From NCBI RefSeq assembly GCF_047663525.1, contig NC_092602.1:2363501-2427500 (forward strand): a DNA stretch of 64,000 nucleotides, in the 5' to 3' direction. Position 1 is the first letter of the stretch. Each line of letters opens with the position of its first letter. This document shows, piece by piece, positions 1 through 64,000 of the stretch. A model generated the notes under the pieces. The model was not told where the DNA came from. It searched no databases and worked only from the letters and a program-made list of their open reading frames with translations. A program made the position numbers and the translations under genes. The stretch comes from Anas platyrhynchos (lineage: Eukaryota > Chordata > Aves > Anseriformes > Anatidae).

Positions 1-2470
1 TTCAGACAGTCTGAAATAACTGCTATTTGGGGCTATCATGCAAAATCTTAACAGTCCAAACTTCTTCCCCTCACAGTAATGGGAAAATTTCGTAGTGACT
101 GCCATCAGTTTTGTACCAGGCCAAGCTTTGATACACTCCCAGCAAATATGCAGGGCATTCAGTAAGTACAAGACAGATCTAGTAATTCCCCTTGACACTC
201 TCCAACTCAGAACTAAGAAATACTAGAAAAGTTTGCTTACATCAGGAAGGAGAAAGGCAACTCAGTTTGGCATGACTGCTGCTGTGTATCATTTTGTTTG
301 GCCTATTCAGGACCTCGGAGAACACTGTTCCTATTACAGATCTGTGCAAAAACACTTGTAACTATTCATAGACTGCCAATTTAGGAAATCTGCCAGGCTG
401 TTCATACCCAAAGAAATGAAGAGCTTTTGTTGTCTCATTCTGATGGTAACGAGTCCATAATTTCATGGTCTCTAAGGAGAGAAATGAGAAGCAAGTCCTC
501 CCATGTTGTTATATAGTGCGTGGTTATGCGCAGTTGCCCTGTTGGAAAATTTCCACCAAATTTTCATGGAAAGGCAGAAATGTCAGACCCAGGTCACCAA
601 TCAGGGTTACAAAATACCAACAAGAGAGCACCATTTTTTTAAAGGTTTTACTTTAGTGGCTTCCCAGTGAGCGCTTGATTTCCATGTTTGGGAAGAGACC
701 AAAAATTGCACTTTGACCATGCTATACACAGCATGAAGCATCACAAGGTTATGAGTATTTTGCTAGAGGTTTCCAACCACCTGAAATGCCTCTTGGGTCT
801 GTTGGACACGCCAGGGAAGAGAACACAAATGAACTGCAACAACTGCTGAGACCTTCATATCATTCAAGTTGGCCTGGCAGTGAGCATGGGTTCATAATTA
901 TGTTTTTTTTTCCTGAAAGGTACGAGTCCTCTCACCGGGGGCTCAACCCAGCAAGCCTCCCTGGGCTGAAATACTTTGTCATTTCTTTTGCCAGCAGCTC
1001 CACCTGCTGGCACTGGAAAGGCTCCCTGCTCTGCCCTGTGACCATCCTGTCCCCAAAATTAAATCACTTTTCTATTGACATCTTCAGCTCCTTTTCAGAA
1101 GGGGAGATGCCAACAGAAAAGCTTTAGTGTCTCTTTGACCTTCTCCAGTTCTTGCACTTGATCCTTCAATGTCCAATATATTTCAGACATAAATCTGCAC
1201 TATATTAAGCTGGGACAGTAATTGGCAATCAGCATGTGGGTACCACGTCATGTACTGTTCTAGTCAGGAAGGGAAATTAATCTTTTAATTAAAAACATTC
1301 AACTGCCTGGAGCTTATCCTGATGGATGTTTTTTCTTTTCTGGTTCTGCAGCCACCAAAAACTCTAATGTTGGGTGCGTATGGAAATGTTCAACACCCTT
1401 CTGAAGCAGAGTTTTATGCACCTCTTCCACAGCAGAATGATCAAAAGCTAAGATTTGTGGCCAACCGTTTGCTGTTTTCAATCATGTACTCAAATATGAG
1501 GAGAATGGTCCCACCTGTGAGAGTGTGAACTACTTAGTGGGCTTTACCTTACTATCAATAGCTTGGGAACCTGTGAAGAGACTGAAAGCTTATACAGGGT
1601 ACTAATTAAATGAATGTAAATAATTGCATACATTAAAAACATTTTAATGGCAGAAAGTATGCTGTTTCTTCATGACCTTCAGCTTCTGGAATTATCTGGA
1701 GCTACATGTATTAAGTTAAGGTATTATATAGCTCAATTTCAATTTTGCATACGTGTTTGTTGTGGGTTTTTTTGTTTGTTTGTTTTTGTCTTCCTCAACA
1801 TCTGCATAGGGGACTTATGTATAAATAAGATATTTTCCACCAGTTCAAAAAAGAATGAAAAAGTAGGCTTAGCTTTGAAAAACTGCCAGAGACTGGATGT
1901 GGTAGTAGGTTGGATAAGAACAAGTCTGCTCTCTGAGGGATATAAGGTGAAAGTCCTTGAGAAGTGTAGGGGAGACCTATCACATATGTGCGATACCTCT
2001 GTGTTAAGGCCACTATTAAAAAATGAGTTGTGTAAGAAAGCTGTATCTGCAGAGGATTCAGCCTTACAGGTTCTTTAAGTACAAAGGTTTAAAACCCAGA
2101 CTTGCTAGAATGACAAACCCTTGTAATAGGCTCCTTAGAAAAACTCAAATGCATATAAATACATAAAACTGCTGCCACTGCACTGTTAACTCAGTGACAC
2201 AAGCTTGCATCTACAAGGCCGTTATTTTTGTTGGCTAAGCAAAGAAGAGTAAATGTTTCTGTTACCTCAGCTTGAAGTAAAAACGTTTCTAAAGGTTTTC
2301 TGTATAAAAATTTGTTGCATAGAAAGATTTTTTTTTTCCTAATACCCAATTTACACATCCAGATGAAACATTGTTATCATTTAGGAAATATAAATTATGT
2401 AATTCTGGAGATGCAAAATACTATGTAATATTGACAGTCAAGTTATATGATTGTTTCTAAAAATACTTAC
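1..2470 (-). other. TCTN1 intron 6 (partial), no exon recognised
   Basis: Minus-strand translation was searched for the segment that follows SSILA in tectonics, and nothing convincing was found. Plus-strand open frames here are short and have no recognisable motifs. The sequence is A/T-rich intron. Confidence 0.7.
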
Positions 2471-2580
2471 TGCTAAAATGCTGGAGTTGATATAAAACAG
2501 CATACTGACTGCTTGAATGTTGCCACATTTTCCCACACTTACTGATCTAATGCATTTTGTAGCCTGGTTTACTAAAAACC
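2471..2580 (-). CDS. TCTN1: TCTN1 coding exon 6, last exon in window
   Basis: A 110-nt exon encoding [10 protein letters not shown] through FYINSSILA, ending in phase 0 at the donor GTAAGT (2470-2465). FLVNQA and the following KC are conserved in tectonics. The next exon was not located between 1 and 2464 and presumably lies outside the window. Confidence 0.9.
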
Positions 2581-5500
2581 CTGGAAAAGAGTCACAAAAT
2601 ATTCCTGAAGGGAAGTAAAGAGCAATTATGGAAAACACAAATAAAAAAGTGATGTAAGAACATCAAATGAATGCAATACTGAGAGGAAATGTAATTTCTA
2701 TTGCAGATAAGGTTTTAGAGGAGCTATAAAGAATGACATTCAGGTTCTCCTGAAATACTGAGACAAACTATTACTTCTTAAAAGCTTAATAATAGCTGCA
2801 AGATTTATGATATCATTTCTGAGATATTAAGATCTTTTCTTTCAAAAGACTTCAGTTTTCCTACGCTCATTATCATTATTATACTATATTTAATAGTAAC
2901 AGTGGGACTTGAGAAATGCAGTCTTTTCTTTTTGTTGTTATTTTTTTCCTCTATAGATTTTCCAAGAAACTGTAGAGTTTAAGTCTGGCTTGAGTTGCAT
3001 TCAGGCTATGAAAGGAACACCATTTTACCAAAGGGACTTCTTACAAAGGTTGTCCAGTTAGGTCGTGCTTTGTGCAATACCCTCATGGTGTCACCCTTGT
3101 ACTATTTTATTAAATCAATTAAGCCAAATAGGATGTTTTATTGTTGGATAAACAACCCATCAACAAGAGGTAGCAACCAGGGATTTACGTATCTAACTGT
3201 GAATGTTTAATTTAGATGCAACACAACTTCCAATCTATGTCTAAGAAACCATCCATAGACACGGCAGCTATTTGAATAATATTAATTCACAAATCTTCAT
3301 CTGATTTACACTCGTGTGTGTGACTGTTCATTGACTGACTACGCTCATGTCAGAACAGAATATTCTAGAGCAAATAAACTGGAATTCAAATGCATTTTCC
3401 AACCTGCAGGGTTCACATCAGAGCACAAAGAGGAGACAACAGGACTAGGCAGTCTTAGGAATCCATCCACTGTCTGTATAGGAACACCATACTGCCAAAT
3501 AAAATGACATGGTTAAGTAAATAGTTGTATTTCAGTTCTTTGACTGTTGCAGGATGAACAACAAATCCGTATAACAAAACTCCTTATTTCCAAAGCATCT
3601 GTCAACATCATGTAACACTGTGCATCAATTCTTAAGCCATCAACAGCTTTTTGTTTACAATAGCAAACCAGCTATTTATTTTTCACAGATCTTAAAAATC
3701 TAGCTTACTTGTGAAGTAAGCCAACACAAATGCTACATTTATTTTTAATTTTCTGTATTTAAAGACCAAAATACAGTTTTTCTTTTTCAGAAGAACTGCA
3801 ACTTTTTACAAGCAAATGCAAACAATGCTCGCTTGGTCTTTTATGAAGCAGTTTAATACTAATTGAACCAGATAGTTATGTACCTCATATCTGTAAGTTT
3901 CATTTGCATCAGAAGGATTTGGAGCATCTGAGTCCAGAGTCCAGCTCTCAGGTTCAGCACTGAAAGCAGCACTTCCAAACTTTTTAAACAGTTCATCAAA
4001 ATTTTCAGGAGTAGGCATTTCAGGGGAAGGAAAGTACAGTGCTTGTTTATCTGCCAAAACATGTTAAAGATTGAGATGACTTTTAGGGTAAACAATACAG
4101 AACAGTATTTAGTAACAATTTTTCTCTCGGGAGTTGGTACAAATCCAGTGACAGAAAAATAAAAACACAGCTTTTCTTTAAGAGAAAAGCTAGGAAGTGT
4201 CTTAATTCATCACTTCATCCCGATCCATGACAGCACAAACTTAAACTAAAGGGAAGAGTAAGTTCCTTTCTTTCAAAATCACAGTTTTTAAGGGATTTAT
4301 TGGGGTTGGTAAATTCCTCAGCAAAACAAAACAGTAATTTTTAATTTTATTTTTTAAGGAAAATGTCACTTCTCAACCTCTGAATTGTCAAAAGAAAAAC
4401 TAGATGAAAAATTTTAACTAAGCTTCATTAGAGGCAGAAAACTTCCAACAGAAAACACAAAGAATCAGAGCATGAGACAGTTTCACAAATAAAAGTACTA
4501 CAACATAAGGACTGCAAGCACAGAATAATCAATTTTCTGACAGGTTTAGTTCCTTTTAATTTTTGTCTATTTCTGGTACCTAAGGAACTTATAGAAATAC
4601 ATGCTTAAGGCTTAACATTGGCAACAACACTACTTACAGTTTGTAGCATGAATGCAGAAAACACTGGGATTGACGTGGTCAATTAATTGAAATACCCTTT
4701 CCGGTGGATTTGCTTTAACATCAAGTGAATACACAGCAGCTTTCTGACTACAAAGGCGGCTATCACCTCTGCAAATAGCAATAAAAAAAAATCCGTGATA
4801 CATTTGGAGTTGGTATTGACCGTATTTTAAAGCTATCTTTGTGTATTGAGGAAGCATCAAAAAAGCATTAATTTTTTAACACCATTTTTATAGCAGTTGT
4901 GTCTCCTTAGAAGGCTTATTTTATATGGAGTCATTAGTGATTATTAAATAATAAAGAATTATGCGACATGTTTTATCTAGCAGAGGAAACTGAGCAGCAA
5001 CAAGAAATAAGGTAAGAGACATACTGAGGGAAGAGAATAGCCTGACAGCAATAATATTAGAGCTACGATGACAGGTTGGATGGAATCCAGATACCACAAC
5101 TGAAGGGTGCACCATGGGCTAGGCAGCTCAGAAGCACTTTTATTTACACAGTGCAAGCAGAAAGGATGATCTTTAAGGTAGAATGATGGCATGTAGGCCA
5201 GAAAAAGGTAAGTTTCATGACTATTAGAATAATGTGCACCTTTGGGGTGAGGCCCTACTTGACATGCACATACGAGAAGCAGCAGTGTGAGAACCAGGAA
5301 GGTGAAGGAACCAGTTCAGTCCAGGAAAAGTATTTGTGGATGTGCAGAGGGTTCAACAACATCCCAGAACTGCAACAGGCTGTACAATGAATGTGCCAGT
5401 TCATGCCCTGAAGTGTACTATGTGTTAAAAAAAACACGGCATTTCATGGGAAACGGGTACTTAGGCAGAGTCAGAGCAGTTATGGGCAGACACTGAGAAA

Positions 5501-8171
5501 TAAATGACTTTTAGAAATGAGCTTTTAAGCACAGAGTTAAGTTTTTCTATGAGGCAAACCCTGAATCACATCCTACAACAAATGACTGTTTTCCTCAGTG
5601 TTTCAGATACCAGATAACCTCTGACTTGTGATCGGCCAAAATCCTTTCAGTGACTACCACAATTATGCAAATAAATCTAGATGTAAATACGGAGATCGCA
5701 ATACTTGCAGTCACTGGAAATTTTCACGCAAAATGAACATTTTACAGAAAAGACTTTTTGGGGAAAACCACAACTTCATTTCATGCCTTTCTAGCTGACA
5801 AAGACAGAACAGTCACCTAAGACAATTAAACTGTCATTCAGAGAGGCGTTGATTAGACCTTTCTGATATATATAAATGTCTATAAATGGGTAGAAGTAGT
5901 CATTGTGTGCGAGAACAATAAGAAATGGCAGTCTGCGATGACTGCTAATTCAAATTTCAAAGCACCGAGAATAAACCCCAGCACTCAGATTGGCATAATT
6001 TATGCCGAAGGTGGGTTGAAGAGCTGCACTTATTGTTCTGAGAAGTCGCCAAGAGATTTCACGTTCAGATTTTAAAGTGAGCTTTCTTCGTTCCTTTTTG
6101 AGAAGATGGAGTTGGGTTAAGGTGTTTTCAAATAAATTGTAAATAGCAAGGAACGCATCGTGAGCATTACTTTATTGATATAATGTCACTACATTTTACT
6201 GGTTTTAAAGATCAGCAGTGAGGCAGCAAGCTGGGACACTGGTCGCATGGCATCAGCTTTCCCAATTTCCAGACATTATACCTACAAAACTCTGATGATG
6301 CATCATTCATTCCCTAACAGAAGGCTTTAACAGCTAAGCAACCCCTCCCCCCAACAATAGGACAGTGCAAGAAAAAAGCAAGAAGTGTGAATTTAGAAAG
6401 AAGGGAATGAGAAACTGGGCTGGGAGGCCAATTTGCTGCTCTGCCTGGCTGGGAACCAAAAGTTTATGGGCTTAGTGCTGCAGGGACTGGTGAAGGGTAG
6501 GTATGGGTTAGGATGGTGGGGCGTAGAGGGGCTGGGAATGTATAAGAGGAGAAGACAAAGCCTGTACAAATGCATGCAGCAAATAAAACAGGATTTTGGA
6601 TTTCAGATAGCTGCTTATTCACTTACGTGACGATAGGAACTGAACATGTAGTAAAGAGGCTGAAATCTGCTGCGCTGCAGTCAGGGTCACAACAGCAATT
6701 TACATCACACTGTGCCACCAACAGATCACAAGTACACAGCTTGGCAACTGGAGGAAAGACTTAAATTAGAATTAGGACTGGAACTTTGCACACTACAGCA
6801 CGTTCCCTAACACTTCCATTTGTCATCTTGCTTTATTTGGGACAACAGTCAAAAGTCTACATCTAAATTCATCTGATTTTCTTAAGTCATTTTTAAAAAT
6901 CCTTTTCTGCCACTTAGCAAATCTACTAGGAGCAAAGTAAAATAAAAATAATAATAATAAAGAGCATACCAAAATCCGATGCTCTGAATTTTGTATTTGT
7001 ATTTTACTTTTACTGAACTTTTTCGAGACTTGCTGATCCATAATAAATCTAGATTTAAGAACAGCAGAGAACATAGAAAACTGAGACCAGCACTCCACAG
7101 ACTTTAAAAGAACACTCATTTTCAAAATTACAGCTTCTATTTTAGCTTGACTATTGCCCATTTCTCTACAGCCTCCTGGATGCTCTCTGACCGTCTGAAC
7201 AGTATCCAGGCAGTTCCTGGAATCTCTGAGGCTCTGACTGTTCTGTCAGCTGAGTTTAGCACTGGAATCTTTGTATCACCTTGTAAACAAGAGAAGTTTA
7301 AACATGGATTAGATTGTGAGGCTGTATCTCTGAGATCGGGGATATAAGTCTCATTTCCCTAAGGAGGCATGCACTGGGACATGTTTAATTTGGCAAGTAA
7401 TCTAGGGAAATTGAGCTGATGACAACACCACCGGGAAATCAGAAGTTAAATAAAAGTACACCTGCCAATCAGAAAACAGTGCGCAACACTTTCTGATGGC
7501 ACAATTACAAAAAAAAAAAAAAGTGATTTATATTGTCACAGCACTATATGTTCACAGAGCCTGGGCTGAATTTGGAGTCTTAGTGCAAACTGCTTGGTGC
7601 ACCCAGCTTGGTGTGTGCACAGAGCTCTCCAGGCACACACAGGGTGAGCTTGGGGCTCCTCTGCGAGGTCAGGCTCTGCCCTGGAGGCTCTGAGCAGGGT
7701 GCTGGGCGGGCAGGCAAACCCACTGAGCCCTCAGTGCCAGCTTGTGGGACTGTGTGTGCCGTGATGACCCAAAAAGTGTGCCGGGGGTTGGCGATGCTGC
7801 CTTCCTGAGGGGGTTCTGAGGCAGGAACGGGATGCTGCTGACAGGGATGCTGAACAAACATCGGGAAGCTGCCGGGCAGGCTTCTCCCAGCCCCCTGAGG
7901 CTGCAGCGGGGGCCGGAGAGGAGCCGAGGGCCCAGGCCACGAGTGGGGCTTCCCTCAGGCCCAGGCTGGTGCTGAGCGGCCCCCACCCCGCCGCGCACCC
8001 ACCGTCCGTGACCGGGGCCGGCCTGCTGCGGAGCCGCTCCCCGGCGGCAGCGCGGTCCTCCGGTGGTGCCGGGGGCTCGGGGCTGGGCTCCTCTGCCCGG
8101 AGCGGCGGAGGCAGGAGGAGGAAGAAGAGGAGGAGGAGGAGGAAGGCCCCGGGCCTCAGCACCGCCATCAT
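2471..8171 (-). CDS. TCTN1: TCTN1 (tectonic-1), 5' six coding exons, partial gene
   Basis: Tectonic-1 is a secreted or membrane-associated protein of the MKS/B9 complex at the ciliary transition zone and is needed for ciliogenesis and Hedgehog signalling (family knowledge). Six exons on the minus strand splice in frame: 8171-8003, 6747-6627, 4768-4638, 4050-3884, 3491-3404 and 2580-2471, giving 786 nt or 262 codons. All introns follow GT-AG. The protein opens with a hydrophobic Leu-rich signal peptide (residues about 8-25) and a Pro/Glu-rich stretch. A cysteine cluster [11 protein letters not shown] follows in exon 2, then [10 protein letters not shown], a FCIHATN motif, and FLVNQATKC in exon 6. 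These match the N-terminal half of vertebrate TCTN1. Two adjacent ATGs (8169-8171 and 8166-8168) could both start translation. Exon 7 onward was not found down to position 1, so the gene continues off the left edge. It is divergent from PPTC7. Confidence 0.93.
3404..3491 (-). CDS. TCTN1: TCTN1 coding exon 5
   Basis: An 88-nt exon encoding [16 protein letters not shown] and [10 protein letters not shown], colinear with the family. The acceptor is TTTGGCAG. The donor GTTGGA after CAG is weak but is the only site that keeps the frame into exon 6. Confidence 0.88.
3884..4050 (-). CDS. TCTN1: TCTN1 coding exon 4
   Basis: A 167-nt exon, with acceptor TTGGCAG and donor GTACAT after Glu. It encodes [13 protein letters not shown] through NETYRYE. 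This is the fast-evolving part of the tectonic protein, so its identity rests on its phase, its position between well-matched exons and the [10 protein letters not shown] segment. Confidence 0.88.
4638..4768 (-). CDS. TCTN1: TCTN1 coding exon 3
   Basis: A 131-nt exon. It encodes [22 protein letters not shown] and [11 protein letters not shown], and ends with one base of a split Tyr codon before GTAAGT. It joins exons 2 and 4 in frame. Confidence 0.93.
4769..6626 (-). other. TCTN1 intron 2, no gene seen
   Basis: A 1.86-kb intron between the Cys-rich exon and exon 3. No recognisable repeat family, RNA gene or additional exon was seen, and the open frames inside it have no family motifs. Confidence 0.75.
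6627..6747 (-). CDS. TCTN1: TCTN1 coding exon 2 (Cys-rich)
   Basis: A 121-nt exon with acceptor ...CTCCAG and donor GTAAGT (6626-6621). It encodes VAKLCTCDL, then the tightly spaced cysteine cluster [11 protein letters not shown], and ends in SVPIVT. The cluster is the most diagnostic tectonic segment in the window. Confidence 0.93.
6748..8002 (-). other. TCTN1 intron 1, no extra exon seen
   Basis: A 1.25-kb intron. Joining exon 1 directly to exon 2 gives VTD-V-AKLC, so no coding exon is missing. It contains a short A-run (about 7508-7522), and its right end is inside the GC-rich promoter island. Confidence 0.75.
8003..8171 (-). CDS. TCTN1: TCTN1 coding exon 1 (signal peptide)
   Basis: Codons 1-56 plus one base. 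It starts at the MM doublet and encodes a run of Leu/Phe (about residues 11-20) followed by PPPLRAEE, a plausible signal peptide with cleavage near residue 26. It ends in PAPVTD, just before the donor GTGGGT (8002 downward). The Leu run is encoded by a CTC/TTC triplet repeat, seen as AGG/AAG on the plus strand. Confidence 0.9.
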
Positions 8172-10110
8172 GGCGGCCGCCGCTAGGCCGCCCCTAGCAA
8201 CGGCGCGGTTGCCAGGGAGCGCGGGGCATCATGGGAGCGGCGCGGCATGGCGGAGCCAGCGCCCCGGCAGCCCCGGGGCATGGCGGGAGGGGGCGCCATG
8301 GCGGGCGGCGACGGGGGCAGGCCCTGAGGGGAGCCCGCTAGAACCAAGCCAAGGGCAGTGGTGTGAAGTAAAGGAGCTAAACATAAACTAAGTATATAAT
8401 TTGTGCAGAAATGCCACCGGAAGGCTGTATGAAAAAAAAAAAAAAAAAAAAAGTAGGGAATGGCCCTTTGTGAACTGTAAAATCCTACTGTTAGTATATT
8501 TTTGCAGCTTACTTTCTAATAATCTGCTTTCTTTTAACTTCTGAAGTGTTTATTTTTGAAAATGCCGTGGGTCCTTTCAATTCGTAATGCTCAGTGTGCA
8601 CATTCATTAATTAGTCCTGTTAGTAACCTTGTAACATGCACAGGCATTTTTATAGTGATTTAATGGTAGGACGGACTGAATCAGAGTGATTAAATGACCA
8701 AAGTTCCTTCCAGTTACCTTACAGGTGTTAACATCCAGGCTTTGTTTCCAGCTGGGAGAACTTTTTAAAACTTTCTGAAGTTTGTTATCCACATTATCTG
8801 ATCAAAACCATCTACAACACTTGTTCTTGCAGCAGGCTGACCGTTATACATCATTAGTGTTTCCTATTTTTCTGGCCACGTTTATTCCTTTTTCCTCACG
8901 TTTATGAAGGTGAGAATCCAGTGTGCTCCATTGTACCTGAGACCTCAGTGTGTCTTCTATGAAGTAACAGCCTCACCTGGGTCTCCATTCTGCATTCCTT
9001 CTCTTAAACAAGGATATTCCAACATTACTATGCTTGCCTCATTCCTTGGGAAGATCTGATGTGTTTGGTCTCTTTGTTCCTTTGCTGATTTTGAGATTAG
9101 TTTTATTAAACTAAGCATTCAAGCATTTCCTTTCAATAAGGTCTCCTAAATCATGTTACTAGTATGTTTGTTGTTTTGTTTGCTTGTTTTTCATTGTCCT
9201 GCTGCAGAGAAGCATGTTGACTTTGCCAGTTTACTCACTTGGTTTGTGTGTTCGTAACTACATTCAGGACAGATGCTGGTGAGCTGTTCTGAAAACTCCG
9301 GTGTCTTGGGCCCTGCTTAACAAAGCAAACAGGCACAGGTTGTGGGAATCTGCTGAGGGTCTGTTTGCAGCTAGCAGAGTTAATGGTCTCGCAGCTTCAA
9401 GAAACAGGAGACTTCAGGCAGGGAACAGTCCCCTAGGTAAAGGAGGGTTGTTTTCCTGCCTATTAAAAAGCAGGTGAAGCTCTTTTCTTTTGTCACTCCT
9501 CAGGGAGTGAAGTTTCCACATCCTGTTGCTTGAGGGAAAGTAAAATAGATTTTGAAGTTTTACTTCAAAGGAACAGCTTGACCATGTGGCTGCTCTCTCC
9601 TTCGCTGCCATGGGGCAGAGATCAGACATCTCTTGGACGAGTCAGACTCAGGGATTTACAGTCCCTTCGACTGCCTTGACTAATTTGCTCCCACCTGACA
9701 TGTGGGCCGGTAAAAAGTATAAAGATGTTTCTCCTTCCTGTAAGTCCTGCAAATTTTGAAAGTTGGAATTTAGTTTGTGGTCTTAGAGGGAAAGTGGTGG
9801 TTTATTGTTTATCATCAGTGGTCATATTCTGCCTTCTGTATCAGATGTTCATCTGCAGTGTCATCAGCTGAGATAATTACTAATGAATCACCTCCACTTG
9901 CTAGTTTATGGATTTCTTAAGGATTTAAATGATTAAGAAGGACCATGGATAACGCACATGGGAAAATATAATTTCATACGTTCTTTTTGCATCCAGATTT
10001 ACTTTGCAAAGCTGATGATGTACCACGGGCCAAATTCCTGGGTGAAACCCAAGCCTTGCCAAAATCTGTGGGCTCATACCAAGCACAGATTGGACCTCGA
10101 CTGCATGTGA
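8172..10110. other. Intergenic region between TCTN1 and the provirus array
   Basis: After the CpG island the composition falls to normal. There is a run of A near 8431-8450. No exon, RNA gene or recognised repeat was seen. Confidence 0.6.
8196..8213. promoter_or_regulatory. Paired RFX (X-box) half-sites upstream of TCTN1
   Basis: AGCAAC (8196-8201) and GTTGCC (8208-8213) both match RFX half-site consensus. They are part of a longer imperfect inverted repeat, CCTAGCAAC and GTTGCCAGG around a 6-bp spacer. The order is outward-facing, unlike the canonical inward X-box, so function is inferred. RFX control of ciliary genes is well established and TCTN1 is such a gene. Confidence 0.4.
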
Positions 10111-10114
10111 GGAG
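10111..10114. repeat. 5' target-site duplication GGAG of the array
   Basis: GGAG immediately precedes the first TG of LTR1, and the same four bases follow the last CA of LTR4 (31489-31492). A 4-bp duplication is typical of gammaretrovirus-like integration. Confidence 0.75.
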
Positions 10115-10687
10115 TGATTAAGGAGGTATTGGGGAGGCATTGGGGAGGCAAGGACAATCCCCAGACATGGACTGTGTATCTCGAAACAAGACACTGGAAC
10201 TCATGATAAGGAAGCGGCAGACGGACAGAGAAACAAATGGAAGGACTATAAATCTCAAAATTGGACATTGGAATTCATTATAAAGATACAACAAACGGAA
10301 GAATTGGCAACAACCAGCTCTCGCAATTAAGAAACGTGCCAATTCAGCAGATTCCTGACCAAAGGTGAAAAGTACACTGTGAGGAAGACTCGAGGTCTTC
10401 CTCCCAAAGACCCCTGCCCACGTCCCAAAGACCCCTGCCCACAATTCTTGGGAGGCTCTACGCAGGCGCAAGGTGCCAAAAGGCTAATTAGCATGAGAAG
10501 CGAGGGAAGGCGGGGATAGGTAATACATATGTATAGGCGCTTGTAGAATATTGATAGATTGATTGTATAAATTCAAGACTGCTTTCCGCTTTGGGTATGC
10601 ACGATAGGTGGAGAGATCCCCCGTGCATCCAGCGCTGCAATAAAGAATATACCACTTAAAGGAATTTCGGCTTCGATCTTTGAATCA
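10115..10687 (+). repeat. LTR1 (5' LTR of the array)
   Basis: A 573-bp LTR bounded by TG...CA. The U3 holds a perfect 20-bp direct repeat (10402-10421 and 10423-10442). A TATAAA box is at 10566-10571 and the polyadenylation signal AATAAA is at 10639-10644, after the GCGCTGC motif. The right border is fixed by comparison with LTR4, whose match stops at the same CA. Confidence 0.93.
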
Positions 10688-10690
10688 ATC

Positions 10691-10708
10691 TGGCACCCCA
10701 GATGGGAC
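10691..10708 (+). other. Primer-binding site, copy 1, likely tRNA-Arg(CCU)
   Basis: The 18 bases TGGCACCCCAGATGGGAC begin three bases after LTR1. Their complement ends in TGCCA, as a tRNA 3' end with added CCA should. It resembles the acceptor/T-arm end of vertebrate tRNA-Arg(CCU); this assignment is from memory. Equivalent sites are at 17625-17642 and 24559-24576. Confidence 0.6.
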
Positions 10709-11453
10709 TACCTCTCTGCCGGTCCGCAGGACCCGCTGGGGACAGGACTCCCTAGGGTACCCCCGGGATTTCCCGGAGGGACTCCTCGACTCACCGGATC
10801 ACTGCGGAGGCAGACAAGGACCCCATCATTGTAAGTGAGTATACTCTTTATTCTGGTTTGGTTTTCTGGTAGACCGGTCATCTGGGACTGTCCAGTAAGT
10901 CGGAAGGTGACTTCTGCAGGACAGTGTTTGGTATATACTTTGTGGTTAGTACCACAAGTATATCTGGGGACCTTGAGGTCCATCTGGATCTGGAACTGTC
11001 TGTAAGTCAGAAGGTGATCTTCTGCGAGGCAGTGTTTGGTATATACTTTGTGGTAAGCACCATAAGTATATTTGGGGACCTTAAGGAAAGAGCTCGCTTT
11101 AAGGTCCATCTGGAATTGTGTTGTTTATTTCGGTTTTCTGACTCATGGAGTATGGTATTTAACTCTGGTTATTGTTACTGTGATTTTGGCTATTTTTTTG
11201 GTGGTAATAGTAGGTTCGTGGCATTGTTATAAGAAAGATATCGTTATGGTGTTACACAGTTCGGTTTTCTGACTTATCGCATGTGGAATTTGACTCTGAC
11301 TATTGTTATTGTGATTTTAGCAATATTGCTGGTAATAGTAGCTTTGTGACATCGCTACTGAAAGATATTGCGTGCCTGTAACTTTGTGAGTGATACGTTT
11401 TTGTGATACGCTTTTGTAAGTAACACGTGTATTCTGAAAGTGTAAACTGGAAA
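10709..11453 (+). other. Provirus leader with splice donor and duplicated blocks, copy 1
   Basis: Untranslated leader between the primer site and gag. A strong donor-like GTAAGT starts at 10831 and could splice to env. Two diverged tandem duplications are visible. Block A is at about 10879-10980 and again at 10981-11109, sharing GTTTGGTATATACTTTGTGG. Block B is at about 11131-11261 and again at 11262-11375, each opening with CGGTTTTCTGACT. Confidence 0.6.
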
Positions 11454-12384
11454 ATGGGGGGGCGAGTAAGCAGTGAAATTCCTAAGAAAAGTGCGTTAGG
11501 ATGTGTTTTGAGTCACTGGAAGGATATTGGAGGATCTGCCGGTGGAAGTGTGAACAGGAAAACATTGATAAAATATTGTAATCAATGGTGGCCGCTTTAT
11601 AAGCTGGAATGTGGAGAAAAGTGGCCCCTAAATGGAACTTTAAACTCTAATGTTTTGCTACAGTTAATGTTGGTTTTGAGAAGGAGAATAGGATGAAATG
11701 TTGTATACTGATGTTGTTTCAGCATCTTGGTGGGAAAAGGTACGGAATTAAGTTGGCCCCTGACTGAGCCTTTGATGTTGGCATTAGAGAAGTACAGGCT
11801 GGAGAAAGATAAAGGAAGTGTTAAAAGGGTTGTTGAAAGTGTTAAAGGTGTTTGAAGTTGAATGAGCAGGGAAAGAGGATGTAGGAATGTTAATAGTTCT
11901 GCCTCTGCTCTAGGCAGAGATCTTAAAATCATGGGTGTTAGCCCTTTGGGGCAAATGGATCATGATGGATCCGAGAGAGAGTTGTTATGGAAACAGAAAA
12001 ACAGTTAACTCTTAAAACAACCTGAGTTCATGTGCGAGCTCAGATTACCGATGGGACCGCTCAGGGAACTGTGAACAACTGCATTCCCCTGACCGACCCC
12101 ACTGAGACCCTAATCATCCCTAAAATTATGAACGGCTAAGTAAATACTAAAATATGGATGAATTGGGAATTGAGAATATGCTTCCAACAAGGTCTAAAAG
12201 AAACCCCTATGGAATTTTTGGACCAACTCTGAAATGTAATGAAAATAAATAAATAAATAAATAAAACAAACGGTTTGGACCTGGCTTCGGAGGACAAATT
12301 GAGTAGCCTTTTTCTAGGGTAATCATTGGTCCCTGATTTCAACAGGAATAACGAGGACCTGGGGAATCTACCCTAGCGGATCCT
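11454..12384 (+). pseudogene. gag remnant, copy 1
   Basis: Gag would encode the structural proteins of the particle. The ATG at 11454 opens a myristoylation-type N-terminus (MGGRVSS). A matrix-like segment follows (HWKDIGG, CNQWWPLYKLE, LLQLMLVLRRR) and runs to a stop at 11694. Matrix sequence then resumes in another frame and ends at further stops, so the gene is frameshifted. A major-homology-region-like stretch, QGLKETPMEFLDQL, is at 12188-12229 and stops at TGA 12230. No CCHC zinc knuckle was seen. The three copies share these breaks. Confidence 0.75.
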
Positions 12385-12599
12385 TCACTGATTATAATAA
12401 AGATAGGGGAGGAATGGAAGTGAAATTTCTTATTGATATGGGGCAACGTATTCAGTTCTAAATCAAGCATTAATGCCTTTACGGAATGATTATGTTAACG
12501 TAAAAGGGTGTAACCGAAAAGGCTTATTTTTGTGAACCTTTGAAATACAAGTTGGGGAAATGTTATATATGGAGTGGTAATTCGTGTCGAGAAAATGGT

Positions 12600-12821
12600 T
12601 GATATTAACAAAGAAGGGTGATTCAGGAGACTCCATGCAGTCTGGGGTTTCTTGTTCTCCAGGTGGTTTCTTGTTCTCCAGCCGTTAAGGCATGGATGTT
12701 TCTGGGTGTTTGCTGTTGTTGTTACATTCAAAGTTGTTTGACTAATTAAACAGTTGTTTTGAAAAGAACTGCTGTGGAGAGAAGGGTATTAGAGGGGAGC
12801 CTGCTTTTAAAAAAAAAAAAA

Positions 12822-12853
<32 letters not shown>

Positions 12854-13160
12854 ACTATGAAGTTACATCGGTACAGAAGCAGGAAAAAGAAGTGAAGAGG
12901 AACAGGCTGGCAGAATGGGGACTGTTAAGTTATGGAACTCAAAGGATTGTTTGTTACCTATCCTGATTGTATGTATGTATAGGCATACTCGGGTTATTAT
13001 GTAAAGCAATGTTCTGTATACATGTATTTAGAACGTTTGATGTTTGTGTGTGCATGTTGGTGGAGCGTAGACTCCCTGCACACCCAGCGCTGTTTACTTG
13101 CCTTTTATATACCTTTTAGAAATATTTGTTTTATAAATATTACAAAATTCAGACCTCATT
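12600..13160 (+). mobile_element. Probable nested LTR-like insert inside pro, copy 1
   Basis: This segment interrupts the protease. Near 13055-13120 it has GGTGGAGCG...CCCAGCGCTG followed by TATATACC, which resembles the R/U5 part of the array's own LTR (GGTGGAGAG...TCCAGCGCTG, then ATATACC) but is clearly diverged. It also carries A13-C-A30 at 12809-12852. The exact ends and a target duplication could not be fixed, so the call is tentative. Equivalents begin at about 19534 and 26468. Confidence 0.4.
12809..12852 (+). repeat. Long A-run, copy 1
   Basis: Thirteen A, one C, thirty A. Copy 2 (19743-19786) is the same length. Copy 3 (26677-26719) has twenty-nine A after the C, the only length difference among the three internal regions that was noticed. 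Confidence 0.9.
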
Positions 13161-13229
13161 TATAACAGGAAACAAATGGGGATACATAGGTTTTTATATC
13201 TACCTGGATCTCCAAAATCTCTATTAGGT

Positions 13230-15875
13230 TGAGATCTGTTAGAACAATTAGAAGCAGAAATTATCTTCGAAAAAAAAGAAAAATGGAATTAAGGATAGGA
13301 GAAGAACAACTAATAAATGTGTTAAGCCTGGCACTAATACAAACCGACCCTAAAAGTGAAATACCCTTAGAGATCATAAACCAAGTATATCCAGGAGTTT
13401 GGGCCACTGAAGTCTCTGGAAGAGCTAAAAATGTGACCCCAATAATTATTAAATTAAAGCCAGGAGAGAAACCCGTTAAGGTTAAGTAATATCCTTTGAG
13501 GATAGAAGATAGGAAAGGAATTAAAGAGATAATTGATAAATTTTTACAGTATGGATTATTGATTGAATGTGAATCAGAATACAATATACCCATATTGCCA
13601 ATTAAAAAGGCAGATGAAAAGGCTATAGGTTAATTCAGGATTTGAGGGCCATAAGTAAAATCACTGAGGATATACATCCAGTAGTGGCAAACCCTTATAC
13701 TTTGCCGACTAAATTAAAGAATAGTCAAGTCTGGTTTACCGTACTGGATTTAAAAGACGCCTTCTTCTGCCTAGGCTTAGCCACAGAAAGCCAAAACCTA
13801 TTTGCCTTTGAATGGGAAAATCCCAATTCAGGCAGAAAGACGCAGCTTACGTGGACATTACTACCTCAAGGATTCAAGAATAGCCCCACTATTTTTGGAA
13901 ACCAATTAGCAAGGGAACTCGAAACATGGATGCCTCCAGACACTGAAGGTGCTTTGTTACAATATGTAGATGATCTCTTAATAGCTACCGAGACTAAAGG
14001 GAGCTGTATTCAATGGACTATAAGTTTTCTTAATTTCTGGGTTTAAAATGGATATCAAGTCTCTTGACAGAAAGTCCAGCTGTCTCAACAAAGTGTGACC
14101 TATCTGGGATTTGAAATTTCGGGAGGACAACGAGAACTAGGAACTGAACATAAGGAAGTCATTTGCCGGACTCCAGAACCTCAAACGGTAAAGGAGCTAC
14201 AAACCTTTTTAGGAATGACAGGTTGGTGTCGCCTTTGGATTTATAATTATGGACGATTGGTAAAGCCTCTATGTGAATTGATAAAGATTAACCAGTCAAA
14301 GTTAGTCTGGACTGGAGAAGCACAAAAAGTCTTTAAACAACTTAAACAAGAATTGATGATTTTAAAATATCAAGCAATATTAGTAGAACAAGATGATGTG
14401 GGAATTGTGGTCATTAACATCGTAAATCCAGCTTCTTTCCTTAGTGGAACTCTGGATCAACCCATAACCCATGATTGTATAGAAACAATGGAGACTGTGT
14501 ATTCTAATCGACCCGATCTTAAGGAAGAACTTTTAGAAGATGCTGACGAATCTTGGTATACTGATGGAAGCAGCTTTGTGAAACAAGGACAACGTAAGGC
14601 AGGGTACGCCATTACAACCACTCAACAGGTAATCAAGTCCAAACCATTACCCCTGGGACGTCCACCCAGAAAGCAGAGACAATTGCTCTTATGCGAGCAC
14701 TGGAACTAGCAGCAGGAAGGAAAATAAATATTTGGACAGATTCTAAATATACATTCGGCATGGTACATGCTCATGGAGCAATTTGGAAAGAAGAAATTTT
14801 AAAACTGTTAGAGGCTGTAAAACAACCAGAAAAGGTAGCTATCATGCATTGTCAGGGACACCAAAAGGGGAACACCGATTTTGAAATTGGAAATCGATTG
14901 GCAAAGGCTAAGCGGGCAGCTGAAATAACTGAGGTGAAGGCATTGTCTTTGATACCAGACGGTAAAATCCAAACTATATCCAAATTATACAAAAGAAGAC
15001 TTAAAATTTGGAATAATCAGTAAAGGAAATTATTCGGGGCAACTGTGGCAAATTGATTTTTCAGAACTCCCTAGAAAAGGGGGGTATTGTTATTTACTGG
15101 TTCTGACTGACATGATTTCAGGAAGGCCTGAAGCCTTTCCCTGTCGAACAAACAAAGCAAGAAGAAGTGGTTAAAGTCTTGTTAAATGAAATAATACCAT
15201 GCTTTGGGATTCTAGTAGCAATGTCTTCTGATAGAGTTTCACATTTTTGTGTGCAAGTGGTACAACAGATAAGTAAGATTCTAAAGATATTCTAAAGACA
15301 ACTGCATACTCTTTATAGACCGCAGGCAAGTGGACAGGTAGAAAAAATGAAACATTTAATTAAACAACAAATAGCTAAAATCGGACAAGAATCTAATTTG
15401 TCATGACCTCAATCCCTCCCTTTAGCATTACTTAGAATTTGAGTTAAACCTAGAATAAAAGGGAATTTGAGTCCCTTTGAAATCTTATATGGAAGGCCGT
15501 ATCCATTTCTATTTAGTGGAGAGGATCGAACGCAGTTAGGATTAGAATATTTATATGCATATATAACTGAACTTCAGAAATAATTAAATAAAGTACATAA
15601 ATTTGTTCTCAGGACCTGGGCTAGATGGTTGGATCAACCAATCCACCCTTTTAAGCTCAGGGATTATATATATAAAGACTTTTTCAGGACAACCCCTAGA
15701 GGAAAAACGGAAGGAAAGTGGACGGGACCATACCAGGTATTACTGAACACACACCGCCATTAAGATTAAGGAGCAAGCAGCTTGGATCCACGATTCAAAG
15801 GTGAAAAAGGCCCCGGCGAGGATATGGACCACGACCCCAATTGGACCAACAAAATTATGGTTTTCCAGATCCTAA
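13230..15875 (+). pseudogene. pol remnant (RT, RNase H, integrase), copy 1
   Basis: Reverse transcriptase is readable in pieces. N-terminal fingers run to a stop at 13487-13489. The palm is at 13642-14046 with LPQGFKNSP and the catalytic YVDD at 13963-13974. The connection region is in the frame 14095-14709 and includes YLGF and FLGMTGWCR. RNase H follows with YTDGS (catalytic Asp 14563-14565); a shift near 14660 moves the rest into the frame ending at 15023 (WTDSKY, HCQGHQKG). Integrase keeps three acidic positions (Asp 15055-15057, Asp 15230-15232, Glu 15341-15343) and a GPY motif at 15725-15733, but over several frames with stops. No HHCC zinc domain precedes it. The frame with the integrase tail overlaps the start of env, ending at TAA 15873-15875. 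Confidence 0.85.
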
Positions 15876-17011
15876 TGATTGCAGGGGTGTGGTTCTCAGA
15901 TTCGGGGTGGGCAGTTTGGGATGAGAACTTACACCTGTCCCTGATACAAACAATTTCTCAAGTAATTAATAAGACAAACTGTTGGGTATGCACCCATCTG
16001 CCACAGCATGGGAATAAGGGTGTATCGTTAATCAGGATTCCCTTGCCTGCAAACTTACCTTGGACTAATTTGTGGGAAAACACATCTTGGGGTCAAAAAT
16101 ATGAAGAAGTTTTGGAACTAGAAGTTAGTAGCTTCGTGCCATTGGAATCTTACTATGTATGTGTACAAAGGTGTAACCCGCCTAAGGGTATGGGAAAACA
16201 GGATTGTATAAATACGGGTACTACTTATGTGGGAAATCAGACATCTTGTAATCAAACAATTGATATTAGTACAACTAGCAGTTGGGCAAATTCAACCAGC
16301 TGGCCAGTTCCAGAAGGAAAAGGGTGGTATTGGCTATGCAATGATACAGCCCGTAAGGTCTTGCCCGAGAACTGGAAGGGAACTTGCACTCTTGGAGCAG
16401 TAGTCCCCAGTATGACAGTACATGATGTAGTGCCTCGAGGTTACTTGAGAAATCATATCTGGAGAATTAGACGAAAAATTAACAATCCATTGATAGAGAG
16501 ACACACCGCTTTTCATAGTTTTGTTCGATGGTTTATCCCATGGTTAGGAGTGAATGAATTGGAAAAGGCGATAGTTAATATTTCTGCAATTATAGAGAAG
16601 TTAGAAAACAAAACTCTGGATGCTATAAAGGCTCAACAAGAAGAGATATCTAGTTTATCACAGGTAGTATTACAAAATCGGGTGGCCCTAGACTTGTTAC
16701 TGGCCGCTCAAGGGGGAGTCTGTACAGTAATAAATACAAGTTGTTGTATGTATGTAGATCAGAGTGGAAGGATCTCTACCGACCTGGAAGAAATATGGAA
16801 GCAGACAAGGGTCCTACATGAGATCAGTAAAGATGATCTTTCATGGAGTTTTAGTGAAATATGGAATAAGTTAACCGCCTGGTTGCCCAACTTCCAATGG
16901 TGGGAACAAGTGTTCATTGCTCTAATCACATTAGTAGTGTTAGGAATATTTGTGTGCATGTTGTTTAGATGCCTGCTTTGTTGTGTTACTGTAAATAATG
17001 AAAGTATCTGA
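15824..17011 (+). CDS. env: Intact env open reading frame, copy 1
   Basis: A 395-codon gamma-type retroviral envelope glycoprotein frame. The first ATG is at 15824, and an in-frame stop lies upstream at 15767-15769. In order (residue numbers from this ATG) it shows a hydrophobic signal-like segment at about 10-27, CWVC at 53-56 in the surface subunit, many N-X-S/T sites, a furin-type RIRR at 214-217, a coiled-coil region, an immunosuppressive-domain-like stretch, and CX6CC at 300-308. A transmembrane helix follows at about 363-381, then a Cys-rich short tail. The surface part, about 217 residues, is short for this family, so parts of a receptor-binding domain may be missing. No internal stop or frameshift is visible. 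Whether it is expressed or fusogenic is unknown. Confidence 0.88.
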
Positions 17012-17028
17012 TGCAAAAGAATTTGCAT

Positions 17029-17047
17029 GGGAAAAGAAAAGGGGGGA
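17029..17047 (+). other. Polypurine tract before LTR2
   Basis: An all-purine run (GGGAAAAGAAAAGGGGGGA) ends one base before the TG of LTR2, as expected for the plus-strand primer. Repeated at 23963-23981 and 30896-30914. Confidence 0.85.
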
Positions 17048-17048
17048 T

Positions 17049-17621
17049 TGATTAAGGAGGTATTGGGGAGGCATTGGGGAGGCAAGGACAATCCCCAGAC
17101 ATGGACTGTGTATCTCGAAACAAGACACTGGAACTCATGATAAGGAAGCGGCAGACGGACAGAGAAACAAATGGAAGGACTATAAATCTCAAAATTGGAC
17201 ATTGGAATTCATTATAAAGATACAACAAACGGAAGAATTGGCAACAACCAGCTCTCGCAATTAAGAAACGTGCCAATTCAGCAGATTCCTGACCAAAGGT
17301 GAAAAGTACACTGTGAGGAAGACTCGAGGTCTTCCTCCCAAAGACCCCTGCCCACGTCCCAAAGACCCCTGCCCACAATTCTTGGGAGGCTCTACGCAGG
17401 CGCAAGGTGCCAAAAGGCTAATTAGCATGAGAAGCGAGGGAAGGCGGGGATAGGTAATACATATGTATAGGCACTTGTAGAATATTGATAGATTGATTGT
17501 ATAAATTCAAGACTGCTTTCCGCTTTGGGTATGCACGATAGGTGGAGAGATCCCCCGTGCATCCAGCGCTGCAATAAAGAATATACCACTTAAAGGAATT
17601 TCGGCTTCGATCTTTGAATCA
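17049..17621 (+). repeat. LTR2 (shared by copies 1 and 2)
   Basis: Same 573 bp as LTR1, with one visible substitution: A at 17473 where LTR1, LTR3 and LTR4 have G. No target duplication flanks it. It passes directly from the copy 1 polypurine tract into the copy 2 primer-binding site. Confidence 0.93.
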
Positions 17622-17624
17622 ATC

Positions 17625-18387
17625 TGGCACCCCAGATGGGACTACCTCTCTGCCGGTCCGCAGGACCCGCTGGGGACAGGACTCCCTAGGGTACCCCCGG
17701 GATTTCCCGGAGGGACTCCTCGACTCACCGGATCACTGCGGAGGCAGACAAGGACCCCATCATTGTAAGTGAGTATACTCTTTATTCTGGTTTGGTTTTC
17801 TGGTAGACCGGTCATCTGGGACTGTCCAGTAAGTCGGAAGGTGACTTCTGCAGGACAGTGTTTGGTATATACTTTGTGGTTAGTACCACAAGTATATCTG
17901 GGGACCTTGAGGTCCATCTGGATCTGGAACTGTCTGTAAGTCAGAAGGTGATCTTCTGCGAGGCAGTGTTTGGTATATACTTTGTGGTAAGCACCATAAG
18001 TATATTTGGGGACCTTAAGGAAAGAGCTCGCTTTAAGGTCCATCTGGAATTGTGTTGTTTATTTCGGTTTTCTGACTCATGGAGTATGGTATTTAACTCT
18101 GGTTATTGTTACTGTGATTTTGGCTATTTTTTTGGTGGTAATAGTAGGTTCGTGGCATTGTTATAAGAAAGATATCGTTATGGTGTTACACAGTTCGGTT
18201 TTCTGACTTATCGCATGTGGAATTTGACTCTGACTATTGTTATTGTGATTTTAGCAATATTGCTGGTAATAGTAGCTTTGTGACATCGCTACTGAAAGAT
18301 ATTGCGTGCCTGTAACTTTGTGAGTGATACGTTTTTGTGATACGCTTTTGTAAGTAACACGTGTATTCTGAAAGTGTAAACTGGAAA
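17625..18387 (+). other. Primer-binding site and leader, copy 2
   Basis: The primer site is 17625-17642 and the donor-like GTAAGT starts at 17765. The same two duplicated leader blocks are present, shifted by 6934 from copy 1. Confidence 0.6.
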
Positions 18388-19318
18388 ATGGGGGGGCGAG
18401 TAAGCAGTGAAATTCCTAAGAAAAGTGCGTTAGGATGTGTTTTGAGTCACTGGAAGGATATTGGAGGATCTGCCGGTGGAAGTGTGAACAGGAAAACATT
18501 GATAAAATATTGTAATCAATGGTGGCCGCTTTATAAGCTGGAATGTGGAGAAAAGTGGCCCCTAAATGGAACTTTAAACTCTAATGTTTTGCTACAGTTA
18601 ATGTTGGTTTTGAGAAGGAGAATAGGATGAAATGTTGTATACTGATGTTGTTTCAGCATCTTGGTGGGAAAAGGTACGGAATTAAGTTGGCCCCTGACTG
18701 AGCCTTTGATGTTGGCATTAGAGAAGTACAGGCTGGAGAAAGATAAAGGAAGTGTTAAAAGGGTTGTTGAAAGTGTTAAAGGTGTTTGAAGTTGAATGAG
18801 CAGGGAAAGAGGATGTAGGAATGTTAATAGTTCTGCCTCTGCTCTAGGCAGAGATCTTAAAATCATGGGTGTTAGCCCTTTGGGGCAAATGGATCATGAT
18901 GGATCCGAGAGAGAGTTGTTATGGAAACAGAAAAACAGTTAACTCTTAAAACAACCTGAGTTCATGTGCGAGCTCAGATTACCGATGGGACCGCTCAGGG
19001 AACTGTGAACAACTGCATTCCCCTGACCGACCCCACTGAGACCCTAATCATCCCTAAAATTATGAACGGCTAAGTAAATACTAAAATATGGATGAATTGG
19101 GAATTGAGAATATGCTTCCAACAAGGTCTAAAAGAAACCCCTATGGAATTTTTGGACCAACTCTGAAATGTAATGAAAATAAATAAATAAATAAATAAAA
19201 CAAACGGTTTGGACCTGGCTTCGGAGGACAAATTGAGTAGCCTTTTTCTAGGGTAATCATTGGTCCCTGATTTCAACAGGAATAACGAGGACCTGGGGAA
19301 TCTACCCTAGCGGATCCT
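18388..19318 (+). pseudogene. gag remnant, copy 2
   Basis: Identical to copy 1 as far as read. The ATG at 18388 gives the matrix-like segment to a stop at 18628, then come shifted frames and the major-homology-like stretch at 19122-19163. Confidence 0.75.
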
Positions 19319-19755
19319 TCACTGATTATAATAAAGATAGGGGAGGAATGGAAGTGAAATTTCTTATTGATATGGGGCAACGTATTCAGTTCTAAATCAA
19401 GCATTAATGCCTTTACGGAATGATTATGTTAACGTAAAAGGGTGTAACCGAAAAGGCTTATTTTTGTGAACCTTTGAAATACAAGTTGGGGAAATGTTAT
19501 ATATGGAGTGGTAATTCGTGTCGAGAAAATGGTTGATATTAACAAAGAAGGGTGATTCAGGAGACTCCATGCAGTCTGGGGTTTCTTGTTCTCCAGGTGG
19601 TTTCTTGTTCTCCAGCCGTTAAGGCATGGATGTTTCTGGGTGTTTGCTGTTGTTGTTACATTCAAAGTTGTTTGACTAATTAAACAGTTGTTTTGAAAAG
19701 AACTGCTGTGGAGAGAAGGGTATTAGAGGGGAGCCTGCTTTTAAAAAAAAAAAAA

Positions 19756-19787
<32 letters not shown>

Positions 19788-20204
19788 ACTATGAAGTTAC
19801 ATCGGTACAGAAGCAGGAAAAAGAAGTGAAGAGGAACAGGCTGGCAGAATGGGGACTGTTAAGTTATGGAACTCAAAGGATTGTTTGTTACCTATCCTGA
19901 TTGTATGTATGTATAGGCATACTCGGGTTATTATGTAAAGCAATGTTCTGTATACATGTATTTAGAACGTTTGATGTTTGTGTGTGCATGTTGGTGGAGC
20001 GTAGACTCCCTGCACACCCAGCGCTGTTTACTTGCCTTTTATATACCTTTTAGAAATATTTGTTTTATAAATATTACAAAATTCAGACCTCATTTATAAC
20101 AGGAAACAAATGGGGATACATAGGTTTTTATATCTACCTGGATCTCCAAAATCTCTATTAGGTTGAGATCTGTTAGAACAATTAGAAGCAGAAATTATCT
20201 TCGA
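19319..20204 (+). pseudogene. pro remnant with insert, copy 2
   Basis: Carries the same DMGQ active-site change and the same LTR-like insert with its A-run (19743-19786) as copy 1. The insert was therefore present before the array expanded. Confidence 0.62.
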
Positions 20205-22809
20205 AAAAAAAGAAAAATGGAATTAAGGATAGGAGAAGAACAACTAATAAATGTGTTAAGCCTGGCACTAATACAAACCGACCCTAAAAGTGAAATACCC
20301 TTAGAGATCATAAACCAAGTATATCCAGGAGTTTGGGCCACTGAAGTCTCTGGAAGAGCTAAAAATGTGACCCCAATAATTATTAAATTAAAGCCAGGAG
20401 AGAAACCCGTTAAGGTTAAGTAATATCCTTTGAGGATAGAAGATAGGAAAGGAATTAAAGAGATAATTGATAAATTTTTACAGTATGGATTATTGATTGA
20501 ATGTGAATCAGAATACAATATACCCATATTGCCAATTAAAAAGGCAGATGAAAAGGCTATAGGTTAATTCAGGATTTGAGGGCCATAAGTAAAATCACTG
20601 AGGATATACATCCAGTAGTGGCAAACCCTTATACTTTGCCGACTAAATTAAAGAATAGTCAAGTCTGGTTTACCGTACTGGATTTAAAAGACGCCTTCTT
20701 CTGCCTAGGCTTAGCCACAGAAAGCCAAAACCTATTTGCCTTTGAATGGGAAAATCCCAATTCAGGCAGAAAGACGCAGCTTACGTGGACATTACTACCT
20801 CAAGGATTCAAGAATAGCCCCACTATTTTTGGAAACCAATTAGCAAGGGAACTCGAAACATGGATGCCTCCAGACACTGAAGGTGCTTTGTTACAATATG
20901 TAGATGATCTCTTAATAGCTACCGAGACTAAAGGGAGCTGTATTCAATGGACTATAAGTTTTCTTAATTTCTGGGTTTAAAATGGATATCAAGTCTCTTG
21001 ACAGAAAGTCCAGCTGTCTCAACAAAGTGTGACCTATCTGGGATTTGAAATTTCGGGAGGACAACGAGAACTAGGAACTGAACATAAGGAAGTCATTTGC
21101 CGGACTCCAGAACCTCAAACGGTAAAGGAGCTACAAACCTTTTTAGGAATGACAGGTTGGTGTCGCCTTTGGATTTATAATTATGGACGATTGGTAAAGC
21201 CTCTATGTGAATTGATAAAGATTAACCAGTCAAAGTTAGTCTGGACTGGAGAAGCACAAAAAGTCTTTAAACAACTTAAACAAGAATTGATGATTTTAAA
21301 ATATCAAGCAATATTAGTAGAACAAGATGATGTGGGAATTGTGGTCATTAACATCGTAAATCCAGCTTCTTTCCTTAGTGGAACTCTGGATCAACCCATA
21401 ACCCATGATTGTATAGAAACAATGGAGACTGTGTATTCTAATCGACCCGATCTTAAGGAAGAACTTTTAGAAGATGCTGACGAATCTTGGTATACTGATG
21501 GAAGCAGCTTTGTGAAACAAGGACAACGTAAGGCAGGGTACGCCATTACAACCACTCAACAGGTAATCAAGTCCAAACCATTACCCCTGGGACGTCCACC
21601 CAGAAAGCAGAGACAATTGCTCTTATGCGAGCACTGGAACTAGCAGCAGGAAGGAAAATAAATATTTGGACAGATTCTAAATATACATTCGGCATGGTAC
21701 ATGCTCATGGAGCAATTTGGAAAGAAGAAATTTTAAAACTGTTAGAGGCTGTAAAACAACCAGAAAAGGTAGCTATCATGCATTGTCAGGGACACCAAAA
21801 GGGGAACACCGATTTTGAAATTGGAAATCGATTGGCAAAGGCTAAGCGGGCAGCTGAAATAACTGAGGTGAAGGCATTGTCTTTGATACCAGACGGTAAA
21901 ATCCAAACTATATCCAAATTATACAAAAGAAGACTTAAAATTTGGAATAATCAGTAAAGGAAATTATTCGGGGCAACTGTGGCAAATTGATTTTTCAGAA
22001 CTCCCTAGAAAAGGGGGGTATTGTTATTTACTGGTTCTGACTGACATGATTTCAGGAAGGCCTGAAGCCTTTCCCTGTCGAACAAACAAAGCAAGAAGAA
22101 GTGGTTAAAGTCTTGTTAAATGAAATAATACCATGCTTTGGGATTCTAGTAGCAATGTCTTCTGATAGAGTTTCACATTTTTGTGTGCAAGTGGTACAAC
22201 AGATAAGTAAGATTCTAAAGATATTCTAAAGACAACTGCATACTCTTTATAGACCGCAGGCAAGTGGACAGGTAGAAAAAATGAAACATTTAATTAAACA
22301 ACAAATAGCTAAAATCGGACAAGAATCTAATTTGTCATGACCTCAATCCCTCCCTTTAGCATTACTTAGAATTTGAGTTAAACCTAGAATAAAAGGGAAT
22401 TTGAGTCCCTTTGAAATCTTATATGGAAGGCCGTATCCATTTCTATTTAGTGGAGAGGATCGAACGCAGTTAGGATTAGAATATTTATATGCATATATAA
22501 CTGAACTTCAGAAATAATTAAATAAAGTACATAAATTTGTTCTCAGGACCTGGGCTAGATGGTTGGATCAACCAATCCACCCTTTTAAGCTCAGGGATTA
22601 TATATATAAAGACTTTTTCAGGACAACCCCTAGAGGAAAAACGGAAGGAAAGTGGACGGGACCATACCAGGTATTACTGAACACACACCGCCATTAAGAT
22701 TAAGGAGCAAGCAGCTTGGATCCACGATTCAAAGGTGAAAAAGGCCCCGGCGAGGATATGGACCACGACCCCAATTGGACCAACAAAATTATGGTTTTCC
22801 AGATCCTAA
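20164..22809 (+). pseudogene. pol remnant, copy 2
   Basis: The same broken reverse transcriptase, RNase H and integrase as copy 1, with YVDD at 20897-20908. The open pieces 20576-20980, 21029-21643 and 21625-21957 translate identically to copy 1. Confidence 0.85.
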
Positions 22810-23945
22810 TGATTGCAGGGGTGTGGTTCTCAGATTCGGGGTGGGCAGTTTGGGATGAGAACTTACACCTGTCCCTGATACAAACAATTTCTCAAGTAAT
22901 TAATAAGACAAACTGTTGGGTATGCACCCATCTGCCACAGCATGGGAATAAGGGTGTATCGTTAATCAGGATTCCCTTGCCTGCAAACTTACCTTGGACT
23001 AATTTGTGGGAAAACACATCTTGGGGTCAAAAATATGAAGAAGTTTTGGAACTAGAAGTTAGTAGCTTCGTGCCATTGGAATCTTACTATGTATGTGTAC
23101 AAAGGTGTAACCCGCCTAAGGGTATGGGAAAACAGGATTGTATAAATACGGGTACTACTTATGTGGGAAATCAGACATCTTGTAATCAAACAATTGATAT
23201 TAGTACAACTAGCAGTTGGGCAAATTCAACCAGCTGGCCAGTTCCAGAAGGAAAAGGGTGGTATTGGCTATGCAATGATACAGCCCGTAAGGTCTTGCCC
23301 GAGAACTGGAAGGGAACTTGCACTCTTGGAGCAGTAGTCCCCAGTATGACAGTACATGATGTAGTGCCTCGAGGTTACTTGAGAAATCATATCTGGAGAA
23401 TTAGACGAAAAATTAACAATCCATTGATAGAGAGACACACCGCTTTTCATAGTTTTGTTCGATGGTTTATCCCATGGTTAGGAGTGAATGAATTGGAAAA
23501 GGCGATAGTTAATATTTCTGCAATTATAGAGAAGTTAGAAAACAAAACTCTGGATGCTATAAAGGCTCAACAAGAAGAGATATCTAGTTTATCACAGGTA
23601 GTATTACAAAATCGGGTGGCCCTAGACTTGTTACTGGCCGCTCAAGGGGGAGTCTGTACAGTAATAAATACAAGTTGTTGTATGTATGTAGATCAGAGTG
23701 GAAGGATCTCTACCGACCTGGAAGAAATATGGAAGCAGACAAGGGTCCTACATGAGATCAGTAAAGATGATCTTTCATGGAGTTTTAGTGAAATATGGAA
23801 TAAGTTAACCGCCTGGTTGCCCAACTTCCAATGGTGGGAACAAGTGTTCATTGCTCTAATCACATTAGTAGTGTTAGGAATATTTGTGTGCATGTTGTTT
23901 AGATGCCTGCTTTGTTGTGTTACTGTAAATAATGAAAGTATCTGA
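22758..23945 (+). CDS. env: Intact env open reading frame, copy 2
   Basis: A 395-codon frame with the same protein sequence as the copy 1 frame. It keeps CWVC, RIRR, CX6CC, the transmembrane helix and the Cys-rich tail. It lies between LTR2 and LTR3, so it has its own complete U3 promoter upstream and an AATAAA downstream. Confidence 0.88.
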
Positions 23946-23982
23946 TGCAAAAGAATTTGCATGGGAAAAGAAAAGGGGGGAT

Positions 23983-24555
23983 TGATTAAGGAGGTATTGG
24001 GGAGGCATTGGGGAGGCAAGGACAATCCCCAGACATGGACTGTGTATCTCGAAACAAGACACTGGAACTCATGATAAGGAAGCGGCAGACGGACAGAGAA
24101 ACAAATGGAAGGACTATAAATCTCAAAATTGGACATTGGAATTCATTATAAAGATACAACAAACGGAAGAATTGGCAACAACCAGCTCTCGCAATTAAGA
24201 AACGTGCCAATTCAGCAGATTCCTGACCAAAGGTGAAAAGTACACTGTGAGGAAGACTCGAGGTCTTCCTCCCAAAGACCCCTGCCCACGTCCCAAAGAC
24301 CCCTGCCCACAATTCTTGGGAGGCTCTACGCAGGCGCAAGGTGCCAAAAGGCTAATTAGCATGAGAAGCGAGGGAAGGCGGGGATAGGTAATACATATGT
24401 ATAGGCGCTTGTAGAATATTGATAGATTGATTGTATAAATTCAAGACTGCTTTCCGCTTTGGGTATGCACGATAGGTGGAGAGATCCCCCGTGCATCCAG
24501 CGCTGCAATAAAGAATATACCACTTAAAGGAATTTCGGCTTCGATCTTTGAATCA
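23983..24555 (+). repeat. LTR3 (shared by copies 2 and 3)
   Basis: 573 bp, with G at 24407 where LTR2 has A. No flanking target duplication, which again shows that the copies share LTRs and did not integrate separately. Confidence 0.93.
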
Positions 24556-24558
24556 ATC

Positions 24559-25321
24559 TGGCACCCCAGATGGGACTACCTCTCTGCCGGTCCGCAGGAC
24601 CCGCTGGGGACAGGACTCCCTAGGGTACCCCCGGGATTTCCCGGAGGGACTCCTCGACTCACCGGATCACTGCGGAGGCAGACAAGGACCCCATCATTGT
24701 AAGTGAGTATACTCTTTATTCTGGTTTGGTTTTCTGGTAGACCGGTCATCTGGGACTGTCCAGTAAGTCGGAAGGTGACTTCTGCAGGACAGTGTTTGGT
24801 ATATACTTTGTGGTTAGTACCACAAGTATATCTGGGGACCTTGAGGTCCATCTGGATCTGGAACTGTCTGTAAGTCAGAAGGTGATCTTCTGCGAGGCAG
24901 TGTTTGGTATATACTTTGTGGTAAGCACCATAAGTATATTTGGGGACCTTAAGGAAAGAGCTCGCTTTAAGGTCCATCTGGAATTGTGTTGTTTATTTCG
25001 GTTTTCTGACTCATGGAGTATGGTATTTAACTCTGGTTATTGTTACTGTGATTTTGGCTATTTTTTTGGTGGTAATAGTAGGTTCGTGGCATTGTTATAA
25101 GAAAGATATCGTTATGGTGTTACACAGTTCGGTTTTCTGACTTATCGCATGTGGAATTTGACTCTGACTATTGTTATTGTGATTTTAGCAATATTGCTGG
25201 TAATAGTAGCTTTGTGACATCGCTACTGAAAGATATTGCGTGCCTGTAACTTTGTGAGTGATACGTTTTTGTGATACGCTTTTGTAAGTAACACGTGTAT
25301 TCTGAAAGTGTAAACTGGAAA
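24559..25321 (+). other. Primer-binding site and leader, copy 3
   Basis: The primer site is 24559-24576 and the donor-like GTAAGT starts at 24699. The leader duplications are as in copy 1. Confidence 0.6.
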
Positions 25322-26252
25322 ATGGGGGGGCGAGTAAGCAGTGAAATTCCTAAGAAAAGTGCGTTAGGATGTGTTTTGAGTCACTGGAAGGATATTGGAG
25401 GATCTGCCGGTGGAAGTGTGAACAGGAAAACATTGATAAAATATTGTAATCAATGGTGGCCGCTTTATAAGCTGGAATGTGGAGAAAAGTGGCCCCTAAA
25501 TGGAACTTTAAACTCTAATGTTTTGCTACAGTTAATGTTGGTTTTGAGAAGGAGAATAGGATGAAATGTTGTATACTGATGTTGTTTCAGCATCTTGGTG
25601 GGAAAAGGTACGGAATTAAGTTGGCCCCTGACTGAGCCTTTGATGTTGGCATTAGAGAAGTACAGGCTGGAGAAAGATAAAGGAAGTGTTAAAAGGGTTG
25701 TTGAAAGTGTTAAAGGTGTTTGAAGTTGAATGAGCAGGGAAAGAGGATGTAGGAATGTTAATAGTTCTGCCTCTGCTCTAGGCAGAGATCTTAAAATCAT
25801 GGGTGTTAGCCCTTTGGGGCAAATGGATCATGATGGATCCGAGAGAGAGTTGTTATGGAAACAGAAAAACAGTTAACTCTTAAAACAACCTGAGTTCATG
25901 TGCGAGCTCAGATTACCGATGGGACCGCTCAGGGAACTGTGAACAACTGCATTCCCCTGACCGACCCCACTGAGACCCTAATCATCCCTAAAATTATGAA
26001 CGGCTAAGTAAATACTAAAATATGGATGAATTGGGAATTGAGAATATGCTTCCAACAAGGTCTAAAAGAAACCCCTATGGAATTTTTGGACCAACTCTGA
26101 AATGTAATGAAAATAAATAAATAAATAAATAAAACAAACGGTTTGGACCTGGCTTCGGAGGACAAATTGAGTAGCCTTTTTCTAGGGTAATCATTGGTCC
26201 CTGATTTCAACAGGAATAACGAGGACCTGGGGAATCTACCCTAGCGGATCCT
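25322..26252 (+). pseudogene. gag remnant, copy 3
   Basis: The ATG at 25322, the stop at 25562 and the downstream breaks match copies 1 and 2. Confidence 0.75.
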
Positions 26253-27137
26253 TCACTGATTATAATAAAGATAGGGGAGGAATGGAAGTGAAATTTCTTA
26301 TTGATATGGGGCAACGTATTCAGTTCTAAATCAAGCATTAATGCCTTTACGGAATGATTATGTTAACGTAAAAGGGTGTAACCGAAAAGGCTTATTTTTG
26401 TGAACCTTTGAAATACAAGTTGGGGAAATGTTATATATGGAGTGGTAATTCGTGTCGAGAAAATGGTTGATATTAACAAAGAAGGGTGATTCAGGAGACT
26501 CCATGCAGTCTGGGGTTTCTTGTTCTCCAGGTGGTTTCTTGTTCTCCAGCCGTTAAGGCATGGATGTTTCTGGGTGTTTGCTGTTGTTGTTACATTCAAA
26601 GTTGTTTGACTAATTAAACAGTTGTTTTGAAAAGAACTGCTGTGGAGAGAAGGGTATTAGAGGGGAGCCTGCTTTTAAAAAAAAAAAAACAAAAAAAAAA
26701 AAAAAAAAAAAAAAAAAAACACTATGAAGTTACATCGGTACAGAAGCAGGAAAAAGAAGTGAAGAGGAACAGGCTGGCAGAATGGGGACTGTTAAGTTAT
26801 GGAACTCAAAGGATTGTTTGTTACCTATCCTGATTGTATGTATGTATAGGCATACTCGGGTTATTATGTAAAGCAATGTTCTGTATACATGTATTTAGAA
26901 CGTTTGATGTTTGTGTGTGCATGTTGGTGGAGCGTAGACTCCCTGCACACCCAGCGCTGTTTACTTGCCTTTTATATACCTTTTAGAAATATTTGTTTTA
27001 TAAATATTACAAAATTCAGACCTCATTTATAACAGGAAACAAATGGGGATACATAGGTTTTTATATCTACCTGGATCTCCAAAATCTCTATTAGGTTGAG
27101 ATCTGTTAGAACAATTAGAAGCAGAAATTATCTTCGA
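26253..27137 (+). pseudogene. pro remnant with insert, copy 3
   Basis: Same structure as the other copies. The A-run (26677-26719) is one base shorter, which makes this period 6933. Confidence 0.62.
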
Positions 27138-29742
27138 AAAAAAAGAAAAATGGAATTAAGGATAGGAGAAGAACAACTAATAAATGTGTTAAGCCTGGCA
27201 CTAATACAAACCGACCCTAAAAGTGAAATACCCTTAGAGATCATAAACCAAGTATATCCAGGAGTTTGGGCCACTGAAGTCTCTGGAAGAGCTAAAAATG
27301 TGACCCCAATAATTATTAAATTAAAGCCAGGAGAGAAACCCGTTAAGGTTAAGTAATATCCTTTGAGGATAGAAGATAGGAAAGGAATTAAAGAGATAAT
27401 TGATAAATTTTTACAGTATGGATTATTGATTGAATGTGAATCAGAATACAATATACCCATATTGCCAATTAAAAAGGCAGATGAAAAGGCTATAGGTTAA
27501 TTCAGGATTTGAGGGCCATAAGTAAAATCACTGAGGATATACATCCAGTAGTGGCAAACCCTTATACTTTGCCGACTAAATTAAAGAATAGTCAAGTCTG
27601 GTTTACCGTACTGGATTTAAAAGACGCCTTCTTCTGCCTAGGCTTAGCCACAGAAAGCCAAAACCTATTTGCCTTTGAATGGGAAAATCCCAATTCAGGC
27701 AGAAAGACGCAGCTTACGTGGACATTACTACCTCAAGGATTCAAGAATAGCCCCACTATTTTTGGAAACCAATTAGCAAGGGAACTCGAAACATGGATGC
27801 CTCCAGACACTGAAGGTGCTTTGTTACAATATGTAGATGATCTCTTAATAGCTACCGAGACTAAAGGGAGCTGTATTCAATGGACTATAAGTTTTCTTAA
27901 TTTCTGGGTTTAAAATGGATATCAAGTCTCTTGACAGAAAGTCCAGCTGTCTCAACAAAGTGTGACCTATCTGGGATTTGAAATTTCGGGAGGACAACGA
28001 GAACTAGGAACTGAACATAAGGAAGTCATTTGCCGGACTCCAGAACCTCAAACGGTAAAGGAGCTACAAACCTTTTTAGGAATGACAGGTTGGTGTCGCC
28101 TTTGGATTTATAATTATGGACGATTGGTAAAGCCTCTATGTGAATTGATAAAGATTAACCAGTCAAAGTTAGTCTGGACTGGAGAAGCACAAAAAGTCTT
28201 TAAACAACTTAAACAAGAATTGATGATTTTAAAATATCAAGCAATATTAGTAGAACAAGATGATGTGGGAATTGTGGTCATTAACATCGTAAATCCAGCT
28301 TCTTTCCTTAGTGGAACTCTGGATCAACCCATAACCCATGATTGTATAGAAACAATGGAGACTGTGTATTCTAATCGACCCGATCTTAAGGAAGAACTTT
28401 TAGAAGATGCTGACGAATCTTGGTATACTGATGGAAGCAGCTTTGTGAAACAAGGACAACGTAAGGCAGGGTACGCCATTACAACCACTCAACAGGTAAT
28501 CAAGTCCAAACCATTACCCCTGGGACGTCCACCCAGAAAGCAGAGACAATTGCTCTTATGCGAGCACTGGAACTAGCAGCAGGAAGGAAAATAAATATTT
28601 GGACAGATTCTAAATATACATTCGGCATGGTACATGCTCATGGAGCAATTTGGAAAGAAGAAATTTTAAAACTGTTAGAGGCTGTAAAACAACCAGAAAA
28701 GGTAGCTATCATGCATTGTCAGGGACACCAAAAGGGGAACACCGATTTTGAAATTGGAAATCGATTGGCAAAGGCTAAGCGGGCAGCTGAAATAACTGAG
28801 GTGAAGGCATTGTCTTTGATACCAGACGGTAAAATCCAAACTATATCCAAATTATACAAAAGAAGACTTAAAATTTGGAATAATCAGTAAAGGAAATTAT
28901 TCGGGGCAACTGTGGCAAATTGATTTTTCAGAACTCCCTAGAAAAGGGGGGTATTGTTATTTACTGGTTCTGACTGACATGATTTCAGGAAGGCCTGAAG
29001 CCTTTCCCTGTCGAACAAACAAAGCAAGAAGAAGTGGTTAAAGTCTTGTTAAATGAAATAATACCATGCTTTGGGATTCTAGTAGCAATGTCTTCTGATA
29101 GAGTTTCACATTTTTGTGTGCAAGTGGTACAACAGATAAGTAAGATTCTAAAGATATTCTAAAGACAACTGCATACTCTTTATAGACCGCAGGCAAGTGG
29201 ACAGGTAGAAAAAATGAAACATTTAATTAAACAACAAATAGCTAAAATCGGACAAGAATCTAATTTGTCATGACCTCAATCCCTCCCTTTAGCATTACTT
29301 AGAATTTGAGTTAAACCTAGAATAAAAGGGAATTTGAGTCCCTTTGAAATCTTATATGGAAGGCCGTATCCATTTCTATTTAGTGGAGAGGATCGAACGC
29401 AGTTAGGATTAGAATATTTATATGCATATATAACTGAACTTCAGAAATAATTAAATAAAGTACATAAATTTGTTCTCAGGACCTGGGCTAGATGGTTGGA
29501 TCAACCAATCCACCCTTTTAAGCTCAGGGATTATATATATAAAGACTTTTTCAGGACAACCCCTAGAGGAAAAACGGAAGGAAAGTGGACGGGACCATAC
29601 CAGGTATTACTGAACACACACCGCCATTAAGATTAAGGAGCAAGCAGCTTGGATCCACGATTCAAAGGTGAAAAAGGCCCCGGCGAGGATATGGACCACG
29701 ACCCCAATTGGACCAACAAAATTATGGTTTTCCAGATCCTAA
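27097..29742 (+). pseudogene. pol remnant, copy 3
   Basis: YVDD at 27830-27841. The open pieces 27509-27913, 27962-28576 and 28558-28890 are the same as in the other copies. Confidence 0.85.
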
Positions 29743-30878
29743 TGATTGCAGGGGTGTGGTTCTCAGATTCGGGGTGGGCAGTTTGGGATGAGAACTTACA
29801 CCTGTCCCTGATACAAACAATTTCTCAAGTAATTAATAAGACAAACTGTTGGGTATGCACCCATCTGCCACAGCATGGGAATAAGGGTGTATCGTTAATC
29901 AGGATTCCCTTGCCTGCAAACTTACCTTGGACTAATTTGTGGGAAAACACATCTTGGGGTCAAAAATATGAAGAAGTTTTGGAACTAGAAGTTAGTAGCT
30001 TCGTGCCATTGGAATCTTACTATGTATGTGTACAAAGGTGTAACCCGCCTAAGGGTATGGGAAAACAGGATTGTATAAATACGGGTACTACTTATGTGGG
30101 AAATCAGACATCTTGTAATCAAACAATTGATATTAGTACAACTAGCAGTTGGGCAAATTCAACCAGCTGGCCAGTTCCAGAAGGAAAAGGGTGGTATTGG
30201 CTATGCAATGATACAGCCCGTAAGGTCTTGCCCGAGAACTGGAAGGGAACTTGCACTCTTGGAGCAGTAGTCCCCAGTATGACAGTACATGATGTAGTGC
30301 CTCGAGGTTACTTGAGAAATCATATCTGGAGAATTAGACGAAAAATTAACAATCCATTGATAGAGAGACACACCGCTTTTCATAGTTTTGTTCGATGGTT
30401 TATCCCATGGTTAGGAGTGAATGAATTGGAAAAGGCGATAGTTAATATTTCTGCAATTATAGAGAAGTTAGAAAACAAAACTCTGGATGCTATAAAGGCT
30501 CAACAAGAAGAGATATCTAGTTTATCACAGGTAGTATTACAAAATCGGGTGGCCCTAGACTTGTTACTGGCCGCTCAAGGGGGAGTCTGTACAGTAATAA
30601 ATACAAGTTGTTGTATGTATGTAGATCAGAGTGGAAGGATCTCTACCGACCTGGAAGAAATATGGAAGCAGACAAGGGTCCTACATGAGATCAGTAAAGA
30701 TGATCTTTCATGGAGTTTTAGTGAAATATGGAATAAGTTAACCGCCTGGTTGCCCAACTTCCAATGGTGGGAACAAGTGTTCATTGCTCTAATCACATTA
30801 GTAGTGTTAGGAATATTTGTGTGCATGTTGTTTAGATGCCTGCTTTGTTGTGTTACTGTAAATAATGAAAGTATCTGA
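29691..30878 (+). CDS. env: Intact env open reading frame, copy 3
   Basis: A third 395-codon env frame, identical in translation to the other two. It is the copy nearest PPTC7, about 5.7 kb upstream of its start codon, and is followed by LTR4. Confidence 0.88.
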
Positions 30879-30915
30879 TGCAAAAGAATTTGCATGGGAA
30901 AAGAAAAGGGGGGAT

Positions 30916-31488
30916 TGATTAAGGAGGTATTGGGGAGGCATTGGGGAGGCAAGGACAATCCCCAGACATGGACTGTGTATCTCGAAACAAGACACTGGAA
31001 CTCATGATAAGGAAGCGGCAGACGGACAGAGAAACAAATGGAAGGACTATAAATCTCAAAATTGGACATTGGAATTCATTATAAAGATACAACAAACGGA
31101 AGAATTGGCAACAACCAGCTCTCGCAATTAAGAAACGTGCCAATTCAGCAGATTCCTGACCAAAGGTGAAAAGTACACTGTGAGGAAGACTCGAGGTCTT
31201 CCTCCCAAAGACCCCTGCCCACGTCCCAAAGACCCCTGCCCACAATTCTTGGGAGGCTCTACGCAGGCGCAAGGTGCCAAAAGGCTAATTAGCATGAGAA
31301 GCGAGGGAAGGCGGGGATAGGTAATACATATGTATAGGCGCTTGTAGAATATTGATAGATTGATTGTATAAATTCAAGACTGCTTTCCGCTTTGGGTATG
31401 CACGATAGGTGGAGAGATCCCCCGTGCATCCAGCGCTGCAATAAAGAATATACCACTTAAAGGAATTTCGGCTTCGATCTTTGAATCA
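30916..31488 (+). repeat. LTR4 (3' LTR of the array)
   Basis: 573 bp, and by eye the same as LTR1 at every position. It ends ...GAATCA and then joins host DNA with GGAG. This edge defines the LTR end. Its TATAAA and AATAAA are intact and point toward PPTC7. Confidence 0.93.
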
Positions 31489-31492
31489 GGAG
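31489..31492. repeat. 3' target-site duplication GGAG
   Basis: Matches 10111-10114. It is also the start of a 17-bp host direct repeat (separate entry). Confidence 0.75.
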
Positions 31493-31527
31493 CTGGATGA
31501 GTAAGAGGTAGGAGCTGGATGAGTAAG
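31489..31527 (+). repeat. 17-bp direct repeat at the 3' flank
   Basis: GGAGCTGGATGAGTAAG occurs at 31489-31505 and again at 31511-31527, separated by AGGTA. The second unit runs into TGAGTAAGGAGGTAT (31520-31534), which differs by one base from the first 15 bases of the LTR. Confidence 0.8.
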
Positions 31528-31534
31528 GAGGTAT

Positions 31535-34500
31535 CATTTCTTACTGCTTCTACCACTGAAACAGAATAGAACTGGGAAACTGTTCATTAGGAAAGTATCA
31601 TGTAATTAATGATGTTTTTCTTCAAAAGTAAGTTAAGTCTGCTCAGACCAGCAGTTTCCCTAACCCCATCCCCAATACAGCCTGCACAAGAAGAACAGGG
31701 TGAATGCAGCTGTTGTGTCACTTCATTTTCCCCTTTATTTATGCTTAAATGACTAACCCTGAACTCCCTGCCTCTGGGATGTGATAGTTCAATTAAGTCA
31801 TGAAGACCTTCCAGAAATATGTACATGCAAACAGAATGTGGTAATCTCCTGCAGAAAGAAGCATACGGAAAACAGAAAAAGATACGTGCTTGACATAGAA
31901 AATGCAAAGCAAAAGCCAAGTGTAAGAGAAACCATTTGAAAAATCCTACCACCACAAAAAAAATTGGCCTTGGGGTAGACTTCTGAAGCAGGTTCCAAAA
32001 AGCAAACCCCAAAATGTGTAGGACAAGATCAGAACAATAATAAATAATGTATGTTCTCTATCACAGAGATTTTAATTTATTCTATCAACATGCGTTAATT
32101 AATAATTAAAAAGGACACTGTGATACCCATGTGGGAAGTCCTATGAAATGAAAATGCAAGCAGTTTAAAATGTGGTAGATTGCTGTCTATTAAAAAACAT
32201 GTGAAGGGATTTACTGTATTGCTATCTTAATTTTACTTTAAGCTGCAAGACTTTGATGTGCATTTAAACATTACAGTGCAGCATTTGCAATCCAAACGTT
32301 GCGGAATTAAATCCCATCAAGCATGGTAAAATCAGGGGGAATAACTGATCATACACAAACAGAATTAACACACTTATCTCTTACGAAATGCTGAGATGAA
32401 GCAAAAAGCATTACCTAAATTTTGGTTTATCTCATCAAGCATATTTTAGTGATTCAGTAAAATTAATTTTTAACTATGTAACTTTAACCATAGCCCCTTC
32501 CTTTTAAAATTATTTTAGATTTAAATAGTTTAATTACTTTTACCCATAGAAAAATTATTCTATCCTCGAAAGAAAAGACGATAGACACTAGAGCTTTCAG
32601 AGTAGTGTACCAATATCTGCCCTGAAAGTACTTAAAAATATGCAAATCTAAATGAGTTATCTGGCAAAGTCAACGTGTTTCTCTGCAGCGAGACAATGAC
32701 AGAAGTTCTGCTCACGCACACATATCCTTGTGATTAAACAGTTCAATTTTATTTTTGGACATTTAAACTAACTCGGAGTAGGATTAGCTTAATAACCATG
32801 GTCTTCACAAATTACAAAGGATGAAGCGTTCAAGCTGTCTGTTGGCTGAACCTGGGCTGTTCTTTCTGAACACACCACGTACAGTTTTTTTTTAATCTTT
32901 ATTTTTTTACAGTTTTAACAGATTCAGTTAGGTTTTGGTGTAAGGAAGTTTTAGTGATAAAATCTGTTCAACAGACCTATATATTCTGAAAGAGCTTCTG
33001 TAGGAAGTGGTATAATTCCTGGTACTTTAAACTTAAAATTATAAGAAAATCTTTTGAGAAAACACCTTTGTATGTGCATTACTTTAAATATGTGTTTAAA
33101 TACACCTACTCTAAATAGGTGTTTTCAATTTGATGCTATTTAAAGCAATTTTACCACTGAGAAAAATAACAATCGCCATTAAACTACAATAGTCTGTATT
33201 TTATGGCAAAGCTACTTAACTTGGGTGAGGTTCTAAAGGAATTGATAAAATAAATCAGCTCTCCCAAGGTATCACAGATAGCTGGCATTTGGGAGGCCCT
33301 GGTTACCCACCCAGAGACAGCACTCTTCTGTCTCTGCATCTTCCATGAGGAGAAGTTTGGTGACGTTGTCCTTTTCACAGCAGTTCTCTGTTTGATATTA
33401 ACTATGCTTTCTTAACTTCTTCGCAAGGCAAACATTGCTAACGTTGCTTTTGCTCTATGACAGATTGCTTTAAAAATTCAAGTGGACAGGCATTTTTAAT
33501 TAAAGTCAAAACAAAGTCAAATAAGCCTGAAATAAACTGCATTTTAGTTTAGCGCAGCATTAGCTCTTAAATAAATAGTGAGAAGCCTTGGAGCTCTGGG
33601 CTGTCTCTGTACAGCAGATGGCATTACAGGTAATATTTATCATACTCCAATCCCGAGGCTAAGATAGTAGGGAGGGAGTATTGACGTCAGCTACAAGTGA
33701 ATCAGTCTTAATACAAGCTGAAAAACTGCTTGCACCTTCAACAGTTGATTACATTGTACAGCATTTCTGCTTAGTGCTCCCCATTGCACTTATTAGTCTG
33801 TCCGAGCAAGCCTAGCAGGAAGAGTTCATTTTGTTTTGCAGCTTAAACGAACTGATGTAAATTGATCTTGGACTTTGAGGTGGGAAGATTCCACCCAGCT
33901 GTTGTAACCAAGGGAATGCCCTTTGCTCCAGTTTTTGTGCCAAATTTGTGCATTTGAGAATTTTAAACAAATACCACTTGGCAGGATATCGGCCCTCAGG
34001 GTACAGGAATAATACTGAGCGAGACAGCAGGGCACATACTGGGAGGGATTTACGCGGATATCTATCGGCACTGATAGTGAACAGTGGGGGACACCAATCC
34101 TCTCATATTTAATTTAAAACGGTAGTTCTTTCTTTCTTTATTTATTTATTTATTTCTTCACAGGAGCTGAGTGATCTTCTGAACGAAAACCAATAGCAGT
34201 TTTTCATCCGGGTGAACCACAGGAGTGAAAGAGTTCAACAGAGGTTAAGAATTATTACATCAATGATGTTGTCTTCCTCGGCTGTCTGGGCCAACCTGAG
34301 TGGGTGACCAGGGACGAGGGATTATGAAGTGCTCATGGCACGCCTAGGAGCCCTTGCTGAAACAGAGTCATGCTCTGCCAGGGGTATTTGACAGCCTTGC
34401 TCTCATGCTGAGTTTCTCAATCTGTGAGGCATGGCTGGTTGACACAGCGCCACAGAGAGCGTCCCATTCTGCTCAGAAATACACCGTGATGAGGTGTGGG

Positions 34501-35549
34501 GAGCTCGTGTTTGGTTGGAAGCAAAGTGGGGGATTATAGATTGAGAAGGGATGCACACTCAGCTGGCACAGGACAGAACACCTTGCTCCATCCGGAGCTG
34601 TCTCGAGGCACCCAGCACTACAGGCAGTATTGAAATCTGGTGCATTAAAGGAGAAAGGACTAGGCCAGGTTGGACTTAGCCTAGAAGGAACTTGGACAGG
34701 AAGGAGGAAGAAAGAACGAGTGAAGGAAAAGAATGACTCTCTTGAGGAAACTGAAAATATGCACTTCCTTTTCCTGATGTAGATGTGGGAGGGGGTGAGG
34801 CAGCAAGGTTTGCTGCTGAGAAAAGCCGCCCTGTGAGTACTCTTGTCATCTCCCACACCCTGATGGGCCATGGCAGCAGCACACCCTTCCCTCCGTCCAG
34901 CGTGCTGAGAAAATCAGCTATGCGGCAGTTTCCTAACTCACCAAGGCTGGGCTTGGGTCGGTCTTTGTGGTCCTCATGCTTTCTTTTCCCTCATTTTGAA
35001 TTACAAACGGGCAGATTATTTTTTAATAAGTTTGGATACCATTTGGGCTCGAGGCTGAAATGTTTCATGCATTGTTTCAGCCTTTAGCACTTCAAAGGAG
35101 AGGAATATTGTCTTTGTCAAGATACACAGCAGCTGAAACGCGTAGCGTGTGTTAATGCTATTATAATGACAGTGCTTCAGCAATGCTCCCAGTGGGCTGG
35201 GTCTGTGTTGTACACCACACAGCTTTTCCTTTCACTGGAGTCAGCTTGGGATTCAGGTTTCACACCTGCCTGGGCTGTATGCCCGTGTATTGTTTTGCTC
35301 CTTGCATATATCTGGGTATATAATGTAGCGGTGGCCTCATTATGCGTGTGTATGCAAAGACATTGAATAAATTTGTGTGTGTTTTTTTACAGCTGCCTGC
35401 TGGGAGCTTCCGAAGTGGCATTTTGCACGCCCAAAGGCTCAGGGAGGACAGAGCTGCAGCAGGTAAGGACCCAGGGCTGGGTTCCTGAAAGCGTTGATCC
35501 CTGAAGCTATGAGACACCAACAGATTGTGCCTTTGTCTCACGTTCAATT
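31535..35549. other. Intergenic region between the array and PPTC7
   Basis: About 4 kb with no recognisable exon or RNA gene. It contains a full CRE-like palindrome TGACGTCA at 33682-33689 and a TTTA-type simple repeat at about 34126-34156. The open frames here show no family motifs. Confidence 0.6.
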
Positions 35550-35760
35550 ATCACAGAGTCACTGAGGTTGGAAGAGACCTCCAAGATCATCTGGTCCAAT
35601 CGTTCCCCTACCACCAGTGTCACACACTAACATGTCCCTAATCACCTCTCCTTGAATGCCCCCAGGGACAGTGACGCCACCACCTCCCTGCGTGACCTGT
35701 GCCAATGCCTGCCTGCTCTTTCTGAGGAGAAACATCTCCTAATTTCCAACCTAAACCTCC
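35550..35760 (-). mobile_element. CR1 LINE 3' end, truncated
   Basis: Read on the minus strand it has the familiar CR1 tail, including GGTTGGAAATTAGGAG, GGCATTCAAGGAGAGG and, near its end, GATGATCTTGGAGGTCTC. It stops at CTCTGTGATAATTG, a degenerate version of the terminal octamer repeat. Only about 210 bp remain, typical of 5'-truncated CR1 copies. It points away from PPTC7. CR1 of this type supports an avian genome. Confidence 0.85.
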
Positions 35761-36093
35761 CATTTGTGTGCGTGTGTGGTGACCGTGTGCAGTGCCTTCA
35801 TCCTCAGCACTCAATTAGCTGTTATCCCACTGTGGGCAAGGGAAAACACCTCACATTTACACCTATTTCCCCAAAAAATCACAAATATCGTGTGCTGTGG
35901 CCCAAAAACTTGGGGGAAACAGGAGAAGCTGCCCTTCAGGGACCCATTTTTGCGTGAGGAGGAGCTGCCCTCCCGCGCCCTGAGGCACTGACAGGAATTA
36001 CGGGGGGGGGCGCTCCCGCCTTTTCCCCCCCCTCCATTTTACCCCCCCCACCGCTGCGCAGGGGGCTGGCTTGAGGGGGGGGGGGGGGAGCGC

Positions 36094-36105
36094 TGCGCAT
36101 GCGCA
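36094..36105. promoter_or_regulatory. NRF1-type site TGCGCATGCGCA
   Basis: A perfect 12-bp palindrome matching the NRF1 consensus, about 500 bp upstream of the PPTC7 start codon. NRF1 drives many nuclear genes for mitochondrial proteins, which fits the mitochondrial role of PPTC7. Binding is inferred. Confidence 0.55.
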
Positions 36106-36172
36106 GTGCGGCGGGGCGGGGTTGACCTTCCCTCCTCAGGCCGCCCGGCCCCGAGCACGCGCGGGAGGGAAG

Positions 36173-36232
36173 ATGGCGGCGGCGGCGGGCGGCGGGGAGC
36201 GGGGGCGGCGCTGCGGGCACCGGCGGCTCTGA
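36173..36232 (+). other. Short upstream ORF in the PPTC7 leader
   Basis: The ATG inside the YY1-type motif AAGATGGCGGC opens a 19-codon Ala/Gly/Arg-rich frame that stops at TGA 36230-36232, about 370 bp before the main start codon. If transcription starts upstream of it, it could lower PPTC7 translation. The start site is unknown, and YY1 sites often sit right at it. Confidence 0.35.
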
Positions 36233-36600
36233 CCGGGGCGGAGGCGGAGCCCGCGGCCCCGTCGTGTGTTTCCCCCCCCCCCGCGGGGGGTTCGACGGCG
36301 AGGAGAGGAAGGCGGGAGGGAGCCGCCCCGGCTCGTCAAGGGGGCGCGCTGAGGGCGGGGGGGGGGCCGGCCCCGGGAAGTGAGGAAGGGGGGGGGGGGG
36401 GGGGGCGGTTGTGAGGGGCCGGGCCCGGCGTGAGGCGAGGAGAAGCCGGCGTGAGGAGAAGCGGAGCCGGGCCGAGCCCAGCCGGCCGCCGGGGGAAAGA
36501 AGGAAGGCTGGCTCGCTGCGGCGGCCGCTCGCAGGGCAGGAGGAGGCTCCGCCGCTGGCTCCCCGCCGTGGTGGCCCTGGGCTGCTGGGCGCCCCGCGCC

Positions 36601-36802
36601 ATGTTCTCGGTGCTGTCCTACGGCAGGCTGGTGGCCCGGGCGGTGCTGGGCGGCCTCTCGCAAACCGACTCCCGCGATTACAGCCTGGTGACGGCCAGCT
36701 GCGGCTTCGGCAAAGATTTCCGCAAGGGCATCCTGAAGAAAGGCATGTGCTACGGGGATGACGCCTGCTTCGTGGCCAGGCACCGCTCGGCTGATGTGTT
36801 GG
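36601..36802 (+). CDS. PPTC7: PPTC7 coding exon 1
   Basis: Residues 1-67 plus one base, from [15 protein letters not shown] to HRSADVL, with donor GTGAGT at 36803. It contains the targeting segment and the first acidic motif, YGDDACF. The start is the first ATG in this frame downstream of the GC-rich leader and matches the family start. Confidence 0.96.
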
Positions 36803-39800
36803 GTGAGTACCCGGGGGGGGGGACACACCGGGCCCGGCTTGGTGGCTGTGGCGCAGCCGGGCCGCGGACAAAGAGACGCAGCCCGGCCTCGCTTGCCCTC
36901 TCTGTGTTTTGCGACTCTCACGCTTTATGAGCTGGGTCTCTTCTGCTTGGATCAGGTGCTTTGGGGTCTGCAGGGTTCCTGCCAAAAAGGTGATCCTAAA
37001 TGGTTGCTTTCTGCTGAATTCTCTAACATAGGAAAGCATGAGGCTTCTGGTCATGCTCCTTGCTTCCCATCCTCTCTTTCTCACACTATATGATGCCCTT
37101 TCTCAGCACGCCGTTGGCACAAGGTGGTGCGGAGGCCGGGAGCCTAGGCCCTGCCTTTCACCTGTAGCTGCCTGCCAGGCCTGCTGGCTCCCAAGGCCAG
37201 AGAAACTCCTTCCAGTGCCTTTTGCTCTCTTTGTCTCCCTAAAAGCTCAGCAAGCTCCATGTGGCGTTTGCATTTCCATGTAAAAGACCACTGAATCATG
37301 AGCTTCCTTATTCCAGCGCGTGCCGTGTCCTTGTCAAGTGAAAGGCAAAGTGACATTGAGACTGGTTTCAAATGTCAAACTTCAGTTTCGGTGTTTGTTG
37401 TGGCCTGGTTGCTTGCTCTGGTTTGGGCTCATCTGTAAAATGAATCCCAACCAGTTCAAATTTTTACAAGTGGTGGATAATAGTAGATAATCAACGGAAT
37501 CTGTGGTTTATGAGCGGCGTTGCCTTTGACAGTGCTTGACCTTTCTCCTGTGTAGTCAAGGTTGAATTTGGCAGACACTCTGGAAAAGTTAGCTTTTCAG
37601 TGACTCAAGTACATTTACCACAAATTTGACATTAAAATAAAAAAACTTTTTTTCCTGTCACTTTAAATTTAAAAAATGCTGGGGTTGCCCTGCAGTGCCT
37701 CCTGATGTGACAGCCCTTGGTGAGTCTGGAACCCAGTGCTGTCACTGTAACCTGCTTTCCATTTAATGTAGCTGAAACGTTTTTTTGCCAGGAAGCTGTA
37801 GCTGGCTGCTAGGTAACAGTATTGCCTGTTATTCTGAAGGGAGCTGATACTCTAACAGTGATGCTGCAGCTCCCAGGAGGTGTGGGAAACCCCCCGATGC
37901 ATGTAGACATCCTGCATCTTTTCTTGTGCCAGTCCCAAAGGAACTTTTTCCATTAAAATCAGCTGTTGGGCAGCCGTGCTCCAGCATGTGACTGAGGCTG
38001 GCTGCCTTGGAGCTCTTACTAGGCCAGCGCTGATAAATAGCTCAGCAATTGGTATCTGCCCTTAAGAGAAATGCAGAGCATGCTTCACGCATAGATGGAC
38101 TTTTTGCACGGGGAAGAGAGTAGATTTAGATCCATCGCACGGTATTTAGGGTTTTTGGCCATATTTGGCAGTTACCATATGCGGACTTACAGCTTGTCGT
38201 GGCTTCCCACTGGAATCAGCAGAGTTGCATTGCTGAGTTTGTCTTTGCATTAATTTTCATGGCAACTTGGTAACAAACAGTTATAACTCCGCTAAGGCTC
38301 AAGCAGCAAGGACAGCTTCGTACTAGGATGTCTAGTATCAAGAAGACAAGTTTAAATAGAAAAGCTGCCCTCCTCCTGTGAAGCTATTTTCACGTTCCTT
38401 ATTGCTTTTCTGCTATTAATGTGTGCCACTAAACCAAAAACCACTGTATTCTGCAAGCATTAACGCTCAGGATGGTTTCTGATGCAATCTAACTTGATGC
38501 TTTTTCTTCATCAGTAGTTCTTAAGCCTGAACATAGCAGTTTTCCCCTTGTTTCTGCCATTACTGTCACATCTTTGCTCTCCCTTTCTCACCAAATCTTC
38601 AACCAAGGGAGGGAGTTTCAGCACCAGTGTCTTCCTGCCCTCAAATCCCCTTGCTCTCATTGCAAATCTGAGGTTCCTTAAGTTTTGTGTGTGCTTGTGT
38701 GAGCCTCATAAATCCTGTACCAACTTTATACTTGCCTAACTTTGCCCCTTGGCAGAACTACCTGGGCTGAACCTCCCTGAAGCTTTACCAGCTTCATTTT
38801 TTTCAGCATTAGTTTAATGAAGAGGTCAAGTGACTTGAGTGAAAGTGAATGCTGGGTGCAATAATACTTGTAGAGAAAAGTAAATGTCAGGCGTACCTCT
38901 TGGGGTTAGCCTGCATCGGTGGTCATCAGTGACCACGCTGTACCAGATAATGGATTTAAAACCCTTCCGTGCCCGTCTTTTCCAGAATCAATATATGGAA
39001 AGCATGCCTGTGTGGGATGGGCTATGGGTGTGGTGTTCCAGTGAAAGAGCTACTCCCAGCCACTTGGCATGAGTGCTTGCTTGGGCATTCATTTTCTTAG
39101 GTCAAACAAAAGTTGACTGGGGCTCAAGAGGCATCCTGTTTATAGCAGATACAACAATGCCAAGCGCTTCTTTTGTTTTCTGTATGCTGTATGGTCTGAA
39201 GGGTGAAAATGCAAGTGTCTTCTAGTCTGTCCTTAGCCTTTCACTGTAAGAGAAAGAAAAGACGAAGATATCTGCATGTTATTTCCAACCCTCCTGTAGC
39301 TGTTCAAGGCTTGATAAGGCTTGTTAGGGATGTGCTTGAAGCCTTGGGTCTTTGTCTCTTTGACTTCTGGCCGGTACCTACCGGTTCAATTTGCATGTTT
39401 CTTCCCATCCTGAGCTTGGGGAAGAATAAGGAACTCAAATCCCTGGTGTTTCCTTTGGGATCACTCCAAGAAAAGGAAATAGCTTTACTGTTACTGTTAA
39501 TCTCTGGAGCTCTGTGATTCAGGCCTGTGTTTGCTTCTTGCTGCTGCTTGCACCTTTCTGTGTGTTCACTGCTGGTGTCTTTATTGTCCGGACCCTCAGA
39601 AAGCTACAGAATAACAAGATCAAAATACTGAAATATCTTCCTGACCTGGTAGACGTTTCTGTACCTGTTCACATCTGAAACCACGCCTCTGTGACTTCCA
39701 AGGGTGTCAGTGTTTTTCAAAGCTGAAAAACAAAACTCTTCAGAAACTGACACCTTCGTTTCTTTCTAGTTAGGGTATGAGTAGTTCTTGGTGCAGAGGG

Positions 39801-42714
39801 AGTAACACATGACTTGAAAATGAACTTTAGAAAACATTTCACTTATTTAACAAAACAAGCTTGGACAGTTAAGTGCTGAGCTCTTTCACGCTGGCGATCT
39901 TTTCCTGTTGTTGGGATCTGTCTTTTCTTGCTTATTCCTGCCTTATCGGGCTCCCGATCTCTATACTATTTTTTAATGGATTTTCCAAAGTGTGTGACTC
40001 ATTAGAGAAACGTTACAGCAACCAAGCGTGCATCTCGTGACAGCATCACTTCTGCAGTGTCTGCTGGGCAGGAGTTTGGGTGTAGCCTGTGTGACTTGAC
40101 GACTCTTCCAAACTATTTCTGTCCCGCAGTAGTAGGAAAAAACTCTTTGGCAGCGGGGTGCTGTTTGTCCACCGCGAGTTAAAATTTGGCAGCTGTTCTA
40201 TCTGCTGCAAATCTTGATTTTTTTGGGGAGGAGAAGGGGGAAATGGAGGGCAGCAACTCTAAACTGAAAGGAATGGCATCGTATTTGAAAATTGAGTTTG
40301 TCATCTGCCTGCCTGGGAGGTATGTAAACCTCTAGGGTGGTGAAGCCCCCGGAATATTTTTAGTCCTGCTGAGAAAAGTAAACTGCAAAATGTAAAAGGA
40401 TTTGTAGATGAAATGTCAGTGTTGTCCCAGCAACTACAGAGGAGGAAGGGATTCTTCCTCTGGTGCCTGAAGGTCACGTAAGACTACGTTAAGTGGTTTA
40501 TTTGGTGTCATACCTGTTAAAGAGATTGCTGCTTGAACTTTGCATGCTAAAGGAGGCAAGTGGCCGGCTTGTTTCAGAGTGCTGTCTTACCTCCTCTCTT
40601 GGGAGAACTCAAGGCATTTTAGAGGGAATAATCAGTGATTTGGAAAAAAAAAAAAAACAAAAAAAAACAAGTTGTATGTGTCATAATAGTCCAAACCATT
40701 TTTTTTAACGTGAGGAAAAATATTGTCATTTGTAGAGAAACCAGAGGTTATTGAGAAACATCCCCACTAACAGCCTCACTGATTCACTTGTCAGGGCAGC
40801 TAACCCAAATGTCAGCAGGGCTGTTCTGGAGTAGCATTTAACATAACCTCTTAGAAATGTAGCAGCTTGCTCTCTGAGAATGAAACTAAAATCTGATTGT
40901 TCCAACAGATTATGTACCCCTGTTTCTGGATGGGCCTGGGACACAGCGTATTCTCATCACAATTTACAGCTGAACTCTTAATTTAGGTGTAAGGGCTCCT
41001 GATGCTTGTTGATAGTGGTCGCTTTTCCATTCATAAGCAGATCTTAGAGGTTGCTGCTTGAAAGAAAAGCAGGTTCTGTCAGAGATTACAGAAGGAAATA
41101 AGCAAAGGAGAACACAGCACAGCAGGTGAGGCATTAATTGCAGTGAATGTTGCAGATATCCACAACTTTATTTTGGTTCATCTACACCACTGATACTGTG
41201 AGCCTGAAATTACTGGGGCAGTGAGCACTTTGGAGCCTGGCTGATGTCTGTGCTACGCTACCTGTCCCTTCCCAGCACTTAAATGCAAACTGCTGGGAGC
41301 AGCTCAGCTCCAAAGCAGTGCCTTGGGGTTGCTCAACACCTCGAGAGGTCGAGCAGTTCTGGCTGTGGAGGGAAGTTTATACAGAACTCTGCGATAAAAA
41401 CAACAACAAAAAAGCTTATAACTGTCAAAATCCACTGAGCATATTTCTCTGACTCGAATACAACAGGTGGGAGAGAGAGCTGGTACAAACCTGTTTCCTG
41501 AACAGCTGTGTATTGCAGCAGGAAAAAAAAATGATGAGGAACTGCTGCTTTTTCTTGGAAGTAGGTGCACGATGCAATGCTTTCAGTTTCTCCTTCAGTC
41601 TGTGCTTCAACGCTTCTCACCTTGCCTCTTGCTTTGTGTTCCTCCTAATTGCCTGGCCATTTATTCTCCCCGTACCTTTGTAGTTAATGCAAGGGTGGTT
41701 AAGGACTGGTATGAATTCTAAAATACACAGCATGAATAAGCACCTTCTCCTTTTGTAACTAGCTACCAGCCGCACGCAACCTGCCTTTGGGGATTTGTAT
41801 TCCACCAGGTGATTTCTTTGTCAGATCTGAAGGGGGGAGTTGGAGGAAGAGCCACCACTTGGCTGTAACACGGTGATCCCGTGAGGGTGATCCCGTATGT
41901 GCTGCCAGCGGTGCTGCTGGGGGGGGTTAGTGCTGGGGCTGGGCATGTGACTGCCTTTGGATGGAGAGCTGTGGGACTTATCTTGTCACTGATAAAACAA
42001 GAAATCTTATCGGGTTATCTCCATTCTGATCTGTTGACAAATATTAGATGCTGTATTTCAAACTTGTGCAGTGCAGTAGATTGGGCTTTGTTACCATTTT
42101 TGTCGGTCTTCTGTATCTGATGCGAGATAATTCCAGTTGCAGAAATAGACCATTTTGATGTTCTTTTATCTGTGATTCATCGCTAATTCAGGTAAGGAAG
42201 GCTCTCAAGAAACTTAAAGTTCGGCAGGATGAGTGGAACATCTTACAAAGTTAATTGTGTGCTCATGCAAATGCAGCTCCTGATTGCACACATGCACCTT
42301 CCTGGTGCTTCCGTGTGCGCATTCTTCTTAGCTGCGAGGCAATATTTTGAAGTTTTTTGAGAGATTTTTGGGACAGTGATACTTTTGGCTTCTGGCCATG
42401 GGCAGGTTCGTTTGCCAGCCAGCCACAACTTCCACTCGGAAAGCTCTTTCTGTGAAACAGTTTGATTAATGTCATGGTTTTGTTCTGAACTCCAAGCTTG
42501 TGGCGTTTTTATTTGCTCTGAATGAGGCAGAACATCTGGATCTGACATAAAATGAAACATAAGTCAGCGTGCAGTGAAGAGCCCGTATTGCCAGTCTCAG
42601 CACTTGCTGGCTGCTCCTGGGCTTCTGCAGCTAACCCTACACAGGGCTGGCAGTCAAAACATTCCATTTGCATTTCAGCTGGCATTTTATCCCGGGTGCT
42701 TTTAGCATTTCAAA

Positions 42715-42767
<53 letters not shown>

Positions 42768-45700
42768 CAAATTTTGATGCCAGTATCTTCACGTGCTCGG
42801 TTTCAGCGCTGCTGCATCAGTCAGCGTGCCTTGTTGTGAAGCTTCCTTACAACTTTCCCTGTCCCAGTGTACAACTCCTTAGGAGGCTCAGGAGCTGGTT
42901 TTGGGGCTGACACGTGCAGCCCGTGTTTAATCTGGCAGCAGTGGTTGTGTATTTTCCAGCAGAAGGCGATGGAGTTGTAGAGTTAACTCTCACTGACTCT
43001 GGGAGGTCTCTGTGATCTAGTTAACTGGAGAAGCTCATTGGAAGTAATTTATTGTGAAATTTTCAATGGCTTTATTTACAGTGGTTGTTCATCTAGCCAC
43101 AGGCATTTCACTATCTCATGTGGACGTTTGTGCACTTACTTTCTGCAGAGGCTGAAGCAGGGAATATCCAAATAGATATTCTGTATAAAACTTCCTGATT
43201 TACTGAATAGCTTAGTAAAATCAAAGATTTTACGCAGTTCAATTTCACTAATTCTTTTGTCAGTCACACAGTTTGTTTTAAATACCCAGTGATTGATATT
43301 TCATAAGATGGGCAAGTAAAATGTGGATACTGGAGGGCAATACTTACTTTCTTGGTGGTGAAAGGTAAGAAAATCAAAACCTGAGTAACTTCTTTTGTTA
43401 GAATAACAGCTATTTAGAATTTTTCCTTTTTTGTTTTTCCTTCTATTAAAACAAAGCTACTCTAAATGAGTACAGCTTGGCATCATTCCTTGCTGGTGAT
43501 GCTGCTGGTGTCAGTACCCATGAATTTCCCTTGGGTGATAGAGAAAGAACAAGCTAGGATGTAGGAACTGGTCCGTTTTGTGAGTCACACTTTCAGTTCT
43601 TGCTGCTTCTGGAGCTTGAACCATCTCATGTACTTCTGCTCCGTGTTTGCTGTGTATCAGATCTCACAAAGCTTTTTTCAAACTGTATTTTCAGCTGTGT
43701 TTTTCAGTAGCAGTGTATTTAAAAGTCACATCCTCCTTCCCCGTAAAATCGACCAGTTCATACTGAGAATTTAAAGATAATGTTTTTATTTAAAAACTGT
43801 GCTGAAGGTAGGTCCTGATGGCAGTGGTGATCCCTGGCTCGGTGCCTGAGCAGGAGGAAGTGGCCGCCTGCTGGGGCGGCGTTTGTGCACCACGCTCCAG
43901 GAGCCAACAAGGTCACAGCTTAAATGAAATGAACCAACCTGTCTTTAAAAAGTGCAGTAAAAAACAAACTGCAGGAACTCCACGTTGGTCAAATTGGGTG
44001 AGGACGAGCAGTCGATGGCGGCGGTGAGGTGCTGAGGAGGTGGTGAGAGATTGAGTGCAGGCCTGCCCTGCTCCCGTGCGAGATGGGGAAGGAGCTCATG
44101 GCCACGACTGTCTCCTTGCTTCTTACTCAGACACTGCTCCCCTAGGAGTGGTGAGAAGCGAAGTCAGGACCTTCAGGTGGACTGCCTAGAGGAGGGCTTT
44201 TGGGAAAGCAGCTTTAGGATGCTCTGCTGGCTGTTTGCAGCTTCCAGGAGGCAGGCAGAGCTGCTGCAGGGCTCAGGACAGCGTGAAGTGTGCTGCCATG
44301 AGTATGGTTCAGGTTTCCTGCCTGAAGTGAGAAGTGAGCAAAGAAGATTACGTGGCATGCTCTTATTTTCACTTTAAAATTGAGGTAGGTTTTGATAATT
44401 AACCTGACCAGGTGCTTTCTCTGGTGACTTGCTTTCCCACACTGAGTACTAATGCTCTGGTTTCTGTTTAAGTATTTCCTGAGAAGGCTGAAGCCAAGTT
44501 GACTTACTGAGCCTTTGAGGGAACTCCCTAACATCTCATGAGCTTGTTCTGTATCAACCTGAGGAACCAAAAGTACTGTCTGCCCAGTAGCTGTCAAACA
44601 CTGCCCTTTTGGTTAACCCCATTAAGCCTGTCCCTGAAGTGATTCTTGCTGTAATCAGCCAGCAAAGTTCCAGCAGGATTGTGCTCATTTCAAAGGAAAA
44701 AAAGCTGCTGCTGTGGTAGCTTAATGTAAAGCGAGCAGTCACCCAAACTGATGCTCGGCTGCTATTTCAAGTTGTAGGTCAGAGTGGGAACACTTTTCTT
44801 GTTGATCTCTTACTCCAGGCTTGTTTGAGCAGCGGCAGAAAGCAAAGGTTTAATCCAGCGTTAACCTGGAGCTGCGGGACCAGGGAAGGCAGGTTGGTTT
44901 GCTCAGGCATCGTGGGGAAGCCAGGAAGCTTTAGCAGGAGCTTCGTTCCAGGGACTGCCCCGAAGAGGGGAGCTCAGGGACCTGCCTCCCTGCTCTGTTC
45001 TTCTAAGAAAGCGACCGGACAAAGCAGGTGTCCGAAAGGTTGTGCACTATTTTTGGGAGAAATCTGATTAATGTTGATAGGCTGTTGAGAATCTGGATGT
45101 AGCCTCCGGTCAGATTAGAGTTGGTGCCAAGGGCTGCTCTAAACCTCCCGTCTCAGTTTCAGGTGGTGACCAACGTGAAGGGCGTTTGCAGATGAGGCAA
45201 ACTGAGTTTTACCACTTCAGTCACATTTTTTGTGCCTCTGCTAATAGTGGTTTTCTTTCTGATGCCTGAAAATCAGCACAATCTGAGCTCTGAGACTGGT
45301 TCATTGCACCTTTATCATGAACACACCATTTTAGCTTTACTTTCCTGCAGAAACCTGGGCTGGAAGTGGCCAGCCCCTTACGTGCTGAAGATCAAAAAGA
45401 TTTGGGAAGGAGTTCTGATTAGAAATATTTTGCTCTCATAAATAGTACTTCACGCTTCCAGCAGCATTTTAACTTTAGCATTAAAGCTGATCAAAGAAAT
45501 TCAAAATACTTGGAAGCCACGTGGGCAGCAGAATATCATTTACTGTCAGTGACTGGTCACAGTAGATAAAAATGAAGACAAAGCTCCGTGCGAGCGAGCC
45601 CATGACACTTGCCACAAGTGTTGGAACTGGATAATTAAACCATTTCTTTTTCCTGATGGCCACTCACCTTCATTTTTTGTTACCCGCTTCAAAATAAATT

Positions 45701-48700
45701 TAAAAGCTCTTTTCATTTCTTAAAGGTCAGTGATAATTTTCCTAACTTTGTGTGTGTGTCATGTATTGTAGCATTTCTCACTTGGGAATTCAGCTGCGAT
45801 TTCTTTCTCCCTCACTTTTAGAAATCCATTTCCCTCTGTTTTTTGGGGATCAATGTCTCTTCGCTCCTGCTGCACAGCCCTTTATCATTAGCTTGCCCAG
45901 TTCTTTTTTCCTATGCCATGGAAAGATCTCCGATTGCAGCCTGATAGGTCCTAGTGCCACCTCGCACACATTCTCCCTGAGGCACCAGGGGTCAAAGTTT
46001 CTCTGGAAACTTCGTAGTTGGCTGAAAACTGCTAAACTGTGTTTGAGGAAGCTGCAGTGGGGGCACTGCTGCTGTTCTTATGACACGATGTGTGCCTGGA
46101 CAGAGCTCAGAATGCTGAGGGTCTGATGTGCAGTATCTGCTGTGTTGCTCCCGACCCGGTTCAGTTTTATCTGTTGTAATATTTGTCTGACAGATGCCCA
46201 AACTGATTTTCCTCTGCATATGAGACAGCAAAAGCACTTTTCTTGCTCTTATTTCCACCTATTTCCTCATCAAACCACTATGAACAGTGATTGACCCAAC
46301 TGTTTGTCTCTCCTTGGCCATGCCATGTGCATCTCTGGTTGCTCAGAATGTTCCAACCTTTGGCAGAATTGTTCGAGTTTTCTCATGTCTGCACTGTTTT
46401 GAGTGACGATGGAAATTTATGGGGCCATGATCAGTTTTCCTTCTTTTCCTTGGCTAAAGTTTTAAGCAACAAATTGTCCTTGCAGACGTAGGTACTAGCA
46501 TTGTGCTGGTTTGTCTGTTGTTTCTTATTTATTTATTTAATGGAGATTTAGTTTTTGCAGAAATGGATAGTACTAAGTAGAAAAACGTCATTCTTATTGT
46601 GAGCAGGTAGCTCGAGGAGAAACTTCGGGGCGTTGACTAGTGGGGAAGATCTTTATCATTTCAATCCTATTAAAAAATCTTAATGACCTTCACATTTAAA
46701 ACTAATCATCGCTCTTTTCTTCCCTTTTAATGGGCTAACCAAAGGTTAATATGATTGAATTCCTTCCAAAATTCCACATCAGTTTTCCCTCTAGTGAAGT
46801 CAGCTGTCTCCTTGTGAAGTTCACATCATTTGACTTGTACCTTCTTTTTAGCAATTCTGATGGTGTACAGAGCTTTGTCTGGCAGCTGATATCAGAAATC
46901 ATCTTAAAAATGTTTAGTGATTTATTTCCCTTAATCAATTTTTTTTCTTTCAAGCAGGTGCCTTGTTCTGCCTTTCAGATATTGAATGCCATAAGTCATG
47001 ACAAAAGTTAAAAACCTCATTTTGCAAACCATTTCTGTTCATGTAACTCTTGTTTTCTGGTTTTTGTTTTGTTTTTCTAGGGGTAGCAGATGGTGTCGGT
47101 GGCTGGAGAGACTATGGGGTTGACCCTTCTCAATTCTCAGGGACTCTAATGCGAACATGTGAACGTTTAGTGAAAGAAGGACGGTTTGTACCAAGTAATC
47201 CTGTCGGGATTCTCACTGCAGGTTACTGTGAGCTGCTGCAGAACAAAGTACCTTTGCTTGGTAAGAGAGCAGAAACATGTGAATTGCATGTGTTGTGTGC
47301 TACCTTGACATGTACTTAATTATATACAAAAAATATATACAAAAATATCTGTATATAAATATCTGTATATGAAATATAGAATATTCAAGTCTTTGTGTGT
47401 GAAGGGTGGCAATTCACCAATGCTTGCAGAGTTTGAAAAATGAGTTTGGCAGTAGAGGCTGCTATGGCACGCACTCCTTGTATAAATAGCTCTTCTCCAT
47501 TGAAACCTCGTAAGGGTTGTTTGTGGCTTTTTGTTTAAGCTGTGCAAGTAAAAATGTTTTCTGGTGATAGCTGGATGCAGTTCTACTTGCTCCTTGCCCT
47601 ACTGCTCCCGTTGCCTTTTATGTCCAACGAACTTTAAGCCTAACAGCTTGACTTAAATAATTTATGTCGTATGATCACTGATACCCTGGATTTTTTTTAT
47701 AATTCCTTGCAGGGGAATCTTTACATATTTTTCTTCTGAAAGCAAACAAAAGTAGGTGCTTAGCATGTCCTGTGTCAAACCTGATTTTAGGCAGTGCTTC
47801 CAGCTGCCTGGGAATGGTGAACAGATAGGGAGGCGAAGCGTGGCCTCAGCTGACAACCTTGAAAACGGAACACGTTTCTAAAGGGCGGGTGACCTCTTAC
47901 GCACCAAGAAAGTGTTACCCTGTGTGATATGCATGCTTCTCACCTGACCTTAAACTTCTCTGCCAGAAGAGCGCTGTGTAAGCTATATTTAGCGCCTCTG
48001 CTGAGCTTAGGAACAGATGTTCTTGCATTATATGCCCAAAGAATAGGTTCAAATCTCAGTGACACGTAAGGTCACTTCTAAAACAGCAGTGGTCGTTAAT
48101 TCCATCAGGATTTTGCGTGTCTGATAGTGCTCATCTGTGCGAGGCAGATGCAGCTGGAAGCGACCCCGAATGCGGGCCACTGGTGAGAGCTCTCAGCACT
48201 CCCTGCAGACAGAGGCAGCCCCGTGTGGCTTGACCTTTCGAGGGCTGAAACGCGGCGTATGCTGAGTCACAAGATCTGCATTCCACACGTGGCCTCCTAG
48301 TTACACTGTGCTAATACAGTTAAAATGTGAAACTAATGATCCTCAGCGCTTCTCCTGGAAGAAAATACCACTACCAAGAGCAGTATTTTTAGAGGTAGAA
48401 AAAAAAAAAACCACCTCTGGAGCTACCACAGCAACGAGCAGTTAGAATTTATTTGAAATAAAGTGGAGGGAGAGGACTTCATTAGGGAGGATTCATTAGG
48501 CATGAACTTTTCCTTCCTGTTGTGTTTTGCCTTGATGTTTAGTTCATCAGAATTGAATCTAGCAAATTATTTTTAAAACAAGACTGAAGTGGGAGGAAAT
48601 TGTGCCATGTATTTAAAAGCTATTCTTATCATCGCAGAGCAATCTTGGATGGTGTCATATATAAAATATGAATCTTCCCTTAAATACTGCTTTGACTTAC

Positions 48701-51700
48701 CATTCACCAAGAGTGGAGAAGGTCGTGTATATTCACCAGAGAACAAATTAAGTGCAGGGTTTTGTGGGGAACTCCCTGGATTGGAGGTGAAACATCCAGA
48801 ACAGGTGATGCCTCAGGCCAGCTGGACTCGTCTTGTAGGCAAGCCTGATCATACGTTTAGCTCATCAGAAGTCTGTGGTCTGTCCGAGACACAGATGTGC
48901 TTGGAAACTTCTGCTGCAAGAGCATAAGGATAGAAGATGAACCAGAAAACTGTTTGTTAGCAGATGGCATGGGGAATTCTGATGAAGGCAGTTTGAAGTC
49001 AGGAAGAAATGCTGTAGCTGTGTTTCACACTCATCAGGAGTTAACGCTCTTCTGGTGGTAGTGCTCCTGTTGGCAGAAATTAAGCAAGCACTGTTTTTCT
49101 GTGAGTGCATGGGTATCTCTGCTGTAATTTCTGTGGTTTGCCACCAAAGTTGACAGCTGCCTCCCCATGAAGGAATCGAGAATGCTGTGGTTGCTGCAGG
49201 CATGGCTGGGGTAACACGGGGTATGGTTGACAAGTAGCCACGTTTCCGTTCTTCCTTTAATCCGGAACAGGATTTGTCTCCAGAACATGTTTTCTTTAGA
49301 CTTGTGGAGTTAGTGCCCTGAACGCTTGACAGGGTTATTATTTTTTCAAACAAAGAAGGTAGCTCTGCAGAGCCAGGCTGTAGTGAAAAGTGTGCTCATG
49401 TTCTGACAAGAATAATGGATTGCTATCTGAAGCTGCTTGCAACCAAGTATTTAATTGGAGTGTTTTATTTACAGCGGGGGAGTAAAAATGTGCGGAGAAC
49501 ACCTAGCATTGTGTGGATGCTACTGGAATTCTATTCTCTTAATGCTTTCAGAATTTCAGTATTATAAGTGACTTCTGTAAATCCAGTCTTATAGCAGAAT
49601 GTGCTGACATATGTTGGGATGGGGAAGTGTAAATGAAGTGGAACAAAACAGGTATTTGTCAGCATGACGTGTTTACCAAAATCAAAGCCAGTATATAATT
49701 TTTTTTTGCATTAATCATAATAATTTCCATTTATCCTGATCTCTAAGCTTTGATAAATATCTAAATAGTTGGATTATGGCTGAAGTCAGTGAAAGAATAA
49801 GGGCTGTGTGTAAGGCTCGCTCCAGTTACGATGTTCTGTTTGCTTGCAGGAAGCAGTACAGCTTGTATAGTAGTTCTGGACAGAACAAGTCATCGTTTAC
49901 ATACAGCCAACTTGGGAGATTCTGGATTTTTGGTAGTCAGAGGAGGAGAAGTAGTACATCGTTCTGATGAACAGCAGCATTACTTCAACACTCCGTTCCA
50001 ACTGTCAATAGCTCCACCAGAAGCAGAAGGAGTTGTCTTAAGTGACAGGTAAGAAAGGAGAAGATCTTAAATTTTTAATCTGTGTATGTGATCAGCTCTC
50101 AAAAGGTTGTGGCTTTACTGTCTTGAGAGCTTCTCGTATAATGCAGCACAGCATGTGGGATTTAAATGTGCCCAAGAAAAGGTTCTAATATCTGCCCTTC
50201 TATCTTTAAGGTACCGTGAACACTTCTTACTGTGTACTTACTCAATTTTTGTAAGCTGTTGCAGTCAAAATGCATTGGGTTTGTGCTCATTCATTCAATA
50301 TAGAGTGTTCCTGCAGTTTGTGGTGTTCAGATCCACGGACCAACACTGCACAATGGAGCTGCTACAATGAAGGCTGCAGCCGGTGATTGTGCCGCCCGCC
50401 CTGCACGAGTGCCTTGTCTTATCAGCGGCTTTCCTTCCCCGTCCCTGTCTGTGCTCTCTTGAGACTGGTTTGGAGTACGCTAATTTAGGTATCTTGGCAG
50501 CGAGGTAGCAAGTGCTTGAAGAATAGAGCAGAGGGACATGTGACTGTAACTCGTGTTTCCAAGCCGCTGTGTCTCCAGCAGCATATTGTATTTGACCAAA
50601 ACGAGCAAAACTCTTGTTTGGCGGAACACCAAGCTGGGAAATGAGAGTAATAGGAAAGGACAATCTGTTCACAGAAATGAGTTGTTTCAAAGACAGACTT
50701 GTACTTGAGTCTTCCCCGAAGAATGTCAGGCTGATAAAAATCCTGTGACTGCGTGAAGTCTAACCAGTAAAATAAAATAAAAGTGAAGAAAAAAAAACAG
50801 CTTTCACATACGTATTAAAATACTGCTCTCAAATCAATGGTTATACAGTCATTAAAGTGATACCCCTCTTCTAAATACAGAAGGATGATAAAAGGATCTT
50901 AAAAGAGAGACCACAGTAAAGAGAGAAAGCAACTTAAACTTTTTTTTATTTTTTTTTTTAATCTGGAGGCTTGTGCCTTAAGGGTTGTAACTTCTAATAC
51001 CAAAATAGCTCTTTTTGAAAATGCTGCTTGAAAGCTGTTGAAACACCTGATCATTCTTGCTTGTGGCTTTGTTACGTCATCCTAAGACTGCAGGGAGGAA
51101 ACCAGCGTAAAACCCTGAAATGAGAACCCTTAAATAATCTAGTGTCTTTATTAGGCTAAGATTAAGTGGTTGTTTGGAGTTCCAGAACTATTAAAACCTT
51201 AATAGTTCTGAAATTCAGTGTCTTGTTCAAAAAATAGCACAAGGATAGCTGATAACATGATAACGTCCAGTGGAAGTCAGGAAAGCAAAGTAATCTGAGT
51301 CATCCCACATTAAGGAAAGTGCAAGATAAATGAGCTCCCACACTTCGGTTCTGAATCATGATTATAGCTTTCTGGCTAGTTCCTGCGCTGTTCTTGACAT
51401 TAATTAGTACTTGTGCTTGTTGTCTAAATGCTTCTCCAGTATTTTTTTAATTCATTGTTCCAGTTAAATGTTTAAATTCGGCTACATATGGGGATAGGCA
51501 GGCGATCTTAACTCTAACCTTGTTGACGGTGCACAGCAGAAGGGCTGCTTTCCTCAGCTGATTGCATGCCACGCCATTTGGCTATGCCAGAAGTCATTTC
51601 TGCCTTTTAAAGATCTGTGAAAAATCCTTGAAAATAAAGGTTTTGTAGTTACATTGCTTCTGAGAATTGGATTCTGCAGCAGCATTCATGGCCAGTACAG

Positions 51701-54700
51701 ATATTTTCTGCTGTAATGTATTAAACGTAAGTAGACCAACCAGCTGTGGTCTCCTGGTAGTGATTTCCAGACATGCTTCATGTTCCACTGCAATAGAAAG
51801 TGATTCAGAATCCGTAAGTGGCTTGGCCGTTCTGTTAGGAATTGTCCTTTCAAGTACAGCTCTCTACATGTTGAAGATGGGCGAGAAGGAAGCCCTCAGC
51901 TGCCATTCCACTTAATGGTTTCCATGGAGACACACTTGTGAAGTGGATTAGTTTGCAGGATTGTTCATCTGGGAATTGTAAATGCAAATCCTTTGTGTAA
52001 TAGCTGGAACATTACCTGTTTGCAATCACAGGTCTTTTGTTGTAGCTTTCTTGACAAGCTATCCTGGTGCAAAAGCTCCACGGTTGGTGATTATTTCTTT
52101 CCTTTCCAGCAAAACATGTAACAATAGCGAGTTACAAAAGCTGTTAATGTGCTGGGCTGACATTGCTTGGTGCCTTAGTGAAAGCTGGAGGCCATTTCAT
52201 TGACATTACCTGTCATTTTCACAGCCCTGATGCTGCCGATAGTACTTCCTTTGATGTCCAACTTGGAGACATTATTTTGACTGCAACAGACGGACTGTTT
52301 GACAACATGCCTGACTACATGATTCTGCAGGAATTAAAAAAGCTGAAAGTAAGTGTGCGTGTACAGTCTGAATCTCGCATCTTTTGCCCTCGTCATCCCT
52401 CGCTGTTCCCACCAGTTCTTTCTGAGCACACAGCTTTGTGTTATACGTGAAAGACCCACCACAAAGTGCTGCCCTTTGGAGACTCACCAGCTAACACCAC
52501 GTGTGAGCAGGGATGTTGGCCCCAAAGTGTCTCTTGAACCCTCACCCAGGTTGAATGCAGAAGCAGCAACGTTGGCAGAAGTTTCCAGAGTAACAGCCAG
52601 GAACATGTCACTGACGGGTGCGGTGTGAGGGAGCCACCGGGGGGATAGGGAGAGGTGTTCAGCAGCGGGCACTGCCCTTGGCCAGCTGCTCACAGGCTGC
52701 ATTTTATCTGCACTTGCAGGTTGTAGATTACATACGTGAAAATACAGCGTTCTCTTTCGGGCCGTTCAGTGGGTGGGGTGAGGCATGAACTTAATTTGGA
52801 GGTTTTCTGAGGACTTACAAAACAGCAATTCTAAAGTAATCCGAGCTGTCCGAAGTGTGGGTTGTGTGTGTGCGTGCATGGAACATTTTGAACGTTCTGA
52901 TAACAAAAATTCGCAGCGACTTTTCCACATTAGTCACCACAAATACTTGTTTTAAATAGTAAAAACACATTAAACTGTTTTAGTTGGGATACGAGCATTT
53001 AGCTCGAGGCTATTTACTTACAGAAAGGAAAGTGTACTTAAGAGGTATCAATATGTATAACCTCCCCGGGGAAACTATTTTGATGTTATGAAATGCAAAG
53101 AAGTCTCTGTAGAATTACAGTGTGGTTTTAAAAATGCTTTGCCTGCTCTTATCCTGCAGGTACATAACCGAGAGGCGGTGTCAGACAGGGAATGGGGCTT
53201 TGCAGACAAAATGTCTGAGGCCTCTGCCTGCATTTGAGGTAGACTCTTGCGTTTCCCCCTCCCTGCAGCCCCTTGCTGCTTTGTCTCGATGCGATGCTCG
53301 GGGCTGACATTGAAAAGCGTGTCGCTGTGCTGCGGAGCAGAGCGTGGGATCGTGCTGCAGCACAAGCTGTCACAGGCTTTAACCTGGTTACTGAAGGTAG
53401 CAGCAGTGCCGAGGATGTGTCAGCGTGCTGCCGTGCTTTGCAGGGACCGGTTTGCTCGTCTCTGACCTGCGTGGCTGTTACTTGGGCTGTAGCTGCAGCA
53501 CATTTCTGCTTGCGGTACGCCCACCTTCCCTGCCCTGCGCAGACAGCCGGGTAGCCTGCTACACGCTGGAGAGTCAATTCTCTTCTGGAAAAAAATCGAG
53601 CTCCACCTATTGGCCTGTTTGGGAAAGGCACTGAGGTTCCCTGTCAGGTAGGAAGTTCAGCCAAAAGTTAATCGTGTAAGAGCCTGCTAAGTCCCCGGGC
53701 TGCAGGGAAGACTTTCTGAGATGACAATGTCGTGTCATGTTGGCTCGAGTAAGAAAAATACTGGAGTAAAGCAACAGGGATACTGGGAAAAAAAACAAAA
53801 ACAAAAACAAAAAAGTGAAATGCCATCTGTAAAAAGGTCAGTCTCTCGTTGAAATATTTCTCATCTGTTTTTCAAAGCGTTCCTTCTCCCCCAGGCGTGC
53901 TCCTGTTGATTTGGGTAGGAGGCTCAGACTTAAGACTTTCCAGTCAAGGTGTAAAATGTACTTAATTCAGCTGAACCTACTTTGTGAGGGAAAAACGGCT
54001 CTTTCAGGGTGAACCACTAGTATTAGCTATCAAATCTGGTTCCCTAAGGTGAGACCGTTTAGTCTATTTTAAGTATTAGTCTTCTGAATTCTAAATGCTA
54101 CAAATCATCAAAAAAAATGAGTCTTAAAGCTGCTGGTCTAGGCTTCAGTTGTGAAGATTTGCAGTTCTAACCCAAGTTTATTAACTCTAAGACATGGTTA
54201 GGTTTTCCTTTGGAACAGAAGGTGATAATCAGAGCCCTAATCTGCGAGAGAGGGCAGTCAGGGATCTGCAAAACCAACGTGCATCAGTGAAGCAACAAGC
54301 GATAGATTTATTTATAAAAATAAACTTTGTTTCTCGTTATTTTAGAACTCCAACTACGAGAGCATACAGCAGACTGCGAGAAGCATTGCTGAGCAAGCTC
54401 ACGAGCTGGCATATGATCCCACTTACATGTCACCATTTGCACAGTTCGCATGTGACAATGGATTGAATGTGAGAGGTAAGATATTTTTTCCCCCCTCCTC
54501 CCACTCTTGCTATCTTGAAGAAATCTTGAGCAAAGTTCTGTTTCCAAATCTGATAGGAGAAGAGTGTTAAGAAATGTGGTTGGCAGCAGAGCGCCAATCT
54601 AGCGCTCCTGGCTTGGCAAGGACCCCAGCTCCTGATGCAGGTCATCCCAGGCCTCAGCTAATCAGAAGCCTCCTGTGGGGAAGTAGCTGGAACGCAGAGA

Positions 54701-55331
54701 ACTCTGCACTGATTTTTATTTTTTATGGTTTAATCTAATACGTAGGCTCTTGGCCCGAGAACCCAGCCTGATACAAATTCTCCCAGCTCCCAGGAGAACT
54801 GCACTTGACCTGTTGTTAGGATTTGTGTGTGGGTTTTCTTGTTGTTAGTGTGTGGGTTTTTTTTTGGTTTTGTTTTGTTTTTAAGTTTCCTATTCTTTTG
54901 ATGCATTTTAGTTGAGATTCTGCCCACTGTTGGAATTTTGTTGTTCTTTCTGACTCTTCATTAATGTGTCAGTTGTGATCTCTCTTTCCTGTGCTCTACT
55001 GGCTAACAGTGATGCTCAGGGTTCTATGTACCTTCTATTAGTTCATGATCTCACTCTGGCTTAAAAGGAGAGAGCTTTTTTTCTAAATGTCATTGTTACC
55101 CTCAGTTGTACAGCTGAGAGGAAGTGGAGGAAGCAGAGTTCCCTTGTCTACACGATATATTTTTTGCATATTTAAACCAGCTCAAAAAGAGCTTTCCATG
55201 GGGGAACACGACAGGCTAGAGGGGGACAACCCAGTGTGGTTTGACAACAGTTTTATTCTTTCCATATTGCAGGGGGAAAACCAGATGACATCACCGTCCT
55301 TCTTTCTATTGTAGCCGAGTACACAGACTGA
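36601..55331 (+). CDS. PPTC7: PPTC7, mitochondrial PP2C-type protein phosphatase, complete six-exon CDS
   Basis: PPTC7 is a metal-dependent Ser/Thr phosphatase of the PPM/PP2C family. It acts at mitochondria, where it dephosphorylates matrix proteins and restrains BNIP3/NIX-driven mitophagy (family knowledge). Exons 36601-36802, 47081-47260, 49850-50048, 52225-52348, 54346-54475 and 55273-55331 splice in frame to 894 nt, 297 residues plus TGA. All introns are GT-AG. Metal-binding motifs are visible: YGDDACF (51-57), ADGVGGW (Asp 71), GDSG (Asp 151), TDGLFDN (Asp 216) and PDDIT (Asp 283/284). The N-terminus is basic and hydrophobic, consistent with mitochondrial targeting. The human protein has 304 residues; the difference is a Gly-rich loop after QTD that is absent here. 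It converges with RAD9B and is divergent from TCTN1. Confidence 0.97.
36803..47080 (+). other. PPTC7 intron 1
   Basis: A 10.3-kb first intron. It holds an uninterrupted run of 48 T at 42718-42765 and smaller A-runs near 40645-40669. No additional exon, RNA gene or recognised transposon was seen. Confidence 0.75.
47081..47260 (+). CDS. PPTC7: PPTC7 coding exon 2
   Basis: 180 nt, with acceptor TTTTTCTAG and donor GTAAGA. It encodes [12 protein letters not shown], the main metal-binding motif, to NKVPLL, with a Gly codon split over each junction. Confidence 0.97.
47261..49849 (+). other. PPTC7 intron 2
   Basis: A 2.6-kb intron with no feature beyond its splice sites and an AT-rich patch at about 47325-47380. 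Confidence 0.75.
49850..50048 (+). CDS. PPTC7: PPTC7 coding exon 3
   Basis: 199 nt, with acceptor TTGCTTGCAG. It encodes [11 protein letters not shown], the catalytic-core NLGDSGF and [16 protein letters not shown], ending in a split Ser codon before GTAAGA. Confidence 0.97.
50049..52224 (+). other. PPTC7 intron 3
   Basis: A 2.2-kb intron. No recognisable exon or repeat family. Confidence 0.75.
52225..52348 (+). CDS. PPTC7: PPTC7 coding exon 4
   Basis: 124 nt, with acceptor TTTTCACAG. It encodes [15 protein letters not shown] and the metal-binding [11 protein letters not shown], and ends in phase 0 at LKKLK before GTAAGT. Confidence 0.97.
52349..54345 (+). other. PPTC7 intron 4
   Basis: A 2.0-kb intron with a GC- and CpG-rich stretch at about 53160-53560. 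That stretch gives overlapping open frames on both strands, but none has family motifs. Confidence 0.7.
54346..54475 (+). CDS. PPTC7: PPTC7 coding exon 5
   Basis: 130 nt, with acceptor TTATTTTAG. It encodes [18 protein letters not shown] to [10 protein letters not shown], followed by the donor GTAAGA. Confidence 0.97.
54476..55272 (+). other. PPTC7 intron 5
   Basis: A 0.8-kb intron with a T- and G-rich stretch near 54820-54885. Nothing else seen. Confidence 0.75.
55273..55331 (+). CDS. PPTC7: PPTC7 coding exon 6 and stop
   Basis: 59 nt with acceptor ATATTGCAG. It encodes [18 protein letters not shown] and TGA at 55329-55331. PDDIT supplies the last metal-binding Asp of the PP2C fold. Confidence 0.97.
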
Positions 55332-58300
55332 TCTGCCGAGTGCCAGCTTCTGATGTTTTCATTATCCCCGAGCTCCTCGCTTCACGTACGGTTTCCTGCT
55401 GGCAGGATTGCTTTTGTCCTTTGCAGCTGATCTCAGCAGCCAGTTTTTGAGCTCGTTGCCTGTCTTGAGACACAACTGAAATCCTTGTTAAGAACCACTC
55501 TCGTAGTACACTGGTCTTTGTCTGCCAGCAAGAAATGAAGAAGTTCAAGGCTTGAAGCATGTCTTTCAGAGCTTAGTAATTGTCCATACAAGGGGGAGGA
55601 TCAATCCCATATCGTTACCGCATTTGAAATGTGACTTACTTTCAGATGAGTAGAATTGGTTTATCATCTTTCAAATTAGATTCAATAGATAAAACCTCTA
55701 CAGGAGGGCATATTATTCTATCTACTAGAAACATTCACTGTTCATTAAAGGGTATGTTACAGAACACAGTTTCATAAGCATAGTCTTGTTACAGTGATAG
55801 CTGAGGTTTCGTGTTTCTAAGTTCTGGTTTTCAGGAGATTTATAACTGCTGTAAACTTTTTGCTCTTGCCATACATGGTGTCAGCCTAGGAGCCTTTTCT
55901 AGTACAAAATTTCAAAAACATACTTAGGTCAAGTTATATGGATGCAAATGTGTTGTGATTTCAGGTGCTTAACTGTGATCTTAAAAGTTCTGCAGATCAT
56001 TCGTCCATAATGGGCCTGATATCTGGATGTTTTGGCTGTGGATAACTTTATTTTTTTTAAAGAAAAATTATAACTCTTGTCTCAAGAAGCCAAGATGGTC
56101 AAAGTTGAGATCCTTCGAGCATTTTAACCCATCTCACCAGCACAGGATGACATGGCGTAAATGCTACAGTGGGAGGCTGCACAAAGAACAGATCAGCCTC
56201 AACTCTGAACATCTTCACTTTTGGTGGATAACCTTTGTTGTTAACTAAACATGATTTGTGTTAATATTGCCACTCTTGCTTGTGTAGAACAGCACACGCT
56301 GGACCAGTTCAAGCCCAGCTGATCCTTGTATTTCTGGCTCTCAACCACGCACCTCTTTGCTTATGCTGTGGCAGCAGCAGTAAGTACATAAATGGAAACA
56401 ATTAATGAATAATCAGCAAAACTTACATTTCAGTAACTAAAGTTTAGGGTTTTCAGAATGAACCTTAATGATGTTTACAGTTATCTAACAGCCACTTTGC
56501 AATATGACATTTCCTTTCGAATACAGTAGCTCACAATTGTTCCCCCCTGTTCCAGCAAGCTTTCCTTTCTTTTCCGAGGTTCATACAAATAGCTGATAGC
56601 TGTAAAGATATATATATTTTTGGTCAGTTTTTCATTAACTTTTTTGCTGGTAGAAGAGTATGTAGAAATAAATTAAAGCCATGTTTTTATATATATAAAA
56701 AGTCGGGTAATGTTGATGTTTAGGTGAGTGCAGTTAAACTTGGTCAGTAAGTAATCTTACCTGCTCTCAAAAAGGAGATTTTTACTACCTGGTTTATTGT
56801 ATTAAAACTGTTTAAGTTTGAGGTTACCTCAACTTGTTTAAAGAATTTTTGTGGACTTGTACTGTATATTTGCGTAACTATGTCAAGCTTTTATTTAAGA
56901 TCATTTAACATGTACCATGTACATGTCATTTTACTATATTTCAATGCATCGTGCTTGTAACAGGCATTTCATTTATAATAAGAATAAGTGATTAATTTGG
57001 AAGCTCTTCAGTAATTTATCTGCTATTCCTAAATTGGCGTAATGTTAGCTCTCTATTTTAAATCACCTTGTAATTACTTGTCAAAATGCCTTAACTACCC
57101 TAACTTGACCAAAATACTATTTTGGTGAGGGTACGGGGAGGATTCTATTAATGAAGAAAAATTACTTAGTTTCGCGATACATGGAGCAGTGAGTGGTGAA
57201 TAACTTTGCACAAATTGTCAGTCCTTGTTTTTTAAAACTGAACAAGCTGTATCTAGCTGTCTCGTTAGAAGGAATGTATTCATGCTGCAGTATAGGGCTT
57301 TCTTTCTAGCATTTGGGAGGGGTGCTGCTCTCTCAAATCTGGGTATCTTTACATTGTATTCTCCAGTATTTACTCTCGTGTTTCTTTATTAGAGCTGATT
57401 TGATCAATTATTCTTTCCCTTGAACTCACCTTAAAACAATGCCCTCGTAGACCTGACCGTTTTGCACTCTTGACCCCTTGCTCTCAGTACGCTCGTGCCC
57501 AGCCTTCATTATTTTTTCCCCCCTCTTTCTAGAAGTACAAATTGAGAAATGTTTGTGGATCAGATAAATGAGTATGGCAAAGGTGCTTTACCCCCGAGTG
57601 AGATGTTGCATGCGCTGTACTCTGCCTCTGCTGGTCCGGGGTCTGGAACCCTCGATCGGGGAGATTCTGCCACCTTCTCAGAAGCTAAACTGTGCCGCCT
57701 GGTGGGTTTGAGTCTACGCCTTGCTGTCTGTGTTAAAGCAGTTCTTAGCTAAGCAGTATCTATAAAGCCATTTGCCTCATATCACGTCATGATTTTTTTA
57801 ATAAAGAACAAATTTGGATTTTAATTTACAAATCATGAGTTTATCCCTCACTGGACACACCAAAGACCAGTAAAGCTTATAGCTTTTCCATCTGTTTATA
57901 AAGCAATACTGTATTATAAAGAATCGATATTTTTATCACATGCTTGTTTTTGTTTTTGTTCTTAAGATGTGCACTCTAAACATATCAAACCTAATTTCTT
58001 CCTATGAACTTAAGCTGTCTGCGCACAACAGATTTTTTGGAAGAGGGAACGACAGGGCCCATACTATCAAAATAACTTTAAATGATGCATGAAGCAGTAA
58101 CACTTCCTAGGAATTAGATTATTGTGACTATTTATGAGAGGAACGTACAAGAAAGGTGTTCTGTGTAATGGAAACACGCTTGAAGGGAGAACAGGCTGAC
58201 TTTCAGCTGCTGCCGAAGGTTTTTGTTAGCTGTCAGGAGCTGGTTGGTAGGGAGCAGTAATCTGAAGGAAAAGGAAGAGATTTTTAGATACCAGTAACCT

Positions 58301-58910
58301 ACGGTACCATGACAGGTAATAATGCTCGCGGGAGTTGGGATTTCTGCAGCAGTGTTACTGGGTATTTGGGTGAAAAAGGGCTAAGATGTGGTGAATTGGA
58401 AAACTCTGTGGTTCTGTGCTACTTTTACGGCTATCTTTGGGAGACCTACAGCATACAGTTTCCCTCTAAATTTGCTTTCTTTGTGTTTCTAAAGAAGGTA
58501 CGGCAGATAAATAGAAGGGAAGAAAAAAGATTTTGGGACCAGACAGTTATGACTGAGTAAGGGAGAGGGGAGAGGTGAAGGTCTTGCAAAGCTGTAAAGT
58601 ATTTTGTGATGGAATCTCCATCTCTTGTAATGGACATCCTTTCTCCAGGAAGGAACCAGACTTTGTGCGTGTGTGTGTAGAAACAAACTGTATGAAGTAG
58701 TTCTTGCAAAGATAGCTGAAATAATGAAGCAAATCTGAGTCTGTATCTAATGAGGATGCTTTTTTGTTGTTGTTAAAATGAGACTATCATCTATGCTTAC
58801 ATAAGAGGCAATTATGTGAATTTCATGTCTGAGGTATAACTTATGCAGGAATAGTTCTGTAAATACATTTAAATGAATTGTAAAGATATTTAATAAATAT
58901 AGTATTTATA
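55332..58910 (+). other. PPTC7: PPTC7 3' UTR with candidate poly(A) signals
   Basis: Non-coding, AT-rich sequence downstream of the stop. AATAAA occurs near 56668 and at 57800-57805 and 58892-58897, so short and long forms of the 3' UTR are possible. A long UTR is usual for this gene in mammals. The true end cannot be decided from sequence alone. Confidence 0.45.
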
Positions 58911-59478
58911 CTAAAATGTGTTTTTTAAAGTAAAGTTGACTGCACAAATTCTGTTTGTTACTGCAGTGACGTTGCTGGTAGCACAGAGCTGCCCAGCCAC
59001 CACTTCTTGAGGTGTTTGGCTCTCGTTCAGAGCTCTGCGGTGTCCTCAAATCTGTCTGTAAATGATGCCATGCCCCACTACACAGAATTCCTCTGTAAGA
59101 GGTTGGCAAGCAGAGTAGCTATCTTTTAAAGCAACCAAAGATTAGAAATGTCAATATTTGAGTGTGACTTTGGAAATACTACATGGTAATTTTCTCTGCA
59201 AGCTTGTTTAGAAGTGAGCAAATGTACAGATCTCCAGCTCTGTTCAGTATAAATCACATTGATCCATTATCCTGCTGCACCAAAAAGCAGCTGTGGATGT
59301 GTTCTCCCCAGGAAAGTGGCTGCAAGCAGTTCTGTGGCTTGCTGAGATGTAGTGACCAGGGCCAGAGAGCCCTGTCGCTGACTCCCGCTGGAGGAGTTGA
59401 GGGAAGGGAAAAGAGCGATTCAAGGCTGAAACACAAGAACTCATAAGCCATGCTTTCAAATCATTTTTAATCACAATT
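58911..59478. other. Gap between the convergent PPTC7 and RAD9B 3' ends
   Basis: No gene or recognised repeat. The two transcription units probably end within a few hundred bases of each other here. Confidence 0.5.
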
Positions 59479-60157
59479 TTTATTTATTCAACTTAAGTTG
59501 TCATAGAAGTGCATTTATTTTTAGCTAAATACTACTTCTACAATGTTTCTCTAAGAATACCAGCTGTTATATAGCACTAATGTATTTGGCGGTGCTGCAG
59601 TAGGTGGGTTTCCTGTTCAGTGCTTCTGACTTTACAACAGTAACTTAATTTGTCTGAAGTGCTAACGCAATTTGAATTCTCTTGTGAGACTGGAAAGCTG
59701 AACATGTAAAGCAATGTGTCTACAGAATACATCATCTACAAATCTAAACCACCTAAATGTATATTACGACAGCAGCGATGGCTTTAAAATGATTAGTACT
59801 GGTGCTTAACGCAGAGAATAAACACTTAACCAGTAGTGACATGGCAGGAAATGATACAGTACTCTGTACCAAGTAGTTCTGTCCTTTTGGTACATTCCCC
59901 TTAGAGGGGGAAAAACAAACACACTTGAGTGGAATTTCCACTTCCCAGACTCTGGCAATAGATGTTAGTGAAATGCAGATTACCATACAAGTAGCTTCCA
60001 TTAAGTTCCAGCTTGCCTAAGAACTGCAGGACATTTTCATAACAGAATTAAACTTCTTTCTAAGGCTAGAAACTGCTCTACACTGTGTCAAATGTGCTTC
60101 TGTCTTTCAACTTTCAAGGCAGTCCACATTAGTCTTGGATTCGTACGCCTCGTGTTA
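59479..60157 (-). other. RAD9B: RAD9B 3' UTR with candidate poly(A) signal
   Basis: Downstream of the RAD9B stop on the minus strand. Overlapping AATAAA signals on the minus strand lie at 59488-59479. The UTR length is inferred from these. Confidence 0.35.
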
Positions 60158-60286
60158 CTAGAGAACTTGGGAGCTCTGCATGTTGCCAAAATCCTCTTCA
60201 GTGTCACTAGCTGTTGCTAAACTATGGGAGGTGTGACTGATGGCATCCTTCTTAGGAGAAACTGCTCCAAAGAACAAGAACTGAAA
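60158..60286 (-). CDS. RAD9B: RAD9B last coding exon
   Basis: 129 nt including TAG. It encodes [13 protein letters not shown] through [15 protein letters not shown] and the acidic SD-EED end are conserved in RAD9 proteins. In RAD9A an acidic, CK2-type phosphorylated tail binds TopBP1, so a similar role is possible. Confidence 0.9.
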   Translation of the reverse strand, partial: FQFLFFGAVSPKKDAISHTSHSLATASDTEEDFGNMQSSQVL

Positions 60287-62827
60287 CTGGAAAATGCAAC
60301 GTTTACAGGAATAAGATGTTATGCAAGTGGTACAGAATTTGGGGGTTAATTATTGCTGAAGCTTTTGCCATTTTAAAAATACATTTTGAAGTTTTTATCA
60401 GACTGTGGTGGTGTTTCCTAGTAAAATATTTCCAGCATTATAGTTAAACGTGTTTTTTCAGCTATGCTGCTTTGAAAGCCAGTTCCATTGAAGTGCCATG
60501 TGGAACACTGAGTACCAACACATAGTTGTAGCCCCTGAACTACATGCAGCATCTAGCTTTCAAATGCCAGCTGAGGTATTTCACTGTTCTATAATACAAC
60601 ATAAATGAGGGCAGTGTCCTTACCTTGTGATAATGAGATTCTCTTGACTCTGCTTCTAGCACTGCTTGGCCATCTGTCTCAGGCATGGCTGTTCCCTCAA
60701 GATCTTTAAGAATGTTCCCCGAGTTGCACGTATTCCGTTTTGCCACAGGACTTGCGGGTGCTGCTGGCTCTGTGCTGTGTTCATTTTCATTCTGCCGTGG
60801 CCTTTTCGAAGCAGCTGCTTCTGCATTACCGTCCTTATCCATGGAGGAGTTTTCAGATTTGTCCACGTATGCCTTTGAGCTAGATCAGAGAGCGTAGGTC
60901 AGATTAGTAATTGGCCTCTGCATGGCTTTGTTAAGGAGTCTACTGCCTGCTAAGGGAAGGCCTTACAGCTTTACAACAGATGCTCAGCAAGTATCTTCCC
61001 CTTACTGCAACAGAACTCCATGGAGGTAAAGCTAATGAGAGGCTACTGTGGAACGCTCCCCTTTGCACCAAAAGCTTCAGTGCTGTTCATGGTACTAAGA
61101 AATAATGCTTTTGCTACAGCCACAGTTCCTCAGTGGAACAGATAATGGAAATTGTCTGTGATCAAGAAGGGACTGTGTGCCTAAAACTATTCCCTTGCAC
61201 GCTTACAATAGGTAAGAGACCCATGAGGTGACAGGCTGCTCAAGCACCCGGTGGCTTTCTGATCTGTGGCACTGCCTATACAAACAGCAGACTGCAGCTG
61301 TAGCTTTGATGAAAAGAATCCACTGGTGGAGAGAGATTGAGGTCACTCTGTCATGCTCTGGCTGGGCCTAAACTACTCAACCTTTTTCTGAATGTATCTA
61401 GTTCATAGTTTTCCTATGAAAAAAGGCTACAGGATCAGTACAATGCTTATGAACGCCCTGCAAGAATATGCAGATCACCTTGACTTAGCAGGAAAACTTT
61501 TAACTCCAACTTTTCAGCTTGCTAAGTCAACCTGCCTCCCTCACCCACCCCACTGTTACCTCTCTGGAATCTGTGAACAGCACAGGGGCTCCTGGGAAGC
61601 CGTCCCATTGTCGATGTCAGACAACGTAGCCAAAATAAAGCTGGCTTCCAGCACCATGTCTTCAATGCTGAAAGCAACCGGTCTAAACACAAATATCCAG
61701 AGACAAAGCAGCATGCATCATTACGTGTATTTTGGGAGGAAACTGCTCATGCAATTCTATACATGCAGATCACAAAATACCCAGCTGAAAAATTGAGTAT
61801 TTGCTGCTAAGATGGCTTCCTTTTAAATACACCAACAATATTATACAATATTATGCATAGTCAATTTGTAGTTTTAAATAAAAACTGCTAAAGTTATATT
61901 TTAAACTAAAAATGTGTAATTGCTTTTGTCCACTAAATAAAACTGTGCTGGGGTAGCTTGTAGGTGCTTGCTAGACAGCACAGCTAGCTTAGCAATCCAG
62001 GTGTCTGTGTTGAATGCTTCATGTGCAGTAACAAACTACTTAACCCTGTACTGCAGGTTAATCAGAAATAGAGCTATTCTGAAATGAACATTTTTTTACA
62101 GTTAAATACGTATTGAGTGACCTGCAGTCAAAAAAAAACACAACTGTAGAGTTGTAACTGTGCTATTTCTAGATGGGTAGTTCCAGAACGTACCTCCCAG
62201 ATACATCAAAATGGATTGAGACAGGACCCTGGGTAGCTTCAGAAAATGCCAGTAGCCCCTGAAAAGAAGGGGTGAGTGGTTAAGTGCTATTTTAAACACA
62301 GATGAAGATTAGCACACATTTATTCCAGCTGTTGTTTAGTGGAAAAAAAAAAAAAAAGTAAAAGCCTGCTTTAAAGGGTGAAAGTTTACTGCTGCTAGCA
62401 TGCATTTCCTGCCTTCTCTGCCTGGAGCTTTGCCTAAGAAATGTCTGCAGTAGAATTACTATGCCCGTGATGCTTTTTTCTCCAGCAGTTACATGTCTGC
62501 CCAGTACTGAAATTACTTTTCTGCTGGTTTAAAAGTTTTGCCTTTCACAGGCTGCTCTGAGGGACTCTGCAGTGTCCTGAAAATGCCTGTTTTTAAAGCC
62601 AATCCTTAACCAACTAGTGAAATCCTGCTACCAGACAGGAGGTCTGGTGCAACGCTTTCAAGGAGGAATCGTTCTCCATTGCCCAGGTCAAGTCATGCAA
62701 ATTAATGGAAAATGACAAATTTTTAACTTACCCTCAGTTCTTTAAGGCAAAACGTCACTTCAGAATCTACTTCAACTTGAAAGTAGTCAAATTCATCTGG
62801 ATTTAGCTGTATTTCAGTAAGCATTGT
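60158..62827 (-). CDS. RAD9B: RAD9B, C-terminal five exons, partial gene
   Basis: RAD9B is a paralogue of RAD9A and a subunit of 9-1-1-type checkpoint clamps, which load at DNA damage and signal through TopBP1-ATR (family knowledge). Minus-strand exons 62827-62732, 62258-62194, 61682-61560, 60879-60624 and 60286-60158 splice in frame to 222 codons plus TAG (60160-60158). The end of the clamp domain is readable: [28 protein letters not shown] and VSIHFDV, then FSIEDM and ASFILATL. A long low-complexity tail follows with KRPR, and then the conserved end QFLFFGAV...SDTEEDF. The N-terminal exons lie beyond the right edge. The order next to PPTC7 matches other vertebrates. Confidence 0.92.
60624..60879 (-). 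CDS. RAD9B: RAD9B exon, fourth in window (disordered tail)
   Basis: 256 nt encoding a hydrophilic tail, [15 protein letters not shown] to ESHYHK, with an ASKRPR basic patch that could act in nuclear import. The tail is poorly conserved. The exon is supported by phase agreement on both sides and by its splice sites (acceptor CTGATCTAG, donor GTAAGG). Confidence 0.88.
61560..61682 (-). CDS. RAD9B: RAD9B exon, third in window
   Basis: 123 nt, with acceptor TTTGTGTTTAG and donor GTAACA. It encodes [20 protein letters not shown], the last strand and helix of the clamp domain, then an acidic linker ending CCSQIPE. Confidence 0.9.
62194..62258 (-). CDS. RAD9B: RAD9B exon, second in window
   Basis: 65 nt encoding [21 protein letters not shown], ending in a split Arg codon before GTACGT. 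Confidence 0.92.
62732..62827 (-). CDS. RAD9B: RAD9B exon, first in window
   Basis: 96 nt in phase 0, [10 protein letters not shown] to FCLKELR, with donor GTAAGT. It contains the DEFDYFQ segment conserved in RAD9 clamp domains. Confidence 0.92.
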
Positions 62828-64000
62828 CTTTGAAAAGTCTGTTTGAAATAACAAGAAAGTCGAGGACTCAAAGCTACAATTATTATAACCATGATGTTTT
62901 TGTATTAGCAACAAATGGTGAGTAACAATAATGTTTAGCTTATCTAAATTTATATTTAATAAAATAAAAAAATATAGCGTATTATGTGGATTTACGCAGC
63001 TTTTAACAGAACTTATTTCATGATCGGCTATGCGATGGCGTCCTGATGCCTGCTGTCAATCCTTTAAATCTGCTTTATCTACAGGCATTGATCACAAATG
63101 CGATTACCAGCTTCTTACTGCTGCATAGATGGGAAGGCCAAAATGCAGCATGACTTTAACAGAGTGATGGTTGTCAGCAATTATTATTAGAGGACCATGA
63201 AAGCCGAGCTGGGTTATTTAGTCTAAATTACCGTCTTTTCTTGATCCTATGCAAATGACAGTGGAAAATAAGCTCTCCAGCATCAGGTATTCAATTGTTG
63301 CTCACTGTCATTTGACTACTCATTAGCTATTATCAGGTGTGTGAAAAGAAAATAAGAGGGTACTACCAGGATGCATCACAGTCTCTGAGGCATTCAGAAA
63401 AATACACCAGCTTAAGCAGTTCTCTTCCAAAGCCCGGCTGCCAGGGAAGTATTAAACAAGTCCCAGCCTCCTCTTTCTTTGCTGAAGAGGTGTTTTTTTT
63501 TCAGCCTTCAACAAGGCCGTACTGCATGGTCAAATACATTCTTGTAAAGTTCCTTAGAACTGCAAAAATAAATGTTTACAGCATACCTGCCAACTTCTCC
63601 AAGGCAGAGCCCACCATATGCATATGAAAACAAGCCTAGGCAGAAGCTGTAATTTCTGTCTCTGAAAATTAAACCTGAATGTGGAAAAACCCAATCCATC
63701 AGCAGACGGTATGTTCAAAGGACACGCTTTGTTTCAGAGCACGCAGAACATCTGCTGCAGGCAGCGCTCTGCATCGCATGCTACACAACAAAAGCCACAC
63801 CTGTTATTCCTCTTTTTCTCCCATTTGATTATTTTTTTTTTTTTCAGTATCCCACTGCCTTTCTACCTACTATTTTTTCACTCTCCTTATTGCAATAATG
63901 CTTTTAAATGTATGTTCTTAAAATAACATTTATTTTTCATACAAAATTTAATCTTACTGTATTTTCAGTAATTTCTTTCCTGATTCACTTCTGTCAGTTT
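62828..64000 (-). other. RAD9B intron (partial), no exon recognised
   Basis: Minus-strand translation was searched for the clamp segment that precedes the first visible exon, and none was found. The neighbouring exon probably lies outside the window. Confidence 0.65.

Follow-up and report, generated by a model that had tools for sequence, protein, structure and literature searches.

Positions 10115-31488 of the window, that is, of the whole stretch of 64,000 nucleotides of Anas platyrhynchos DNA that was analysed, hold a head-to-tail array of 21,374 bp in which four long terminal repeats (LTRs) alternate with three internal regions of an endogenous retrovirus (ERV). The best explanation, and in our judgement a reasonably probable one, is a single integration of an already defective genome followed by very recent unequal recombination between LTRs.

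Architecture and edges of the array

In a comparison of the whole window with itself, matches peak at offsets of 6934, 6933, 13867, 13868 and 20801 bp. The unbroken match runs place LTR1 at 10115-10687, LTR2 at 17049-17621, LTR3 at 23983-24555 and LTR4 at 30916-31488, all on the plus strand. Every LTR is 573 bp long with the ends TGATT...AATCA; in LTR1, AATAAA stands at LTR position 525. The same runs delimit internal region 1 (10688-17048, 6361 bp), internal region 2 (17622-23982, 6361 bp) and internal region 3 (24556-30915, 6360 bp), also on the plus strand, and the starts of successive units are spaced by 6934, 6934 and 6933 bp. The array consists, in a single orientation, of n internal regions with n+1 LTRs. 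The coordinates, the 6934/6933 period and the layout of four LTRs and three internal regions given in the original prediction are reproduced to the base by these self-matches.

Comparison of the flanks finds the sequence GGAG abutting the array once on each side (unstranded; 10111-10114 on the left and 31489-31492 on the right). With lengths from 1 to 11 tried, 4 bp is the longest target duplication at the array edges, and the chance that two random flanking 4-mers agree is about 0.005. The duplication stands, as had been claimed, at the outermost edges only: at the inner junctions, polypurine tract, LTR and primer site follow one another directly, with no host DNA between them. Among 16-mers made of at least three kinds of base, none from the array was found again elsewhere in the window. 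The array in the sequence is not due to chance.

We note that a 22-bp repeat, in two copies at 31488-31533, begins at the right-hand edge of the array, where it takes in the GGAG duplication. Searches with Rfam (at the gathering threshold) and ARAGORN gave no match in the window.

Class of the element and its internal parts

Internal region 1 was searched against Pfam as 24 stop-to-stop pieces, one of which lies on the minus strand and reaches into LTR2. Three pieces pass the Pfam cut-off (RVT_1, RNase_H and TLV_coat); Gag_MA, a second RNase_H piece, rve and MLVIN_C are matched below it by four others, in an order that fits a gammaretrovirus-type genome. A further piece has no more than a weak and implausible match, to a beta-propeller family, and for 16 of the 24 there is no Pfam match; a match to capsid was not found among these pieces.

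The following parts of unit 1 are all on the plus strand. Three bases (10688-10690) separate the end of LTR1 from a candidate primer binding site (10691-10708, from reading the sequence), where two bases are usual; the site, which we take to match the 3' end of tRNA-Arg(CCU), recurs as an identical sequence after LTR2 and LTR3. By repeat search, the leader contains a 108-bp tandem duplication (10880-11086, 1.9 copies), present in all three units, and a poly(A) tract of 44 bases, including one C, lies between the gag and pol remnants (12809-12852). The gag remnant is that of the matrix protein (11424-11693; Gag_MA, E = 4.2e-4, 20.6 bits, below the cut-off of 30). An interpretation of the poly(A) tract as a retroposed host insert was left without support, the tract end and the next 22 bases having no match of at least 8 bases to 10688-12808.

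The pol remnants begin with a reverse transcriptase (RT) piece that has a stop at its end (13618-14043; RVT_1, E = 1.7e-17), followed by a piece spanning RT to RNase H (14068-14706; start of RNase_H, E = 0.0037, below the cut-off) and by an RNase H piece in a different frame (14598-15020; E = 6.9e-12). Downstream of these are an integrase core piece (14953-15171; rve, E = 7.2e-6, 26.6 bits, below the cut-off of 32.6) and a possible integrase C-terminal piece (15584-15760; MLVIN_C, E = 0.027, 14.6 bits, below the cut-off of 29.2). Between the recognisable pol pieces there are one stop and two frame changes, with a third change if the weak MLVIN_C match is right; these breaks are shared by all units, because the units are identical there. 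The open gag and pol that define a replication-competent provirus are absent.

The env frame is open in unit 1 (15824-17011, 395 amino acids and a stop from the first Met), with counterparts in internal region 2 (22758-23945) and internal region 3 (29691-30878), and is the sole long open retroviral frame in each unit. Its product matches TLV_coat, the gamma-type Env family (66.1 bits, cut-off 22.5, E = 3.4e-18). Directly before LTR2, reading of the sequence finds what we take to be the polypurine tract, followed by AT (17037-17048). Judged by its gamma-type Env, the element is classed as a gammaretrovirus-type (class I) ERV. The 4-bp target duplication of the array has the length usual for ERVs of this class.

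Relatives of the Env and Pol proteins

The search with Env returned 67 proteins, the best of which is from Anas zonorhyncha, belongs to a cluster of 27 sequences and shows 98% identity over 96%; the second-ranked relative is 79% identical. Proteins of A. platyrhynchos itself appear at rank 5 (92% over 69%) and rank 18 (86% over 61%). When the array Env is aligned with seven bird proteins, 147 of the 443 columns do not vary, and 8 of its 15 cysteines are likewise invariant. Like the array element, avian class I ERVs in two falcons, an eagle, the hoazin, a weaver and an owl have a short syncytin-like Env (387-420 amino acids, 58-69% identical to the array Env); these relatives were found as proteins, and the likeness compared is that of Env. 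Such a short Env seems, from these sequences, to be widespread in birds. An A. platyrhynchos protein (P0018) combines a different surface half with a transmembrane half nearly that of the array Env, a make-up that suggests recombination between duck ERV families.

The RT-RNase H piece has relatives in many birds. Among the best 120 of its 163 matches, the closest full-length relative is 81% identical over 93%, and shorter alignments are given by proteins of A. platyrhynchos (86% over 48%) and Cygnus olor (80% over 49%) and by another A. platyrhynchos protein (only 64% over 35%). The matches of these virus proteins point to a duck or another close relative among the anatids as the host. Relatives of the LTR DNA were found neither in a phage collection nor, for a 25-base LTR piece, in viral_contigs, both of which are unlikely homes of a bird ERV; a weak match of pol to L001 in viral_contigs (38% over 40 residues) was set aside.

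Genomic setting

The array lies between two divergent genes. To its left is a minus-strand exon near 8.1 kb, presumably of TCTN1, and to its right are plus-strand exons (36601-52354) that we take to be those of PPTC7 and that stand behind a CpG-rich region. Four pieces of the PPTC7-like exons were searched against Pfam: one matches PP2C just under the cut-off, another resembles SpoIIE weakly, and the remaining two are without a match. The PP2C-like piece also matches, over 55 residues, a PP2C phosphatase of the PDB. The array has the same orientation as the PPTC7-like gene, and LTR4 is positioned about 5 kb upstream of the first coding exon of that gene. The accessible part of a report on a mule duck assembly names neither PPTC7 nor TCTN1 (PMC11216606).

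Differences between units and age

The three units differ at two sites only. The first is a substitution private to LTR2 at 17473 (A, with G in the other three LTRs): among the six LTR pairs, each of the three involving LTR2 shows one base difference, and the three formed by the identical LTR1, LTR3 and LTR4 show 0 differences over 573 bp. The second is one base of the poly(A) tract, which measures 44, 44 and 43 bases in units 1, 2 and 3, unit 3 being one A short. Since the units are identical apart from these two sites, they have the gag-pol breaks, the leader duplication and the poly(A) tract in common, and descend from one copy.

For dating, a rate of 1.91e-9 per site per year was taken as used in the available text of PMC10989122. 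One substitution over about 21,375 bp gives an age of about 24,000 years for the amplification (95% range 0.6 to 136 thousand), and the identical outer LTRs give less than about 1.4 million years for the integration, if they are the ends of the original integration; both ages presume a clock and the absence of gene conversion between LTRs, which would make both look too young. The observed/expected CpG ratio stands at 0.64 for LTR1 and 0.45 for internal region 1, versus 0.23 and 0.37 in two flank stretches picked away from CpG-rich gene starts (1-7000 and 40001-60000, respectively), and this higher CpG content of the element agrees with youth. Because the provirus is so young and yet so damaged in gag and pol, it was probably defective already when it was copied, and carried by the proteins of a helper.

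Origin of the array

The combination of four LTRs with three internal regions, the clean inner junctions and the restriction of the target duplication to the outer edges support unequal exchange between LTRs. A class I ERV genome, defective but open in its short env, would have integrated once, leaving the 4-bp GGAG duplication, and misaligned LTR-LTR exchange between chromatids or homologues would have added units of one LTR plus one internal region, giving first two and then three internal regions with shared LTRs. Reciprocally, such an exchange would leave a solo LTR or a shortened array. The substitution in LTR2 and the change in the poly(A) tract may have arisen later, or may have been alleles. 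The original prediction had pointed to repeated unequal recombination between LTRs of one provirus; this origin fits every feature seen with the fewest steps, and is the likeliest though not a proven one, as an assembly miscount or a multimeric cDNA would leave the same sequence. The differences are too few to map any crossover point, and for this reason the exchange itself is something that we infer rather than see.

An assembly artefact would mean that the bird has one or two internal regions and that the assembler looped through the LTRs, perhaps joining two alleles that carry the G/A and poly(A) variants. The near-perfect identity expected of such a loop is what the units display, being alike except at two sites, of which one is the length of a homopolymer, and the 21.4-kb array is longer than many long reads; yet the base found in LTR2 is absent from the other three LTRs, and the flanks were found to hold no further part of the array, whose two ends fit one target duplication exactly. 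Assemblers, moreover, collapse such repeats more often than they expand them. We regard an artefact as unlikely, while giving it appreciable weight. That at least one extra unit is real is favoured by the base private to LTR2 and by the clean duplication at the outer edges; the number three is known from the assembly alone.

The same anatomy, down to the single outer duplication, would also be produced by a multimeric cDNA that arose through LTR-LTR recombination before integration and was inserted whole by integrase, or by the recombination of a later cDNA with the LTR of a provirus already in place, a process described for yeast Ty1. One or two errors of reverse transcription would account for the low number of differences. 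However, retroviruses do not usually integrate as trimers, and recombination with the cDNA of other family members should have imported variants, whereas only two variant sites are seen. An origin through cDNA is rated as improbable. Three independent integrations at or near one site have a negligible chance of being the answer, as six LTRs and separate duplications would be needed and nothing speaks in their favour, and independent or nested insertions were rejected on the lack of host DNA at the inner junctions.

Comparison with known systems

Tandem proviruses that share LTRs are a kind already known. At the human HERV-K(HML-2) loci 7p22.1 and 6q14.1, three LTRs with two internal regions are present in some people, and single and tandem forms differ between people, according to the accessible part of PMC11807958. 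Like the duck array, these loci have internal regions with a shared middle LTR; unlike it, they have three LTRs and two internal regions, and are human and betaretrovirus-like, HML-2 being related to mouse mammary tumour virus (PMC4149278, available in part). Among 89 intact Wukong elements of maize, three LTRs occur in 8, four in 5, and six and seven in 2, and most of the multi-LTR elements have target duplications, others being without. For their origin, unequal crossing over was suggested, and recombination between two adjacent elements, a route other than unequal exchange, was favoured as well (PMC4528315, in the portion available). Wukong elements are plant TRIM elements without coding capacity, unlike the ERV of the duck array. 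The likeness to the HML-2 and Wukong arrays was counted in favour of unequal exchange in the duck.

The expectation that more than two internal copies are rarely described is not contradicted for vertebrates by the literature covered, the human HML-2 loci having two, but in maize it meets Wukong elements with four, six and seven LTRs that are already in print. Among the matches listed, titles and abstract starts of the open-access literature name no vertebrate array with three internal regions. The accessible parts of PMC6298018, on solo-LTR formation through LTR exchange, and of PMC11067759, which puts the full-length ERVs of three duck genomes at 1,607 to 2,031, do not contain the word "tandem". 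In ducks, LTR-element insertions called Gypsy at IGF2BP1 (6945 bp) and MITF (6634 bp) have a breed-dependent frequency (PMC10989122, in its available part). Two LTR motifs of these insertions (same source) provide a weak test: neither is in the array, and elsewhere in the window one has a single occurrence and the other none.

Discussion

If real, this would be a vertebrate provirus array with three internal regions, one step past the published human loci with two, and would have tripled an open env frame between two host genes. The value of the array lies in its copy number and its youth, if these are confirmed by long reads. It is conceivable, although we hold it doubtful, that the copy number of the array varies in ducks alive today, with LTR exchange still adding and removing units, and that the array multiplies an open env frame of syncytin-like type upstream of the PPTC7-like gene, in numbers that may vary between breeds. 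LTR exchange is mostly visible as solo LTRs. A young array of this kind would, if real, present the gain side of LTR exchange, at a rate that could be measured across breeds.
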